Part shown: in pieces, positions 1-64,000 of the stretch
How the letters are laid out: each line of letters begins with the position of its first letter
Numbering within the stretch: position 1 is the stretch's first letter
Assembly (NCBI GenBank): GCA_910890315.1
Contig: CAJVGD010000001.1
Span: 2,108,001 to 2,172,000 of the forward strand
Reading direction: 5' to 3'
DNA: 64,000 nucleotides
DNA from: Serendipita indica DSM 11827
Taxonomy: Eukaryota; Basidiomycota; Agaricomycetes; Sebacinales; Serendipitaceae
Position numbers and translations under genes: made by a program
Notes under the pieces: model-generated
Database searches by the model: none
Seen by the model: the letters and a program-made list of their open reading frames with translations, nothing else
What the model was told of the DNA's origin: nothing

Positions 1-24
1 GATGTGATATTGCGCCGACGACGC

Positions 25-3000
25 CTATACCATTTCATCAGTGATGGCCAAGGATAGCGGGTCCTGCTCGCCTGCGGCTGGACGGACAGTCGCGTTGATG
101 TCTGCAACGAATATTTATGAGAGAGGGTGGTAAATTAAGGATGCGTACTCACAACTACGACCAGATCCCTTGATAAACCCCAGAAACCCCTGCCAAAGCT
201 CAGTCACTCGCCAGGAGCTCTAACTTGTATGCTCACTTCTTTCTTTGCGCCATCAACGGGTTCAGTCACCAGCCCGGTGATAGCGTCTGCGTATCCCCAG
301 AAAACACCCTATAACCATTAGTGATGAAGTTGTAAGTGTTAAATGTGGGCGGTGCATGCGCAGGAGACGAACGTGAGGGATATTAGGTGAGAGAATGAAA
401 ATACATCGAATAGAGATGGCGAACCTTTGCACCCTCTCGTACTCCACTTGAGAAATCTTTAATTTTGCCCACTTTGCGCACTTTGGAGCCATACGATTTG
501 GGAAGATGGTGGAACCCTTCGTGTATCGCACCAATAATTTGGATCACACCGCGTGGAATAGCCGTCGTGGTGTTGATAATCCCATTGATGGGAGAGCTAC
601 AGATGAAAGTCGATTAATGACCGTAGTCAAGGAGCTGTAAACGATATAGGGGGTTACGTACTAGAAAATTTGCGTAATAGATCCGTAGTAATGCGTGACA
701 GTACGAAAGATTTCGATCACGCCACCCGTTACAGGATCAGTCGCCTTTGCCCGGCTTTCGTATTCTTTGACGCCTACGTGCGAATTGATATCAATGGTCC
801 ATAGCGCATAGAAACGCGTACGATGTAGTTCGAGACTATTCATGTCCAATAGCTTTTCTTCTACCAGCACTTGTGCTGCGAACGCGCAGAGTTTCAAACA
901 CTATCCACAAAAGCAATCAGTATCCGATTGTATATCATATTCAGAAAGGAGACCCACGTGATCCGTGGACCACCAAACGGCCAACCGTTCGGGGAGTAAA
1001 TCGCATCTAAAAGGGTATCAATTCCCCTCTGAATCCACCGGTAAGTAAACGAAGACGTACCGCATGTTCAACAACGGCAAATGGCGATAAAAGGAATCCA
1101 CGCCTTCTGAGACACCGTCATGCTTGCGAATCCTTTCACCGAGTGCACCAGCCGCATGCTTCGCGACATCGGTTTTGCAAAACTCGATCGCATCCTTGAG
1201 CGTTTGGACATTCAATTTATCCTTCTTGATCGGTTTGGGCCCAGCGCCGGCCTTGTGAATCATGGCGCCCCAGAACGGCTGATCACCAAAGAATGGAACA
1301 ACGATCGTTGGCTTGCCCAACCTCAGCCCAATTGCTGTCGTTCCAGCCCCACCATGATGGCACACGGCGAATACCTTGGTGAAGAGCCAGTCATGAGGTA
1401 CGTTTCCAAGTATGAATATATGTGGAGGGATGTTTGCATTTCCGAGTCCTCCCCAACCAGCCGATACGAGCGCCCGCACCCTGCGAGACGCGTGGCTTCG
1501 AAAATATCATTTGTCATCTGCACAGGATCTTCAACGACAACTGAGCCGAACCCGATATAGATTGGTGGTGGGCCTGAAGCAAGAAAATTGGCGAGATCTT
1601 GCGCTGGTTTGTAATTTTGGGCAAGATCCAGAAAGTAAAATCCAACGACATCTAAAACAGTCGTATTGGTCAGCTGTACAACATGAAAGCAGAGCGAAGA
1701 CAAACCGATATGGTTCTTCCAATCAGGAGGTTTGGGCACGAGAGAAGGGCTGAAGCAGTACGTCCATGGTACCTTGAGCCGATCGACAATTCCGGGACCT
1801 GAGCGGATAGAAAGCGGTTCGAGCCCGAGAGTGCGCTTCCGGAAATGGTTGATCACGTCACCGAGACTTTACGGGTGTCAAAGAGAGAGAATCGGGAGAC
1901 CGAAGAGGCTAACCCTTTCCAAGTCATAATCTCCGCGAGTGCGTAACTCAGATAGTTTGTCAACCCAGGTTCTGCATTGGAAGATATAATGTTGACCAGG
2001 GGATGCGGAAAGGAGGTCGTTGGACACCACGGCATGGCTAGCATGGTCGTCAGAGCAGAATGGGCGTATCTACGTTGAACGTACTGAACGATAGTTGCAG
2101 AGGAATACCCAAAGCCTCTGCACAGTGAATATGTGCGAATGCTGGAGGATTGGAGATGATCGCATCGGCAACAAATGGGTGTGGGTCATTGGAGTCCGGC
2201 AGGATGCATGCATTCCAACAGCCTTCGAGCATTTCTCCCAGCATCTTGCGCTTCTTCGTGATATCTCCGTTCATCAGTGAGGTAAACCCTGGTATGAGAC
2301 CAGGGTCTTTTGCGTAGTTAGCGACATCGTCCAAATCGTTTTCTCAATTGACGCACTTCGGACCATATAGGACATGAGTTCTTTGGGGTCTCCACCAATA
2401 CTGTAAAACTCGAGTGCGTTCTCCAGAACAAAGGAGCGGAATGCCTCGTGTGAGGCAATCCGGACACGATGTCCTTGTTTCCGGAGTGTTTGACCGAGAG
2501 CGACATAGGGTTGAACATCCCCTTGAGAGTAATGAGTGACCGTGAATAGGACGAGGTCTACATACCACGACTACCGACGATCATGATTACAATGTTCAGC
2601 TTTGGTATCTTTCCTCCTGCTCGAATGCCTGGCAGTTCGACGATTCCATCGAGATGCTTCCAGAGATCAGAATCGACAGCAAATTCACGGACAGGGTTGG
2701 CGTAGTTCTCTGGTAGATCGGGAAGCGCTTTCTTGAGGTCGAGCGATACCATGATTCGGCCGTCGTCGGTGATCCTTGCTGAGGATGCTAGTCCCCTGCC
2801 AGCTGTAGCATAGGAGATGTAGTCTAGAATGTGCGTCAATTACTCCATCTTTCTGGTCATTCGAAGACGACTGGCCTCTATGTCTGAAATAGGGGAATTA
2901 TGCGAGGAGAACACCATGGTGTTAGTTCACAAAACAGGATACAAGCAAGGATGGTCACCCACTTTGCGACATAAGCTTTGCCTTGCTAAAACCCGCACTT

Positions 3001-3155
3001 TCTGGTCTAATCTCTTCTGAAAGAGAAGCATCCTTGGGCTCTGCCTGATATTGCGGAGGTAACTGAGTGTTGTCGTCCTCTGTCTCCGAGTCCTCCATGT
3101 AATCCGTCTCTTTGTGCACGCGTTGCCTCGCTTGCTGTTTGCTTGGCGTCGCCAT
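25..3155 (-). CDS. UDP-glycosyltransferase, sterol 3-beta-glucosyltransferase type
   Basis: Transfers sugar from a UDP-sugar to a lipid or sterol acceptor, by family. The N-terminal GT28-type motif IVGSRGDVQPY is split by an intron near 2560. The C-terminal half carries the donor-binding block HHGGAGTTAIGLRLGKP (about 1290-1360), followed by FFGDQPFWG, and later RLAVWWSTDH near 960. The 3' exons read EGFHHLPKSYGSKVRK and ITGLVTEPVDGAKKE, the tail usual for fungal sterol glucosyltransferases, and a last short exon ends in a TAG at 25-27, so the gene appears complete. The start MATPSKQ at 3155 is the first ATG of the acidic N-terminus (an in-frame extension to 3224 lacks a good context). No PH or GRAM domain is seen, unlike yeast Atg26, so it is the short form. 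At least eight exons. The acceptor is not shown by the sequence. Confidence 0.85.
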
Positions 3156-3413
3156 TTCGAACAACAAGAATAATTCCTCGATTGATGGTGTGAAGGAGTA
3201 GGAGAGCAAGGTGCAGATGTTCAATTGCGGCCATTTGGAGCCCCGGCTGTAACGTCATCCTGGGCTGGACGCTTGATAGAGTATATTCCCCGATGAATTT
3301 CACATTTTGTCTCCTTTTCTCAAAAGTAAACTCACGGGCTCGGATGAACTTTCCACTGGGCCATCACGGTCGCCGACGAAGTTTGTTTCCAACCGCCTCC
3401 ATCGCTTTCCCAG

Positions 3414-6400
3414 ATGATGGCCTTTCAAGATGACGATGAACCCGGGGGCAGCGGATTCATCGACGTTGCACCTGTTTTTCTTGAAGCTGCAGCTGGTAAG
3501 CCCTATTGAGTGCGTCCGGAATGCCAATCTCAGACCTGTGGCGATAGACATCGGGGAAGAATCAATGATCTCTATAGAGAATTTTACTCTACATGACGCT
3601 ATGATGGCCATAGAGGTTAGATATCGGTGCCATTGTAGCCTCTTCTCATGACAAACAGATTATGGACCCTCGGATGGACAGCGGTATCGAAAGGGACGCT
3701 TACCCGCGTCAGAGATTCGATCCTTATCAAGCACTGTTACCCGAAGAGGTCTGTTGGATCATCGATCGTATGTTCGCTGCCGAGGTGAGCTGCCTTCCTA
3801 ACTCGATGCATGATCCTGACTTCCACAGACCGCGTGGCACACTGGACATTCTCTCGCTCAGACAGTTTATACATGTCTATATGTTCACGAACTCGGAGTG
3901 GGTAGGCTATGGAATGGCAACCGAATCAACACCCGCATTCTCCAGATACCGCAAGATCCTTCACGTCCGTTGCAGCTCGTGACACTGGTCTTGCGTGCCT
4001 CTGTGTACGGAATCCTCAAAACATGTGATCTAGCTTGGAGGGAGATGACCAGGGGCCATATTCTCGAGGTGAAATTTCTCCCTTCCTCATATCACTCGTT
4101 CTCAGTTATCAATAGATGGAAGACTTCAATGGAGACAAGTCGGAACGCTACTTGTGCGAAACTATTTCCGCCTCTGAAATCATTGGGATGCTCGATGCTG
4201 CAAGAACATGGCTCCTCTCTCGACAGTGTAAGCTTCTACGGGCCATTTGTCTTTCTCATCCGTCTCCCAGGTACCATAACTACATGGAGGACTGAACTTC
4301 TCGCTCGAATTGACCTGCGTCGTGTGTGCTCACTTTTATCTCCCAATTATGCTCGCTTACATAGAATCGCTCAGATGATGCTATTACTTCTCTCGTCTTC
4401 TCTTCCGAGCGAAGCAGCGCATTATAAGGCGACTATTCGACAAGCTCAGGAATACCTGACCGTGATCAAGCAATTCAATGAGCCACCTATCCCTCACAAA
4501 GGCTCAACTGCGCTAAAAAGCTTTGATCCCATCATTGCTCGGAGGTTAATTTCCATCATGCCTCCAAAGATTGTCGAGCTTCCGAATCATCACCAGACGT
4601 GGGAACAATACTCTTTATTCATCGACGGCCTACGAGAAGTAGCCCTCTTGAGTACTTGTCCTTCGTTCAGTGGTATACAGGTGCGCAAACTTTGTGCCAA
4701 GTAGCATTGTTTGATCTATTAACTTTAGGAGTTACTGGACCTGCGCACCTCACAACCGCCGCGACCAAACCGATGGGCCTTTGTTCGCTCATTCTCGTGT
4801 GTATGTGATTGCATATTTCAATTATCTCATACTGACCTGGTTAGACTTCCATTCACAACGCACGAGGAGATCTATGGGCAAACGAAATGTTTGCAATGCT
4901 AGCTGATCTCAAGTTGGAAACTGCAATAAACAACCTTCCAGTTTCGCCTATCGATCACACATCACTCCCATACTTTCACATTGCTATTCCAAAGATGATC
5001 AAGGAGTATATGGCGTCCTTTTTTTGCAATCGGCCTCGCCAGAGAAGGCGGCTGTGCAACTGGATGAGCGATTGGTCAGCTTTGGTTCCTTATTTATACG
5101 AGCTTGTCATCGATGTGCCACCCATCGACGTTCGCCGGAGGGAGGAACTCGAACGACTCATTGTCTCTCTCCAAATCGTCCGACTTCTTGGAGCATGCCA
5201 TATTGTCCTATCTGGGCTAGAATTGGGCGTTTATAGCGATGTAGAACTACCGTTTGCATTGTGGTACGGCTCGACGCTGTTCGCCGAGCTGAGCAGAGAT
5301 GTTGCGCAGCTTGAGGGTAGGAAGGCAAGTGATGCGGTCCATTTAGGTTGGTATTCATTTATACTTTAATGTGTCTTACCCAGTTTAGATGATTCAGTAC
5401 CTGCCGTTATTTGGCTCCCTATTATGGCAAAGTTCTTCCAAGCAACCTCTCAAGTACGTCCCGCAAGGATAATTGAATGGTCGTTTATCAGTTTCCCAGG
5501 CTGCAATCCTTGTGGGCCGCAAAGATATTGCGGCCCAGTCTCCAGTCCGAGAAGAGGCAACAATGAAACGAAGATACAAATGGGCATTCACGGTGCCTCG
5601 CCTAATAGACTTGGGAACCGGGCCGTTACCTGCACCCAACAGAGCGTTCCACCCTTCTCCTACAATTGTCGACCCGTGCGTCCCAGAGTGGGAGCAGTGG
5701 GTTAAATTCAAGAGTGACTTGGGCGAAGATGCAGTAAGTACTGAAGAGTGCTTCTCCACGGATCGCTCATGTCCGCACAACGACCAGGCGCTGCAGCTTT
5801 CGGACGCCTTCTCTAATCTTCATGACCAGCTTCAAAAGATAGAAGGTGTACTGGCCAAGTTGAAGCAAGGATACGCAGATCAACAGCCGATCGATGCCGT
5901 CAAGGTTCCAAGAGACCGGCCCGCTAGGCCACCACATCAGCGTTCACTCAGTAGCATGCTACGGGACTTCTTGCCGGGCGGTTTGGGGTCCCAGGAAGAC
6001 AGCGGTACCGAGCCTATAGTCAAGATCGTATCAAACTCGCTCAAATTGGAGGTATGCGATATCCTGACTGCCTCCGGAAATAATGGCGAGCTAAACCCGT
6101 TACGTAGCTGGTTAGCGAGATGAGGTCGGTTGCAAGTATCAACGTAGCAACGTTTTCGAAACTCTCAACTCCCGACGAACGACAGGAGCCGCGCGTTTCG
6201 ACGGACGGCGTAATCGGCACGTCCATGCCATCGATAGCTGGCAGGACGCGGCTCGAGGACGGCTCCGGTGCGCATTCATCCGTCCTGCTTGACACAGACC
6301 CCATGTCGCTCGTGGCCACTGGTGAAGGTCAAGCGAATTTCCAAACGACCCCTGACGGAGCGGAGCACAACGCGCCACCGAGGTTATGTGGGCGCCCGTC

Positions 6401-6518
6401 TGGGCTATCACCGATATCGATTTCTTGCGAGACCAGTCCCAGTCGATGGTTCCCCGCGTTTGTATGCCATCAGAGGTTATCGGCCGTCCCCGTTTCGGGC
6501 GTTACGCCGGTGGCGTGA
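3414..6518 (+). CDS. NAA35: NatC N-terminal acetyltransferase auxiliary subunit, Mak10/NAA35 family
   Basis: Auxiliary, ribosome-anchoring subunit of the NatC complex, which acetylates N-terminal Met before hydrophobic residues. The hallmark IMDPRMDSG follows an intron at 3659-3680; before it is FTLHDAMMAIE, after it EEVCWIIDRMF, and after an intron at 3786-3829 WHTGHSLAQTVYTCLYVHE, all in the order of Mak10 proteins. Later exons include the RRYKWAF-type block near 5560. The start is ATGATGGCC at 3414, giving an acidic N-terminus. I end the gene at 6518: an intron at 6052-6108 (GTATGC to TTACGTAG) joins LKLE to LVSEMRS in phase 0, removing the TGA at 6121. The C-terminal 130 residues are not conserved in NAA35 as I know it, and the last 50 could be read in another frame after a missed intron. 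Start codon lies 258 bases from the divergent glycosyltransferase start. Confidence 0.85.
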
Positions 6519-6838
6519 GAGGGGTTTGCTGATCTGTATGCTCCCATTGATGTAAAAAGACGTTTCATACTGTCTATGGGCTGCTTGGATAGTGGTCTGC
6601 GGCTGGTTCCTTAAGGGATTATTCTGTATCAGACCGTGGCGACGCAGCGTACGGCATTTCCCTCTATAACAGACCAAACATTTCTTCAAATCATTGAGAA
6701 TCAAGTAATTTGGCGATCGGTCAATGAAGTGGTCAGCCTCGAAGTTCTGTATCCAATAACCCCAACGATCATCGTGTCAACAATATATACGTTTCATAAC
6801 GTTCCGATGAGGGTGTGGTTCATTATATCTGGTTCTGA
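6519..6838. other. Intergenic, nothing recognised
   Basis: Between the NAA35 stop and a weak minus-strand gene model. Only short open frames without domain or splice logic. It probably holds two convergent 3' ends. Confidence 0.4.
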
Positions 6839-7406
6839 TTATGCTGTGTTGCTGGCGACCTTTGGACGACATGTCAAGAAACGCGGCCTGGACACAAGAT
6901 GACTTCTTGATTGAGGCTAATACATATTGATCGCATATCATAAAGCAGTCCTGCAAACAGAAGCCACCTACTTGAGTGCGTATCCAGGCAAACCGACGAC
7001 CTCGATTGGCGTCGACGCGGTCCTCTCGGGACGGCTTGCGGGTCAAAATGGACCAACCCATCGACACTAGACGTCGATAGAGCGCGTGGAGATTGAGTGC
7101 GTCATTGAGATAACCCTGGAGGAAGTTATTGAACGGGATATCGAGGCCGCCAGCGACAGTTATGGCGACACGGACCGTGGCGGGAAGACGTCGGCGTAGC
7201 CAAGACAGGCTCTTGAGGATAGAACGCGCGATAAGCCTCTATTCGCGTCTCGAAACATGTCAGTACATCGATTGTATGCACACCATTGCGTGTTTTGACG
7301 CCTTGCGGATCAGGGAAGCCTCTTTCATTTTGGTGAAACGTGGTCTGTGCAAGTATGTTTCGAGAACCAGGTTTATGGAGAAGGAGAAAGAAGGGGTGTG
7401 GATCAT
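6839..7406 (-). CDS. Weak gene model: basic protein of unknown function
   Basis: Three exons fit together on the minus strand. From ATG at 7406 the frame runs to KASKHAM, then a 45-base intron (GTGTGC to GCGAATAG, with TACTGAC inside) leads to RLIARSILKS and a long stop-free stretch with VRVAITVAGGLDIPFNN and ALYRRLVSMGW; a 55-base intron (GTAGGT to TATTAG) leads to a short tail ending at TAA 6839-6841. Protein about 150 residues, rich in Arg. Supported only by frame logic and protein-like composition; I recognise no family. Further 5' exons may exist beyond 7406. It may also be a relic. Confidence 0.3.
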
Positions 7407-9599
7407 TCTTCCACATTCACATGTAGACATCTCGCATCATATGAGACGCCACACGCAGGAAAATTCGGATGATCGACAGTGCCGCATGCATGCATCGGGA
7501 TTTTCGTCTGTTACATATTTGTGATACGTGCTCTTAAACCGTAAATCACATTGACCCCCTCGTCCTTCCTTGGTCACTACTGATGCCAGGGTCGGTCTGA
7601 GATAGGCTAGCTTCGAGGAAGTAGGGCACAAAGATCCGCCGGGGGGTTGTGACCTGAACACTGGATCAGCAAAACTCATCAACACTACCCTAGTGTGCTT
7701 CCAAGAAGAAGACGCTAATGTCTCGCCAAACATTTGGGCCAGTCGTGGGTGCGCTCTCGCTCGCGGCTGAAGGTGCCACCCTTTTTTTCACCTCGGGTTA
7801 TTCGTCCTCGAGGAGCCTCGAGGCGTGCATGCTCAGCGAAAGCCAAGAATGCATCGAGATCCACCATGCCTGGAACGGCCGACCTTTCTCCATGAAACTC
7901 GTGCACTCTGTAGAGTGTGCGGTTGAGGTATTTGCAAATCGAACCGGAACACCCTCATTGACATCTCATCGTCGGTTTTGTCTCGTTGCGGGGAGGTCTA
8001 ACGCCAAATGAGAACCCTCACACAATTTCGTCAACTACAGGCACAGCCCTCGACTCTATGCCCGTGATAACATGGAAACGAAGGAGGAATGATTTTGATA
8101 AAGATGCACGGCCAAGGAACACTGCATTAGAACGATGATTCTCCCATTGGACGTCCTCAACTTGTCAAGATGCGTACAGCCTCCTCTTCTAGTAATGGTA
8201 CAGGTAGACATAGACATTGCATGTGAATAGAACACTGGCCACAAAGGAAGCAACGACTCGACGATCTGGGTCGTCGTAACCAACCAGAACCAGAACCCTC
8301 TGCATCATCACGAGACATCGACGTTTGATAAGTCCATCGTGTTCCCCCCCGCCGACGGTGAAACGCGGGGCTGAGGGTGATTTCGCCGCGAATGCCTCTA
8401 GGTTCTCGCGTAGGAGCCAAATCGCGCAGACGCAACTGACACGGCTCACTAGCTTTTCACGTGTGAATGCTGTGACCATACACACGGACAAACCGAACGC
8501 CAAATGCGCCCCGTTGCCGAAGCATCAACGACAACTGGGGGGGGGGGGGTTGGATGATCCTCGCTCCAAACGCGCATATACGACGTATAGATGCGAGTTT
8601 TTTCATTGCTGATCGTTAGTGCTTCGACTTCGGAGTGCTTCAACGGATATTCGAGCATGCTCGACAAAAGCCAGCAGGCAAGGCCGACTTGAGGCAGTGG
8701 CAGTCGTGAGAGGCACAGGCACCGTGCTCCGAATGAACGAATGCACAAAAGGATTTTGAATTGTTCCACGCGGCGGGCGACCGAGACGACGACAACGGGC
8801 GTATTCGGAGAAACTCAGTGAATGGGACCGTATTGTGGATGGACGTCCATACACGGCCTACACTCGTCCCCCTCTATTCAATTGGACTTACTCGGTGAAG
8901 CCGGCTTCGCGACCTACTCAGCCAAACTCGATCAAATGTTCCACCAATCCAAGTCAACCTGGAACCATCAGTTCCCAACTCATCCACGGCAAAACCCATT
9001 AACCAAAAGGACGTCTGCGCCTTTGCTATTTGTATTAGATCCAATTGAGGGTTGGATACAGCATCCGTTTCCGTTCAATATGCAGCATTCACCGTCCAGG
9101 GATGTCGCTCCTTTCCCGACGTCTTCGACCCGCTCGTCTCCTTGCTTGGTCGCGTGGTCATGACAATTTATGCGTATAACCAGTTTTGCAAAATCTCTCG
9201 TGTTCCCAAACTACCGACATTACATCCCCCTGCCGACATTAGATTTCCATAAAGGCAGAAGTTTGCCAGATCATCATCATAATAACACTGTGATAGCTGT
9301 TATTGACCGAGATACACGTCCAAGAAGCGAGGACTTATGTACACAAAAAAGCGAGTAAAAATCTAGAAAGCAGGACAGGACAGACGCGACGCAGACAAGT
9401 GAGCGAAAAAAAAATCAAGAGAGAAAGCAGAAGTCGTCGTAACACAAGAACAGGGTGCACAGCGAGGGTGGCGAACTGGTCAATGTTTCGAAGGCGGCCG
9501 AAAAAAGTCCTGTTTCGCCTCGCCGTTACGACCAGTTGTCGGTTTCAAATGCCATGTAAAGGGTAGAGAGTGATCAAATAAGAATGACCAACAATATAA
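7407..9599. other. 2.2 kb without a supported gene
   Basis: Several open frames of 60 to 110 codons occur on both strands (for example plus strand from 7718 and 8822), but none links by splice sites to a longer protein and none resembles a family. Contains C7 (8344-8350) and G13 (8537-8549) runs. The downstream end carries the 3' end of the zinc-finger gene at 9600. Confidence 0.4.
8537..8549 (+). repeat. Mononucleotide G13 run
   Basis: Thirteen consecutive G in an otherwise mixed sequence; the longest homopolymer I noticed in the window. Prone to slippage and to sequencing error. Confidence 0.9.
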
Positions 9600-11095
9600 T
9601 CAATATGGCTTGTATGTCGGGGGTATCTTGTCCTGCATCGTCGACGATGCTGCGGCCACGGATTGATTATGAATGACTTTCATGTGTCTGCTGACGTTTT
9701 GAATCGAAATTTGCTTGCCACTGTCACAAGGGGGAAACGGTCAGAAATCTGCCTGCGTCTGATGCAGAGGGAAGGGCGCGTACCATGCCTCGCATTGCTT
9801 GCGCCGTGGAATGGAGCGCCGGATGTGGTCGTCCTTTTGGCCAGACGAGTAGAATCTTTGTGTGCAGTCTGGTCGCGCACACTTGCCGCCGCAGACAAAC
9901 GGTCGGTACTCCAAATGCTGCCGCGCATGACCTTGGGCACGATCAAGACGCTCTTCTGTGCGCTCACATCGTCGTCCTTCACACAAACTGTCGGCTCCAT
10001 GAGTGTGACCGTGTTCTTCTACTTCCATCTCGTTCTCGCCAGGTGAGCCAGAGGACGAAGGAGGCGTGCCGACCGAACTGTCGCCTCCTGGCGGGAGCAC
10101 AAACTGGCACCGATATGTTCTTGTGGGCGTCATCTCTAGGAAAGCACGGAATCTGCTCTCTCCAGGTCGTAGGATTTTGGCATGGATCACGAGCGGGTCT
10201 GAAGTCTCGAGCGGTGGCTCCATCTCTTGGTTCAGGAACCACGGCGAGGTAATGATTTGCTCCGCCAGTGCAGTCAAATGAGGCGAGTTTGTAAATGAAC
10301 GGGCGATGAGTGGTCGGAATCGTTCAAGGGCAGCGGCTGCCGACGCCGAGAGTGCGTTTGTAGTTGAGAGGGGTGCGACGGGAGGAAGTGCTGTAGTGCT
10401 GCTGCTCATGCTCGAAGCTGTTGATGGACGAATGTCTGTGGTGCTTTGTCGGCGTACCTGCTGAGGACGGCGGCGTACGGGCGCAGTACTTGCAACAACC
10501 GTGGACGAGGTGACACCCGTCGAGGTTTGTGCAGCACCTTCGGGACGTCGGATCGTAGTTGGCGATGGAGCGAGCGATGAATGAAGAATGTAACCTGCGG
10601 AAGGAGCAGGAGGAGGGTTTCTATTATTCGACTGAGTGATCGTCGAGGGACCACCGGAAAAGCTAGAGGGCGTCGACGGTCCGGGAGACGATGGCGACGA
10701 AGGCGAAGACTGTCCGCCGCGGACGACGTCTGGATGTATAGCGTGAGCGTGTTGAACGGAAGAAGTCACAGGACCCGAGGAATATGTCCGCACACGCAAC
10801 GGAGCCGACTGAGATTTGGTCGAGGTGGCCACTCGCTGCTCCTCGTCGTCTTCTTCGTCTTGGAGTTGGTCCTCCTCATCGTCGTCATACGTTGGCTTGC
10901 GGTGATCGCCGTCATAGATTGGATAGTGGTGTTTAGTCACGAACGTCGTCCACTCGCTGGAGTCGGCCGAGGATTGCTTGCGAATGGGGGTGGCAAGTAT
11001 GTTGCCTGAGAGTTCTGAGCGTGATTGAAGGATGATAGACTTGGATGGCGAACACTGCCAGAGGAATGAGGATGCGAGGGAGAGCTGATCATCAT
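9600..11095 (-). CDS. Zinc-finger protein with Ser/Pro-rich N-terminus (module copy 1)
   Basis: Probably a nuclear nucleic-acid-binding protein. Long Ser/Thr/Pro-rich and acidic N-terminal region, a conserved-looking block EMTPTRTYRCQFVLPP, then a C-terminal zinc module: C-x3-C-x4-C followed by RFYSSG and a His, then CEACGK and N-x2-R-H-x4-H. The second finger appears only after removing a 63-base intron at 9721-9783 (GTACGC to GTGACAG): codon TG|T rebuilds the second Cys, and the frame continues to TGA at 9600-9602. The 5' end needs a 50-base intron (donor GTGTTC, acceptor CTCAG, about 11001-11050) joining the ATG at 11095 (MMISSPSHPHSSGS) to NILATPIRKQ; the donor is weak, so the start is less sure. 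Same module as the genes at 49818 and 56093. Confidence 0.7.
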
Positions 11096-13246
11096 GCTAG
11101 CGATGGATCTTGAACAGCAGAGGTGGGAGGGGAATTGCAGAGGCAGAGGGGGGTTCTCAGCTGCGGGGGGCCTTTAAGAAGGGGATCCGCGGTAATTTAA
11201 AGAGGCGAAAGATTTGGAGCTTCTGTCGGTTGATTGGACGATTTGGGACGTCGTCGCAGAGACAGGTACGTAGATTACCGTGTGTATATGTATCGGTGGA
11301 TGGGTGGGCGGATGGTGCCGAGTAGTCTGCGCACACACCCGCGGAGATTTCAAGGAGCAACCAAGAGCGAGAGCAGCAGCGCAAAACGAAGGAGCCGTCA
11401 GTTGATGAAATGATGTAGCATCTCGGAAAAGAGGCGGAAAACTTACCGAACAAGATATGAATCAGACCGTGCACGAAGTTGGTGGGGGACAAGGGAGGAG
11501 GCAGCTTCCCAACTTCGTGAGCCTTCGGGCTTCGAGTGCCAACGTAAAAGGAGGCGTGATAAATGCAATTATGCAACTGTAGGGACGGATGAGCAACGCC
11601 GACGAGGCGAGTACCAAATGATCGAATGGGTGGACAGGATGAACAATGGCGACAATAGGTCAGATTCAAAGACACATTTCGCCGGGAATGAGGATACAAA
11701 CCGTGGAGAGTGCGGCTAATCGATGCGCACAAAGACTTGAACGGGCGAGGTGGTGGTAGGGGCCAAGTGCCAAAGCTGAGTTCTGGGAGTGGTGGCTTCG
11801 AGTGCTAGATCCAATCGGCGACTTGAACACTTTAAGGATCAAAAGTGTTTGTACTGCTGGAGTCTACCAGCGAGTATAAATGATCGAGTCAGCCCTCTTC
11901 CGTCCAGGTAGTTTATTCGCAGCGTCTGCAACTCCGAATGTCCGGAGTACGATAGATGAACACACGAGCTAGCAGACGGGGGGGCAAGTACAGCGAGAGG
12001 GCGGCGCACGGACGGGGTCTTATATTTCCAGGAAAAGTACCCAAAATTATCATTTATTTAATTTTTTATTTAAAATTAATTCTCAATTAACTCGGGTTCT
12101 GATGAAGCAGCCTTGTGATTTTAAAAAGAAATGGTATGAATGGTTTGTGGACACACGTCCCAGAGTCCTGATGGCGACCGGCCTCGCGCTCACACCGACC
12201 TCGTCAGCACACACCAGAGTAGCCCAGATAACCTTTTGTAGTTTTGACGTGAAAACGTCGTGATTAGAGTTCCGACACCTTGTATCATTGGCGGCGGGCA
12301 ATTGGGCTGATGGACATTCACGAAACAAACAATGACAGCGGCTCCGTCCAACTACGAGACACTCCGCCACCCACCCGGAGTCAAGGCCCCAATGGTGGAA
12401 CATTAATCTTCCCATTGTATACTCGATAGCTATTACAGGGCTCAAATCACGTAACCGGGTACTCCTTGTACCCCGCATGTCGGTGTCGGCTTCTTTTTCA
12501 GCCAACTTGCTCTTGCATCGGAGGAGGGAAGCCTGCGTATAATCACCACCTCACATATCTCTCGTAACAATCACCTTGGTTATCCACGTGCAAGCCCCCA
12601 TTTGATCCCAGCCGTCGAGTATGATTTATCGGGGAGATGGCTATCCGAGGCACCCTAAAGACACAAAGAGGTCACACACGAGACAGTCGATTTGAGAGTA
12701 ACCAACCTGGGTCGATATCTCGATAACGCACAACCGTGGCATAGCCGTTGGCGTGGTGGGTGAGGGTATGACAGAGCTTACCAACTATAGACTAGCGCGG
12801 GCGCAGACCGGGTAACCGTTCGCGTCCGAGCGAAAAAGGCGAGCTGCACGAGCCACAACCGAAATCACCGCTTCGTACAAGCTCCGTGGGAGATTGCCCG
12901 CCACAAGACGTCTTCGTCTTCTATATCCCCACGTCAAGGTTAATATACAGCTTCATCAATCTATCCATACATGTCTCAGCACAATTCGGGTATTCATCGC
13001 TTGCCGCACGCGTATCTGGCGTACAATTCCACCTGAATCCGCGAGAACTTTCCTTTTGGTACGAAACGTGAGGGATCAACTTGTAATACACGCGATATAA
13101 TCCGATTGGAAACATAAGGAAAGAGGGCCCACGGCGAATAGCGCAAGAAGCCGTCCTCATCGGCCGCCTGCTTATTACCACTCGCCAGAGGCTCTCTGCT
13201 CTGCGCCACGGCTCGGCCTCGGCCAGTTTGTCCATATCCACATAAC
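11096..13246. other. Intergenic region, promoter side of the zinc-finger gene
   Basis: No supported gene. Minus-strand open frames at 11157-11732 and 12083-12505 lack domains. An AT-rich patch lies at 12041-12090, unlike its surroundings. The first few hundred bases likely hold the zinc-finger gene's 5' UTR and promoter. Confidence 0.4.
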
Positions 13247-13677
13247 TCACTTCAAATATCCACCTACTCTCCCTACCATCTTTTTCCTCCCTGATACACC
13301 TATCCAAAGCCTTTGTCTGAGAATCTTGCCCAGAGCCGCGAACTGCGCATCATTAGATGATAGACTTGTTCATATCCGATATATCTCACCTTTAGATGTC
13401 GGTATTCATCCCGAGAGGCCGTAATGTCGGGACCGAGCACTCGCACATTAAGAATTTCGGCAAGCACCGTGGTTGGCCAGGCGCCAACGCCTCCATTCAC
13501 GGATTTAGACGACAATTACAGCCGTCTCTCGCCAATATTTTTCCGTTTCTGGACATTTAGACTTTTACTCTCTCCCCCGTTCGCACAGAAATCCACTTGG
13601 ATGTGGCTATCACAGTTGATTATACGCATAGGAAGAAACTGACATGGAGAAATAGCAATTCCGAGTGTAAGATCCAT
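13247..13677 (-). CDS. Weak gene model: small protein of unknown function
   Basis: Three exons on the minus strand keep one frame: ATG at 13677 (MDLTLGIAISPC) to CANGGE; an intron of about 78 bases (GTAAAAG to ATGGAG); then VGAWPTTVLAEILNVRVLG and DEYRHLK; a 47-base intron (GTGAGA to GCGCAG); then FAALGKILRQRLWIG to a TGA at 13247-13249. About 110 residues. The middle exon looks strongly protein-like, which is the main evidence. No family recognised; it could be a fragment of a larger gene. Confidence 0.3.
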
Positions 13678-14334
13678 GATAGCGGTCAGTGGAGTCAAAA
13701 CTCACCGAGGATGGTGTGTGGACACGTCGGCCACTGGCTACCCCTCCAACGCCAGGCCGCACGGGAACAAGCTAATCCGCACAATTCCTTGCTCACATTT
13801 CATTTCCCTGCAGTTCAGCCATCCTCACTCATGAGGTCGTGTCACCTGCGGTTCCATTCGATGAGCTTACACATCCTGTTCTGGAACAGCCTAGCCCCGG
13901 TGATATCCTGACTGCGAACGTAAAACATGGTACATATATGTCTAGATTGATCGCCTAATTACAGTGCCTGAGCCGTCTTCTTTTCTGCGTAGTGGGGGTC
14001 AGTGCCCTATCTCCCAATCGGAATCCTGACGCATCCAGTGGCCGCATCTCCAACTATGATTTCAGCCTGTTCATTTGCCAATGGAAACAACGGGGTTGGC
14101 GCCCACCGTTGTCCTCGCCAGAATGAATCAAAGGAGTCAACCAGCGCTGAGGACACATGACTGATCACAGACAACTTCTGCGCTTTTATAGTCAATTGCT
14201 GCGTGCAACGAGTTCCAAGCACTCTAAAAGAGGTGAGACCGGCCGCTTCTAGAGAGCGAGTAAAGTGAGGGGAAGCCATGTAAGCACATTCAAGCGCGTA
14301 CCCCATCTTTCGTTTCATGATTTGGTATGCATCT

Positions 14335-15085
14335 TCATACTATCCGCCGCCTCAAGAAAGTTGACAGAGTTGGCGCTCTTGGAGGTTCGCCAAGGAGCCG
14401 CAATCTGGAGGTCGACATTACCAGCCATAGGTTGGCTATCTCGGAGAATGGAACCTTCATTGACCTGCAGGTCACCTTTCTAGGCGAACCCGAGACAAGG
14501 TTTGCCCGATCATGCAAAGCACTCCGCGAGTCGCCGAAGAGCCCATTCTTGCCAAGGTACGAACAAGAATATCTCGGTTATGTGTTTGCGGAACGATATA
14601 GGCACCCCATTCCATGTGCTTGTTGGTTCCTGCCGTTTCAACCAGCCTGCACGTCCTTCGTCCTTGCCCAACAAGCCACGGATAGAGTAGAGGGTTGTAC
14701 CAGACAATTGCTGAAGCATAACGACCCGATTCACCCGTCCTCTTGCCGCCGGCGACTGGCTCCGCTCGTATTCGTCCCTATAGACGTCGTAAGGAGCCGT
14801 AGGAGATGGAAGATATCAATAGGCATCTCTTCAAATCTGTAAACCCTGTTTCATCCTAAGTTTGAGAGACGATGAAGGATTCGTGGGCAAAGAGGACGGG
14901 ACATTGACTGGAGAATCGCCTGCATCTGTTGTTATTGGACTTATCTCTAACGGCCAATGGAAGGCGCTTGATTTTGGTTTCACCGTCTCAATGCTGGGAG
15001 TGATCATAGTCAGGTCTAGAATGGCCGTTAGATGCAGTCGTGTGGGAGCATATGGAACATGTAACTCATCTATGGGAGTTCTCAC
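14335..15085 (-). pseudogene. Unresolved minus-strand coding remnant or multi-exon gene
   Basis: A stop-free stretch begins right after an acceptor-like TCTATAG (exon start 14777) and contains ASAIVWYNPLLYPWLVGQG and ETAGTNKHMEWGAYIVPQ; a GTGACC..CTCCAG intron joins it to LRLLGEPP and a TGA at 14335-14337. Upstream (14840-15085) another open frame on the same strand contains ISPITTDAGDSPVNVPSS, but I cannot join the two in phase. A competing frame over 14510-14777 is also open, so the reading is not certain. I recognise no family. Confidence 0.25.
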
Positions 15086-16664
15086 ATATAATCAAGATGA
15101 AGATCATCCCGCCGCTCCCGTATTGAATGTGAGACTCGCCGTTGTGCATCTCTGCCCTGCGCCGCCCGTTACGAGCCATATTAACCAGCAGATTTATGTC
15201 CATTATTCATAGACGAGTTATCGAAAGCGCTCGGATAAGTCCCTGGATTATCTTCCGCCTTGCTGTTTGCGACTTCTCGTTAGACAATGGCTGGTAAACT
15301 GCCATTCTGAATACGTCAGATTCAGCTATGTGTACGAACCAAGCAGCCTCGGATTGATATAACCTACTAAACATGGATCTGCGTTTGCACACTGAATAGC
15401 TGGTGGTTATCTGTCCAGATGTGAGAGGTAACCTGAAGGCGGAATCTGAAAGGAGCAAGTTAGTAGGCCATGCATTGTCGTATAATCACTCATAGGCCGA
15501 GATAACTCGAGCACACCTTCCCCGGACAGTCCGCGCTTTCTATCAGCTAGGTCTATGAACGGAAATGCATTTGTGCAGTTAGCATATTCAAGCCAAATGA
15601 AATGAGGCGGGAATACTGTTGCATTGACCGCGAGAAGATGAAAGTGACAGTCCGTCTATGGAGTGAGGAGACCGGAGCGCCTTATGTATTGGCTATGTGA
15701 GATATTTGAGTTTTCGCTTCACATAACTACTTGGAGGAGCGCTATCAGAAGGACTAGGCATTGGCCTTGCCCAGCCACGAACCGGCAATAAGCAGAGCCT
15801 CTACCGAGGTGTTGGGGCAGATGATGAAATTATTGTATCAAATGGTCCGCAGCGTGTTTGCAGACTGCACCATCACCTGTGAACGGTACATCCTTACGCG
15901 AACTGTCAGCCGGCGCTGCCCAAACCGCGAGAAATACCATATACTGCTTCGTGTAATTATATTTCATCGCCTTTTGCTCCATATGCTGAGCCAACGTCGA
16001 CTCTATGAACTCTGTCCCTCACCGGGTGCTTGTTCACGAGATTTCAAGTAATATACTCCAGCATATCTGTCAAAGTGACGTGACATATCCAGCAGTAGAC
16101 GTCGGATGGTCAATCTTCTTGCCGTTAGCGCCATGCTGGTATCACCGGAGCGGCCTCTTCTCAACGTAATGCCGTGTAAATTGTGGTGTCAGGGCAGAAT
16201 GTCAAATGGCGTCGCCAAAACACAGGATAACATTTAAGTGGTCAAGTCCGAAGCGCGCTGTAAGAAGATGGTTCGCCCGAAGACAAAATGAGCCAAGGAT
16301 GGCCATAGGATGCCCCAAGAAAGCAGTGTAATCGGATTTTAAGAGGATCGCACACCAAAAACGTGAATTGCTGGGCCGGCTGGGGACAAGATAGGACGGC
16401 GCCTAATGAGCCTTCCAGCCACAACCACCTTTGATCTGAAAAGTAGGCACAGTAGTCACTCGTCAATAAATTTAACAAACGTATTCCATGAATCGGCTGT
16501 CTGTAGCTCATGTATGGGAAGGTTGATAACTCGTAACATTGTTCAGTGTTCTGCCTCCGAATGAACCTAGACAACCACGAAGCATAGAATCTGGAGTGAA
16601 CTTCCGAAATAGCCGCCTCCGACGTGACCGTGTTCGCCTCGGACAGCCCTAGCCCCAGCCATCG
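15086..16664. other. 1.6 kb with no supported gene
   Basis: Scattered open frames (15207-15458 minus, 15761-16051 plus, 16242-16574 minus) without domains or consistent splice joins. It holds the 3' flank of the SDR gene at its right end. Confidence 0.4.
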
Positions 16665-17844
16665 CTAATTTGCTGACCCCGGATTATCAAGTAGCCAACC
16701 TCCATCGACATGTAGAACTACTCCATTCATATATCTGTTCGTGCACAGCGCATACATTGCAGACGCAATGTCGTCTTGCTCTCCCAGCTGATCGCAGTCA
16801 TGAGAGTCTGGATATCATGGAGGCGGGAACTTACCCTTTCTTTAACGCCTTTTCGCTTGTTCCATGCCTCCGGATCACCTTCGACGACGGTCATCTCGCT
16901 AGGGAAGAAACCAGGCGCGATAGAATTGACTCGGACGCCGATAGAGGGATGCTTGAAATCGGTTGCAAGCATTTTGGTGAGTGAATGAACGCCTGCTTTC
17001 GAGACCTGGCGGATAGTCAGTATGCCTTCCACATATACTGGCTGTGATGAACGCTGACGTTGTACGCATATTGACCACCTTGGCTGATTGTCGTTGTTCC
17101 AGATATGCTACCGATTGTGATGATCGAGGCCCTCTCCTTATGCGGGTTTGCTGCCAGCAGCGGCATGAATGCAACACAACTGAAGTACAGTGCGCTCAAA
17201 TTGATCCGCAAGAGCTCGTCCCAGTCCTCCATGGGCTGTTCAAACAACATCCTCGAGTATTCGGCTGGGTTCACGTCCTTGGGTTGTGTTGTGACCAGTC
17301 GCGATCGAGTCACTGCCGCGTTTGCAAGAAACCTGTTTGATTGATCAATAATTGTGTCCGATAAGAAGCAATACTTACAGGTCAATATACTTCTCCTACA
17401 AAACGTTGTCATCAATTAAATCACATAATTCCTGGTGGTTCGTCTTACTCGCTTTGAGATTTCTTCAACCGCAGTTTGAATACTTTGCTTGTCAGAGTGG
17501 TCCAAAGTCAACGGTATAATCTCCCCTGGGCCTGTGTGCTCTGATGCAATCTTGTCCAGGAGTTCGCGACGTCTGCTCGCGATATCTACAAGGGAATTAA
17601 TGCTATATATCGCAGTTTTATTCAACTTACAGACTTTGGCTCCGGATGCAGCGAGGCTTTTCGCCATTTGTAAACCCAATCCGGACCCACATCCCGATCC
17701 TCTGTATCGATAAGAGTAGAATGCGTACATTCGTATCATATCAGAGTGTTTATCATGCATTCGAAGTTCTCTGATCGCTTACACTACAACCCATCCGGAG
17801 ACATCCGTAAGCTGAGCCGCAGTCTTAAAGTTCCCGGAGCTCAT
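16665..17844 (-). CDS. Short-chain dehydrogenase/reductase (classical SDR)
   Basis: NAD(P)-dependent oxidoreductase, substrate unknown. Exons in order: MSSGNFKTAAQLTDVSGWVVV (start 17844), an intron with donor GTAAGC, then the nucleotide-binding turn SGCGSGLG, followed by KSLAASGAKV. Then LANAAVTRSR (the NAG-like Asn), INLSALYF, the catalytic Ser in ITIGSISG, and QYAYNVSKAG holding the Tyr-x3-Lys pair, whose Lys codon lies after an intron. The last exon reads HVDGGWLLDNPGSAN and ends at TAG 16665-16667, the usual SDR C-terminus. The first glycine motif begins with Ser where most SDRs have Thr. The catalytic Asn, Ser, Tyr and Lys are all present, so it is probably active. Six or more short exons. 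Confidence 0.85.
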
Positions 17845-17986
17845 GGTAAAGATTTGGATGAAAAATCAAGAGTTGGATATGGTACAAGTACGACGCGCGG
17901 GTTCAAGATGGCTTGAGGCAAAGTCTGGTTTGCGGCTCCACTTGATCCCGTCCCTTTCTCTCGAGTTTCGGTAATAAAAACTAAGA

Positions 17987-18553
17987 ATGCGTGCCAGGCT
18001 TCTTGACGAGGAGGGAGGGTTAACCCCGCAGGTACGATCCCTCAAATTGGATGGTCAAGTGTTCATTTTCGTTTTCGTTAGTTGGAAGGTGACTGAGATA
18101 AGTGGAAATCACGAATATTTCTCATCCCTTTCGGCTAGCATGCTTAGGTCATATTTTCGCGAAATATTGCATACCGCCTCCGAGAAGCACCAGCTCGGGG
18201 ACGCTACTCGTGCCTCCCAAGGATGCCGTATGGACAGAAGAAGCACTGGATAAGTGGGCTATTGATACAAATGGACAGCCATTGGCTGCAGACGCGAAGG
18301 AGGATATTGCGGACAATTTACTCGTCGACGAGCAAGGAAATCTTCTGTGAGGCAGCCATCTAATCTAGATGCCCTTCTCATGACTTGGCAGATTCGAAGG
18401 GCTTTTGCAGCTCTACGCTCTTCAAACCGTACGTGGATATGAGAAGCCCTTGATAGCAACGGATTGACAAAGCGACAGTCAAACGATGAGGAGGAAACAT
18501 GGAAGGACCTCGGGAAACATGGATTTGATCGGCGGCTACAATTACAGCAGTAA
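17987..18553 (+). CDS. Small protein resembling the EF-hand-associated region of Miro
   Basis: Three 3' exons are clear: VPPKDAVWTEEALDKWAID..DEQGNLL, an intron 18347-18396 (GTGAGG to TTGGCAG), FEGLLQLYALQT, a second intron 18430-18479 (GTACGT to GCGACAG), and SNDEEETWKDLGKHGFD, ending at TAA 18551-18553. The pattern (F/L)EGxLxLxxL..ETxWxxLxxxGxD is that of the EF-hand-associated domain of mitochondrial Rho GTPases, but no GTPase is present, so this is a stand-alone version. No canonical DxDxDG calcium loop is seen in the resolved part. The 5' end is not settled: an ATG at 17987 opens MRARLLDEEGGLTPQ, but the join to the next exon needs a weak donor. Confidence 0.55.
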
Positions 18554-21500
18554 ATGCGCGACTACCCAACAGTCGGCTGCCTGATCTGTCGTCGACCATC
18601 TCTGTCCACCCCACCTCTCTCTTCTGCTCTCCGTCGTACCTCGCAACCAATTTTCTCAACGCCAAGGAAGTCACGCTGGATAGATTCTAGTTGTTCCAAA
18701 TGAAATAGGGGACCGATATCCGTCGTCAACAAATCATAGGCTCTTGAAACCTGTATCCGTTCAGCATCAGCACAAATGGCGAACTAAGGGAACGCTAACC
18801 TTGTTTGATATCACGTCTCCCCGTTTGAGGCTTTTGATCTGATCTAGTATGGTAATGAACGATGGCTGCAGTGCAAGACTGCTCCGCAAGTGTCGCAGAA
18901 GTTGCAGAATATCGATGACTGACTGCCAAATGATAATGATTGGTGCCTAAAAGGAGGTAAATTATCAAAGAAAACCTATTTCAAAGTGGTCCTGCTCACC
19001 TGGAACTCCTCCAACTCGGCAACGCGAATGGAGAAGACAATGATTTGCTCCATAGGGGGCCATAGTTCGTTCCAGACAGCCTTTTCGCATCCATCGCGGT
19101 CTCTAGAGTGGCCCAGTACTGAACTAAGCGCTTGCTTATTGCAGATCTGCTGTATAAGCAAAAGCCAGAGCTTAAGTGCGATCACTGCGTTGTGGATTTC
19201 GATGGATGCCGTATCAGTCGTGATGTTATGAGGCGGCATAATCAGCCTCTGGGTCGCTGCCGTATACGCTCCGGAAAATCGTCCAAGTGAGTTCCATAGA
19301 TGGAGGGCACACTCATCCCACTCTGTTATGAGCACAGAGAGGAGAAGGAAATTCCACACTCGGAGTGGCAGCGTGGACTGTATTGACATTGAGCTTGTCC
19401 ATCTTCGTTGGAGAGAACACCCACCTCCTTGTCGGACATGACTGCGAGCATCCTGTGATCGTTGTTGATAGCTTGCATGATGACCTTTGCCACCGCAAGA
19501 TTAGCATTGAAGTCCGCATCTGTATAGACTCCGTCTGGGAGACGATCTGATATATAAGAAAGACCTTCCAAGAGCTAGTGATGATTCCTTCGGATGTAAA
19601 GACGTTTTCTTTCATAGCCATGCTTGAGCTAATGATCTGGGTGGCCTATTAGAAGAGTTTTCAGGGATGATCAGAATATACTTCGAGGAAAGCGGCAAAT
19701 GTCGCCGGCGGTGATTTGATACGGTTCCTGAAGACGTTATCTACGATGTCTACGAAGGCCCCTGGAATGTGGTTTGCCATGGTCTGATTACCAGGTATCT
19801 TGCTGAGACGTCGATAAGATGTAATAGAGATCTGAAGAAGTTGCAAGATGACATCGCGTTCGATGTCAAAGCGGGTCGCAGCGACCCGCAAATATCGCTC
19901 CACTTGTGCAAGTAGCTCCTGTTAATCGTTAATGCGTACTTCCTGGGATGAAGGTCCTCACCTTGCTTTGAATTTTGTGATGCTGAGCCACCAGATTGCA
20001 GAACCCGAAGCAAAGAGTTCGCATCAAAGCTCGTTGGTCGCCATTCGGATAGGAACGTTGACAAAGTTGCAACTACGAACCCAATATCTGTGCGAATGGT
20101 GATGAGGATGCATTGAATGAACAATGAAACAGCTTACAAGAAATTATTGATTCAGAGTAGCCGGTGTGATGAAGGGTTTCAACATAAACAGCCAGATTCT
20201 TCATTGGAAGGTTGGTTTCTTCGGCAGTCCGTCTTTCTAGTACCATAGAAAGAATCTCTCGGACAACCCCATCACGAACATTATCTCCCGATTGATTGAC
20301 ATTGGAGTCCGGATACATCCTTGAACGCTCGCGTAAGACTTGTCCAAGAACGGAGAAAAATTCGGGCGAGCACGGTGACTAGATTCTGGGTCAGTGACTG
20401 CGGGACTTGACGTCACTCTACCTTAAACAGCACCCAATAGATTCGCTGAGCAGAGAATCTGACCCGCGTTAGCTTGATTCTTCCAATGAAAGTTGCTTCC
20501 ATACTGCGTGAGCATGTCGTCAAAAAACTGACGACCCCTGACTGCGAGCATATGGTCTGATGTGACACCGTGCTCAACGATAACTGCGGTAGTGACCGAT
20601 ATGTACTCGCTGTATGAATATTCAGCGACAGAAACTGCGGTGAGGATCTTCTACCGGAATATGGATGCAGCCCGTTTGTCCCCTTGAAGCTGCTTGATCG
20701 CAGCTTGACCAACAGAGAAGATCATCTGCTTGATATCAAAGCTGAGATCAGGTTTGACTAGTAGTTGCATAACCGAGTAAACTGCGCGGAACAAAAACGA
20801 AGTCCAGCTACTGAGGAAGGGACTTGTAAAATCATGCTGTTGACGTAAGTCTTGAGTAGGTATCAATATCAGTCCCTCACCTTCGTAAGAACAATGACGA
20901 GCGACGTCATTAAAGAGCGTGCCACCATGTAAGGCGCTTTGAGAAAGTCGATCTGTAGCGCCGTCTTGACCAGGACGTCCACAAATATCGCGCCGAGGGT
21001 GGTTTGAACCGTAGTTTCGTCCCCTTTATCCGTCATACACGCAGGGGGTAGTTCGCACGAGTGCGATGTGTCCAGAACACGCATCATACCGTGAAAGCAG
21101 CTCTGTACAACCGGGTCGTAGACAAGGCCGACGAGTCCTTCGAAATCCACACGAGATATAGCACGAGTTCTGACCATAGTACACCGATCGAAGCCAATGA
21201 GCTTAACCAGTGCGAATTTAACGCGGAGTAGTGACTGCAGGTCCGCAATAATGCCATCAGATACCATTTGAAGTGCAAGACTGATCATCGCAGCCTGGGG
21301 AATCTCAGCAGGCGCTTGCCTCACAACAACTACTCGTACCCGGAAAGTGACAGCTTCTTGGTCTTCAATACCCTTATCGGTTTGGGGTGTCTCCAGGGTC
21401 TAGAGTCGTGAGTTTAGATCAGCGACTCCAACGAGAGAGGCTACGTACGTTCTGTTTTGGATGGACTTCGCCCTCGTCCTCGAGACATTGAACGAGAGCA

Positions 21501-24500
21501 GACCATGAGATGACTAAGGCGAGTGAGCGATTGTAAGACCAATAAAAATGGTGGGCTAACGACGCCATGACGGAAGTAGAGGGTGAAGGCGAGTGAGGAA
21601 GCTAACGAGGTCCATCCTTTCCTTCATCGTTCCCTGAGCAAGATACTCTTCAAAGCACAGAGATATAGTATCCATATGGCTTGGAAGCAGCGTTTTCATC
21701 AGCGTGTCACAGGCCAACCGCACCTCAATCTAGATATTGTGAGCAGATCATCAAGAGGCTACAGTAGGCTCACGCGATCGTCCTTCCACATTCGCGAGAA
21801 GAAACAGGTGATGACAGGCACCAAGCTCAAGCGCCATTGACGACCAGGTATATCCAAGCCAGGTGTGTTCACATCGATAATCATTCTGAAGAGACGTGTA
21901 ATGGTCTCGAACCTGATGACCCATTCGATGAGATGAACCTTACGATGTGCTGAGTACTCACCGTTGCTCCCAAGGTGAAGTGTCCTTCAGAAGATCGTCC
22001 AAGAGATTTATAAATGGCTGAGGATCAACGACCAATAGTCGAAGAATGAACGTGATGCGTAAATTACTGAGATCCGGTATCTGAGTCTGCGAATAGAAAT
22101 GCCAGACACTGGAAACATAGGTCAGCACTCATCAATGATTATCCTTGATTACCATTTGAATAAAGTATGACCGTTGATCAGCACGAATTGGTCCACTTCA
22201 TTGGCTGCCAAAAGATTGGGTTCTGATATCAAAGCATTGAGGAATTTGGCGACAATGAGACATGTTTCGGGTGTGCCCTCCATTGCTGCGAAGCAAAGAA
22301 GCTCAAGCATATCCATGTCTATGGCAAGTGGGTTCGTTGAAATAGGATTGGTTGTAATGTTGGATCGCCGTCTACGTCGCTTTAGCATGTTTCCCAGACA
22401 CTCGAAAAGCCATACCTAGGAGGCAGCGAAATCATTTGTGACTCGTCGAGTAACTTTAAGCTTCGTATGGTGTCCCGTCTACACCCATACAACAGCAGGC
22501 ATGATGTCAAGCTGTGCCGAAGGAAATTGTGCCTAAGCAATTCGATGAGCGAAGTTTCCAAAAGACAAGGATGACAGACATTATTTCCATATGCTGCTTG
22601 AGGACTATGCCGTTTCTGAGATTGGTGGATTGTCGACTAAATACTGCATAAATCATGTCGAGTAAGTCCGAGCGGCCCATAGACTTGACCCAAACGGAAT
22701 ACAGGAGCGCCTCCATGAGGATCGAGTGAGTGAGAAATGGGGCATGGAAATCTCTGGCAAATGCAGCGAGCTGCATCAGGGTATTGTTTGGGATTTCCAC
22801 ACCAGACCTAGCTAGAACGAGCACCCATTGGAGACAACGCTCTAGGCCAGCGGTGTCGTCGGATGCTGCATCGACAATTACTCTCCAAGGATCCATCATG
22901 TACCGTGCTACGTCTTCATCCATTCCGTCGTCGGCAATGGACCTCCGATATGACAAGTCCTCACTACTAAACAAGCGAGGCAAGTATTTGAAAACGACAG
23001 GCTATGTAAGATTAGCAAAATGGCTACACAGTTCAACCAACTTACTGTGGCAAAGCGACTCAATCGAGACATGGTATCGAGCCAATTGACAAATAAATCG
23101 TCGAATGTTGTCCACACGATGCCTGTTTGACACAATTTAACGATTAGTTTGAGAGTTTCGTCCGCAACCTTGATCTCTTGCTAGAGACTGTGTGATCAAT
23201 TGCCCACTTTTAAGGTAAGTAGCGTCTTACTGAACAGAGTTCTCCGTCTGAGTGATCGTGCTCTGGAAGCTGTGAGATGCCAGACGTCGACGAGTCCGCG
23301 AGTTGTAAACACTGCTGATAAAGGCATTGGGCGTAGAGTTGACGTTGGAGATCGTGGACTTGAAGAAGCCATGGCATGGCGTAACGTAACAAGAGGGCGC
23401 GTCGTGTTGACGTGTACTCAATCGCTCCACTTCCTGATGAACCCGACTTGGATGGGATTGGCTCCGGCCATGGAAGACGTTGTCCCTCTGAGCGAACCCC
23501 TGGTAGTTGCTCTCTTAGTGAACCAAAATCTCTTATCACGAGAAGCAGGCGATTTTCCTTCAGAGACGTCAGTACACCATATACAGGAAAGGATTCCTTA
23601 CCTCGCTGAGGACCCACGATAGGACCATGTTCGTAAGCCGCGCGAGTGCATAGTCGGTCATCATACCAGTTGGCCAACATCTACGTGTAAGAAGTGAAAG
23701 TCCAAATTCATTGATAGAGACGTCGAGATCTTCCAGACAGGCTTGAATTGAAGCGAATAATGCCTCGACAGAGGTTGAAGCATCAATCGCCAGTGTGCTA
23801 GGAAAGGAGTAGATCTCTGAGGGATGAAGATCATCTCTTGTAAAAATGTCGAGTGGTGTGGAGTCCAAGCGATATATGAGCCCCAACCGAGTCATATGTG
23901 ATAAGAGGAAACGAGCAGTCGTATCGGAGTGGATATTAATGTCATATCCTAGAGCATCACGGATATGAGCCAATGAAACAAATTCGAAGGGATGTTCGAG
24001 CTCGCTCGGTGGATTCTCTTCGGCCGTGTCCACTCGGAGGAGTCGATTGTCTCCACTACCTTGGGATTGAGGCAACTTTACGGACGACGCGGCCATGAGA
24101 AGTAGAGGTACATCGTGCAATAGCGAGATATCAGAGTCCAATTGACCACAATTTTCGATATATTCGAGAGTGCTGTTCGACCTGGCTAGTCGGGATCCCG
24201 ATAGCTGTGCTCCGTATAGGGCCACATAGTAATGGAGTTCGAATTCGTCTACTTTCCCCCGATTTGAAGGAGCGTATGCGGTAGGGTGTTCTATGACAAT
24301 CGTCCCAGCAGCGATTCCTGCATTGAGCAGTTCCAACTCCATCCAGAAGATTCCATAGGCGGTCGAAACATCTTCATAAGAGCGATCAAAGAGTTCCATC
24401 TCCGACCACATCAGTGAGTCGTAGTGCTCAACCCACGATCGCTTAAGAGCATCGTGAGCGATGGTGACGTGTTTCTGTGAAAAGGGTATGGTTCGGCAGC

Positions 24501-26466
24501 TGGGGAAGTTGCGAGCGTTCTGGATGCATCGCCCATGAGCAAAGTGGAGACAGGAGGAGCAGCGCAGCCCTTGACTGTAGCATCCCCATAAAGGTCGCCT
24601 GCAGATGAAGCAGAGGACCAACGAGAGGAGATGAACAGGCCGAAATTGGTGGCGATCCTGACAGAACTCCTCTAATGGCACATCAAGGCGTTTTGGCGAG
24701 CACTGAGAGTACCTAATGATGGCGTATTTCTGGCTCTTATCCTCCTTTGATATGTACTTCAGCTTGTCTACACCACCATTGTGATCGTAGCAGCTTCGAG
24801 CATGCACCGTTGTATTGCAACACGGGCACATCAGCCCTAGTCCAACAATGGATTTATTGCACACGATGCAAATAGCCGCGTGCCCTGCTTGTGGACGCGC
24901 TGCTTGTCTATTTGAAGTGATAGGGGCTTTGAACCTCCAAAGGAGGAACTCATGGAGTTCTGATAGGCCAGTTGTTGGCTGGACCACCGGCACAAATGTC
25001 GATATTTGAGACTCATAGCTGAGTACGGATAGAGGGCGAGAGAAAATTGTGTGGCCGAACGCTTTTGGCCAGAATGTAGCCAGCGCCTCCACAGCGATGA
25101 GGCGACTACTCGACGGCGCAAACGCTATGACATCAACGATGTCGGCGTATGCGTCTTTCTTCAGCCGAATTATTGTCCTGAGGATGGAATGAAATCGATG
25201 AAGAGTCGTCAGATCTCTTGAGTTGAGACGGATGGCCTCGAAAAGAGCAGCAAAAAGTGGGGACACCAGAGCTGCGAGGTTGTAGCTCTGCAAAGCTTGC
25301 CTTGGGGCAGACCATGCTATGCCAGAGACTTTGCTCCGATTCGAGCTCCAAGGCTGGAAGGGAAGGTCTCTATCCGCCAGAGAGTCTTCTAGCACTCTCT
25401 CCACTTGAATCTCAGGAACCTGTCCACTTCTCGATTGTTGTGCAAGGGGTTCTGAAAGGATTGTCAGTACAAGATAATCTCAACCGTTAAGCAGGTACTG
25501 ACCAGCTTCTTCGCTCCCTTGAGACCTTCTGGATATTTCATACATATAAAGCATATGATTCATCAGATCCTCTTCGAAAAAGCGCATGATCCTCTCATGC
25601 ATTCGAGGTGAGAATGTGGAGAAGGCTGGTAAGATAGCAAATCCCAGCTTGGAAAGAACCTCTGGATTGTTTCTATGTAGTCTTGCTATCACTGAGGCGA
25701 CCTCTAGAACGACACCCTGCAGAGCATTTGGAGGGCACTTGGGTCGATAGCGCGTCACTTGATAGCGGCAGTCTTCGCGGACAACGTCCCCAAGAGTGAC
25801 GATGAGTTCATCGAGGAGACTTGCTGGAGTCACGCTCTCCTCGTCTTCGTAGGATGAATGAACACGGCCTTTCCTGTTGGGTGATGGCGATCGAGTGACC
25901 AAGGGATTTGTTTGTAAATGAGACTCTGATTGTCTATCTGAAGACATTAGTTGCAAAGGAATCAATAGATATACCACCCACGTTGAACCAAAAAGCTTGT
26001 CGCCACTGAGTATGAGACTGTCTCGAACAGACGTCAAATGGTTAAACGTCTCCTCCGTAGAATACTTCTGGTTGAGAGCAACTTCGTCTTCATCATCGTC
26101 GTGATCCGTGTCCTGTTTCCATTCGGCTCCTGCATTCGCAAGTCGGACGGCCCCTCTCACAGCATTGGCCGTAGCGTGTAGATCAGGAGTTGGATGAGAT
26201 CCAGTGACCAATGCCGTCGGTTCAAAGGCGGAAGGTGGGTAGGGGCGGTTCTTGAGGCGCTGAATCGCAACTTTGAGTAGCTTGACAAGTTCAAGGCGCA
26301 GCTTTTCTGTAGCCGCTGGGTTGCGGGATGTACCTGGTGCATTTTTCGATGCGACAGTAGATATGGGCTCCTGATAAAGCACGGGAGGGTCATTGTCTAG
26401 GTGCTGCCGGGTTTCATATCGCTCGTCCGAGGTATAGTATGTTGTATCATATTCTTGTCGCTGCAT
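18542..26466 (-). CDS. Very large alpha-helical-repeat protein with a C1-type zinc domain
   Basis: Over 2000 residues in many exons; start ATG at 26466 (MQRQEYDTTYYTS). The first exon is helical after an acidic, disordered start. The second long exon (about 25450-23570) holds two Cys-rich blocks: CIVCNKSIVGLG..CPCCNTTVHARSC, and a C1-like pattern H-x12-C-x2-C-x13-C-x2-C-x4-H-x2-C-x9-C beginning at DRHQFRPVH. The rest, to about 18.6 kb, is helical and HEAT-like with many short introns. The last exons read APIIIIWQSVIDILQLLRHL, KSLKRGDVISNK and SRAYDLLTTDIGPLF; the final intron and stop (proposed TAA 18542-18544) are uncertain. The overall plan resembles UNC80/UNC79-class giant proteins, which is only a guess; phorbol-ester-type domain protein is the safe name. 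Starts 100 bases from the divergent RRM gene. Confidence 0.65.
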
Positions 26467-26565
26467 AGAGACGGCAGAAATCTTGGGCCGATGTCTACCT
26501 GAAATATGGGCCAGCCGTGGTGGAGATCAAGTCGGATTGAATTTTGGACCTAACCGCTACGAGCC

Positions 26566-27228
26566 ATGGCGGACATAGACGCGACAAAGGCGAAATCCAC
26601 TATATTTATCGGTGGAATAGCCCAAGGAGTCGATGAGGCTGTTCTCTTGCAGACATTTTCGCCATTTGGTATGTCTGCGGAGCCGTTCACCCCTTGTGCA
26701 ACCTCGAAATTGGCACTCAGATGAAGACGTTTGCAGGAGATATCATGGAGATTCAAATTCCACCAGCGCCCGGTACTCATGGCGATTTACCTGCAGAAGG
26801 CAGGTTTTCTGCGTGCGACAATGACAATCTCACAATCCCTGGTAGACGGAAAGCATAGAGGATTCGCGTTTGTTACATTTGGAACACCAGCAGACGTGAG
26901 TATGTCGTTTTAGCTCAATTATATCTAAGACGGGCGCTACAGGCACAGGATGCGATAGATAATATGGACATGAATGAACTGAGGGGAAAGGTGCTCAAGG
27001 TCAGCATGGCCAAACCTCAGCGCGCGCCAGTGCAAGGAGCCGGGAACCGTGCAAGTACGTATGGCCTCCTCTTTCCTCGTCAGACTAATCTTTCCCTGTT
27101 ATATAGTTTGGGAGACCGAGGAATGGCTACGCACATACACCAAACCGTTGGCAGAGAGTGGAGGGATCAATGCGAAAGCAGCAAATACGGCGTCAGCGGA
27201 CGAGGGAGAGAATGTGATGGAAGAATAA
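26566..27228 (+). CDS. RRM protein of the cyclophilin-33 (PPIE) N-terminal type
   Basis: Nuclear RNA-binding protein. From ATG 26566, RNP2 is TIFIGG (residues 12-17) and RNP1 is HRGFAFVTF, assembled across two introns (26668-26729 and 26774-26849). After the RRM come LRGKVLKVSMAKPQR and, over another intron, WETEEWLRTYTKPLAE, the linker seen in PPIE/Cyp33 homologues. The frame stops at TAA 27226-27228, so the cyclophilin domain of animal Cyp33 is missing; no such domain follows on this strand. In fungi the RRM is often encoded alone. The intron at 26774 hides a GC-rich alternative frame that should not be read. Convergent with TAF13, with 2 bases between stops. Confidence 0.85.
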
Positions 27229-27237
27229 TATTATTCT
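27222..27237. repeat. 16-base perfect palindrome spanning two convergent stop codons
   Basis: AGAATAATATTATTCT reads the same on both strands. It contains TAA of the RRM gene (27226-27228) and, on the minus strand, TAA of TAF13 (27231-27233), as well as AATAAT-like poly(A) hexamers for both directions. Confidence 0.9.
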
Positions 27238-27882
27238 CCCAGATTGCGACCAGCGGTTTCCAGGCCATTGATTGCACGAGCCTTTTTTATCTCGATTTGC
27301 AATACAATGAGCTCCTCGAGGCGTGCAAGCTTTCTTTCGTCCCCTGGTCCTTGCAATGTTCTTCTCAGGTCCTCTGTCTGAATCGTTTTCCCACCTTGTC
27401 CGGCTGTTGTGATCTACAAATGATAAGAACCTTACCCCTCCAGAGAAATGTCATGAACTCACCAAGTCATGTAAATACTCTACAAGAATGTCGTCCATGA
27501 GCGCAACTGTGTCTGCGGCTGGCGCTTCATCCCCCAACCCGTACATGATCTCTTTTACTTGAATCCGAAGTGAGATTTGACCTTAATCTGAAACTGCATG
27601 CGTACGGTCTTTTGTGAAGAGGCCCTTGAGTGTCGGTGGGGGTTTTTTACCGAGTCTTGCATCACTAGCGCTTCTATTATCTTGTGAAATATCCTCTACT
27701 TGGCCGCCAGCCGCTTTGCTTGAGGCGGGTCCTTGCCCTTGACGCATGGCAAGATAGTTGGCGGTTGCCTGGGCGGCAAGCGCAGCATTTGGGTAGAACT
27801 GAGGCCAAGAACCACCTTGTTGTCTCATTTGAGATTGCCCATGAGGAGTCCTAGGCCCGTCATAGTTTTGAGAAGCCGACAT
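27231..27882 (-). CDS. TAF13: TFIID subunit TAF13
   Basis: Histone-fold subunit of TFIID that pairs with TAF11. Start at MSASQNYDGP (27882), then a disordered N-terminus to LKGLFTKD. A 47-base intron (GTACGC to TTCAAG) rebuilds the codon for Leu and gives LKEIMYGLGDEAPAAD, the start of the fold (compare LRxLMYGFGD of known TAF13). VALMDDILVEYLHDL follows, then an intron (GTGAGT to TTGTAG) and ITTAGQGGKTIQTEDL, ending in a long helix, with stop at 27231-27233. All parts of the TAF13 fold are present in order. Reading the first intron as coding would give a false stop. An upstream in-frame extension to 27948 has no ATG. Confidence 0.9.
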
Positions 27883-27907
27883 GGTGGGCAGAAAGTGCGG
27901 AACAAAC

Positions 27908-29154
27908 ATGGAGTCCACCACGCCCGCCAAAGTTTCATTCTCTCTCAAGGCAAAACCAAAACCTAAACCGGTGCCTCCAGTTGCCCCTCAGACTTCTGCA
28001 TTTGGATCGTTTGACGGCGATGAAGAGCCTCTGGCGCCAAAATTGTCGAGACCGGACAAGTCTAGTGCTCCATTGTCCATGGTCCCGAAGCAGGGCACAA
28101 TAACCAAAGCAATGAAGCGAGAGATGGAGCAGCAGAAAAAGGTAGACGCGACTGTCTACCTATATGACGAGGTTTACGATAATCTCAAAGAGGCTGAGAG
28201 AATTAATCAAGCTGCAAAGGAAGAGGAAGCCAAGACGAGGCAGGTAAAGATATACACTATCCTATACCTTTCGTTGCCTGACTCTCTGCCTTAGCCTAAA
28301 TACATTGGCAATCTCCTCCAGGCGGCGGACCAGAGAAAGCGCGACCATCTCATAGCCGAGGAAAAGCTCATTCAAAGGGAGAGAGAGCTAGAAGGAGACG
28401 AGTTTGTGGGCAAGGCAAAGTTTGTAACCCAGGCATATAAAGATCAGCTCGCAGCGAATAGAAAGGCCGAAGAGGAGGAAAAATTGCGGGAAGGTATGTC
28501 GATATATTTTCGTTGATACAATCCTTACCCTCTTTAGAACAAGAAAAGAAACAAAAGGGCAAGAGCGGGCCAGGGATGACTCATTTCTACGCCAGTCTGC
28601 TCAAGCAATCAGAAGAGAAGCACAATGCGATCTTGTCTGCATCAAAGTCTATTATTGGGCCTACAATGCCTCCCGAATCTGTCAACCTTGCCATTAAACC
28701 TCCAACTGAACCGAAAGATTTGACTGATGTTGAACGGGCAAGACTTGCTCTCGCAGAAGGAAAACAGGTTGAGCTCAACGACGACAATCAGATTGTCGAC
28801 AAGCGGGAGCTATTATCTGCAGGCCTCAATCTTGGTGGTAAAAACACGCGGGATCTTGCAGCTTACCGAAGGAGTAAAGAGCAGCAAAAGGATACCCCTG
28901 TCAATGCCCATACAGCCGTGGGAGCTGCGGCCAGTCGTAGAGAAATAGACGCCCGGCGACGAAAGGAGGTGGAGGACCAGCTTGCTGAAGAAGAGGAGAG
29001 GCGTGTACGGGAACGGGAGCGTGAAGAGGAGGAAGCACGCCAGAGGGCAGTCAAGAGGAAGAATGACGACGAGGCGGTTATGAGTGCTCGCGAGCGGTAT
29101 CTAGAGCGAAAGCGGCGGAAACTAGAGGCTCCACCTCCAGAGGATGATGACTGA
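27908..29154 (+). CDS. NSRP1-like (DUF2040, CCDC55) splicing regulator
   Basis: Nuclear speckle-related protein; the family binds RNA and affects splice-site choice. From ATG 27908: Lys/Pro-rich start, KVDATVYLYDEVYDNLKEAE (the family core, about residues 80-100), then, after an intron at 28241-28293, RERELEGDEFVGKAKFVTQA and, after a second intron at 28494-28538, KGKSGPGMTHFYASLL, both typical of the NSRP1 N-terminal domain. The C-terminus is a charged coiled coil rich in Arg and Glu, ending EAPPPEDDD with TGA 29152-29154. Head-to-head with TAF13: 25 bases between the two start codons. Confidence 0.85.
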
Positions 29155-29243
29155 AACTGCATTTGCATCAGCTACTGTGGACCTTAATTCCCATCTCATT
29201 TGTAACCTTAGTTGTTTTCACCTACTTTGGACTCCTCCACGCG

Positions 29244-31095
29244 ATGCCTTTATCCAAGCGACAAAGCAAAGTGGACGACTTCTTTGCTAGTTCGAGTTCC
29301 CCTGTCAAGATTCAGAACGAAGACATTAGAAAGCGAAAATCTAGCGACGAATTATTGGCCATTCAGATTAATGATTCGGATGACAACTCAGACGTTGGAC
29401 GAATTGAACTCGCACCAAGCTCACAAACGATCATACACATCAGCGATGACAGTGAAGACGAAGATTCTCTTGTGGAACAAACTCCGCATTCGAGGCGACT
29501 GAGGCAGCGAGCCGCCACGCAAGTCGTACAAGATGTCGAGGGGTCAGATAGCGACGAACATACTCCTCTCAATAGGCTCCCTTCCAAGAGAAAATATGCT
29601 GTATCGGAAGACTCTGACGAGGGTCAACCCAAGAGGCGCAGAATCTTGAAACGCGGATTGAGGCCTACGGAGGACGAAGAAGACATGCTTCATGAGCTCG
29701 ACCAGGATGGTAAGGCTATGCTCAATATCAATACAGTCACTTATCAGACTTCCCAGTCGTTTTGGAATCTCGGCTTCGCAAACCCCCAAAACCATCAGAA
29801 TATTCCAAGAACTTGAAGCGCCTCCGGCGTACGCTAGGCCTTGTTCTAACGACTTCTAATGACTTGACCCTCAGAGAAACGCCTCGCCCTCAAACCGGAC
29901 GACGAGTCGGACGAAAGCTCTGCTGAGGAGAGTGACGAAGTCAAACCTATTCCAGGTTCAAGGAGGATGGGAGCCACCTCTGACTCTAGCGAGGCAGAGA
30001 ATGATGACGAAGAAGAAGATTTTATCGTCGACGATTCGAATGAAGAAGGCGAGACCGTCAATCTCCCTGCAGAGTACTCCATCCGAAAGTGGCAACCACT
30101 TTCTGGGTCTTTCAAAATCTTCTTTCAGCTACTGGTACATGTTGCATGTCAGCCGGCGCATTTACGTGCAGCATACATGAAAGAGCGCCTTTCACGTGCG
30201 CTTAATCGCATGTTTAAAGCAAATTCACTCACTTAGTTCCAGGACAAGACGACACCACGGAGTATCTAAAGCAAGCCGTTGGTCATGTCCGTAGACAGCT
30301 ATCCTCCATTCGAGACAGCCAAGTGCGTCATGAGCGTAATATAAAGTCGATCTAATCATCCATTAGGTGGCCTCGTCACTCTGGACCACAGAGTTCCGGA
30401 CAGCTCTGGGCAAATATCCCAAACTCGAGATCACAATCATGGAGGCTGAACCGTACTGTGACGCTTGCCGTCGACACAAAGCCCTATCCACGCGACGTGC
30501 GGTGCTCAGTGGGAAGCCTTATGACCGAAGCAGTTTCGAGGTTTGTAGTCGAGCCTCTCTTGTTCAAGCTGACTTCCACCATAAGGAAGTTGAAGATGCC
30601 TCACCATCCGATAGTGATGACTCTGAGAGTGATGGTGACTCCGTGGAGTCGCGCTCTTCGTCAAAACAACGTACCCTTCCAGAATCAGACGTAGGTAATC
30701 GGTTTGCTGTCGACATTCATTGAAAATTCTTAGGAAGATGGGACTCCACCCCTCTCCTTCACTCTTGGACAACACTGTGCGAGACGTGTATCTCTATACC
30801 ATGCGTTTATGCATTGGGAGCTGAGACTATTCCGTATCATTGAAGAGAAGGTCATAGAGATGGAGACATCAAACAGGAGAAAGCGCGAGAAGAAGAAGGT
30901 CAAGAAACTTATCGATACTGATGACCCAGACAATATTGTGGCAAGATTGGATCAACGTGGATTCATTACCAACGTGAGTCTTCACGCTCTTGTACCTAAG
31001 TCTAATAACGAATGTCTCAGGAATGGAGCGAGATAAAGAGTTTAATAGACCGTGCAAAAACCGTGGAGCAACGGTATGCTCACGAGATAGATTAG
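29244..31095 (+). CDS. DUF4211 domain protein with N-terminal PIP box
   Basis: Acidic nuclear-looking protein; function unknown in the family. It starts MPLSKRQSKVDDFF (29244), in which Q7-S-K-V10-D-D-F13-F14 fits the PCNA-interacting PIP box exactly. A long Asp/Glu/Ser-rich region with basic patches (PSKRKYAVSE, PKRRRILKRG) follows. After intron splicing, the DUF4211 region gives FKIFFQLLVHVACQP, VASSLWTTEFRTALG, EAEPYCDACRRHKA and SLYHAFMHWELRLFRIIEEKV, ending NEWSEIKSLIDRAK and TAG 31093-31095. About six introns; one, at 30203-30238, follows HL and must be removed to avoid a stop. The CxxC pair may bind metal. Its 3' end faces the SRR1-like gene, 64 bases away. Confidence 0.8.
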
Positions 31096-31159
31096 ACACA
31101 TCGTCTATTTGGAAGACATGTACACAACGATCCTTCATCGTTAACATGGTATTGGGTAG

Positions 31160-31989
31160 CTAGTGCCACGAAAGCCTTGTCGTCGCACGAAGCCGGAGTG
31201 AAAGGATAACTGCGCCATGCGCTGCAAGAGACTGCTCCGCAAGTTAGATCCGCTGCTTACGGGGGACCGACGTACCTATGCTCTTCAGTGTTGGGTAATT
31301 CTCCTCCAATCGACTCGTGTCGTACTGGAGCAAGTAGTCCTCCAGTTGGTTTCCCACAAAAATCAGCCGGTTTATGCCCTCCTGATTAAGTTGTAGTATT
31401 GATTGATACAGCTCGGCATCGCAGTGAGGCATAAAGAGTATTGTCGGTGAGGAAAGAATATGGATCGCCGACTGTCGACTATTATCAGGAGTCTCGGAAT
31501 ATACAATCGACGCACCCTCGCTTCTTCATCCCCTTTTGCTTCAAAGCCTAGTTGCTGCAGGCCGGTGATATCGTCAGGGGTGAAGACTGGCTCATATAGG
31601 GAAACTGCTGAGGATGGCTGTAAAGTGAGCAGACGAATGTGTTCAGAGCCGACATACCATATTTAATCGATTGCAAATCTCATGAAGCAGAGACAACTGC
31701 ATCCTCGAGGCACGAGACACCGAGGGAGATCCAAGACCTAAGCACAAAATGGATGGTGACTCCTCCCAATCTCGACTTTCTATAGCATTTTGAATGGTTT
31801 CTGTTTATCTGATTGAGCTTATGTATGCAAATGAGCAGGGATCCAACCTATGATCGTCCCTAACCACACCGAATCTTCCAAGAGCGAAGCCAATTCACGT
31901 TCAAACTTGTCCCTGAATGTCAAAGAGGTAACCAAACTCGCTTTCTTTCGATTCTTCTTGGCCCGCTTTGGGAAAATAAACTCGTCCAT
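31160..31989 (-). CDS. SRR1-like protein
   Basis: Member of the SRR1 family (first known from a plant circadian mutant; fungal homologues linked to heme regulation). Start MDEFIFPKRAKKNRKK at 31989, a basic N-terminus as usual. Later exons give the family blocks: ILCLGLGSPSVSRASRMQL, VSLYEPVFTPDDITGLQQLG, ILFMPHCDAELYQSIL and RLIFVGNQLEDYLL. The last exon, after an intron at the Ile-Gly codon (GTACGT), ends in a short Arg-rich tail and TAG 31160-31162. Order and spacing match the family. An in-frame upstream ATG at 32034 would add 15 residues and overlaps the PRP28 stop codon. Lies directly downstream of PRP28 on the same strand. Confidence 0.85.
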
Positions 31990-32030
31990 AGAATGGAGCG
32001 GTACAAAGTTATAAAACCAGCTACAGTCAC

Positions 32031-34619
32031 TCATCCTTGATCCTCGTCGCGCTTCCTCTTCATCTCCTTGGTAATTTTCTGCTGTGCTGCTTCGTGCCTC
32101 TCGAGCTCTGGAGGCACTTTGCTGATCGGACTCTTCTTAATCTCTGCTAGGGTGTCAGATGGAGGCCATACTCGTAGACGAAACGGACCTTGTTTAAGAT
32201 CATACATGACCTCATCATCATCATTTGTAAGGAAGGTGATGGCGACACCATTCTTGCCGGCACGTCCGGTTCGCCCTGGAACAAGTCAGACAGAATTCCT
32301 ATGGGAAGCGGGCAACTAACCAATACGATGGATATATGCCTCGATTGTGTTGGACATCTGGAAGTTGATGACCAGCGACACGTTTGGTACATCGATACCA
32401 CGCCCCGCAAGGTCTGTTGCAACCAAAACGTCGACCTCTCCATTGCGCAATTGCTGAAGTGCAGCCTCACGCTGCTCTTGGGATTTGCCTGAATGAAGCG
32501 TAGATGCACTCCACTAGCTCAAAGTCAATAATAATAAGAAGCAGATCGTATACTAGACGTACGCGAGCTCGTTGGAGATCTTTGGCGACCATATCAGCCG
32601 TCTTTTTCTGGTTGACGAAGACAATGATGGGGGCGGGGAAGCCCTCGTTGTTTAGAATGTCGATGAGTCGCTGCTTCTTCTTTTCTTCGCTTCCGACAAA
32701 CTCGACGCGCTGTTCCACAGTCTCCACAGCACGTCCTACTTCTCCAATCGCGATTGTTGCTGCCTTTTTCAGGTATTGTCGCGCCAACCGTTCAACTGCA
32801 GGTGGCATAGTGGCTGAGAACAGGGTCGTCACTCGTGTTCTTGCCTTTGAGTTTGCAGTCATCCCATCCACTTCCATCGCATTTTCACCCTTGAGCAGGT
32901 CCGTCGGGAGCGCATCAAGGATAAACGTCAGGTCCGCCTCGAAACCGAGATGGACCATTCGATCGGCTTCGTCCATGACGACGTATGTGCATTGTGAAAG
33001 CACAACTACGTGTCGGTCGATTACATCCTTGAGACGACCGGGTGTTGCGATGATGATCTCTGCACCTTCGCGCAGGTTGTAAGCTTGCTCTTCAACAGCA
33101 CGCTATGAATCGACTCAGCAAACATACGCGGGGGAGAAATAATGGACGTACACCACCAACGATGGAGACACATTTGTACCCCAATGGACTAGCCAGTTTC
33201 TTTGTCTCCGCCTCAATTTGTTGCGCGAGTTCTCGAGTAGGTGCGAGAATGAGGGCATACGGTCCCAAATGCCTGTTTTCATCCGTCAAGGGGGGCAGTT
33301 GGCCGATGTATGTGAGCATAGGAATCACAAACGCCGCCGTCTTGCCGGAACCAGTTTCGGCAATACCAATCAAATCACGGTTCTGCAAACCGATAGGGAT
33401 AGCTTGTCGTTGGATAGGCGTTGGTTGCTCATAGCCAATACGTGCAATTACATCCAATATTTGTGGTGGGATGGAAGATTCGTCCCAGCTTCGCAATGGA
33501 TAAGGAATGTTTCCACCTATCAAACGTGAGCAGATACATTTCTCCAGTTGTGAGTGATTCACCTCTTGCCGAAATACTAAAGTCGGCCTTTAAGATTCTC
33601 CAGTCCCTATCCTTCATCTCGCTAAGCGGCTTCTCACTCCAATGCCGCTCATCGACGGGCGCCTTTCGTCTTCCAGCAGGTGTCAAGTCGAGTGTAGTGG
33701 ACGAATCTTGACCATCCCGGCCTGGCAGAGGATACGAGGGTGTGTACGTGTTCTCCATCCCAGCAAGATGTCCTCGACCAAACATGACCGCAGCCCCTTG
33801 TCGTTGACTACCGATTGCCGCTGGAGAGTCCATAGCAAATGTATCGTCCTGCGCCGACCACGCAAAGACAAACTTTCGATCCGTCATCTTTCGGACGGGT
33901 TTTTTCTTCTTGTCAACACCTAGGTAGCGTGATCGAATTGCGTCTAGCTCGCTCGATGTCATGTTAGTTCCATCATCGGCTGACGCATCGCCTGTAGACG
34001 GTCCCGCTTTGAGGGAACAGGAGGTGGACCCATATCTCCCGAGCGAGTGAAATTTGGAGGATTCTTGCTTCTGTCAGCACGTGGACCAGTCGGTAATGGC
34101 CTTGAAGACCGGTCATCGCGCGGATCTTTCCGTCTATCATCATCTAAGAGAAATAATCAGCAAGAGAGATGGAGAAAAGGTGAACAACAAACTTCGAGAA
34201 CCTCTTCCGTCATAGTCCCTTCGATCTCTCTCTCGTGCTCTGCTGTTTGCACGGAAATCTTCTGCCTCGTTGCGGGTGTCGTCGCTTGCAAGAGCGGCAG
34301 AACTCTCGAGCGCTTCACGTTGAGCCTTTAATCTTTCGGCTTTCTCCTTTTCCTCTTGAATTTCCTTCTTTCTTCGCTCTATCGCGAGCGCGGCTCGTTC
34401 CTCTTTAGTCAGAAACTTGGGCTGAGGTCGTGTATGTACCAAGGATCGTGAACATGAATCGCGGTATTATAAAGCACGATTTTATGTCACGTTAAAGGAG
34501 CAGCAATAAGTCAGTATACTCCAGATACGCAAAGAAGGAGCGCCGACCTTTGAAGCAGCCTCCTTTTCCTCCTTTTGTTTCTGGAGAAGTGTTTCTATTG
34601 ATAAAGGTGTGCGACTCAT
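32031..34619 (-). CDS. PRP28: DEAD-box RNA helicase PRP28 (DDX23)
   Basis: Spliceosomal helicase that swaps U1 for U6 at the 5' splice site. Start [18 protein letters not shown] at 34619. A charged Lys/Glu/Arg N-terminus with [19 protein letters not shown] and [12 protein letters not shown], both typical of Prp28, leads to the helicase core: [13 protein letters not shown] (Q motif), [10 protein letters not shown] (I), PTRELAQQ (Ia), ATPGRL (Ib), VMDEADRM (II), LFSATMP (III), IIVFVNQKK (IV), [12 protein letters not shown] (V) and [11 protein letters not shown] (VI). It ends KRKRDEDQG at TGA 32031-32033. All catalytic motifs are intact. The long stretch between DEAD and SAT ([12 protein letters not shown]) is a Prp28 feature. 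Six or so introns. Confidence 0.93.
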
Positions 34620-34655
34620 GCTTGCGGAGCCACAGTTGCCTCTCTCACGAGAGAT

Positions 34656-34967
34656 GTGGATGCGGTCAAGTTTGACTCACCACTTGGGAGTCATTCACGT
34701 ATAGGGGCTCTCCTAAACACCCATAGTGCAGCAGCAGACGCACCCAGTGCTTATGTCATACGAGACTTTATAAAGACGAGCCCGTCCGAGATATACTCAA
34801 GTCTTAAGGTCTCAAGGGTCGAGAAAGTTATTGGAAACCAGCAATGTGATTCCAATGAGTACACTAGCTACAGGGTCATGAAGAGAAACGGCAAGGTGCG
34901 ACAGCCCGACGCTCCCAAGCAGTCCAATCAGACCGAGACTATAGACACAGTGAGGATGAAAAGGTGA
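34656..34967 (+). CDS. Doubtful 103-codon open frame
   Basis: An unspliced ATG-started frame opening 36 bases upstream of the divergent PRP28 start. No domain, ordinary composition. It could be a small gene sharing the PRP28 promoter or simply chance; the terpene synthase 3' flank follows it. Listed for completeness. Confidence 0.2.
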   Translation: MDAVKFDSPLGSHSRIGALLNTHSAAADAPSAYVIRDFIKTSPSEIYSSLKVSRVEKVIGNQQCDSNEYTSYRVMKRNGKVRQPDAPKQSNQTETIDTVRMKR

Positions 34968-35386
34968 ATGAAAAAGAAGAATGAAAGAAGAATGTCGCGA
35001 CGTTTGAAAAGTATCAAAATGTAAAAAAGAATAAGTCACGGTGGCGGAAGGGGCTTTCGTGGCTGTAGAGGAGAGAGTAAGAATCCGTTGATGAGGGTCG
35101 AATGAAAGAACGAAACTGGAAAAAAAGGTGTTCAAAACTTGCTACACAGGAGTGATTGAGGGTGGATTTGTACCATGAGAGAGACACCGAGTCGAAATTC
35201 CGAATCCATAGAGACGGTGAATGAACGGTGATAGTTGGTGTGTGGTCGTGGCTCTGAGCGCGCGAGAACAGAGCAAGAGGTCGTTAGAGGTCGTAAACAA
35301 GGTGTGCGTGTAGCGTGTGGGTGAGAGAGATATCAGTGTCGTCGGGTTAGAGTTGTTGTCGTCGTCATCAGTCGTAAAAAGGTCGT
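34968..35386. other. 3' flank of the terpene synthase
   Basis: No supported gene. A minus-strand open frame at 35142-35390 directly follows the terpene synthase stop and is most likely 3' UTR. Confidence 0.4.
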
Positions 35387-37078
35387 TCACGCAACGGGAG
35401 CCACTGGGGTCTCGTTGGGGAGGAGTAGGAGGGCGAGGAGAGGGACAAAGGGGACAAGCGCCATGGGTGATCCGGCCATGAGGACGGAGGCAATAACGAG
35501 AATGTTGGTCAATTCCGAGTTGGATCCCTTGAAGGCGGTCTCGAGCACGTTGGTCTGCTGGAACTTTTCAACCGGCTGGCTTGGGTAGTACTGGGGAGCG
35601 GGCGAGTAGTACTGCTCAGCTGGCTGGCTGTAAGCAAGGCGCTGCTTCTCCTCGACGGTCGCGGCCACCATCTTGGCGAGAACGCGCTGGGTCTCGTACG
35701 AAGGAGGCGGGCAGGCGACGTTGCCGAGAGGGAAGTTGACGTTGATGGGCGAGATTGGCGTCGGCGAGAGGATCTCTGGCTGAGGAGCCGGAGAAGCGAC
35801 AGGAGCTGGCGCAGCTGGGGCAGCCGAGACAGCAGCGGCACTGAGGACCTCGGGCGTCAAGTTGGATGGGAGCTTGTACATGAGGTCGAAGGCCGGCTTC
35901 GCACCCTCGTCGAGTGGGCGGAGCTCAACCATCAAGGTATCCTTGACGTGCTGGACGCGAGCACCAAAGTAGCGCTCGGATTCGAGGTGCCAGAAGACGG
36001 AGCCGCTGAAAGAAAGTTAGCTTTGGAGTCGAGGCTAGAGTTGTGCAGACGAACCTAAGGTAGAGCTCGACACCCTTGATGTAGGCCTGGACGAGAGGGT
36101 CGACTTCGGGGCCGAACGAAGGGACGTTGGCGCACTCCTCGAAGAAGCGTTCGATAGCAGAGTCGATCATGCCCATGACGTACTCCATTGCAGCCTGAAC
36201 AGTAATGTTCTTGTTGATGGCAACAATGGCAACGAGGTTGTGGCAGTCACCCGAGGATTGCTCGTTGTCAAACGAGTAAACATCGTTGGCCCACGAGAGG
36301 ATATCATTGCCAGCCTCCTGGAGAGCAGCCACGGAGGGGTGGTAGAAGGCCTCGTCTGGGACGTCGATGTTGAGGCAGTACTCGATGCAAGCATAGGTGA
36401 CCTTGATGGCCGAGGTGTCGCGGCGGAGAGCGACGTACTCCTCGATGGTTGGGCAGCGAGAGCTCTGGCGGTTGCCGCACTGGTTCTTGACGGCCATGAC
36501 ATACTCGTAGGTGGTGTCAGTGAAGCGCTTTTGCATCTTTGGGGTCGAAGTAGCGCAGAAGCGGGTCCAGAAGCTAAACAAGAGTCAGAACAGAGTCTTG
36601 GAGACACGAGCTTGGACGTACTCATGGAAAGCAGTGGCGACTGGGAGGCCAGCATATGGGCGGAACTTGTGGGGGTGGGTGAGGACACCCATCATGATCT
36701 TGGCAGCCTTGTCCGAGGCAATCTTGTCATGCATAAGGTCGGACGAGGGGAGGTCCATGAGGTCGTCATAGGCGAAGAGGATCGACATGTAGTCGCAAGT
36801 GATACGGAGGCGGGTAGCATCGGTATCTGGGTACGACATGCCGGTCATGAGGCCGAAATCGCACTTGACAAACTTTTCAAAGAGTGCCGGGGGCATCATG
36901 TTGTAGCTGCGTGGTGGTGAGCCACAACTCTGGGATTTCAGAAGCAAACAAACCTGTTGAACCACTCGTTCGAGGCACGGGTGACTTCGCGCTCATCGGG
37001 GTGAGTGCGGAGCTCAAAGCGGTCCATAGCACCGAGGATATCAGGGAGGCGGATGGTGGCAGGAGAGACAGATGGCAT
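35387..37078 (-). CDS. Class I terpene synthase (fungal sesquiterpene-synthase type) with C-terminal extension
   Basis: Cyclises a linear prenyl diphosphate, probably farnesyl diphosphate. From MPSVSPATIRLPD (37078), over introns near 36910-36955 and 36577-36622: the Asp-rich motif DDLMD at residues 89-93, the NSE triad in NDVYSFDNE (N233, S237, E241), and the ERYFGARV Arg-Tyr pair near residue 320, so all metal- and diphosphate-binding residues are present. Catalytic domains of this class end about here. The frame instead runs on for about 165 residues: an Ala/Pro/Val-rich linker, a Gln/Tyr/Pro-rich part (QYYSPAPQYYPSQP), and a hydrophobic end with LTNILVIASVLMAG and LVPFVPLLALLLLP. Stop at 35387-35389. 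No P450 or transporter gene adjoins it. Confidence 0.9.
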
Positions 37079-37260
37079 TTTCGTTAGAAATGAGTTGGTG
37101 GCGGGTTGTCGTAAAAGAGGAGGCTTTGTCGTAAAGAGGAGGAGGAAGAGTGTTAGAGCGGAGTCGGAGGTCGTGAACGAGGTTTTGGTCGTAAGAGAGG
37201 AGACTGGGGGACGAGACAGCGACGACTGAATGAGGTTCGATGGTCGGAACTTGGGCCTAG

Positions 37261-37270
37261 TTTTATACTC
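37261..37270 (-). promoter_or_regulatory. TATA-like element of the terpene synthase
   Basis: On the minus strand GAGTATAAAA lies about 185 bases before the start codon. The position fits a promoter with a 5' UTR of roughly 150 bases. Confidence 0.4.
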
Positions 37271-38421
37271 GTCCTTTCGACCTGCTATTGTTGTCCTTAT
37301 CCATCACCATAATGCCTATGGCCTGACCAAATAGGGTGCAGTTTGAATACGTCGCTGCCTTATTGTTCGCCTCTTCCATGGCCACAAAGCAAGGGCCCGC
37401 TAATCCGGCTACCGCGCCGCAGCCTTTCTAGACACTACAATCAGTCATTCTTGGTTTACTAAGCAGATCTTCTACATACTTTGTGCATTTTCGGACATTC
37501 CTGTATTTTTCACGATTTTTGGCAGCGTCCAGAGTCTCATTTGGATCGGGTTGTCTCGGCGCAGGCCATTCAATCAAAATGAAAAGGCGCACGCAATGGG
37601 CGGCAGCTCAGCCTCATGTCGACCACGGACCGATTCAACTCCACACACCTCTCGCTCCGTTCTGGAAGTTGCCGCGCCGAATCAGGACAACTATACAGTT
37701 TTGTACGACGGCCGTTTGCCTTGGCCGACCAAGTAAGTTAGCCACGGCCATCGCCCTTATTCAACCTACTCTATTAGATGCAGTTGGTTCAATGCTCAAT
37801 AAAAAGTGTGGATTGTGACGCGCCAACCGATGTTAGCGATGCGCCCACACGTTTTTGACACCCCTTTGAAGGCTGAGACAATCAGAATCCGATAGCTGAC
37901 TTGGACAGGAAAAAACAAATTGGCGCCAAAGAGCAAATTTTGCGAGCTAGATGACGCAACCCTCGCACCGTAATCCTCAAAGACATACTCCCGCGAGCAG
38001 GAGATGGATGGGACTGCACGGGCGCAGGTCCGATAGTTTGAGCATGCGTTGGATACTGTCAAAAGGATCGTCATAGGATCCACTGTTCGCCTCCATACAT
38101 CCTTGAGCCAATGTTCCACTTCAGGCAGGCTGCCCTCCGCGACGACGACTCAATCACTCCAGAAACATACCACAATAATCCGCGCTTGTACCTGAGCCAA
38201 TCTTTATTGGGCCAACCACCGACGAGCCATTGCGGCTTCACATTTTTCCATTGTTATCTCCCAAGGCCGGTGGACCGGCAAGAGGATCCCTGCGGTTTCA
38301 CGAGAGTGGTTTCTCCCAAAACTTTTTTTCCTCGTTTTCGTTCCTCTGAGCGTCTGCGAGATGTTTGAAGAGACAATCTCGAGGCAAGCTTGGTACTCAC
38401 TCTGGATAGGTATCCGTTTCG
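37271..38421. other. Intergenic stretch, no supported gene
   Basis: Upstream of the terpene synthase and downstream of the methyltransferase. A plus-strand frame around 37551-37736 ends before a GTAAGT site (37732) and contains NQDNYTVLYDGRLPWPT, which looks protein-like, but I could not build a gene from it. Confidence 0.35.
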
Positions 38422-39396
38422 TCAAGATAATCCAAGAGCAGAACCTGGTAGGCGCATCTTCCATATCTCAACACCATCCCAAGCTGACGCCCCCTCTGCA
38501 TCCCTCTCCCAGGATAGGCCAGCCTTTTCTAGAGACTTGCGTATCTTGATAGAGCGTATGCGCTCAATCTTGAATCCCCAGACACGACTACACGCCTCGA
38601 ACGTGCTATCCATAAGCTGCGGATCACGCCGTTCGACGGCGACGAAGATTGGGCAAGAGAGCTGCGTCTTTAGCTTTCCTGAAGGCCCCGTCTTGTCACT
38701 GCGTTCATTTGAGGGCATTGAAGCCAACGCTAGGTGATGCAGACTGCGTAGTAGTGGCTCTACGAGGGAGGGCGTGTAAAGGGTATCCGCCGTGACGATG
38801 AGGTCAAACGGTGGGCCGAGTTGCCGTCGAGTACCGTCCATAGAATTCATCTCTCTCTCCAAGTCTGTAGGTTGACTGGAATCTTGAGGTGAGCGCTGCG
38901 TAACACGGAGAGGGTCACGCCATGCCCACCTCTCAGGGGCACGCTCCAGTCGAGCTCTTTGCACTCGATAGTAGCCTCGTTGGCGGATCCTATGTTTGTC
39001 ATGTCCACATTGGCAAGAACATTTGGTCGTAGAACTGTGGAGATCACAGGCTCGATATCCGTCGCGCAAACATCCCATCCCATCGAATAAAGTGCGAGTC
39101 TGCGGCATGAATCAGTATTTAGTTCCCCCTTCTTGAAAGAGTACCTACGCTGTGAGCCCGACGCCGCTCCCTAATTCGATCACGCGTCTCCTCTTCGCTG
39201 TCCCATCATTCTTATTACTCGTATCCGTCTCTTTTTCCAGTATGGAAGCCAAGTAATAGCACAAGACCTGTCCACCGAGCCACAAGGTAGTGCCGTTGGA
39301 TTGCCCATGCTCATCGCGTTGTCGGAGAGTAAAATTTCGACCACCGAGTGTATACTCGAGAAGTTTGATGTGCTTTGTCTCTGATGCCGGCTGCAT
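38422..39396 (-). CDS. Family-16 protein methyltransferase (METTL21-like)
   Basis: SAM-dependent seven-beta-strand methyltransferase, probably modifying Lys on a protein. Exon 1 (from MQPASETKHIK, 39396) has LRQRDEHGQSNGTTLWLGG and motif I VIELGSGVGLTA; exon 2 has LYSMGWDVCATDIEP (motif II acidic residue) and KELDWSVPL; exon 3 has FDLIVTADTLYTPSLVEPLL, the D-x2-Y-type signature of this family, and ends in DGVEIWKMRLPGS, stop 38422-38424. The frame is open upstream to SPRLLLGTMQ without another ATG, so a 5' exon beyond 39396 is possible. Substrate not predictable. Confidence 0.8.
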
Positions 39397-39496
39397 TGTC
39401 CCCAACAGAAGCCTCGGAGAAAAACTATTTGAATTTGAAGGCCTCCAGTCGTTCGTGAATATCGAAGATTGCGAACAAATGATTTTCTAACAAATT

Positions 39497-40345
39497 TTGA
39501 TGATTGGCGCAGCGTCCCAACGAGTAACTCCAAAGATCAAGGTGGTGGAAGTCGCGAAGTTAAGTACTTATTTAGAGACAAAGTTTCTTGAAATAAGGAA
39601 ACTTCTATGACATATATATTTGCTATACTACGCCTGTATAGATGCACGACAGTTGCGGTATCCGCTGCCATGGCTCTGAGTCCCTGAGACCTGTCAGCGG
39701 TCAGACACCATATCGCACTACGTCCAACTTGCCAACGTGATAGAGTTTAGGGAATCCGTGTTGTATTTCCATAGAGGTCGATAAATCCTGACGTCGGATG
39801 GTCGTGACCACAACCGACTTGAACGCATGATGGCTCAGATTGATGTCATAGTCGTCTATTGATTAGATTCAGTCCGAACCACCCCTTGAAGTTCCAGGAA
39901 CTCAAAGTTGAGGTAGCACCTGAGGGCGAAGGAGTTCCCGACGTATCTGAAGGATGTCTTTGCTGGGGTTTGTTCCACTAAATACTGAAACAGTGATCTT
40001 ACGCAGCGCAGAACACGATGAATAGTCCAGTAGTGCTTTGAAAACGTGGGTGGTGTCTTTGAAGAGACAAATGTGGACTCACAAACTGGGCTAGACGCAT
40101 AGGTGTCATCTACGAACACATCCCTTTACCAAATTGCATCGCCGAAGGAGGACCGCGATGATTGGCGTGCCATGCCAACGATGGTCTTCAAAAATCAAGA
40201 TGGTAGAAGTGGTCAAGTGGAATCACCGTCATGCTGCGGCGCCAACCTTCGCGAGGTTCATATGCCATTGAGGCAAAGTCTCTATAGCATAAAAAGAATG
40301 CTTCTATGACAGAGAAACCACTATTTACTATGCAAGGCGCCGATA
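39497..40345 (-). repeat. Duplicated 3' flank of the F-box units
   Basis: The stretch from 39497 (TGATTGGCGCAGCGTCCCAA) is clearly related to that from 40156 (TGATTGGCGTGCCATGCCAA): both go on through AAGATCAAGGTGG / AAAATCAAGATGG-type and AAAGT..ACTTCTATGAC / AAAGT..GCTTCTATGAC-type sequence. The spacing of about 660 bases shows that the duplicated unit includes non-coding 3' flank. Confidence 0.7.
39690..40125 (-). pseudogene. F-box gene fragment (3' end only)
   Basis: It carries only the part matching the second exon and intron of the neighbouring F-box genes: a GTGAGT..TTTCAAAG intron with the same ends and position, then residues like DYSSCSALRKITV and LSHHAFKSVVV. The F-box and the first 280 residues are missing and the frame shifts several times. 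It is a truncated copy left by unequal duplication, not a functional gene. Confidence 0.7.
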
Positions 40346-40437
40346 TATCCACACTTCATTTGTGGTGCATAATTGGTTAGAGATCTAAACCGCTACGATA
40401 AAGGATGATTCTGAGTTTCTCCAAGACGCACTATTGG

Positions 40438-41717
40438 TCAGAGGCCATCTCGCACTACGCCAGCGTGATAGAGCTTCGGGAATACGGCCTGCAAATCCAC
40501 GGCGGTGGTAAGAGTCGGAAAAGAATACTGACACAGGAAGACCACCACCGACTTGAGCGCATGATGGCTCAAGTCGATGAGATAGTCGTCTAATTGACAG
40601 CAATGTGGCTGGGCCCAAGAAAGATGTACGCGTTCCAAGTCATCGATGTTGAGTTCGATACTTTCCAGTGTCCGAGGTCGGGGAAGTCTTTGGAGCATTT
40701 CGAAGATGCATTTGCAGGGACTTGCAACGGCGATACTGTCGGATAGATAACTCGTTATACTGAACTCACGTAGCGCAAAACACGACGAATAGTCCCACGA
40801 CGCTTTGCAATAGTTAGGCACAGCATCCAAAGGACGAAGAATAACTCACGGAGGATATCAAAAGAGCAGGCATCTACTTTCATTTCTAAGCGCCGCATTG
40901 CGGTACATCGTCGAAGGAGCACATTATCTCCTTCACACCACTCTGAGGGATACTCCAAAACATGGAGAACGAGTGTGTGTATATTCTGTAGGCGATTAAA
41001 TCTGTCAAGCCAATCACAAAACGCGGTTATCGCCCAGATCTCTATTTGGACGAGACTCAACCTCCGTATCGGCGGCGGATGAAGCCAGTGTGATAGCTGA
41101 ATGATATCCCTAGACTCCCATGTGGCGTCTTCAACTGTGAGCTCTGTGCAACGCGAGCTTGCCAGGAGTGTAATAAAGTCGTTGAACGATCGAAAATTGA
41201 CGCAATCCAACTCCAGCGAGGTAACGTGGGATATTATGTTATGGAGATGTGCCCATGACCCGCCAGTTTGACGATAGTTGTTAGGCGCGTAGACATGAAC
41301 ATCCCGTAGACGTGGAAATCGAAATGAGCCAGCCACGAAGAAAGCGGGTGGAGGCCCGACAACAAACTCGCTCAGGGGAAGAATGATCTTGATTTCGATG
41401 GTATATTGAGTAGGTCGTCGCGGAGAATTGAAGAATGACAGCATTGGTGCCCATCCTTGGACTGCTGCGCCGACAAGGGAGGTCTCCGGTGTCTGCCTCC
41501 GAAAAAGAGCCCACGGAAAATTCCATGAACTGACCAGTGGAGGAGCCTTTGGCTGCTTCCATCTCGGATATCGCAAGGAAATCGTATGAAATAGTCGTTT
41601 CCAGGCTATGCGCATCCACGCACGACAGACGAGGCTACAAGCTTTGAGAGTGGACTTGGACGTCGAAAATTGGTCAAATATAATTTCCCACAGTTCGACA
41701 GGCAGGTCAGTGGACAT
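40438..41717 (-). CDS. F-box protein, tandem copy A
   Basis: Probable SCF ubiquitin-ligase adaptor. MSTDLPVELWEIIFDQF (from 41717) with LKACSLVCRAWMRIAWKRLF is an F-box in residues 4-50. The rest, about 350 residues, is a leucine-rich, poorly conserved substrate region with LPLSEFVVGPP, FPRLRDVHVYAP, TSLELDCVNFRSFNDF and LHPPPIRRLSLVQIE. One intron (40810-40850 region; GTGAGT to TTGCAAAG) joins DILR to ASWDYSSCFALRE. Stop 40438-40440. The frame is open upstream of the ATG, but the conserved CGCCA..ATGTCC start context seen in all copies supports this start. Closest in the array to copy D. Confidence 0.8.
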
Positions 41718-42181
41718 TTTTGGCGACACGGTGGGGGACAAGCTGGAAAGCACAACCCGTCCACGGTTAGCGCTTGATATTCGGGAACTCGCTCTGTGCC
41801 AGGCACTCGGTACAGACAACCCTCAACAACAACAAGAGCCCTTTCAAGCGCAGAATGGCTCATCTATCGCACATCCCATTCTTTAATGCAATCTACGGGT
41901 TATGCTCAACCAAAATTTGAGCCTGACTGCCACTTTCGCCGTGCTATTGAACAACCTAGCTAGCAACTACGAAACAATTACAACGCTCAAGAATGATGTA
42001 TGTATCCGAATCCATGAGAGCCTGAGATAAAGATTCCAGGGGCAAAAGTGGAGGCCTCGATTGCATAGATTTCACCCTCTGGTATGAGTGGAAGCGATAG
42101 AGAAATCATAAACGTACAACGGTCAGATTTTCAACTATAGTTCAGGAGCTTTCTCCGAGATCGAGACTGACCATAAATTGA
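41718..42181. other. Spacer between F-box copies A and B
   Basis: No gene. It holds the promoter of copy A and the 3' flank of copy B. Confidence 0.5.
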
Positions 42182-43464
42182 CTATAGACTAGCCATTCCG
42201 TCGTACGGATCCATTATTTGAATGTACATTTTGCCGGTGGAATAGAGCTTGGGGAGTATGGATCGGAGCATGAGCTCGAACTCCGCGGGCCTGCGCATAG
42301 GATACCGGGACGTATAGACAACCACCAACCGAAAGGCATGATGGTTTAGATTGGCAAGGTAGTCGTCTAATTCATGGCAGTGCGTCCAAGAAATGTCCAC
42401 CACCTTCTCAAAATTCAAGTTGAGCCTGATCCTTTCCAGCACCTGAGGTCGAGGGAGTCGCTGGAGCATCTGAAGAATGTCTGCGCTATGATTTTTCGTA
42501 CAAAATCCCGAGATAGTGATCTCACGAAGCGCAAAGCATGATGAACAGTCCAATGATGCTTTGCGAGCGTCAGCGGCGGCTTCGAGGAGATGAAACTCGA
42601 CTCACAGACTATCTGAGACAAGTGGCCTTTGCTTGTATCCACTTCTAAACGCTGTACTGAAGCACATCGACGAACAAGGATACTATTTCCTTCGAGATAC
42701 TTTGGGGAACATCCCCGAAGTGTGACCTCTCGTATCTTGGGCAGATGATTAAAGTGACCAAGCCAATCACACAGTGCGGTTATAGCCAGGGTGTCTATTC
42801 GAGCAAGACTTAGCCGGTGCATTGGTGGTGGATGAAGCCGGGGTGGTGATGATTGAACGTTGGTCGCGGTCCTCCATGTCGAATCGCTCATTATAAGTTC
42901 GATACAACGCGAACTCGCAAGGAGTGCCATAAAGTCGTCGAAAGAGCGAAAGTTGACATGAGCAAGCTCCAGCGTGGTGACCTGGGAGATAATGTTGTTC
43001 AAATATGCCCATGGTTCACCAGTTCGGAGAGGTAGATTGAATGCTGAAACGTGGATCTCACGTAGCTGAGGAAATCGAGAGGACCCGGGCTTGAAGATCC
43101 CGGATGGCGGGCTAACTACAGACTCATGCAAAAAAATTTCGATGCGGATTTTGGTTGTATGCTGGGTAGGATGTAGCGGGGAGTTGAAAAATCGCAACAT
43201 TGGCGCCCAACCCTCGCCTGCTCGGCGGGGGGCAGGGGTCTGTTTTGGAGGACGAGCCCACAAAACGTTCCAGGAGCGAGAATTTGGCAGAATCTCGGGG
43301 GCCTCCCATTTCGGATATCGCAAGTAGAGAATACGAAATAGTCGTTTCCAGGCCAGAGTTTTCCAGGAGCGACAGACGAGGCTACACGCTTTCAGGGTGC
43401 GTCTACGTCCAAGAAGCCCGTCAAAAATGATCTCCCAGAGCTCGTTTGGAAGGTGAAAGGACAT
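42182..43464 (-). CDS. F-box protein, tandem copy B
   Basis: Same plan as its neighbours: F-box MSFHLPNELWEIIFDGLLG with LKACSLVCRSWKTLAWKRLF, then ALRYPKWE-like and leucine-rich blocks (QVTTLELAHVNFRSFDDF, LHPPPMHRLSLARID). The intron at the copy-A position (GTGAGTCG to CTCGCAAAG) leads to SSLDCSSCFALREITI and LDDYLANLNHHAFRLVVV; stop TAG 42182-42184. Start chosen at 43464 from the conserved array context. Intact. Substrate unknown. Confidence 0.8.
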
Positions 43465-43709
43465 TATCGGCGACACGGTGGTGTTCTAAGCTAGAAGCGC
43501 CGGCTCTCAGTCCAGGATTTGCAGAACACCTGTAGCTTGATGACGCCACGGGATCCGTAGTTTACCAAAGCTTGATTCATTACCGCACTATCACTGTCTG
43601 ACAAGGACATTCTCAGACCTACCAGCCGATTGCGAGGCTTAGACGTGTTGTATCCGAATTCCACGAGAAAGGTCAAGTTCTCAGGGCATAAACTGGGGGC
43701 ATATATATT

Positions 43710-45077
43710 TCATCCTTTGAGATCTATGCGAGCGATAGAAGACCCTTGAACGTAGAAGGCGTCAGCTTTTCGAAAGCCGAGCTTATAGCCCCGTCCACGC
43801 AGTGTCGTAGGTTCCGCCTTTCGAGTGTCCAGCCTGCCGGCAAAATACAGCTTGGGGAACATGAATTGAGAGACCATAGACTCCGAATCCATGGAAACGG
43901 GCTGCACGTGTCGTGAGGTGTGAAGTACCAGGGACTTAAAGGCACGACGGCTCAGATTGAAGAGATAGTCGTCTAATTCATGGCTTTCACGGTCATTCCC
44001 AGAAAGATCTACGAGATCCAAAGATATGAGCTCGAGCTTGATCCTTTCTAGACGCTCAGGTCGAGCTAGTTTCTGGATCATCCGAAGGATTTCGGCGCAG
44101 GGATTTTCCCAGCAAGATTCTGTTAAAGTAATCTCACGCAGGGCAAAGCAAGAGGAATAGTCCCGAGATGCTTTGCAAAAGTTAGCAGTATCTTTGAAGC
44201 GAACAATGGTAAACTCACAGACTGAGGCACACGTATAGGTGTCACCTATACACACATAGAGAAACTGTACTGACGTGCATCGTTGAAGGAGAACATCGTC
44301 TCCTTGGCGATGCTCTGGCGTACGTCCTTGTAGTTTGAGGGTACGTATATCTCTCAAACAGTCAAAGTGATGGAGCCAATCACACAATGTGGATATAGCC
44401 CAGGTTTCTATTCGGGCAAGGCTTAATGTGTGTATTGGCGGTGGATGAAGCTGGTGTGATAATTGAACGTCAGGTTGGGACTTCCATGTCGAGTCGCTGA
44501 TTATGAGCTCTGTACAACGCGAGCTCGCGAGGAGCGTCATCAAGTCGTTGAAGGAGCGAAAGTTGATGCGAGCAAGCTCCAGCAGAGTGACCTGGGAGAT
44601 TAGGTTGTTCGACTGTAGCCATGAACAACCAGATCGATGGGTGGATCCACACACGAGGACATGAATCTCACGCAAACTCGGAAAGCGAGACGAGTCGGCT
44701 TCGAAGAAGTCGAACGAAGGTGCGACAGCGGACTCGTTCAGGTACAGTCCCATCTTGATTCTGACTGTATACTGAGTAGGTTGTAGTGGAGAGTTGAAAA
44801 ATAGCAACAATGGGGCCCAGCCCTCGTCCACCTCGCTGGCATTGTCAGAGAGGCATTTCCGAGAACGAGCCCACATAGACTGCCAGGAGGAAGTCTTCGG
44901 GGGTGCCATTTGTTGATCCCATGTTGGATACCGCAAGTAAAGAGTATGAAATAGTCGTTTCCAGGCCAGAGACTTCCAGGAGCGACAGACGAGACTACAC
45001 GCTTTCAGAGTGCGAATTTGTCCAAGAAGCCCGTCAAAGATGATCTCCCAGAGCTCGGTCGGAAGGTGAGAGGACAT
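43710..45077 (-). CDS. F-box protein, tandem copy C
   Basis: F-box MSSHLPTELWEIIFDGLLG (start 45077), LKACSLVCRSWKSLAWKRLF, then the leucine-rich body. The conserved intron (GTGAGT..CTGCTAAC..TTGCAAAG, about 44166-44213) is 48 bases long and has no stop in frame, so the whole region reads as one open frame; splicing and retention both give full-length protein, differing by 16 residues. The C-terminus is about 30 residues longer than in the other copies and ends SSIARIDLKG, TGA 43710-43712. Nearest relative is copy B. Confidence 0.8.
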   Translation of the reverse strand: MSSHLPTELWEIIFDGLLGQIRTLKACSLVCRSWKSLAWKRLFHTLYLRYPTWDQQMAPPKTSSWQSMWARSRKCLSDNASEVDEGWAPLLLFFNSPLQPTQYTVRIKMGLYLNESAVAPSFDFFEADSSRFPSLREIHVLVCGSTHRSGCSWLQSNNLISQVTLLELARINFRSFNDLMTLLASSRCTELIISDSTWKSQPDVQLSHQLHPPPIHTLSLARIETWAISTLCDWLHHFDCLRDIRTLKLQGRTPEHRQGDDVLLQRCTSVQFLYVCIGDTYTCASVCEFTIVRFKDTANFCKASRDYSSCFALREITLTESCWENPCAEILRMIQKLARPERLERIKLELISLDLVDLSGNDRESHELDDYLFNLSRRAFKSLVLHTSRHVQPVSMDSESMVSQFMFPKLYFAGRLDTRKAEPTTLRGRGYKLGFRKADAFYVQGSSIARIDLKG

Positions 45078-45509
45078 TATTGGCGACACGGTGGCGTCCA
45101 AGTTAGAAGCGCCGACTGTCGTGCAACTATACCCGCAGCCACAGATGGACAAACGAGTTCACAACAGCAGCCTCTTCCAAGATGCTGGGTGATCTGTCTA
45201 TTGCAGCATATGCCAACCGATTCAATGTCGTCTATGGTGAACCAAGATTCTCCGCAACACACACTCACAATGACGAGATGGTTGCGATGTATAGATATGT
45301 TATATGCACCAGAAACGAGTCCACTAATGAGGTCGGGCTCTCCCTGGCACGTACAGGACGCTTCTATTGCATAGAATTGAGTCGCCAGTACGTGTGGGGG
45401 ATATTTGCACTACAAGTTGGTGAGGATGCCTGAATGCGTGATGCTGTGATTGTCAACGGAAAGTGGATTGACGAGCATCTCCCGAAACTGAGCATTATCA
45501 GTTGTACAG

Positions 45510-46780
45510 TCACTCGGGATACGCATCCATCATCTGGATTTTCAGCTTCCCCGCGGAATAGAGTTTTGGAAATGCGAGCTGCAACCTTCTTGGGCGCTGG
45601 GATGTATGAAGCACCAGCGACTTGAACGCATGGCGGCTCAGGTCGATGAGATAGCTATCCAATTCGTGGTATTCTGTCCAAATAAAGCCTATAAATTTCA
45701 ATAGGTCGAATTTAAGGCTGATCCTTTCCAGTAGATGAGGTCGAGCGAGACGGCGGAGCATCTGAAGGATGCCTGAACAGGGGTTTCCTGTAAACGAGCC
45801 CGTTATGGTGACCTCACGCAGCTCTAAACAGGATGAATAGTCCCATGACGCTTTAATGAAGTTAGCGACGACATCGAGGAGATGAATCTAGACTCACAGG
45901 TTTCATGCAAGTAGAGATCATTTATATACATCTCCAACAACTGCAGTGAAGTACACCGTCGAAGAAGGATGTTGTCTCCTGCATAACATTCCAAGTAGTG
46001 TTTCCCATAACTTGGGGCTCCAAGTGTAATCGCGTGTATGTTTTGCAGTCGATGAAAATGGTTCAGCCAATGACAGAATGCGGATATTGCCCAAGTCTCT
46101 ACTTGGATGAGACTAAGCCTCTGTATTGGTGGTGGATCAAGTCGGTGTGCCAGGTGCGTGCTGTTCCCAGATTTCCATGTCGCTTCCTTCACTGTGAGCT
46201 TAGTGCAGCGTGAATGTGCAAGGAGTGTCATAAAGTCTTTGAACGACCGAAAATTGACGGAAACAAGCTCCAGCGACGTGACCTGGGAGATTACGTTGTT
46301 CAAATGCGCCCATGGACCGGCAGCGTGAAGGGAGGGTTTCCACGCAAGTACGTGAATCTCACGAAGGCGTGGAAACCGAGGGGAACCGGCCACGAGAAGA
46401 CCGAATGGAGGGCCAATAACAAACTCGCTCAGAGGAAGATTGATTTTGATTTTGACGGTGTACTGAGTGGGTTGGAGTTTGGAGTTGAAGAATTGCAAGA
46501 TCGGAACCCATCCCTGGTCCGCTGGGCTGATATACTCATCACAACTATCAATTATTTGCCTCCGAGAACGAGCCCATACGGTCTTTCTGGGATGGGTTCT
46601 TAGTAGAATATCTTGCTCCACCCATTTTGGATATTGGATGGAGATAGTATGGAATAGCCGTGTCCATGCCAGGTCCTTCCAGATATGACAGACAAGGCTA
46701 CACGCTCTCAGAGCGTATGCACACCCCAGAAGAGCGTCAAATATGATCTGCCAGAGCTCGACTGGAAGACGGACGGACAT
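45510..46780 (-). CDS. F-box protein, tandem copy D
   Basis: F-box MSVRLPVELWQIIFDALLG (start 46780) with LRACSLVCHIWKDLAWTRLF; body with LPLSEFVIGPPFGLLVAG and VNFRSFKDFMTLLAHSR, closest to copy A. The intron before ASWDYSSCLELREVTI has the usual position (GTGAGT..TCATTAAAG). Stop 45510-45512. Intact, about 400 residues. Together the four copies form an array on one strand at 1.3 to 1.7 kb spacing. Confidence 0.8.
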
Positions 46781-47506
46781 GCGTGGCGAAACGGTGATGT
46801 CGAAGTGAAGAGGCGCCGACTGTCGTGCCGACGACCCTTATCCATAAATGGACAAGTCGCCCTTCATTTGAACAGCTCGCTTGTTGCATGCGCCATCCCC
46901 TGGTGCTATGTGGTCAAGAAAGCTTGAAGCCTTGCCACGAATTTCACTGCTTGACAAGCCACTTTCGCTCACAGCTACAAGACAACTACGACACGTAAAC
47001 ATGCTGTATATACCAGAAAGTGACCTCCCGTCCGTCAGTCATCGTGCGGCTAGCGCAGTTTCCAGCATCATGTTCGTGTTACGCCACAATCCAAGGGGTT
47101 CATACCGCAAGAAAGACGCTCTCATTCCTCTCAAAGCCATACAGACTCAACTGCAACGCATAACATGTAGTGGCCAGCGCAACGTCGATCGCAACATGTC
47201 GGCCACTCCCAGTCTACTCCTACACTGTGCTGAAGGCATCGTCATTTTCGACTTTTTGACATCTCAGTTGACTTATTCGATTGATTCCACTGCGATTCTC
47301 ACCTTGCTCGAGTCCCCAAAAGTCTACTTGTACTACCCGACAATTATACCCTCGCGATTCGTGCATACCCAACTTTCTGACAAACCTTTCACTTTTTCGA
47401 CCCCCATCCTCCCTGAGCAGTTGGTTTCGTCACCCCAATCGCACCACTCGAACAGCTCCAGCATCCGAGACGTCCATACGATTAACAAGGGACTTTGCAA
47501 ACGAAA
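46781..47506. other. Intergenic, shared upstream region
   Basis: Lies between the divergent F-box copy D and the acidic protein gene. A plus-strand frame from 46881 to 47555 is open but has no domain and overlaps the next gene's 5' end in another frame; most likely 5' UTR. Confidence 0.45.
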
Positions 47507-48682
47507 ATGCCCTTTCTCGTCGAACCCACAGTCGAAAACGAGCGGAAACCCTTAACGTCACCTCCACGAGCAACCTGCGAGCGTCGCGCCAAGTCGTTCG
47601 AGTACAACGGCAAGCTATCCACTGCAGAATTTTTTAGCAGTCGGCAATCTTCTCTGGTAGCTTCTGACAGTGAAAGCAACCCCAACCTTCATTTCGGAGA
47701 CAGCTCGACCGACTCGGTTTATCACGGCGTGTGTGCTGAACCTAACCTTTTGGATGTATGTTTGGATCGATCTGGAGGGTCTTGCGACATTAGTCTACTC
47801 GAGTCACTCGACACCCCGTTCCTTAGCAATGACAGTGTTGATCCGCCTCCTCGCCTTTCGGGGGCTCCACCGGAAATGGAGACGCAAGCCGATAATCGAG
47901 TACTACGACTTACAGTTTTGACTGCAGGAGGAGGAAGTGAATTGCGACTCATTCCTTTACCCGACTCAGACCACTCGCAAGGTGACACGAGCTCGGATGA
48001 CTCATTAATATTGCTTGTCGGTGACGAACTTTGGAGGCCAATCGTGCGAACTACACCCTTCGTTACTGTCACACCTGCTACTCCCCGGATAGGATCCTCG
48101 AATCCAAACCAGGTAAGCTTTTCGACTATCCACACCGTATTCTCACTTTGGAATAGGAATCACATTATTCTATGGACTCTGACGATTCAATGGACACCAG
48201 TCTTCTTCATCCAAGTTTCATAGCAAATGCGTCGATCACTGCAGAAGAAGATTCATTGGACCCGACCAACTGGCAGTATATGATGAATACGGAGGATCAG
48301 AAATTCGATAGGGTGCCCTATTCCTCTGGAGAGGGTAGCTCTTTAGAAGAAGAGGATAGCGAAACGTCCTCATTCTCAGTCCCTCTCGACTTATTGCGTT
48401 ACGATGACGGACTCTCTGCGCTCGAAGACGGTGGAGACCTCTATGAAGACAGTGAGTACACACTTTCAATCTCATTAGACTTGGGGCTCAGTATCTGCGC
48501 AAGGCCTTTGCGAATCCAACGTTCCTCCGAACGGCATTCGGATGCCCAGGTCGACGGAAGACAATATAGCTTCGTTAAACCCACAAGGTGACGTATCCTA
48601 TGACGAGATCTGGGATCAGTTTGACGCAGCTTTGGCGGAGCTGGGCGACGACCAGATGCAGGGCGATCCCGCATCTGGATAG
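47507..48682 (+). CDS. Acidic, Ser/Asp-rich protein of unknown function
   Basis: Start MPFLVEPTVENERK at 47507. Exon 1 runs to SSNPNQ; an intron (GTAAGC to GGAATAG) leads to ESHYSMDSDDSMDTS; exon 2 ends at EDGGDLYED; a second intron (GTGAGT to GGGGCTCAG) leads to ISAQGLCESNVPP and YDEIWDQFDAALAELGDDQ, stop TAG 48680-48682. About 360 residues. Low complexity, strongly acidic, no domain, probably disordered; the last 20 residues form a likely amphipathic helix that may be an activation- or binding-type motif (inference). Leaving the second intron unspliced gives a false stop after PTR. Confidence 0.6.
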
Positions 48683-48812
48683 TCTGGATCCTTCACTATT
48701 CATATATTCATTTTGTAACCTCTTGCAATTTAAATGCTCTCAAACCTACGTCTTCATCCTAGTCAGTCGTCGGTTATGATATACCACTTTGAACCTGATC
48801 GCGTCGAGTGAG

Positions 48813-49291
48813 ATGGAGGCGAAGGATACTGTCAGCTACTACGAACTCTTGGGGTCTCTAAGCAAGCATCATCAGAGCAAATCAAACGCGCATATCACCA
48901 GGCGCTACTTCGCCACCATCCTGACAAACAAACCGGCCGCTCAGTGCAGAAGGACGAGGAGTCTCGTCAATACTCCACGCTTTTTCCTGACGTAGATGCT
49001 CTCCGTAAAGCCTACGAGACTCTATCAAACCCAACGCTACGACTCGCATACGATCAATCTCTCAAGACGAAAAGTCATCGCACAGAGCCACGACCGGCTA
49101 ATGTCGTTTCCCTCGACGAATTCGACGAATCTGAAACGTCTGAAGGGACGTTATGGAGTTATCCTTGTCGTTGTGGAGGTGCCTTTGTCGTCTCGGAGGC
49201 TCTGTTAGAAAAGGATGTCCATTTGGTTGGATGTGATTGCTGCTCAGAGTTTTTATGGGTTGGATATGAAGTTGAGGATGATGGTTCTTGA
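48813..49291 (+). CDS. DPH4: Diphthamide biosynthesis protein DPH4 (DNAJC24), apparent frameshift
   Basis: J-protein and electron-carrier partner in the first step of diphthamide formation on EF2. N-terminal MEAKDTVSYYELLG, then in another frame VSKQASSEQIKRAYHQALL and the J-domain HPD motif (RHHPDKQ), KAYETLSNP, and the CSL zinc finger SYPCRCGG..VGCDCCSEFLWVGYEV near the C-terminus, TGA 49289-49291. The two frames meet at the G run 48851-48854: the conserved ELLGVSK needs one G more than is present. No intron explains it. Either a one-base sequence error or a real null allele. All four zinc-binding cysteines are present. Confidence 0.8.
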
Positions 49292-49817
49292 TCGTGGGTG
49301 CGCCGGTGAGCAGGATTTTTCTTTCAAAGTTTTCATTGATGAGAATCTAACTCCTAAACAAGAAGGAAACCTCGAAGCAGTATGTTAGTCGCTGAAACCG
49401 GTTGCCTCTACCTCGCACTTGTCGGTCACTCGAGGAAACGGGGTGCTATGACTGTCTCCCTCCAGATCAGGGTCTCTGGATATTGCCAATGGACCTCCAA
49501 GCTCGCCCTCGGCTATAGAAGCGGCCCTTAGAGCGACTTATGGTGCTAGCCTGTAGCATTGAATAACTCGATCAGACGGCGATGGAGCGCACTCTCGCAT
49601 TCAGCCATTCAAGCATTCAATAGTATCATAGCCTCCGCACTCCTGGGACAAGAGAGGGACAAAAGCCTAAATTGCATTGTCCAGATTTTGTGCACTGATA
49701 GGAGCCACCTGTTTATGGAAGGACGTCGTACAACCAACAATGTATTACTTTTTGCTTGCAAGAGCTATATAAAATCACTCGATGCTTTTGCGTCCTAGCT
49801 CTTCGCAAGCTCTTTTC
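49292..49817. other. Intergenic, promoter of the zinc-finger gene
   Basis: No gene seen. Ends with the TATA element of the zinc-finger gene. Confidence 0.5.
49766..49774 (+). promoter_or_regulatory. TATA box
   Basis: TATATAAAA, 44 bases before the start codon of the zinc-finger gene at 49818, which implies a very short 5' UTR. Confidence 0.5.
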
Positions 49818-50587
49818 ATGGAGTGTCCCGTATTAGTACAGTTCCTACCGCAGCAAGACCCCTCTTTGCGAATCGTCTACGGTATATACACCCAGACAGC
49901 TAACCTCTCGAACTCATACCTTACTCAGGTCCTCCACCACCGCCGTCCTACGAGTCCTTCCTCCCCCTCGATAGCCCAGGTTTTGAGTACATTCCGACAA
50001 TTGACTCATACAACCTGCTAACCGGCGACTCTGAGGCATTCAATTTCTCGACTTTTGGCGACACCTCGGGACTACAAGCGGCCCAGCCGATCCTTTCGCA
50101 TCATACTCCAGAGTCTCAAAAGCAACAAACAACGCCCGCAGCAAGTGCTCCGATGAGACAGACCTCCGGCAGCCAAGGCTTGAACAAGGTAGCAAAAGAA
50201 CGACGCAGATGTCCTACATGCCTCGGCTCTCATTCGCGTCCAGTGCGCTATCAGGAGTGCCAGAACAAAGCCATTGGATTCTACCCATTCGAGTGTCATG
50301 GCACGTGCGGCAATCCTGAGTGGTAAGCTGGTCTAATGAGTTAGGCGCGTCGTTACTCGCATTGAATTCCATTTAGTACCGCAAAATTCTACACGAAGGA
50401 ACTTCTGCAGCGTCATGCCTGTCCTCGAGACGAGAAGAGGGCGAAATGCACTAACTGGTAAGCTCCTTGTCATTCGTAGGAAAAGCTTGCTGACAGCTGC
50501 GGTATTCATAGCGGCGAGATAGGTTGGAAGCAGAATGCGGCACGACACCGACGAGTTTGCAAGGCATCGATTACACCTCTAGAATAG
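49818..50587 (+). CDS. Zinc-finger protein (module copy 2)
   Basis: Four exons. MECPVLVQFLPQQ, intron (GTATAT to CTCAG), then GPPPPPSYESFLPLD and a disordered region; CPTCLGSHSRPVRYQEC, then FECHGTCGNPE and, over an intron that splits Cys as TG|T, CTAKFYTKELLQRH; KRAKCTN then an intron splitting Cys as TG|C, then CGEIGWKQNAARHRRVC and stop TAG 50585-50587. Without splicing the frame ends falsely at NPEW. Likely a small nuclear DNA- or RNA-binding protein. Close homologue of the gene at 56093 and, in the C-terminal module, of that at 9600. About 200 residues. Confidence 0.7.
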
Positions 50588-50729
50588 TATACCATGCATA
50601 ACCCGGCATGTATCTACCATCAAAGATATAAACCTGATTGTACCGCTTGCTGCGTGCTGAGAATGGACTAAGGACGTGAATCGCCACTGTCATACTTGCC
50701 ACTCGACTCCGTCGTCTGCCGCCAGTAAA

Positions 50730-53700
50730 ATGAATCTGGAACACGGCATAAACGAGGATTACTATGACAGGGACTATTTGGATTACAGTGGCACTGACGA
50801 AGCTGACTACTGGGCTCGCTTTGATAAGATGGCAGTCGAGGCGGGCAGCGGTACGCGTTTTCCCTCTCAAATCACGCATATTGTTCCTTATAAGGTGTTT
50901 ATAATTATGAATTATACCTGATCGACGCGTTTTCTCGCCTTCGACGCGGTCAACGACCCGCGTTCCAGTTGGGTATATGGGCGATGACGCGCAAAGCTAC
51001 GATTTTCCGCAAGAGGACTTGCAATATGAGTCGTATACATCCAATACTCGTGTTCATGCAACGGATTTTCAGGACGAAGACATGAATCAGTTCGAAGACT
51101 CCACGATGACCAAGACGCATAAGAAGGCGAGCTATCACTCTCAATTAGGATCAAGTAACGCCAATCTACGATTTACGTACAGGGCTAACGTACCTTCAAA
51201 CCAAGCCAACCTTGCGCCGTCCCACGTCCGAGGTATCCAACTCGTACCTACGTCTGACCTTCGTAAGGCTATGAATCAGGCTATCTATATACACTCAATT
51301 TATTTTTCTATTTCAGCGGATGCCTACCGAGCCATCTTTCCGTTCAACGCCTTCAATGCCATCCAGAGCAGTTGTTTCTCGCACATTGTGGACTCTCATG
51401 AGAATATGGTCGTTTCCGCACCCACTGGTAGCGGAAAACTGTCCTCTTCGAGTTGGCGATCGTCAACATGCTCAAGAACGGGAACAATCCGAATTCCAAG
51501 TGCATTTATATAGCTCCAACAAAGGTACGCTCCCGTGTCGTGCCTAAAGACGGCCTATTCAGTATTTTGTAGGCATTGTGCTACGAAAAGTTCAAGGACT
51601 GGCACGACAAGTTTTCGAAACTCGGCGTACAGTGTTAGTGGACGCAGCAACCAATCATCCGGCATGGACTGACACCGATTAGGCTGTGAGCTTACGGGCG
51701 ATACGGTATTCTATGGAAAAGGTGCATGGGCGAACGCCAAAGACTCTCGGATAATGTAGGTGAAATATCCAATGTATAATGCGAACCTAACCTTCTTCAG
51801 CATTACCACTGTGAGCGCGTCAGTAGTCTAGAACCCTCGAATGACGAGATCCAGCCCGAAAAGCTTGACAGTCTTTCTCGGAATTGGTTTGAAGCCCATT
51901 CTTCGAGCGTATCAGTTGCTGACTCAGGCGACGTAGGAGTATTCATGAATCCATGTTCGGCACCATCAACCTGTGCGCTCTCACTCGTACACGTCGCATC
52001 TGCTCATCCCTTATAGTGTATGCGTTGACGAGGTTCACATCCTTGGAGACGAGCGGGGTAGTACTCTAGAAGTGTGCCTTTCAAGGATGAAAGTCCGTGG
52101 TCAATCACGGTTCATTCTGGTATCAGCCACTGTGCCTAATAGCAATGAAATCGCGGCGTGGATTGGCTCACAAGATCGAAGAAGTGACGCTCTATGCATG
52201 AAGGTACGTCTAATGTGTCATATTCTGTGCGAAACTTGACTGTGTTGTACCAGTTTGGGGATGAATATCGTCCATGCAAGCTAATTCGCCATATACACAG
52301 TTATGCTCGTCAAGGTCTCAACAACTTCCAGTTTGAACACGTTCTCGACGCAAAGGTGTATCCCATGCTGCGGAAATACTCTGAAGGCAAGCCGGCGCTC
52401 ATCTTTTGCGCCACTCGGAAAGGTATTGCTCCAAAACACAATATGCGCAGAGCTCATGGACGTAAAGGGGTTGTAACCACGGCACAGGGAGTCGTCAAAG
52501 CGTATAAGCAGGCTATGAAAAACGGGCAACCCCCACCTTGGCAGAAACCAAGGTGCGGCATTTAGCTCTCGGAGTGGGATACATCTAACCGACGACAGGC
52601 AAAGCTGGTCAGTGGCGCAGCCTGATCTCAAAGGTATTACCCCAATGCGTACGCTGGCCGTCACCTAAACTTCTGCAGATTTGCTCTCTTTTGGAGTCGG
52701 CATTCATCATGCTGGACTCAGTATTGAAGATCGGCGATTCGTCGAGGAGCAATTCTTGAGCAATAAGCTTTCCGTCATGGTTGCAACATCCACTCTTGCC
52801 GTTGGTATCAATCTACCCTGTCATACAGTCATCGTCAAAGGGCTAGAGATGTGGGATGGTTCAAAAATGAACGAATACTCTGATTTGGACATCGTCCAAA
52901 TGATGGGTCGAGCTGTAAGTCTGGTCCTGTATGCAAACCTCCGCTAAACCTTCCCCATAGGGACGACCGCAGTTTGGTTCGTATCTATCTATCCATATAG
53001 ATGTGAGGTTAATAGATTCAAGACCGAGAGGGAGTGGCCGTCGTTCTTTGCGACAACCACCAGAAGCAGCGACTCGAAAAGTTCTGCTTCGGGTCCACGA
53101 TTCTGGAGTCGTCGCTTCACCTTTCTTTGGCCGAACACATCAACTCTGAGGTTGTGCTTGGGGCGATAACCGACGTTCCAACGGCACGTAAATGGCTCAA
53201 GAGCACATTTCTTTTTCAGCGCATTCGACTCAATCCTTCCTACTACGGCATCGCAAATGGATGCTCAATTAGGGACTGGGAGTCCTACTTTGACATGCTT
53301 GTAGAGAAAACAATCACCACTTTAGAGAAAATTCAACTCATCTCGCGGGAGGACGGTGGACATATTACCTCGACGGCGTTTGGCAGTCTCGCATCGCGCT
53401 CCTACGTGAAGCCTGCCTCCATGAGCCTTATGCTGGGGCTTTCGGATAGTGCATCCAAGAAGGATATCGTGAGTTATTCAATCTTCGCGATGGCCCTTAT
53501 TCAGGACTCCTAGCTCCTCGCCCTTTCTCAAGCTGCAGAGTGAATAAGAATTCTACACCAAAGTCGCCACATATAACGAGTCCCACAGATTCAAAGATGT
53601 TAAATTGAGGCAAGGAGAGCGATCAGTAATGCTTGATCTACACATGACATCAATACCAACCAGGTCCACAGGCTCTCAACAAGCTTTGCCAACATATGAA

Positions 53701-55972
53701 CATTCGATTTCCATTGGAGCGAGTCAATAAGCCATTTGAAAAGGTCTTTATATTGATTCAGGTCAGTACATTCCTTATAATCCACTCGCTCTCACCTCTA
53801 TCAGGCCATTCTCGGCACCATACCGCTGAACGCTCCAGAGTACAAGAATCCCGACTGTACCTTCTCGCTCGAGGCAGCCAAAGTATACAAGCACGCTCTC
53901 CGGTTGATTCGATGTTTCGTGGAGTCGGCTATAGCACGCAAAGCGGGGACCTTGCTCAAACTCTGCTTGGAACTGTTCGTATTCATATCTCGAACGCGAA
54001 TGAGACTAAGGGAAATTAGCCATAGATGTATCAATGCCAAAGGTTGGGAGGACCGTACATCAGTTCTGCGCCAGCTGGAGGGAATCGGGGAGAAAGGGTT
54101 CGCATCATGATCCACTCAGCGAGTAGTTCTGACGCGGTGCCCAGGATTCAGGCCCTCGCCAGTCACGGTGTCACAACCATTGAAAAGGTTGCCTCCCTAA
54201 AGCCCTATCAGATCGAAACGGTATGCAATGCTCATTCCATGTTTCGTGCGTTCTCTCACGCAGATGGCTGACAGTGGCTCAACCGCAAGCCTCCGTTCGG
54301 AAGAGACCTTATCAAGTCTGCGAATCGCTTCCCCCAATGCATGGTATCTCTTGAAGAACTTGATTCCACTCCTTCGAACGGCACCGATCCCGTACTTCTA
54401 TCACTTCAAATCGGATGCTCTGCCAATCTCCGGGAAACCACCTACAAGGGACCAAAGTTGACATTAGGAGGGGCCTCTGTGCTTACTTTGACATCTTCTG
54501 GCACTCTCGTGGACTATCGCAAGATCTCGTGCGTCTCTGTTTCGCTTCTCTAATTACTTCCTCACTGTCACCAGGGTCAAAGCATTGCTAAACGAAGAGA
54601 GGTTCTTTACTGTTGTCGCAAGTCTTCAAAACCCGTCTGAATCAGTCGAGGTGCATGTTTCGCCGGTACGGATCGCTTTTTATGTACTTCAGTGCTCACC
54701 TTTGAACAGGATGAGTATGCAGGCGTCGCAATCTCCCTAGAGTACAAGCCCAAGCTGTCGGCAGATCAATTCCCGATACCAGATACCCGCCCTCTAATTA
54801 AACCGGACCCAGTATTTCGGCCTAATTCGATCTTTCGCGGTCTCTTATTTCCATTCAGGCTCCACTCACGGAACGTACAGAGTCGGTTGACGACAGGTCT
54901 GGAACCAGGCGTCAGGTCAAAGCAACCACAGAGCTGAAGCCTCACGGTATCGAAGTCCAGAACAGGTTAGTCATACGAATACTGAAATGTCTATTCATAT
55001 CTTTGTAGCTGTGGTCATCGTTGCAAGGACAAGTCTTCTTGCCGACATCGCTGGTAAGTTCCCGGTCAAAATGGGGCAGAATTTCCGGCTGACATGACTA
55101 GTTGTCAAGATGAATCCGCTAAAGTGCATCAGAATCGATCACATGTGGAAGAGAGGAACAAGGCAAGCAAAAGGCCAGATCTATCTACGGCCATCGAAAG
55201 ACCCCTAGTGAGACGCGCTTCCCTGGTCACTGGGCTTGATGATTTGTATAAAGACGCAAGGATTGGGAACAGAACCGATGGTTTTGCGCGCATGACGATC
55301 AGACCTGCACTCAGAGTTTTGGACCTCGAGACTTCTAGAGATGCACCTGATACTCCCGACAATATTGTCTGTAATTCCGGACCCCCCAAGAAGGAGAATA
55401 TCTCCCGAATTGACCCCAACATTTCGCCATCAACACTACCTCGCGTTCGGGAGGGAACTGCTATTGGAAGGCGTACCAGGGATGTTCCTTCCGATGCTGG
55501 AACCCGGCATGCGAAACGGATGAAAGTTGACGATGGTGATAGCAAGATGTCATGGATCAAGGTGTCGAAAAGTATCATCAATCTTGACAGATCCGACTCC
55601 AAACCCATCCACTCATCCGCAAATCCTCGCACTTCTCTTCCTGAAACTACTCTGAGCTCGGCAAACTTCCAAGCGGATGAGGAAAGAGAACCTCTATTTC
55701 TTTCCTCGAGCGTACAAGGTGAAGAGGAGGCTTGTACCTCTGATTTCGAATTGGATCCACGCTTCTTCGAGGACTATGGTGATATTATGGGAGATTTACC
55801 TCAAGAGACCGCAACCAAGTCGACCGCCCAGCTCTCCTCGCCAGTCAAGATGCAGCATTCAGACGTGAAAGTCGTAGAAGACTTTGGTGATGATCGTGGA
55901 GACGGATTGATTGGAAGCTTGGACGACGATGCGGCGTTCGACAAGTTTTTTAGTGGTGTGGAGATTGTATGA
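50730..55972 (+). CDS. HFM1: Meiotic helicase MER3/HFM1 with apparent frameshift
   Basis: Ski2-like DNA helicase that supports meiotic crossovers. Acidic N-terminus (MNLEHGINEDYYD), then FPFNAFNAIQSSCF, APTGSGK (motif I), YIAPTKAL, IITTPEKLD, CVDEVHILGDERGS (DEVH, II), FILVSATVPN (III), LIFCATRKG (IV), GIHHAGLSIEDR, VATSTLAVGINLP (V), and IVQMMGRAGRPQ (VI). A winged-helix and Sec63-like region follows (NPSYYGI, ALNKLCQHMNIRFP), then a Cys/His cluster CGHRCKDKSSCRH typical of HFM1 rather than Brr2 or Slh1, and a disordered acidic tail ending at TGA 55970-55972. At the A run 51435-51438, right in motif I, the frame needs one more A to give GKTVLFELAIVN. More than twelve introns. Confidence 0.85.
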
Positions 55973-56092
55973 GCCACTTAGAACCTGATCCAGTCATTTT
56001 CTCTGAGAATTGTGAATAATGAACCAGTTATTGGACATCATTGAGGCATAGAGCATATATCGAACGGACTCGGTCCCTCAACTGGGCTGATA

Positions 56093-56917
56093 TCAGACGC
56101 CACATCTGGCTCGGTGGCGCGAGGCATTCCTTTTCCAACCCATCTTTCCACTGAATATATATTGAGATTGGTTTTCTTCCATAAAGTCGAATACTTGCCA
56201 TTTCTCACACGGCAAGCGGCCTTGAATATGGACCTTCCTCCTTTCCGAGCTCGCAAACGCCTTGGGACTATTGGGAGAGAGCATATCAGTCATAGATATG
56301 TATGAAATGGCGACTTGTCCTTACCACTCTACACTTCCACATGCTCCTCCACAAGGAAAGGGATACTGGTTGGTATGCTTGTTGCTGCAGGCTCGACGGC
56401 GGACTGGCCGAGAATGGCGGCGGCCGCAATAAGAGCAAATGACAGGATTCTCTTGAAAACTATTTGTGATAAGGGTTGACACAGTAGGGGTGGGTACCGA
56501 CGCCTGTAAATTGCTGAGGAACGATACATTGTACCCAGCTTGGGAGGACCTGGCACCTCTCGGAGTCAAAGAGTTAGCAGAATAGTTCAACATAGGGTCA
56601 CACATGCTGTCAGAGGCCAGAGCTATGGGCGAGATGTTGCTGCCTTGAAAGTAGCCAAGGCCACCGCCGACGGCTGGCTGCTGTCCAGGGCTGAAAGACA
56701 GAAAAGGTATCGAAATATTCGCCGCCTCTTGAAGGGTGAGTGGATACTCGAGAGATACGGGCTGGTCAGTGACTATGTTCATGTCGACGAGGGTGGGCCA
56801 GCTGCGCGTGCTGAGAGGATGCGAAGGAGCTGAAGGTCGTGTCAATGGAAATCTTATGCATAGTGTACTGAATAATAAGGACTGACTATAGGTCTGCACA
56901 TCAACTTTGTAAGACAT
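56093..56917 (-). CDS. Zinc-finger protein (module copy 3)
   Basis: Start MSYKVDVQT at 56917. A disordered, Ser/Pro/Asn-rich region, then CSYCGRRHSRPVRRRAC and YPFPCGGACGSVE; an intron with donor GTAAGG splits the next Cys (TG|T) and leads to CPKAFASSERRKVHIQG and LPCEK; then a 48-base intron with donor GCAAGT and acceptor ATTCAG splits the next Cys (TG|T) and leads to CGKMGWKRNASRHRARCGV, TGA 56093-56095. The GC-AG intron is stop-free and a multiple of three, so retention would add 16 residues and replace the Cys. Reading only the unspliced frame ends falsely at SVEW. Copy of the gene at 49818. Confidence 0.7.
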
Positions 56918-57189
56918 GGCTGCACCTGGAGCGTTTCTGGGGATTGCTCCTCGAAAAAGAACCGCTTTTAAGTCTTGCGCTGAGTGAGGGTGACTGATCC
57001 CATCTTGAGTGACAATCGAATGGCAGATGTCGTCAAGTGAGCGTAAATGAAACGGCCGGTGGGTCTAATCGTGGTTCCCTCTACCGCCGACAGAACTTAA
57101 AGTCGACGCAAGGTGCCTGTCCAATGCCGTTTCCCAGTTTTACGTGGCCCTAAAAAGCATGATAAATTCTTTAACATTGCCTAATGTTC

Positions 57190-57473
57190 TCAAAAATTAT
57201 TTTCAAGCTTCCTGGCAGTTCTGAATTTTCCCCCGCTGTAAATGAAGATGGGAGTGTGATTAGTTAGAAGCCTTGCACGGCCACAGTCGAAGTGGACCTT
57301 GAAATCAACCAAAGCGGTCCACCCCGCTTGCATCTGGTCTTTCGCGTAAGTTTGTGTTTCATAAATAATATAGGACGAGAAAAACCCACAGAATCGCTAC
57401 TTGGAGACGCGATTCGCAGTCGATGATCCACTTCATATACCCAAATTTCTGATCCATCAACTTTTTTTGGCAT
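57190..57473 (-). CDS. Weak gene model: 75-residue protein of unknown function
   Basis: ATG at 57473 opens MPKKVDGSEIWVYEVDHRL; a 56-base intron (GTGGGT..CTTAC..GACCAG) joins SPSSDS to MQAGWTALVDFKVHFDCGR, and the frame continues through NHTPIFIYSGGKFRTARK to TGA 57190-57192. Exon 2 is open for 47 codons, and splicing is the only way to keep it in frame with the ATG. No family recognised. If unspliced, a 69-residue frame ends near 57264. Confidence 0.35.
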
Positions 57474-57850
57474 CAGTCATCTTTTTCTGATTCCTTTCAA
57501 CCACAGGTCAATCTGTTCTTGCGACTCGACAACTGGCGCCTACTGATGAAAGGTTTGTCGTTTTTCCTCTCCTCCCTGCACTCCAGTTGCATGATTACCA
57601 TATTAATCAGACGCTGAAACTGCGCTCCTTCAAGGAGCTGCAAGTATCAATGTCGAAACCGTCTTCAACCATATGATCCCTTCGTTACAGTCCGCGCTCA
57701 TTGCTCTAAACTGACTTTTTTCCTTTCAGAATAACCTAAGCGCCTTTAAAAGTAATGAAATCGACTGAGATGTCTCGTAGGATATATTCAACTAATCAGT
57801 ACAAGTATCTGTATATCTAGGTGGTGTCCCTGTGAAAGAGATGGGCTCCG
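57474..57850. other. Intergenic, nothing recognised
   Basis: Pyrimidine-rich stretches; likely promoter and 3' UTR sequence. No open frame of interest. Confidence 0.45.
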
Positions 57851-58502
57851 TCATGACATGACATGTAATTGCTTCTCCTGGATGCCATTTCGTACAACAT
57901 CCGAGTATGACGGGTAGATATAGTGCTCCTCCTCCTCGACATAAAAGTCGGGAGCCCACTCGTCCAAGAATTCCTGGTCGTCGTCGTCGAGCGTTATGAT
58001 TGCACGAGATCCGGGCTTGGAAACGAGGTCGTAGTCATCCATAAGGGCTATCACGAGACTGGCGTCAATGACCGTTCGCCTTTTGTCAAAGCACCTGCTC
58101 ACCCTTTGTTTTGCCTTTTCGCTTTGTGACAACGAGAGATAGCAATGGAACTTCGTTGGACGGCTCGCTCTCGGGGTACACGTCTGCGCTGACCAAATCT
58201 TGGGTATTATCCTTGACCAGAGACCCGACATCGCTCATATTCTCGAGTACATCGTCTCTGTGTACTAAATCCTCTTCTCGTAATCGCAGAACTGTGCCCC
58301 TTGGTGTTCGACGCGAACGCAATGCGCTCGGCCGTTTGATAGAGAGATCTTTCGATCGTTCTAGGTTCCGCGTCTCTGTTGTAATACTGGCTATCCTTTC
58401 CCGACTTGCACTAGTGCGTCCCGGGCTGCCATCGTGCGACGTGTTATCAGCCGTTCGCGATGACTGAGCAGTTATCGGTTCGCTGGAGGCCCCAGAGGCC
58501 AT
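57851..58502 (-). CDS. Disordered acidic protein of unknown function
   Basis: Start MASGASSEPITAQ at 58502; Ser/Arg-rich exon 1 to DLVSAD, then a proposed 67-base intron (GTGTAC to GCGAAAAG, phase 0) to AKQRVSRCFDKRRTVIDASL, IITLDDDDQEFLDEW and YIYPSYSDVVRNGI, TGA 57851-57853. Without the intron exon 1 would end near 58086. The upstream frame stays open to 58625 without ATG of better context. C-terminal 70 residues look conserved and acidic; no family recognised. Confidence 0.45.
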
Positions 58503-58650
58503 AGTACGCGTGTTTGATACAATTTCGATTGATTGGAAAGCCTTTCCGGGCCGCTGATGATCAGAGAATTTGACAGCTGCGATCGCAAGGTCCAACCTAT
58601 CTCTTTGGACCTCTACCACGCCCAACTATACCCGTGAGCCGGGCCTACAC

Positions 58651-60122
58651 ATGTCCAAGGATGTCGAAGAGACGATTGTGAAGACGTCGAATGTCAGAAT
58701 TGTGGGCGCAGTGGCTGGAATGGGTTCAGGCATGTGAGGCTTTGCACGTCAACCGGAGTTGCAAGTCTAATGGACGGATTATCTAGGTCTCACAAAGGTA
58801 TTCGTCATGTCAAAAGTGTCACGTTAGGGCTTGACTCTCCCTAGGTCGCAGTTGGACATGGGTAATTCATGCGCATTTCTACCTGAAAGCACAATGTCTA
58901 ATGAGATGATTCAGATTCGACACCGTCAAGAGTAGGATACAAGTTTATCCCGGTCAATATAATGGTGCAATCGACTGTTTTTTGCAAATTGTTCGAAAAG
59001 AGGCAAGTTATTTCTGACAGATCACAGCATGACTGACTGTTTTAGGGACCCCTTGCACTGTACAAAGTATTGAACTCAGTAATATCCCGCAGGAGTCACT
59101 AACTAAGCGCAGGGAGCGACGCCTCCTGCTGTCGGATGGGCCGCCATTGATTCAGTACTGCTCGGCTCACTCCACAACTATCGACTACACCTACGACAGT
59201 ACCGAATTTTCAATGAGCCTTCGACATCTTCTAGCTCTCTGACTCGGTTGACCATACTCGGACACGGACTCGCAGGACTTGGTGCAGGCTTGACGAGGTG
59301 AGTTCCGTCACCCTGAATATACCCAGTCTATAACCTGCCTCAGCGCATTCGTTGCGACTCCTATCGAACTTTTAAAAGGTGGGTAAAGCTTGAACAGTTG
59401 AGCGTGACTTAGGCTTTCGTAGTCAAACTTCAGTTACAGCAACAAGCACTTAAAGCGGATCGACAATTTAAAGGACCGATAGATTGTGCCAAACAAGTTC
59501 TTCGGGCTCAGGGACTCAGAGGCTTATACCGAGGATTGGCGGGAAGCTTGGCCTTTCGAGCCAATTTTTTCTGGATGTTTATGAGCATAGAGGTAAATTC
59601 GATCCGATTCATTGTATCGATATTAACTCTCCTATAGGCCATGATGCGAGAAGTTGGCAGACTTGAAGGCACGGGTTTCGCAGTAGGTAACCCCATCCAG
59701 ACAGTTGCATCCACTCACGCGATGCAGATGACAGAAGGAACTGCCAACTTTATATGCGGAGGATTGGGGAGCTTTGCATTTTGGTTTATGGCCATTCCGG
59801 CAGACAATGTGAAAAAGTTGGTCGCTCTTTGTCCTCGAATTCGAATTCACCGACTAATTCTTGTTCTAGTCGTGTATTTGGAGCACCTCTTGATACAAAG
59901 GCGTCTGTTCGAGGTGTCATTCGGGAAATTTACTCGACGGCGGGCGTACGCGGTTTTTATCGTGGCCTGGCACCGTCAATCTTGCGTGCTTTCCCATCGA
60001 ATGCGTGTGCCTATTATGTATACGAGGGTGTCCTACGACTCCTCGGAGCAGAAAAGGTACGGACTTGATTACTCCTTTCAACTCCGCCGCAGCTTACTTT
60101 CGTACACCAGACTCGGGGATGA
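58651..60122 (+). CDS. Mitochondrial carrier family (SLC25) protein
   Basis: Inner-membrane carrier with three repeats. Start MSKDVEETIVKTSN (58651). Repeat 1: VAVGHG then FDTVKSRIQV (over an intron), GATPPAVGWAAIDSVLLGS. Repeat 2: GLAGLGAGLTSAFVATPIELLK, then after an intron VKLQLQQQ, GLRGLYRGLAGSLAFRANFFWMFMS. Repeat 3: FWFMAIPADNVK, then SRVFGAPLD, GVRGFYRGLAPSILRAFPSNACAYYVYEG. All three Px[DE]xx[KR]-type signatures are present, in varied form (FDTVKSR, TPIELLK, IPADNVKSR). Resembles carnitine/ornithine-type carriers, but the substrate is not predictable. Final intron GTACGG gives a last codon string EKTRG and TGA 60120-60122; otherwise the gene ends at 60068. Confidence 0.85.
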
Positions 60123-60245
60123 TCTGACTGTGCTGGAATAGACTAGACTTGTGTCGTCTTGTATGCTGCGACGTTGTGACCGTGGACTGCGAATAGACTG
60201 CGCAAATTGTAACTTGGACTCTACCTATTTCGACCACCTTTAGCA

Positions 60246-62199
60246 ATGAGCTCGCAAGGCCTGAACTCGCTAGCCACCATTATCAAACGGTTCGTCTGAG
60301 AATTATTGGATAAGAATGTTGAGACGAGGATGGATCGATAGACTGGAAGCCGCCACCTCTCGGCTCGAGGACATTGCAGTGGCACAGTCTGGCGGCGCTA
60401 TTTCATTCCCAGAGGCGAAATCCGCGCGACCAGCGTCTACTACACTCCCTCCTCGTGCACAATCTCCACCGCCCGGACAAGCACCTGCGCCGACCAAGCA
60501 AGGCAGCCTTTCAGAGTCTGCACCCGACGCCGTGCCTGCATCCGTCGCTGCGTACGATGAACGTATCATCAAGGGAAAGCTCGCGACGTTTGTCGAACGG
60601 ACAAAGGCACTCGGAGAGCCCAAACTCGACGATCAGGTGCGCCATCGCCGTGTTTATTCGCGTCGTGGGCCGGCTGCTAAGATGTTTTAGGCACAACTCG
60701 TCGTTAGAATCTTTGAGAACTCACGCGCGGTTCTCCTTTGCGCGTCTGCGTGCATGAAGCCGTCTGATGCAGAGTTTGCGACCATAACCCAGCCATTGCA
60801 TACGGATGTGGGTGCTATTAAGCAGATTCAGGAGAAGAACAGGGATAGGAACTGGAGTTTGCATCTGCAGACAGTCGCCGACGGCGCACCGTCTGTTGGG
60901 TGGCTTCTTCTGGTATGTTTCTCTGGGGCTACATTCTGCAAGCTAAGGGCCTCGTAGCCTTCAAACCCCGTCGGTCATATTCAAGTTCAAAAGGAGGCTG
61001 CCGAGTTTTATGGTAATCGCGTAATCAAGGAATATAAAGAAAAGTATGTAACCGTCGACACGTGACGCAACGCTCAAGACAGGGTATAGGAACACTGCAC
61101 ATGTGGACTGGGTCAGGTCTTATTTTGGCCTTATCGACGAACTAGGGAAATACGTCGGCGAATACTACAAGATGGGCCTCACCTGGAATCCCAAGGTCAG
61201 CTAGGACTTATACTTATGATCTTAGTCTGATCCATTGACTCAGGGAGGGAAAGCCGGAGACTTTAGTCTTGCCTCGGCCTCGGGGAGCGCAAAGACGGGC
61301 TCGTCTGCTCCTCCGCCTCCGCCCCCTCCTCCGCCGCCACCGATAATTGTTGAGACTCCATCTGCCACTCCATCGCTCTCTGGGACGGCCGCGGTATTCG
61401 CCCAGCTTAATCAGGGAATGGACATCACAAAGGGCCTTCGAAAGGTTGACAAGTCGGAAATGACGCACAAGAATCCATCTTTGCGTACATCTGGCTCTGT
61501 GCCTGCTCGCGCGCCCTCTCCTAGTCAGTAGGGAACTGATTCGCTGTATGCGACTAACCCTCCTATCAGGTCCGACCTCCAAGCATCCGCCTAAGCCGAA
61601 GAAGCCAGCCTCTCTGCAAGCAAAGAAACCGTCGAAGCTCGAATTACAGGGAACTAAATGGATTATCGTATGTGGATTATACTAGTAGCCCTCACCCCTC
61701 TGACCGGCCTCTAGGAGCATCAGGAAAATAATTCCTCGATCGTCCTTGATAACACCTCTATCAGTCACATCGTAACTCTCTACGGATGCAAAAACACGGT
61801 CGTACAGGTCAAAGGCAAAGTGAACGGGGTTACTATGTGTACGTCCACATGCCACTCGATATATTCTCCTAATTCTCGCTCTCAGCCAACTGCCAAAAGA
61901 CGTCAATCGTGGTCGACTCGGTCGTTTCTGTCATCTCGATTACCAACTCTCAATCCTTCCAACTGCAGATCACTGGCGTAGCTCCGACCATCCAAATTGA
62001 GACAACAGACTCTGGACAAGTCTATCTGTCTGAAGAGAGCAAGGCGGCAGAGATTATCACTGCCAAGTGCAGTGCCATCAATATTAGCATTCCGGGTGGA
62101 CCTGATGGAGATTATGTGGAGAAGCCAATACCGGAGATGCTGCGGACGGTCATCCAGGATGGCAAGCTCGTGACGTCGATTGTAGAGCATAGCGCATAA
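60246..62199 (+). CDS. SRV2: Adenylyl cyclase-associated protein CAP/Srv2
   Basis: Actin-cofilin recycling factor and Ras/cyclase partner. MSSQGLNSLATIIKR (60246), a 52-base intron, then LEAATSRLEDIA, the N-terminal oligomerising coil. The helical folded domain follows (IIKGKLATFVERTKALG, NSRAVLLCASACMKPSD, VDWVRSYFGLIDELGKYV), then a run of twelve prolines broken from the first six, the WH2-like LRKVDKSEMTHKNP, and the C-terminal beta-helical CARP domain: LELQGTKWII, SISHIVTLYGCKNTVVQVKGK, KTSIVVDSVVSVISITNSQS, TIQIETTDSGQVYLS, GPDGDYVEKPIPE, stop TAA 62197-62199. Complete in all domains. Eight or so introns. Confidence 0.93.
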
Positions 62200-62343
62200 A
62201 TTTTATTTGGGATATCTCACTGGGACATTCTGCGTGCTCGGCGCCTTTGCCACTCGGAGAGTTGAAGCTTGAACTCAAACTTCGTCGTGGCCTCGACGCG
62301 GCAAAGTCTCAAGAAGCTAAAGGCAGCTGTTCCAGACGCTGGA

Positions 62344-64000
62344 ATGAGCAAGCAAGAGATTTTAAGTTGGACACAACGCGTGGAAAACGATGAAGAGGAC
62401 GATCAGCTGCCCGTAGAGTTTGATTGGACAAGGTTGGAGGATGATTGGAGCGGCTTTATGCTCTTTGCTCAGCAACAGTTGCTCAACTCGAGTACAAAGC
62501 TTCGGACGGGATTCATCAATGGAAGATTGATTCCATTGGCGGCACGCGCTGGTCAGTTTGACGCGACGCCGTTTGATTGATCGGCTAATCGCGAATAACA
62601 TGAATAGATTTTAGTATGTCTCAGACAATGGATATGTTCAAACTCGTCATCGTTACTCTGCCACGATATATCGATGCTCCCTCGCGACTCGCTGCACTAA
62701 AGATGGCTGAAACGATGGTTCGACGAGACGAATTACGTGGGAAACCTGAAGGAGAAGCTGATGTGAGCAAAATGGGTGCGCATCTGAAACCATTGCCTTG
62801 TCCGAATCTAAGGTCCCGTAGGCGTGAGTGAGCAAATTATTGGGTGGCTCAACGTCGAGGCGACACGGATGAGTAAATCATCTGGGTAAATAACATTGTT
62901 TGGAGGAATGCATGCTGATGGAGAGATTTCAAGTGCTATCGCATCCTCTCATGTAGCCGTCCTTCATACTTGGACGTGTCATCTCTACACGATCATGGTG
63001 GAATTGGATGAACACTTTACGAAGTCTCCAGCGTGGACAAAACTTGTCACTGCCATGGCACTCTTACTTGACCTTCTCTTGGATACGCAAGTCACGACCA
63101 AGGAACCGTTGAGGAAGAGTGCTGTTGTGCAACAGAGACGAGCGATTAGATCTGTAAGCTGATTTGTTGAACGCACCTATCATCCTGACTTGAACATAGT
63201 CTCCAGAGCACATCAAGCCCCTCGTAGCTGCCTGCACAGTGTCCACTGGAAGTACGCCAAGTGATATACGCAACGCACCGCTCATAGGGACGGCCTACGA
63301 TGTCACCCTGCATTTGAAAGACTCGGAAAAACGTCAGCAACTCCTTGGGGATCTCAAGGTGATTCGCATTGACTGATCTATTGTCCACGTCTAAAATAGT
63401 TTGCATAGACACCTTTTCTCCAATTTTACATTGGATCCATCCTATCCTCCAAAACCGCACCTCCGACTCAATCTCTGGTCAGCCTGCCGGCCTCAGAATT
63501 ATGTAGCTGACCTACAGACAGAATGCCTTCGTGAGCTTCATCGGAGATGGAGTCGACCCGGGTATTTTCTCCACTCAGTTGATGCCTGTCATCGAAAAGA
63601 TGCTTCTACGCTCGCCAGAGGTGTGCTTACCGAGTATGTGGGGAGCTTCATTTCCTTCTGATAAATATCCTTACCCACTCCTTAGCGATCACGAGCCTCT
63701 TCCAACATTATAAACTCCGCATATCCTCGGATGAATTCAAGCGCCTGCTAACATCGATTCTGAATTGCTCAAAATCCAGCAACCCTCTCATCCGAACGGG
63801 GGCAGTCCAGTTATGGAGGGCACTCATATCTAGAGATGTCGAAAGCTCTGATCTGAAATATGCCCTGGACATCATTTCTGCTCCCGTCAAGACTGGCAAG
63901 TCGAATGGCGTGGATCACCGCCAGGCTTTGTACTCGATGATTCCCAATATTCCAAGCCGTGATGATCTATGCGTTGACGTTGCTGGGACCACATTCGCAC
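62344..64000 (+). CDS. GCN1: Probable GCN1, 5' part (runs off the window)
   Basis: Ribosome-associated HEAT-repeat protein that helps activate the eIF2-alpha kinase Gcn2. Start MSKQEILSWTQRVENDEEDD at 62344 (the frame is open upstream but without ATG). Helical exons follow: LLNSSTKLRTGFINGRLIPL, TMDMFKLVIVTLPRYIDAPS, HTWTCHLYTIMVELDEHF, MALLLDLLLD, and KSAVVQQRRAIRS, the block I find most GCN1-like, then PEHIKPLVAAC and later NPLIRTGAVQLWRALIS-type sequence near 63783. The gene continues past 64000. The family call rests on helical-repeat character and position-wise resemblance to GCN1 N-termini; another large HEAT protein remains possible. 144 bases after the CAP stop. Confidence 0.55.

What the first reader, a model, noticed from the sequence alone, without database searches (positions are those of the whole stretch)
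49818..56917. One zinc-finger module in three genes, with an intron splitting the same Cys codon in all
The genes at 9600-11095, 49818-50587 and 56093-56917 share a C-terminal module: C-x3-C-x4-C, an aromatic turn and His, then CxxCG and N-x2-R-H-x(3,4)-(H/C). In each, the second Cys of CxxC is cut by an intron between TG and T/C. Copies 2 and 3 also share HSRPVR and a second intron splitting the third Cys (TG|T). Identical intron phase at zinc-ligand codons argues for common descent. The unspliced frames all end falsely (EW stop), so automatic annotation may miss the module. I do not know a named family that fits.
Basis: partly seen in the sequence, partly recalled or inferred. Interest (0 to 1): 0.75.

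Follow-up and report, generated by a model that had tools for sequence, protein, structure and literature searches.

The report
Divergent fungal C2H2 zinc-finger gene family
Three genes of an unidentified, probably mushroom-type fungus end in the same divergent three-finger version of the common C2H2 zinc finger, with introns cutting the same cysteine codons, so they look like related gene regulators of a familiar kind that standard domain searches overlook.

Summary
After splicing in silico, genes A (9600-11095, -), B (49818-50587, +) and C (56093-56917, -) share a C-terminal Cys/His module. Its five introns are all phase 2 and split a Cys codon as TG|Y: one site is shared by A, B and C, another by B and C. 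Corrections: A's unspliced frame does not end in EW-stop, and C's second intron is GC-AG. A partial, intronless fourth copy (D, 58650-58745, +) was missed.

The module is not an unnamed fold. No Pfam model reaches its cut-off, but a profile of A, B and C finds C2H2 arrays in the PDB (best E 6.6e-14); three scrambled or reversed control profiles do not. I read it as three divergent C2H2-type fingers: F1 with a TGEKP-like linker, F2 with an unusual C-x3-C-x4-C-x12-H ligand set, F3 as C-x2-C-x11-H-x3/4-C/H with invariant N-x2-R-H. DNA binding with disordered N-terminal effector regions is the likely function (inferred). It is a paralogous set of divergent C2H2 regulators, of modest interest. No fungal collection could be searched, so its distribution is open.

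The parts
9600..11095 (-). Gene A: C2H2-type protein with a long low-complexity N-terminal half; its 5' exon structure is unresolved
   Evidence: open frame 9744-11096 (-) plus spliced 3' exon
9657..9989 (-). Module of A (F1 C-x4-C-x12-H-x3-H, F2 C-x3-C-x4-C-x12-H, F3 C-x2-C-x11-H-x4-H), interrupted by one intron
9721..9783 (-). Intron of A, 63 nt, GT-AG, phase 2, splits the second Cys of F3
   Evidence: branch-like CTGAC 24 nt from the 3' end
49818..50587 (+). Gene B: acidic/aromatic N-terminal region plus module
49882..49928 (+). Proposed 5' intron of B, 47 nt, which joins the ATG exon to the module frame
50195..50584 (+). Module of B (with its two introns)
50323..50376 (+). Intron of B, 54 nt, GT-AG, phase 2, splits the third Cys of F2
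   Evidence: no branch-like site close to the 3' end (CTAAT 44 nt away)
50458..50511 (+). Intron of B, 54 nt, GT-AG, phase 2, splits the second Cys of F3
   Evidence: branch-like CTGAC 22 nt from the 3' end
56093..56917 (-). Gene C: first exon open from ATG 56917, then module
56096..56449 (-). Module of C (with its two introns)
56268..56324 (-). Intron of C, 57 nt, GT-AG, phase 2, splits the third Cys of F2
   Evidence: branch-like CTGAT 22 nt from the 3' end
56151..56198 (-). Intron of C, 48 nt, GC-AG, phase 2, splits the second Cys of F3
   Evidence: only a TTTAT 35 nt from the 3' end as branch-like site
58650..58745 (+). D: partial fourth copy (F3 and the end of F2), uninterrupted at the Cys codon where A, B and C carry an intron; probable relic
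   Evidence: mixed; see full report

Best explanation
A, B and C are divergent paralogues in a set of fungal C2H2-type zinc-finger proteins. The C-terminal module is three tandem zinc fingers. F1 (C-x2/4-C-x12-H/C-x3-H/A) is joined to F2 by a linker with TGEKP spacing (H-LEYRP-F-V-C in A, H-TNQYP-F-P-C in C). F2 keeps the Phe and the helix His of a C2H2 finger but lacks the second His and has an extra N-terminal Cys (C-x3-C-x4-C-x12-H). F3 is C-x2-C-x11-H-x3/4-C/H with an invariant N-x2-R-H helix. Most likely the module binds DNA through the F2 and F3 helices, while the Ser/Pro/Gln/Thr-rich, partly acidic N-terminal half recruits other factors, so these are transcription regulators. Shown: the spliced reading frames, similarity of the modules, shared intron positions, profile similarity to C2H2 arrays. 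Inferred: that the introns are used, zinc binding, the ligand sets, DNA binding, the regulator role.
For: Spliced frames and five phase-2 TG|Y introns. Similarity beyond Cys/His placement. Profile of A+B+C against the PDB: Aart (2i13) 6.6e-14, WT1 about 1e-8, consensus finger 1mey 2.2e-7, then ZIF268, TFIIIA and others; the printed alignment to Aart puts the three fingers on three successive fingers, F2 with an insertion. B+C alone: Aart 2.2e-7. Controls with the Cys/His columns kept but others permuted: no hit and best E 0.7; reversed: no hit. Single-sequence searches point the same way: A to WT1 7.7e-5, B to Aart 0.0038. Eighteen invariant columns include C33, C37, C42, H55 (F2), C66, C69, H81 and N77-x2-R80 (F3) (numbering of A). 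B's N-terminal half holds a 40-residue stretch of net charge -7 rich in aromatic and aliphatic residues.
Against: No Pfam model reaches its gathering score; B has no Pfam hit listed at E up to 10. B and C hold no canonical C-X2/4-C-X12-H-X3-5-H; A holds one, in F1. F1 in B and C lacks the hydrophobic core residues of a classical finger (my reading against the recalled consensus), and in B the last F1 position is Ala. The MAFFT alignment sets A's second F1 Cys against the first F1 Cys of B and C, so the F1 ligand correspondence rests on spacing, not on that alignment. AlphaFold on a contiguous fragment of A gave mean pLDDT 37.6, so the fold is not shown. N-terminal halves of B and C are not detectably related (score 26, shuffle mean 32.5). 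Two of five introns lack a well-placed branch-like site.
Confidence: 0.8

Rival explanations
1. The module descends from C2H2 fingers but no longer reads DNA; it is a zinc-stabilised protein-protein or RNA-binding unit.
For: F1 of B and C has lost classical core residues (His and Pro where Phe and Leu are expected, by the recalled consensus) and B lacks the last F1 ligand; F2 has a shifted ligand; the F2-F3 spacing is not a TGEKP linker.
Against: F3 keeps N-x2-R-H in A, B and C, and N-x2-R-H is also present in D; the best profile matches are DNA-binding arrays, though a profile match does not test binding.
Confidence: 0.25
2. Some or all copies are decaying genes, so the set is mostly relics of a past expansion.
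For: D is a fragment with a stop upstream in its frame; C uses a non-standard GC donor; N-terminal halves of B and C are not detectably related.
Against: A, B and C each keep every F2 and F3 ligand position and an open spliced frame.
Confidence: 0.15
3. The three modules share only convergent Cys/His spacing, and the introns landed at similar sites independently.
For: C2H2-like spacings recur widely (recalled), and a Cys codon before GT or GC may be a favoured insertion site (speculative).
Against: With Cys and His fixed, 0 of 2000 shuffles reach the observed score for any of the three pairs; same column and same phase at one site in 3 of 3 genes and at a second site in 2 of 3.
Confidence: 0.05

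Closest known systems
C2H2 (Kruppel-type) zinc fingers, Pfam PF00096 / PF13894 / PF13465; solved examples Aart (2i13), WT1, ZIF268
   Same: Tandem Cys/His units, TGEKP-like F1-F2 linker ending P-F-x-C, finger helix His, N-x2-R-H helix in F3; best PDB profile hits.
   Different: Sub-threshold in Pfam; F2 has an extra N-terminal Cys and no second His; F3 has x11 not x12 and ends in Cys in B and C.
C2H2 gene family of Basidiomycota as catalogued in PMC12295980 (abstract and outline, sections 2.2 and 3.1, and find passages seen)
   Same: Same superfamily and probably the same phylum; 1032 genes in 30 species, with lineage-specific expansions reported.
   Different: That census requires a PF00096 domain hit (incdomE 0.01) and the canonical motif. 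B and C have no canonical motif; PF00096 gave E 0.27 for C, 2 for the A composite and nothing for B in hmmscan, a scale not identical to theirs. B and C would fall outside that census.

Membership tests
C2H2 zinc-finger superfamily | Profile similarity to solved C2H2 arrays, absent from controls | tested here: met
   E 6.6e-14 to 2i13; three controls: none, best 0.7, none
C2H2 zinc-finger superfamily | Canonical C-X2/4-C-X12-H-X3-5-H in the module | tested here: not met
   Met once in A (F1), not in B or C: 1 of 3 modules. Filed as divergent relatives, not as canonical C2H2 members
C2H2 zinc-finger superfamily | Pfam zf-C2H2 model above its gathering score | tested here: not met
   PF00096 12.2 bits (C) and 9.5 bits (A composite) against a 25.2 cut-off; none listed for B
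C2H2 zinc-finger superfamily | H-x5-(F/Y)-x-C inter-finger linker of TGEKP type | tested here: met
   F1-F2 only: A HLEYRPFVC, C HTNQYPFPC; B has Ala in place of the His (AIGFYPFEC), so 2 of 3; F2-F3 does not have it in any of the three
C2H2 zinc-finger superfamily | beta-beta-alpha fold | tested here: inconclusive
   AlphaFold of a contiguous fragment of A: pLDDT 37.6, helices 16-20 and 49-59 only
C2H2 zinc-finger superfamily | Zinc and DNA binding | not testable with these tools
   needs protein
Other Pfam families (24736 models scanned) | Hit above the curated cut-off | tested here: not met
   only sub-threshold TBPIP_C (18.2 of 27.2 bits) and C2H2-type models

The most novel reading that the evidence does not exclude
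The introns mark an exon-per-finger design. In B and C both introns fall at the equivalent point of successive fingers (TG|Y of the Cys that starts the x11-x12-His stretch), so the exon between them is a symmetrical 2-2 exon (81 nt in B, 69 nt in C) carrying one finger period. Such exons could be duplicated or dropped without breaking the frame, making this a fungal C2H2 family that can vary finger number by exon gain and loss, with an F2 whose fourth ligand has moved to the N-terminal side. Against it so far: A lacks the F2 intron, D lacks the F3 intron, and no copy with a different finger number was seen.
Probability: 0.15. Interest if true: 0.45.

Novelty: new variant of a known kind. Interest (0 to 1): 0.27.

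Why it matters
It shows a practical blind spot: divergent C2H2 genes with introns inside zinc-ligand codons score under Pfam cut-offs and fail the canonical-motif filter, so published C2H2 counts in basidiomycetes may be low. If the exon-per-finger reading were right, it would be a neat case of finger number being free to evolve by exon changes.

Tried and rejected
Own genome: none is held for this window, so there is no count of family members in the genome. Relatives: profile scans of viral contigs (A1; A8) and genome contigs found none (127, 50 and 250 pattern matches, none confirmed by tblastn at 1e-3); phage records, no match at E 0.1 (module B only). These collections are viral, bacterial and archaeal, so this says nothing about fungal distribution. 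The metagenome collection is capped at 0 scans and was not tried; plasmid and E. coli records were not searched.

Structure: AlphaFold of a 69-residue fragment of A with three partial rows failed (pLDDT 37.6). A 209-residue stretch of A gave pLDDT 45 overall but block means of 60-79 for residues 21-80, upstream of the module. No fold search was run because the models are weak.

Match at 58415-58501 (+), 8.4 bits, C-x3-C-x4-C-x3-F: set aside, because the other strand has a probable gene there (57850-58502, read by eye from the sequence, not scanned) and more than twelve-fold of the random stretches listed score higher (all 12 listed are 10.5 or more).

A relaxed contiguous pattern finds D and also 3 matches in 60 random windows; the strict contiguous pattern does not find D. 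A PDB search with D gave one irrelevant hit at E 7.8. With A its score is only 32. For: tblastn with B E 1.3e-4, with low-complexity and composition corrections off; B+C F3 profile 14.6 against a random best of 11.7 in 60 windows; direct score with B 70 against a maximum of 50 in 40 random windows, with C 55 against 53.

Literature: eight searches, seen as listings. Six short strings (from the modules or guessed variants) gave 0 papers; the GC-AG search with Cryptococcus gave 0. Of the papers, only PMC12295980 (abstract and outline, two sections, find passages) and PMC1973085 (one passage, an entry of its reference list on GC-AG introns) were opened. No listed title names this module, which is weak evidence: most papers print no sequences and most subscription papers are not held.
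Full report
What is there. The window reads as a fungal genome stretch with short introns. Its neighbours include a terpene synthase (PF19086, 35925-36536), three F-box-like genes above cut-off and a fourth just below it between 40755 and 46780, and a C1-domain protein (23569-24831) (20 of the 30 open frames were scanned). No tRNA and no Rfam family at its gathering score is found. I take this as a mushroom-type basidiomycete, but that is inference; no genome is held for the window. Scripted splicing gives the three modules. A: SLCEGRRCERTEERLDRAQGHARQHLEYRPFVCGGKCARPDCTQRFYSSGQKDDHIRRSIPRRKQCEACGKQISIQNVSRHMKVIH. B: RRCPTCLGSHSRPVRYQECQNKAIGFYPFECHGTCGNPECTAKFYTKELLQRHACPRDEKRAKCTNCGEIGWKQNAARHRRVC. 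C: VICSYCGRRHSRPVRRRACSNKHTNQYPFPCGGACGSVECPKAFASSERRKVHIQGRLPCEKCGKMGWKRNASRHRARC.

Introns. The 5 introns inside the modules are 48-63 nt, in phase 2, and split a Cys codon as TG|T or TG|C. Four are GT-AG and one (C, second) is GC-AG. The site in the second Cys of F3 is shared by A, B and C; the site in the third Cys of F2 is shared by B and C only. CTGAC/CTGAT branch-like sequences stand 22-24 nt from the 3' end in 3 of 5 introns (A, B second, C first); B's first intron has only a distant CTAAT and C's second only a TTTAT. The exon between the two introns is 81 nt in B and 69 nt in C. The unspliced frame ends in EW-stop in B and C but not in A.

Is it chance? No. Pair scores exceed all of 2000 shuffles for each of 3 pairs, also when Cys and His are held in place. 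A strict intron-bearing pattern finds exactly these three genes and nothing in 60 random windows, with the caveat that the pattern was drawn from them.

What it is. Pfam gives no hit above cut-off; the sub-threshold hits are C2H2-type models and one TBPIP_C. Against the PDB, A alone finds WT1 (7.7e-5), B alone Aart (0.0038), the three together Aart at 6.6e-14. That search matched 123 distinct sequences at E up to 1; the 60 shown all bear names that I recognise as C2H2 proteins, the other 63 were not shown. B+C without A finds Aart at 2.2e-7. Two permuted profiles that keep the Cys/His columns give no hit and two hits, best E 0.7; a reversed profile gives no hit. So the assignment rests on more than Cys/His spacing, on three controls. 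In the printed alignment to Aart, F1, F2 and F3 fall on three successive fingers, and F2 has an insertion that brings an extra Cys. Its four invariant potential ligands are C33, C37, C42 and H55; no His follows at the usual place. The F1 ligand assignment is weaker: MAFFT aligned A's second F1 Cys with the first F1 Cys of B and C, and my reading there follows spacing.

Fourth copy. At 58650-58745 (+) the frame reads HVQGCRRDDCEDVECQNCGRSGWNGFRHVRLC, 1.7 kb from C and on the opposite strand. Its score with B (70) is well above the 50 reached in 40 random windows; with C it is 55 against 53, with A only 32. Profile tests are mixed: 14.6 against a random best of 11.7 with B+C; 13.3 against 13.4 with the whole module; 10.2, below at least 10 random stretches, with A+B+C F3 (60 random windows). 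I take it as a probable relic of the B/C kind. It has no intron at the Cys codon, as an mRNA-derived or never-interrupted copy would.

How it likely works. Tandem C2H2-type fingers with a TGEKP-spaced linker and an N-x2-R-H helix most often read DNA (established knowledge, recalled). The N-terminal halves are about half Ser/Thr/Pro/Gln/Asn/Gly (51, 51 and 48 per cent in B, C and A), with an acidic, aromatic stretch in B and a strongly acidic stretch in A (net -7 and -13 in 40 residues; -4 at most in C), as in many activation domains. DNA binding and activation are inferred, not shown. F1 is degraded in B and C, so F2 and F3 would do most of the binding, or the module may instead bind proteins.

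Compared with what is known. PMC12295980 catalogued 1032 C2H2 genes in 30 basidiomycetes, using a PF00096 hit and the canonical motif (sections 2.2 and 3.1). B and C carry no canonical motif and A carries one, so B and C at least would be missed. The genes probably work like C2H2 regulators and belong to the superfamily by profile, but as divergent relatives that fail the canonical-motif and Pfam tests. Whether the module has been described under some name in fungal proteomes could not be checked.

Limits. There is no RNA evidence, no fungal sequence collection, no usable structure model of the module and no binding data. Gene A's 5' exon is unresolved: an intron search offered only GC-donor solutions (donors limited to G[TC]A).

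Noticed in passing
   Followed up: yes
40755-46780 (-): Four neighbouring F-box-like genes in one orientation (three above the Pfam cut-off, one just below), a local cluster.
   Followed up: no
35925-36536 (-): Terpene synthase family 2 C-terminal metal-binding domain (PF19086, E 1.2e-37).
   Followed up: no
33429-33962 (-): DDX23-like domain (PF25430, E 4.8e-12), possibly a splicing-related protein.
   Followed up: no
9783-10409 (-), residues 21-93: Upstream of A's module AlphaFold proposes three helices and a strand pair (block pLDDT 60-79 for residues 21-80, about 50 after that), with no Pfam match.
   Followed up: partly
57850-58502 (-): Probable gene on the minus strand with an acidic C-terminal stretch, read by eye from the sequence, not scanned.
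   Followed up: no
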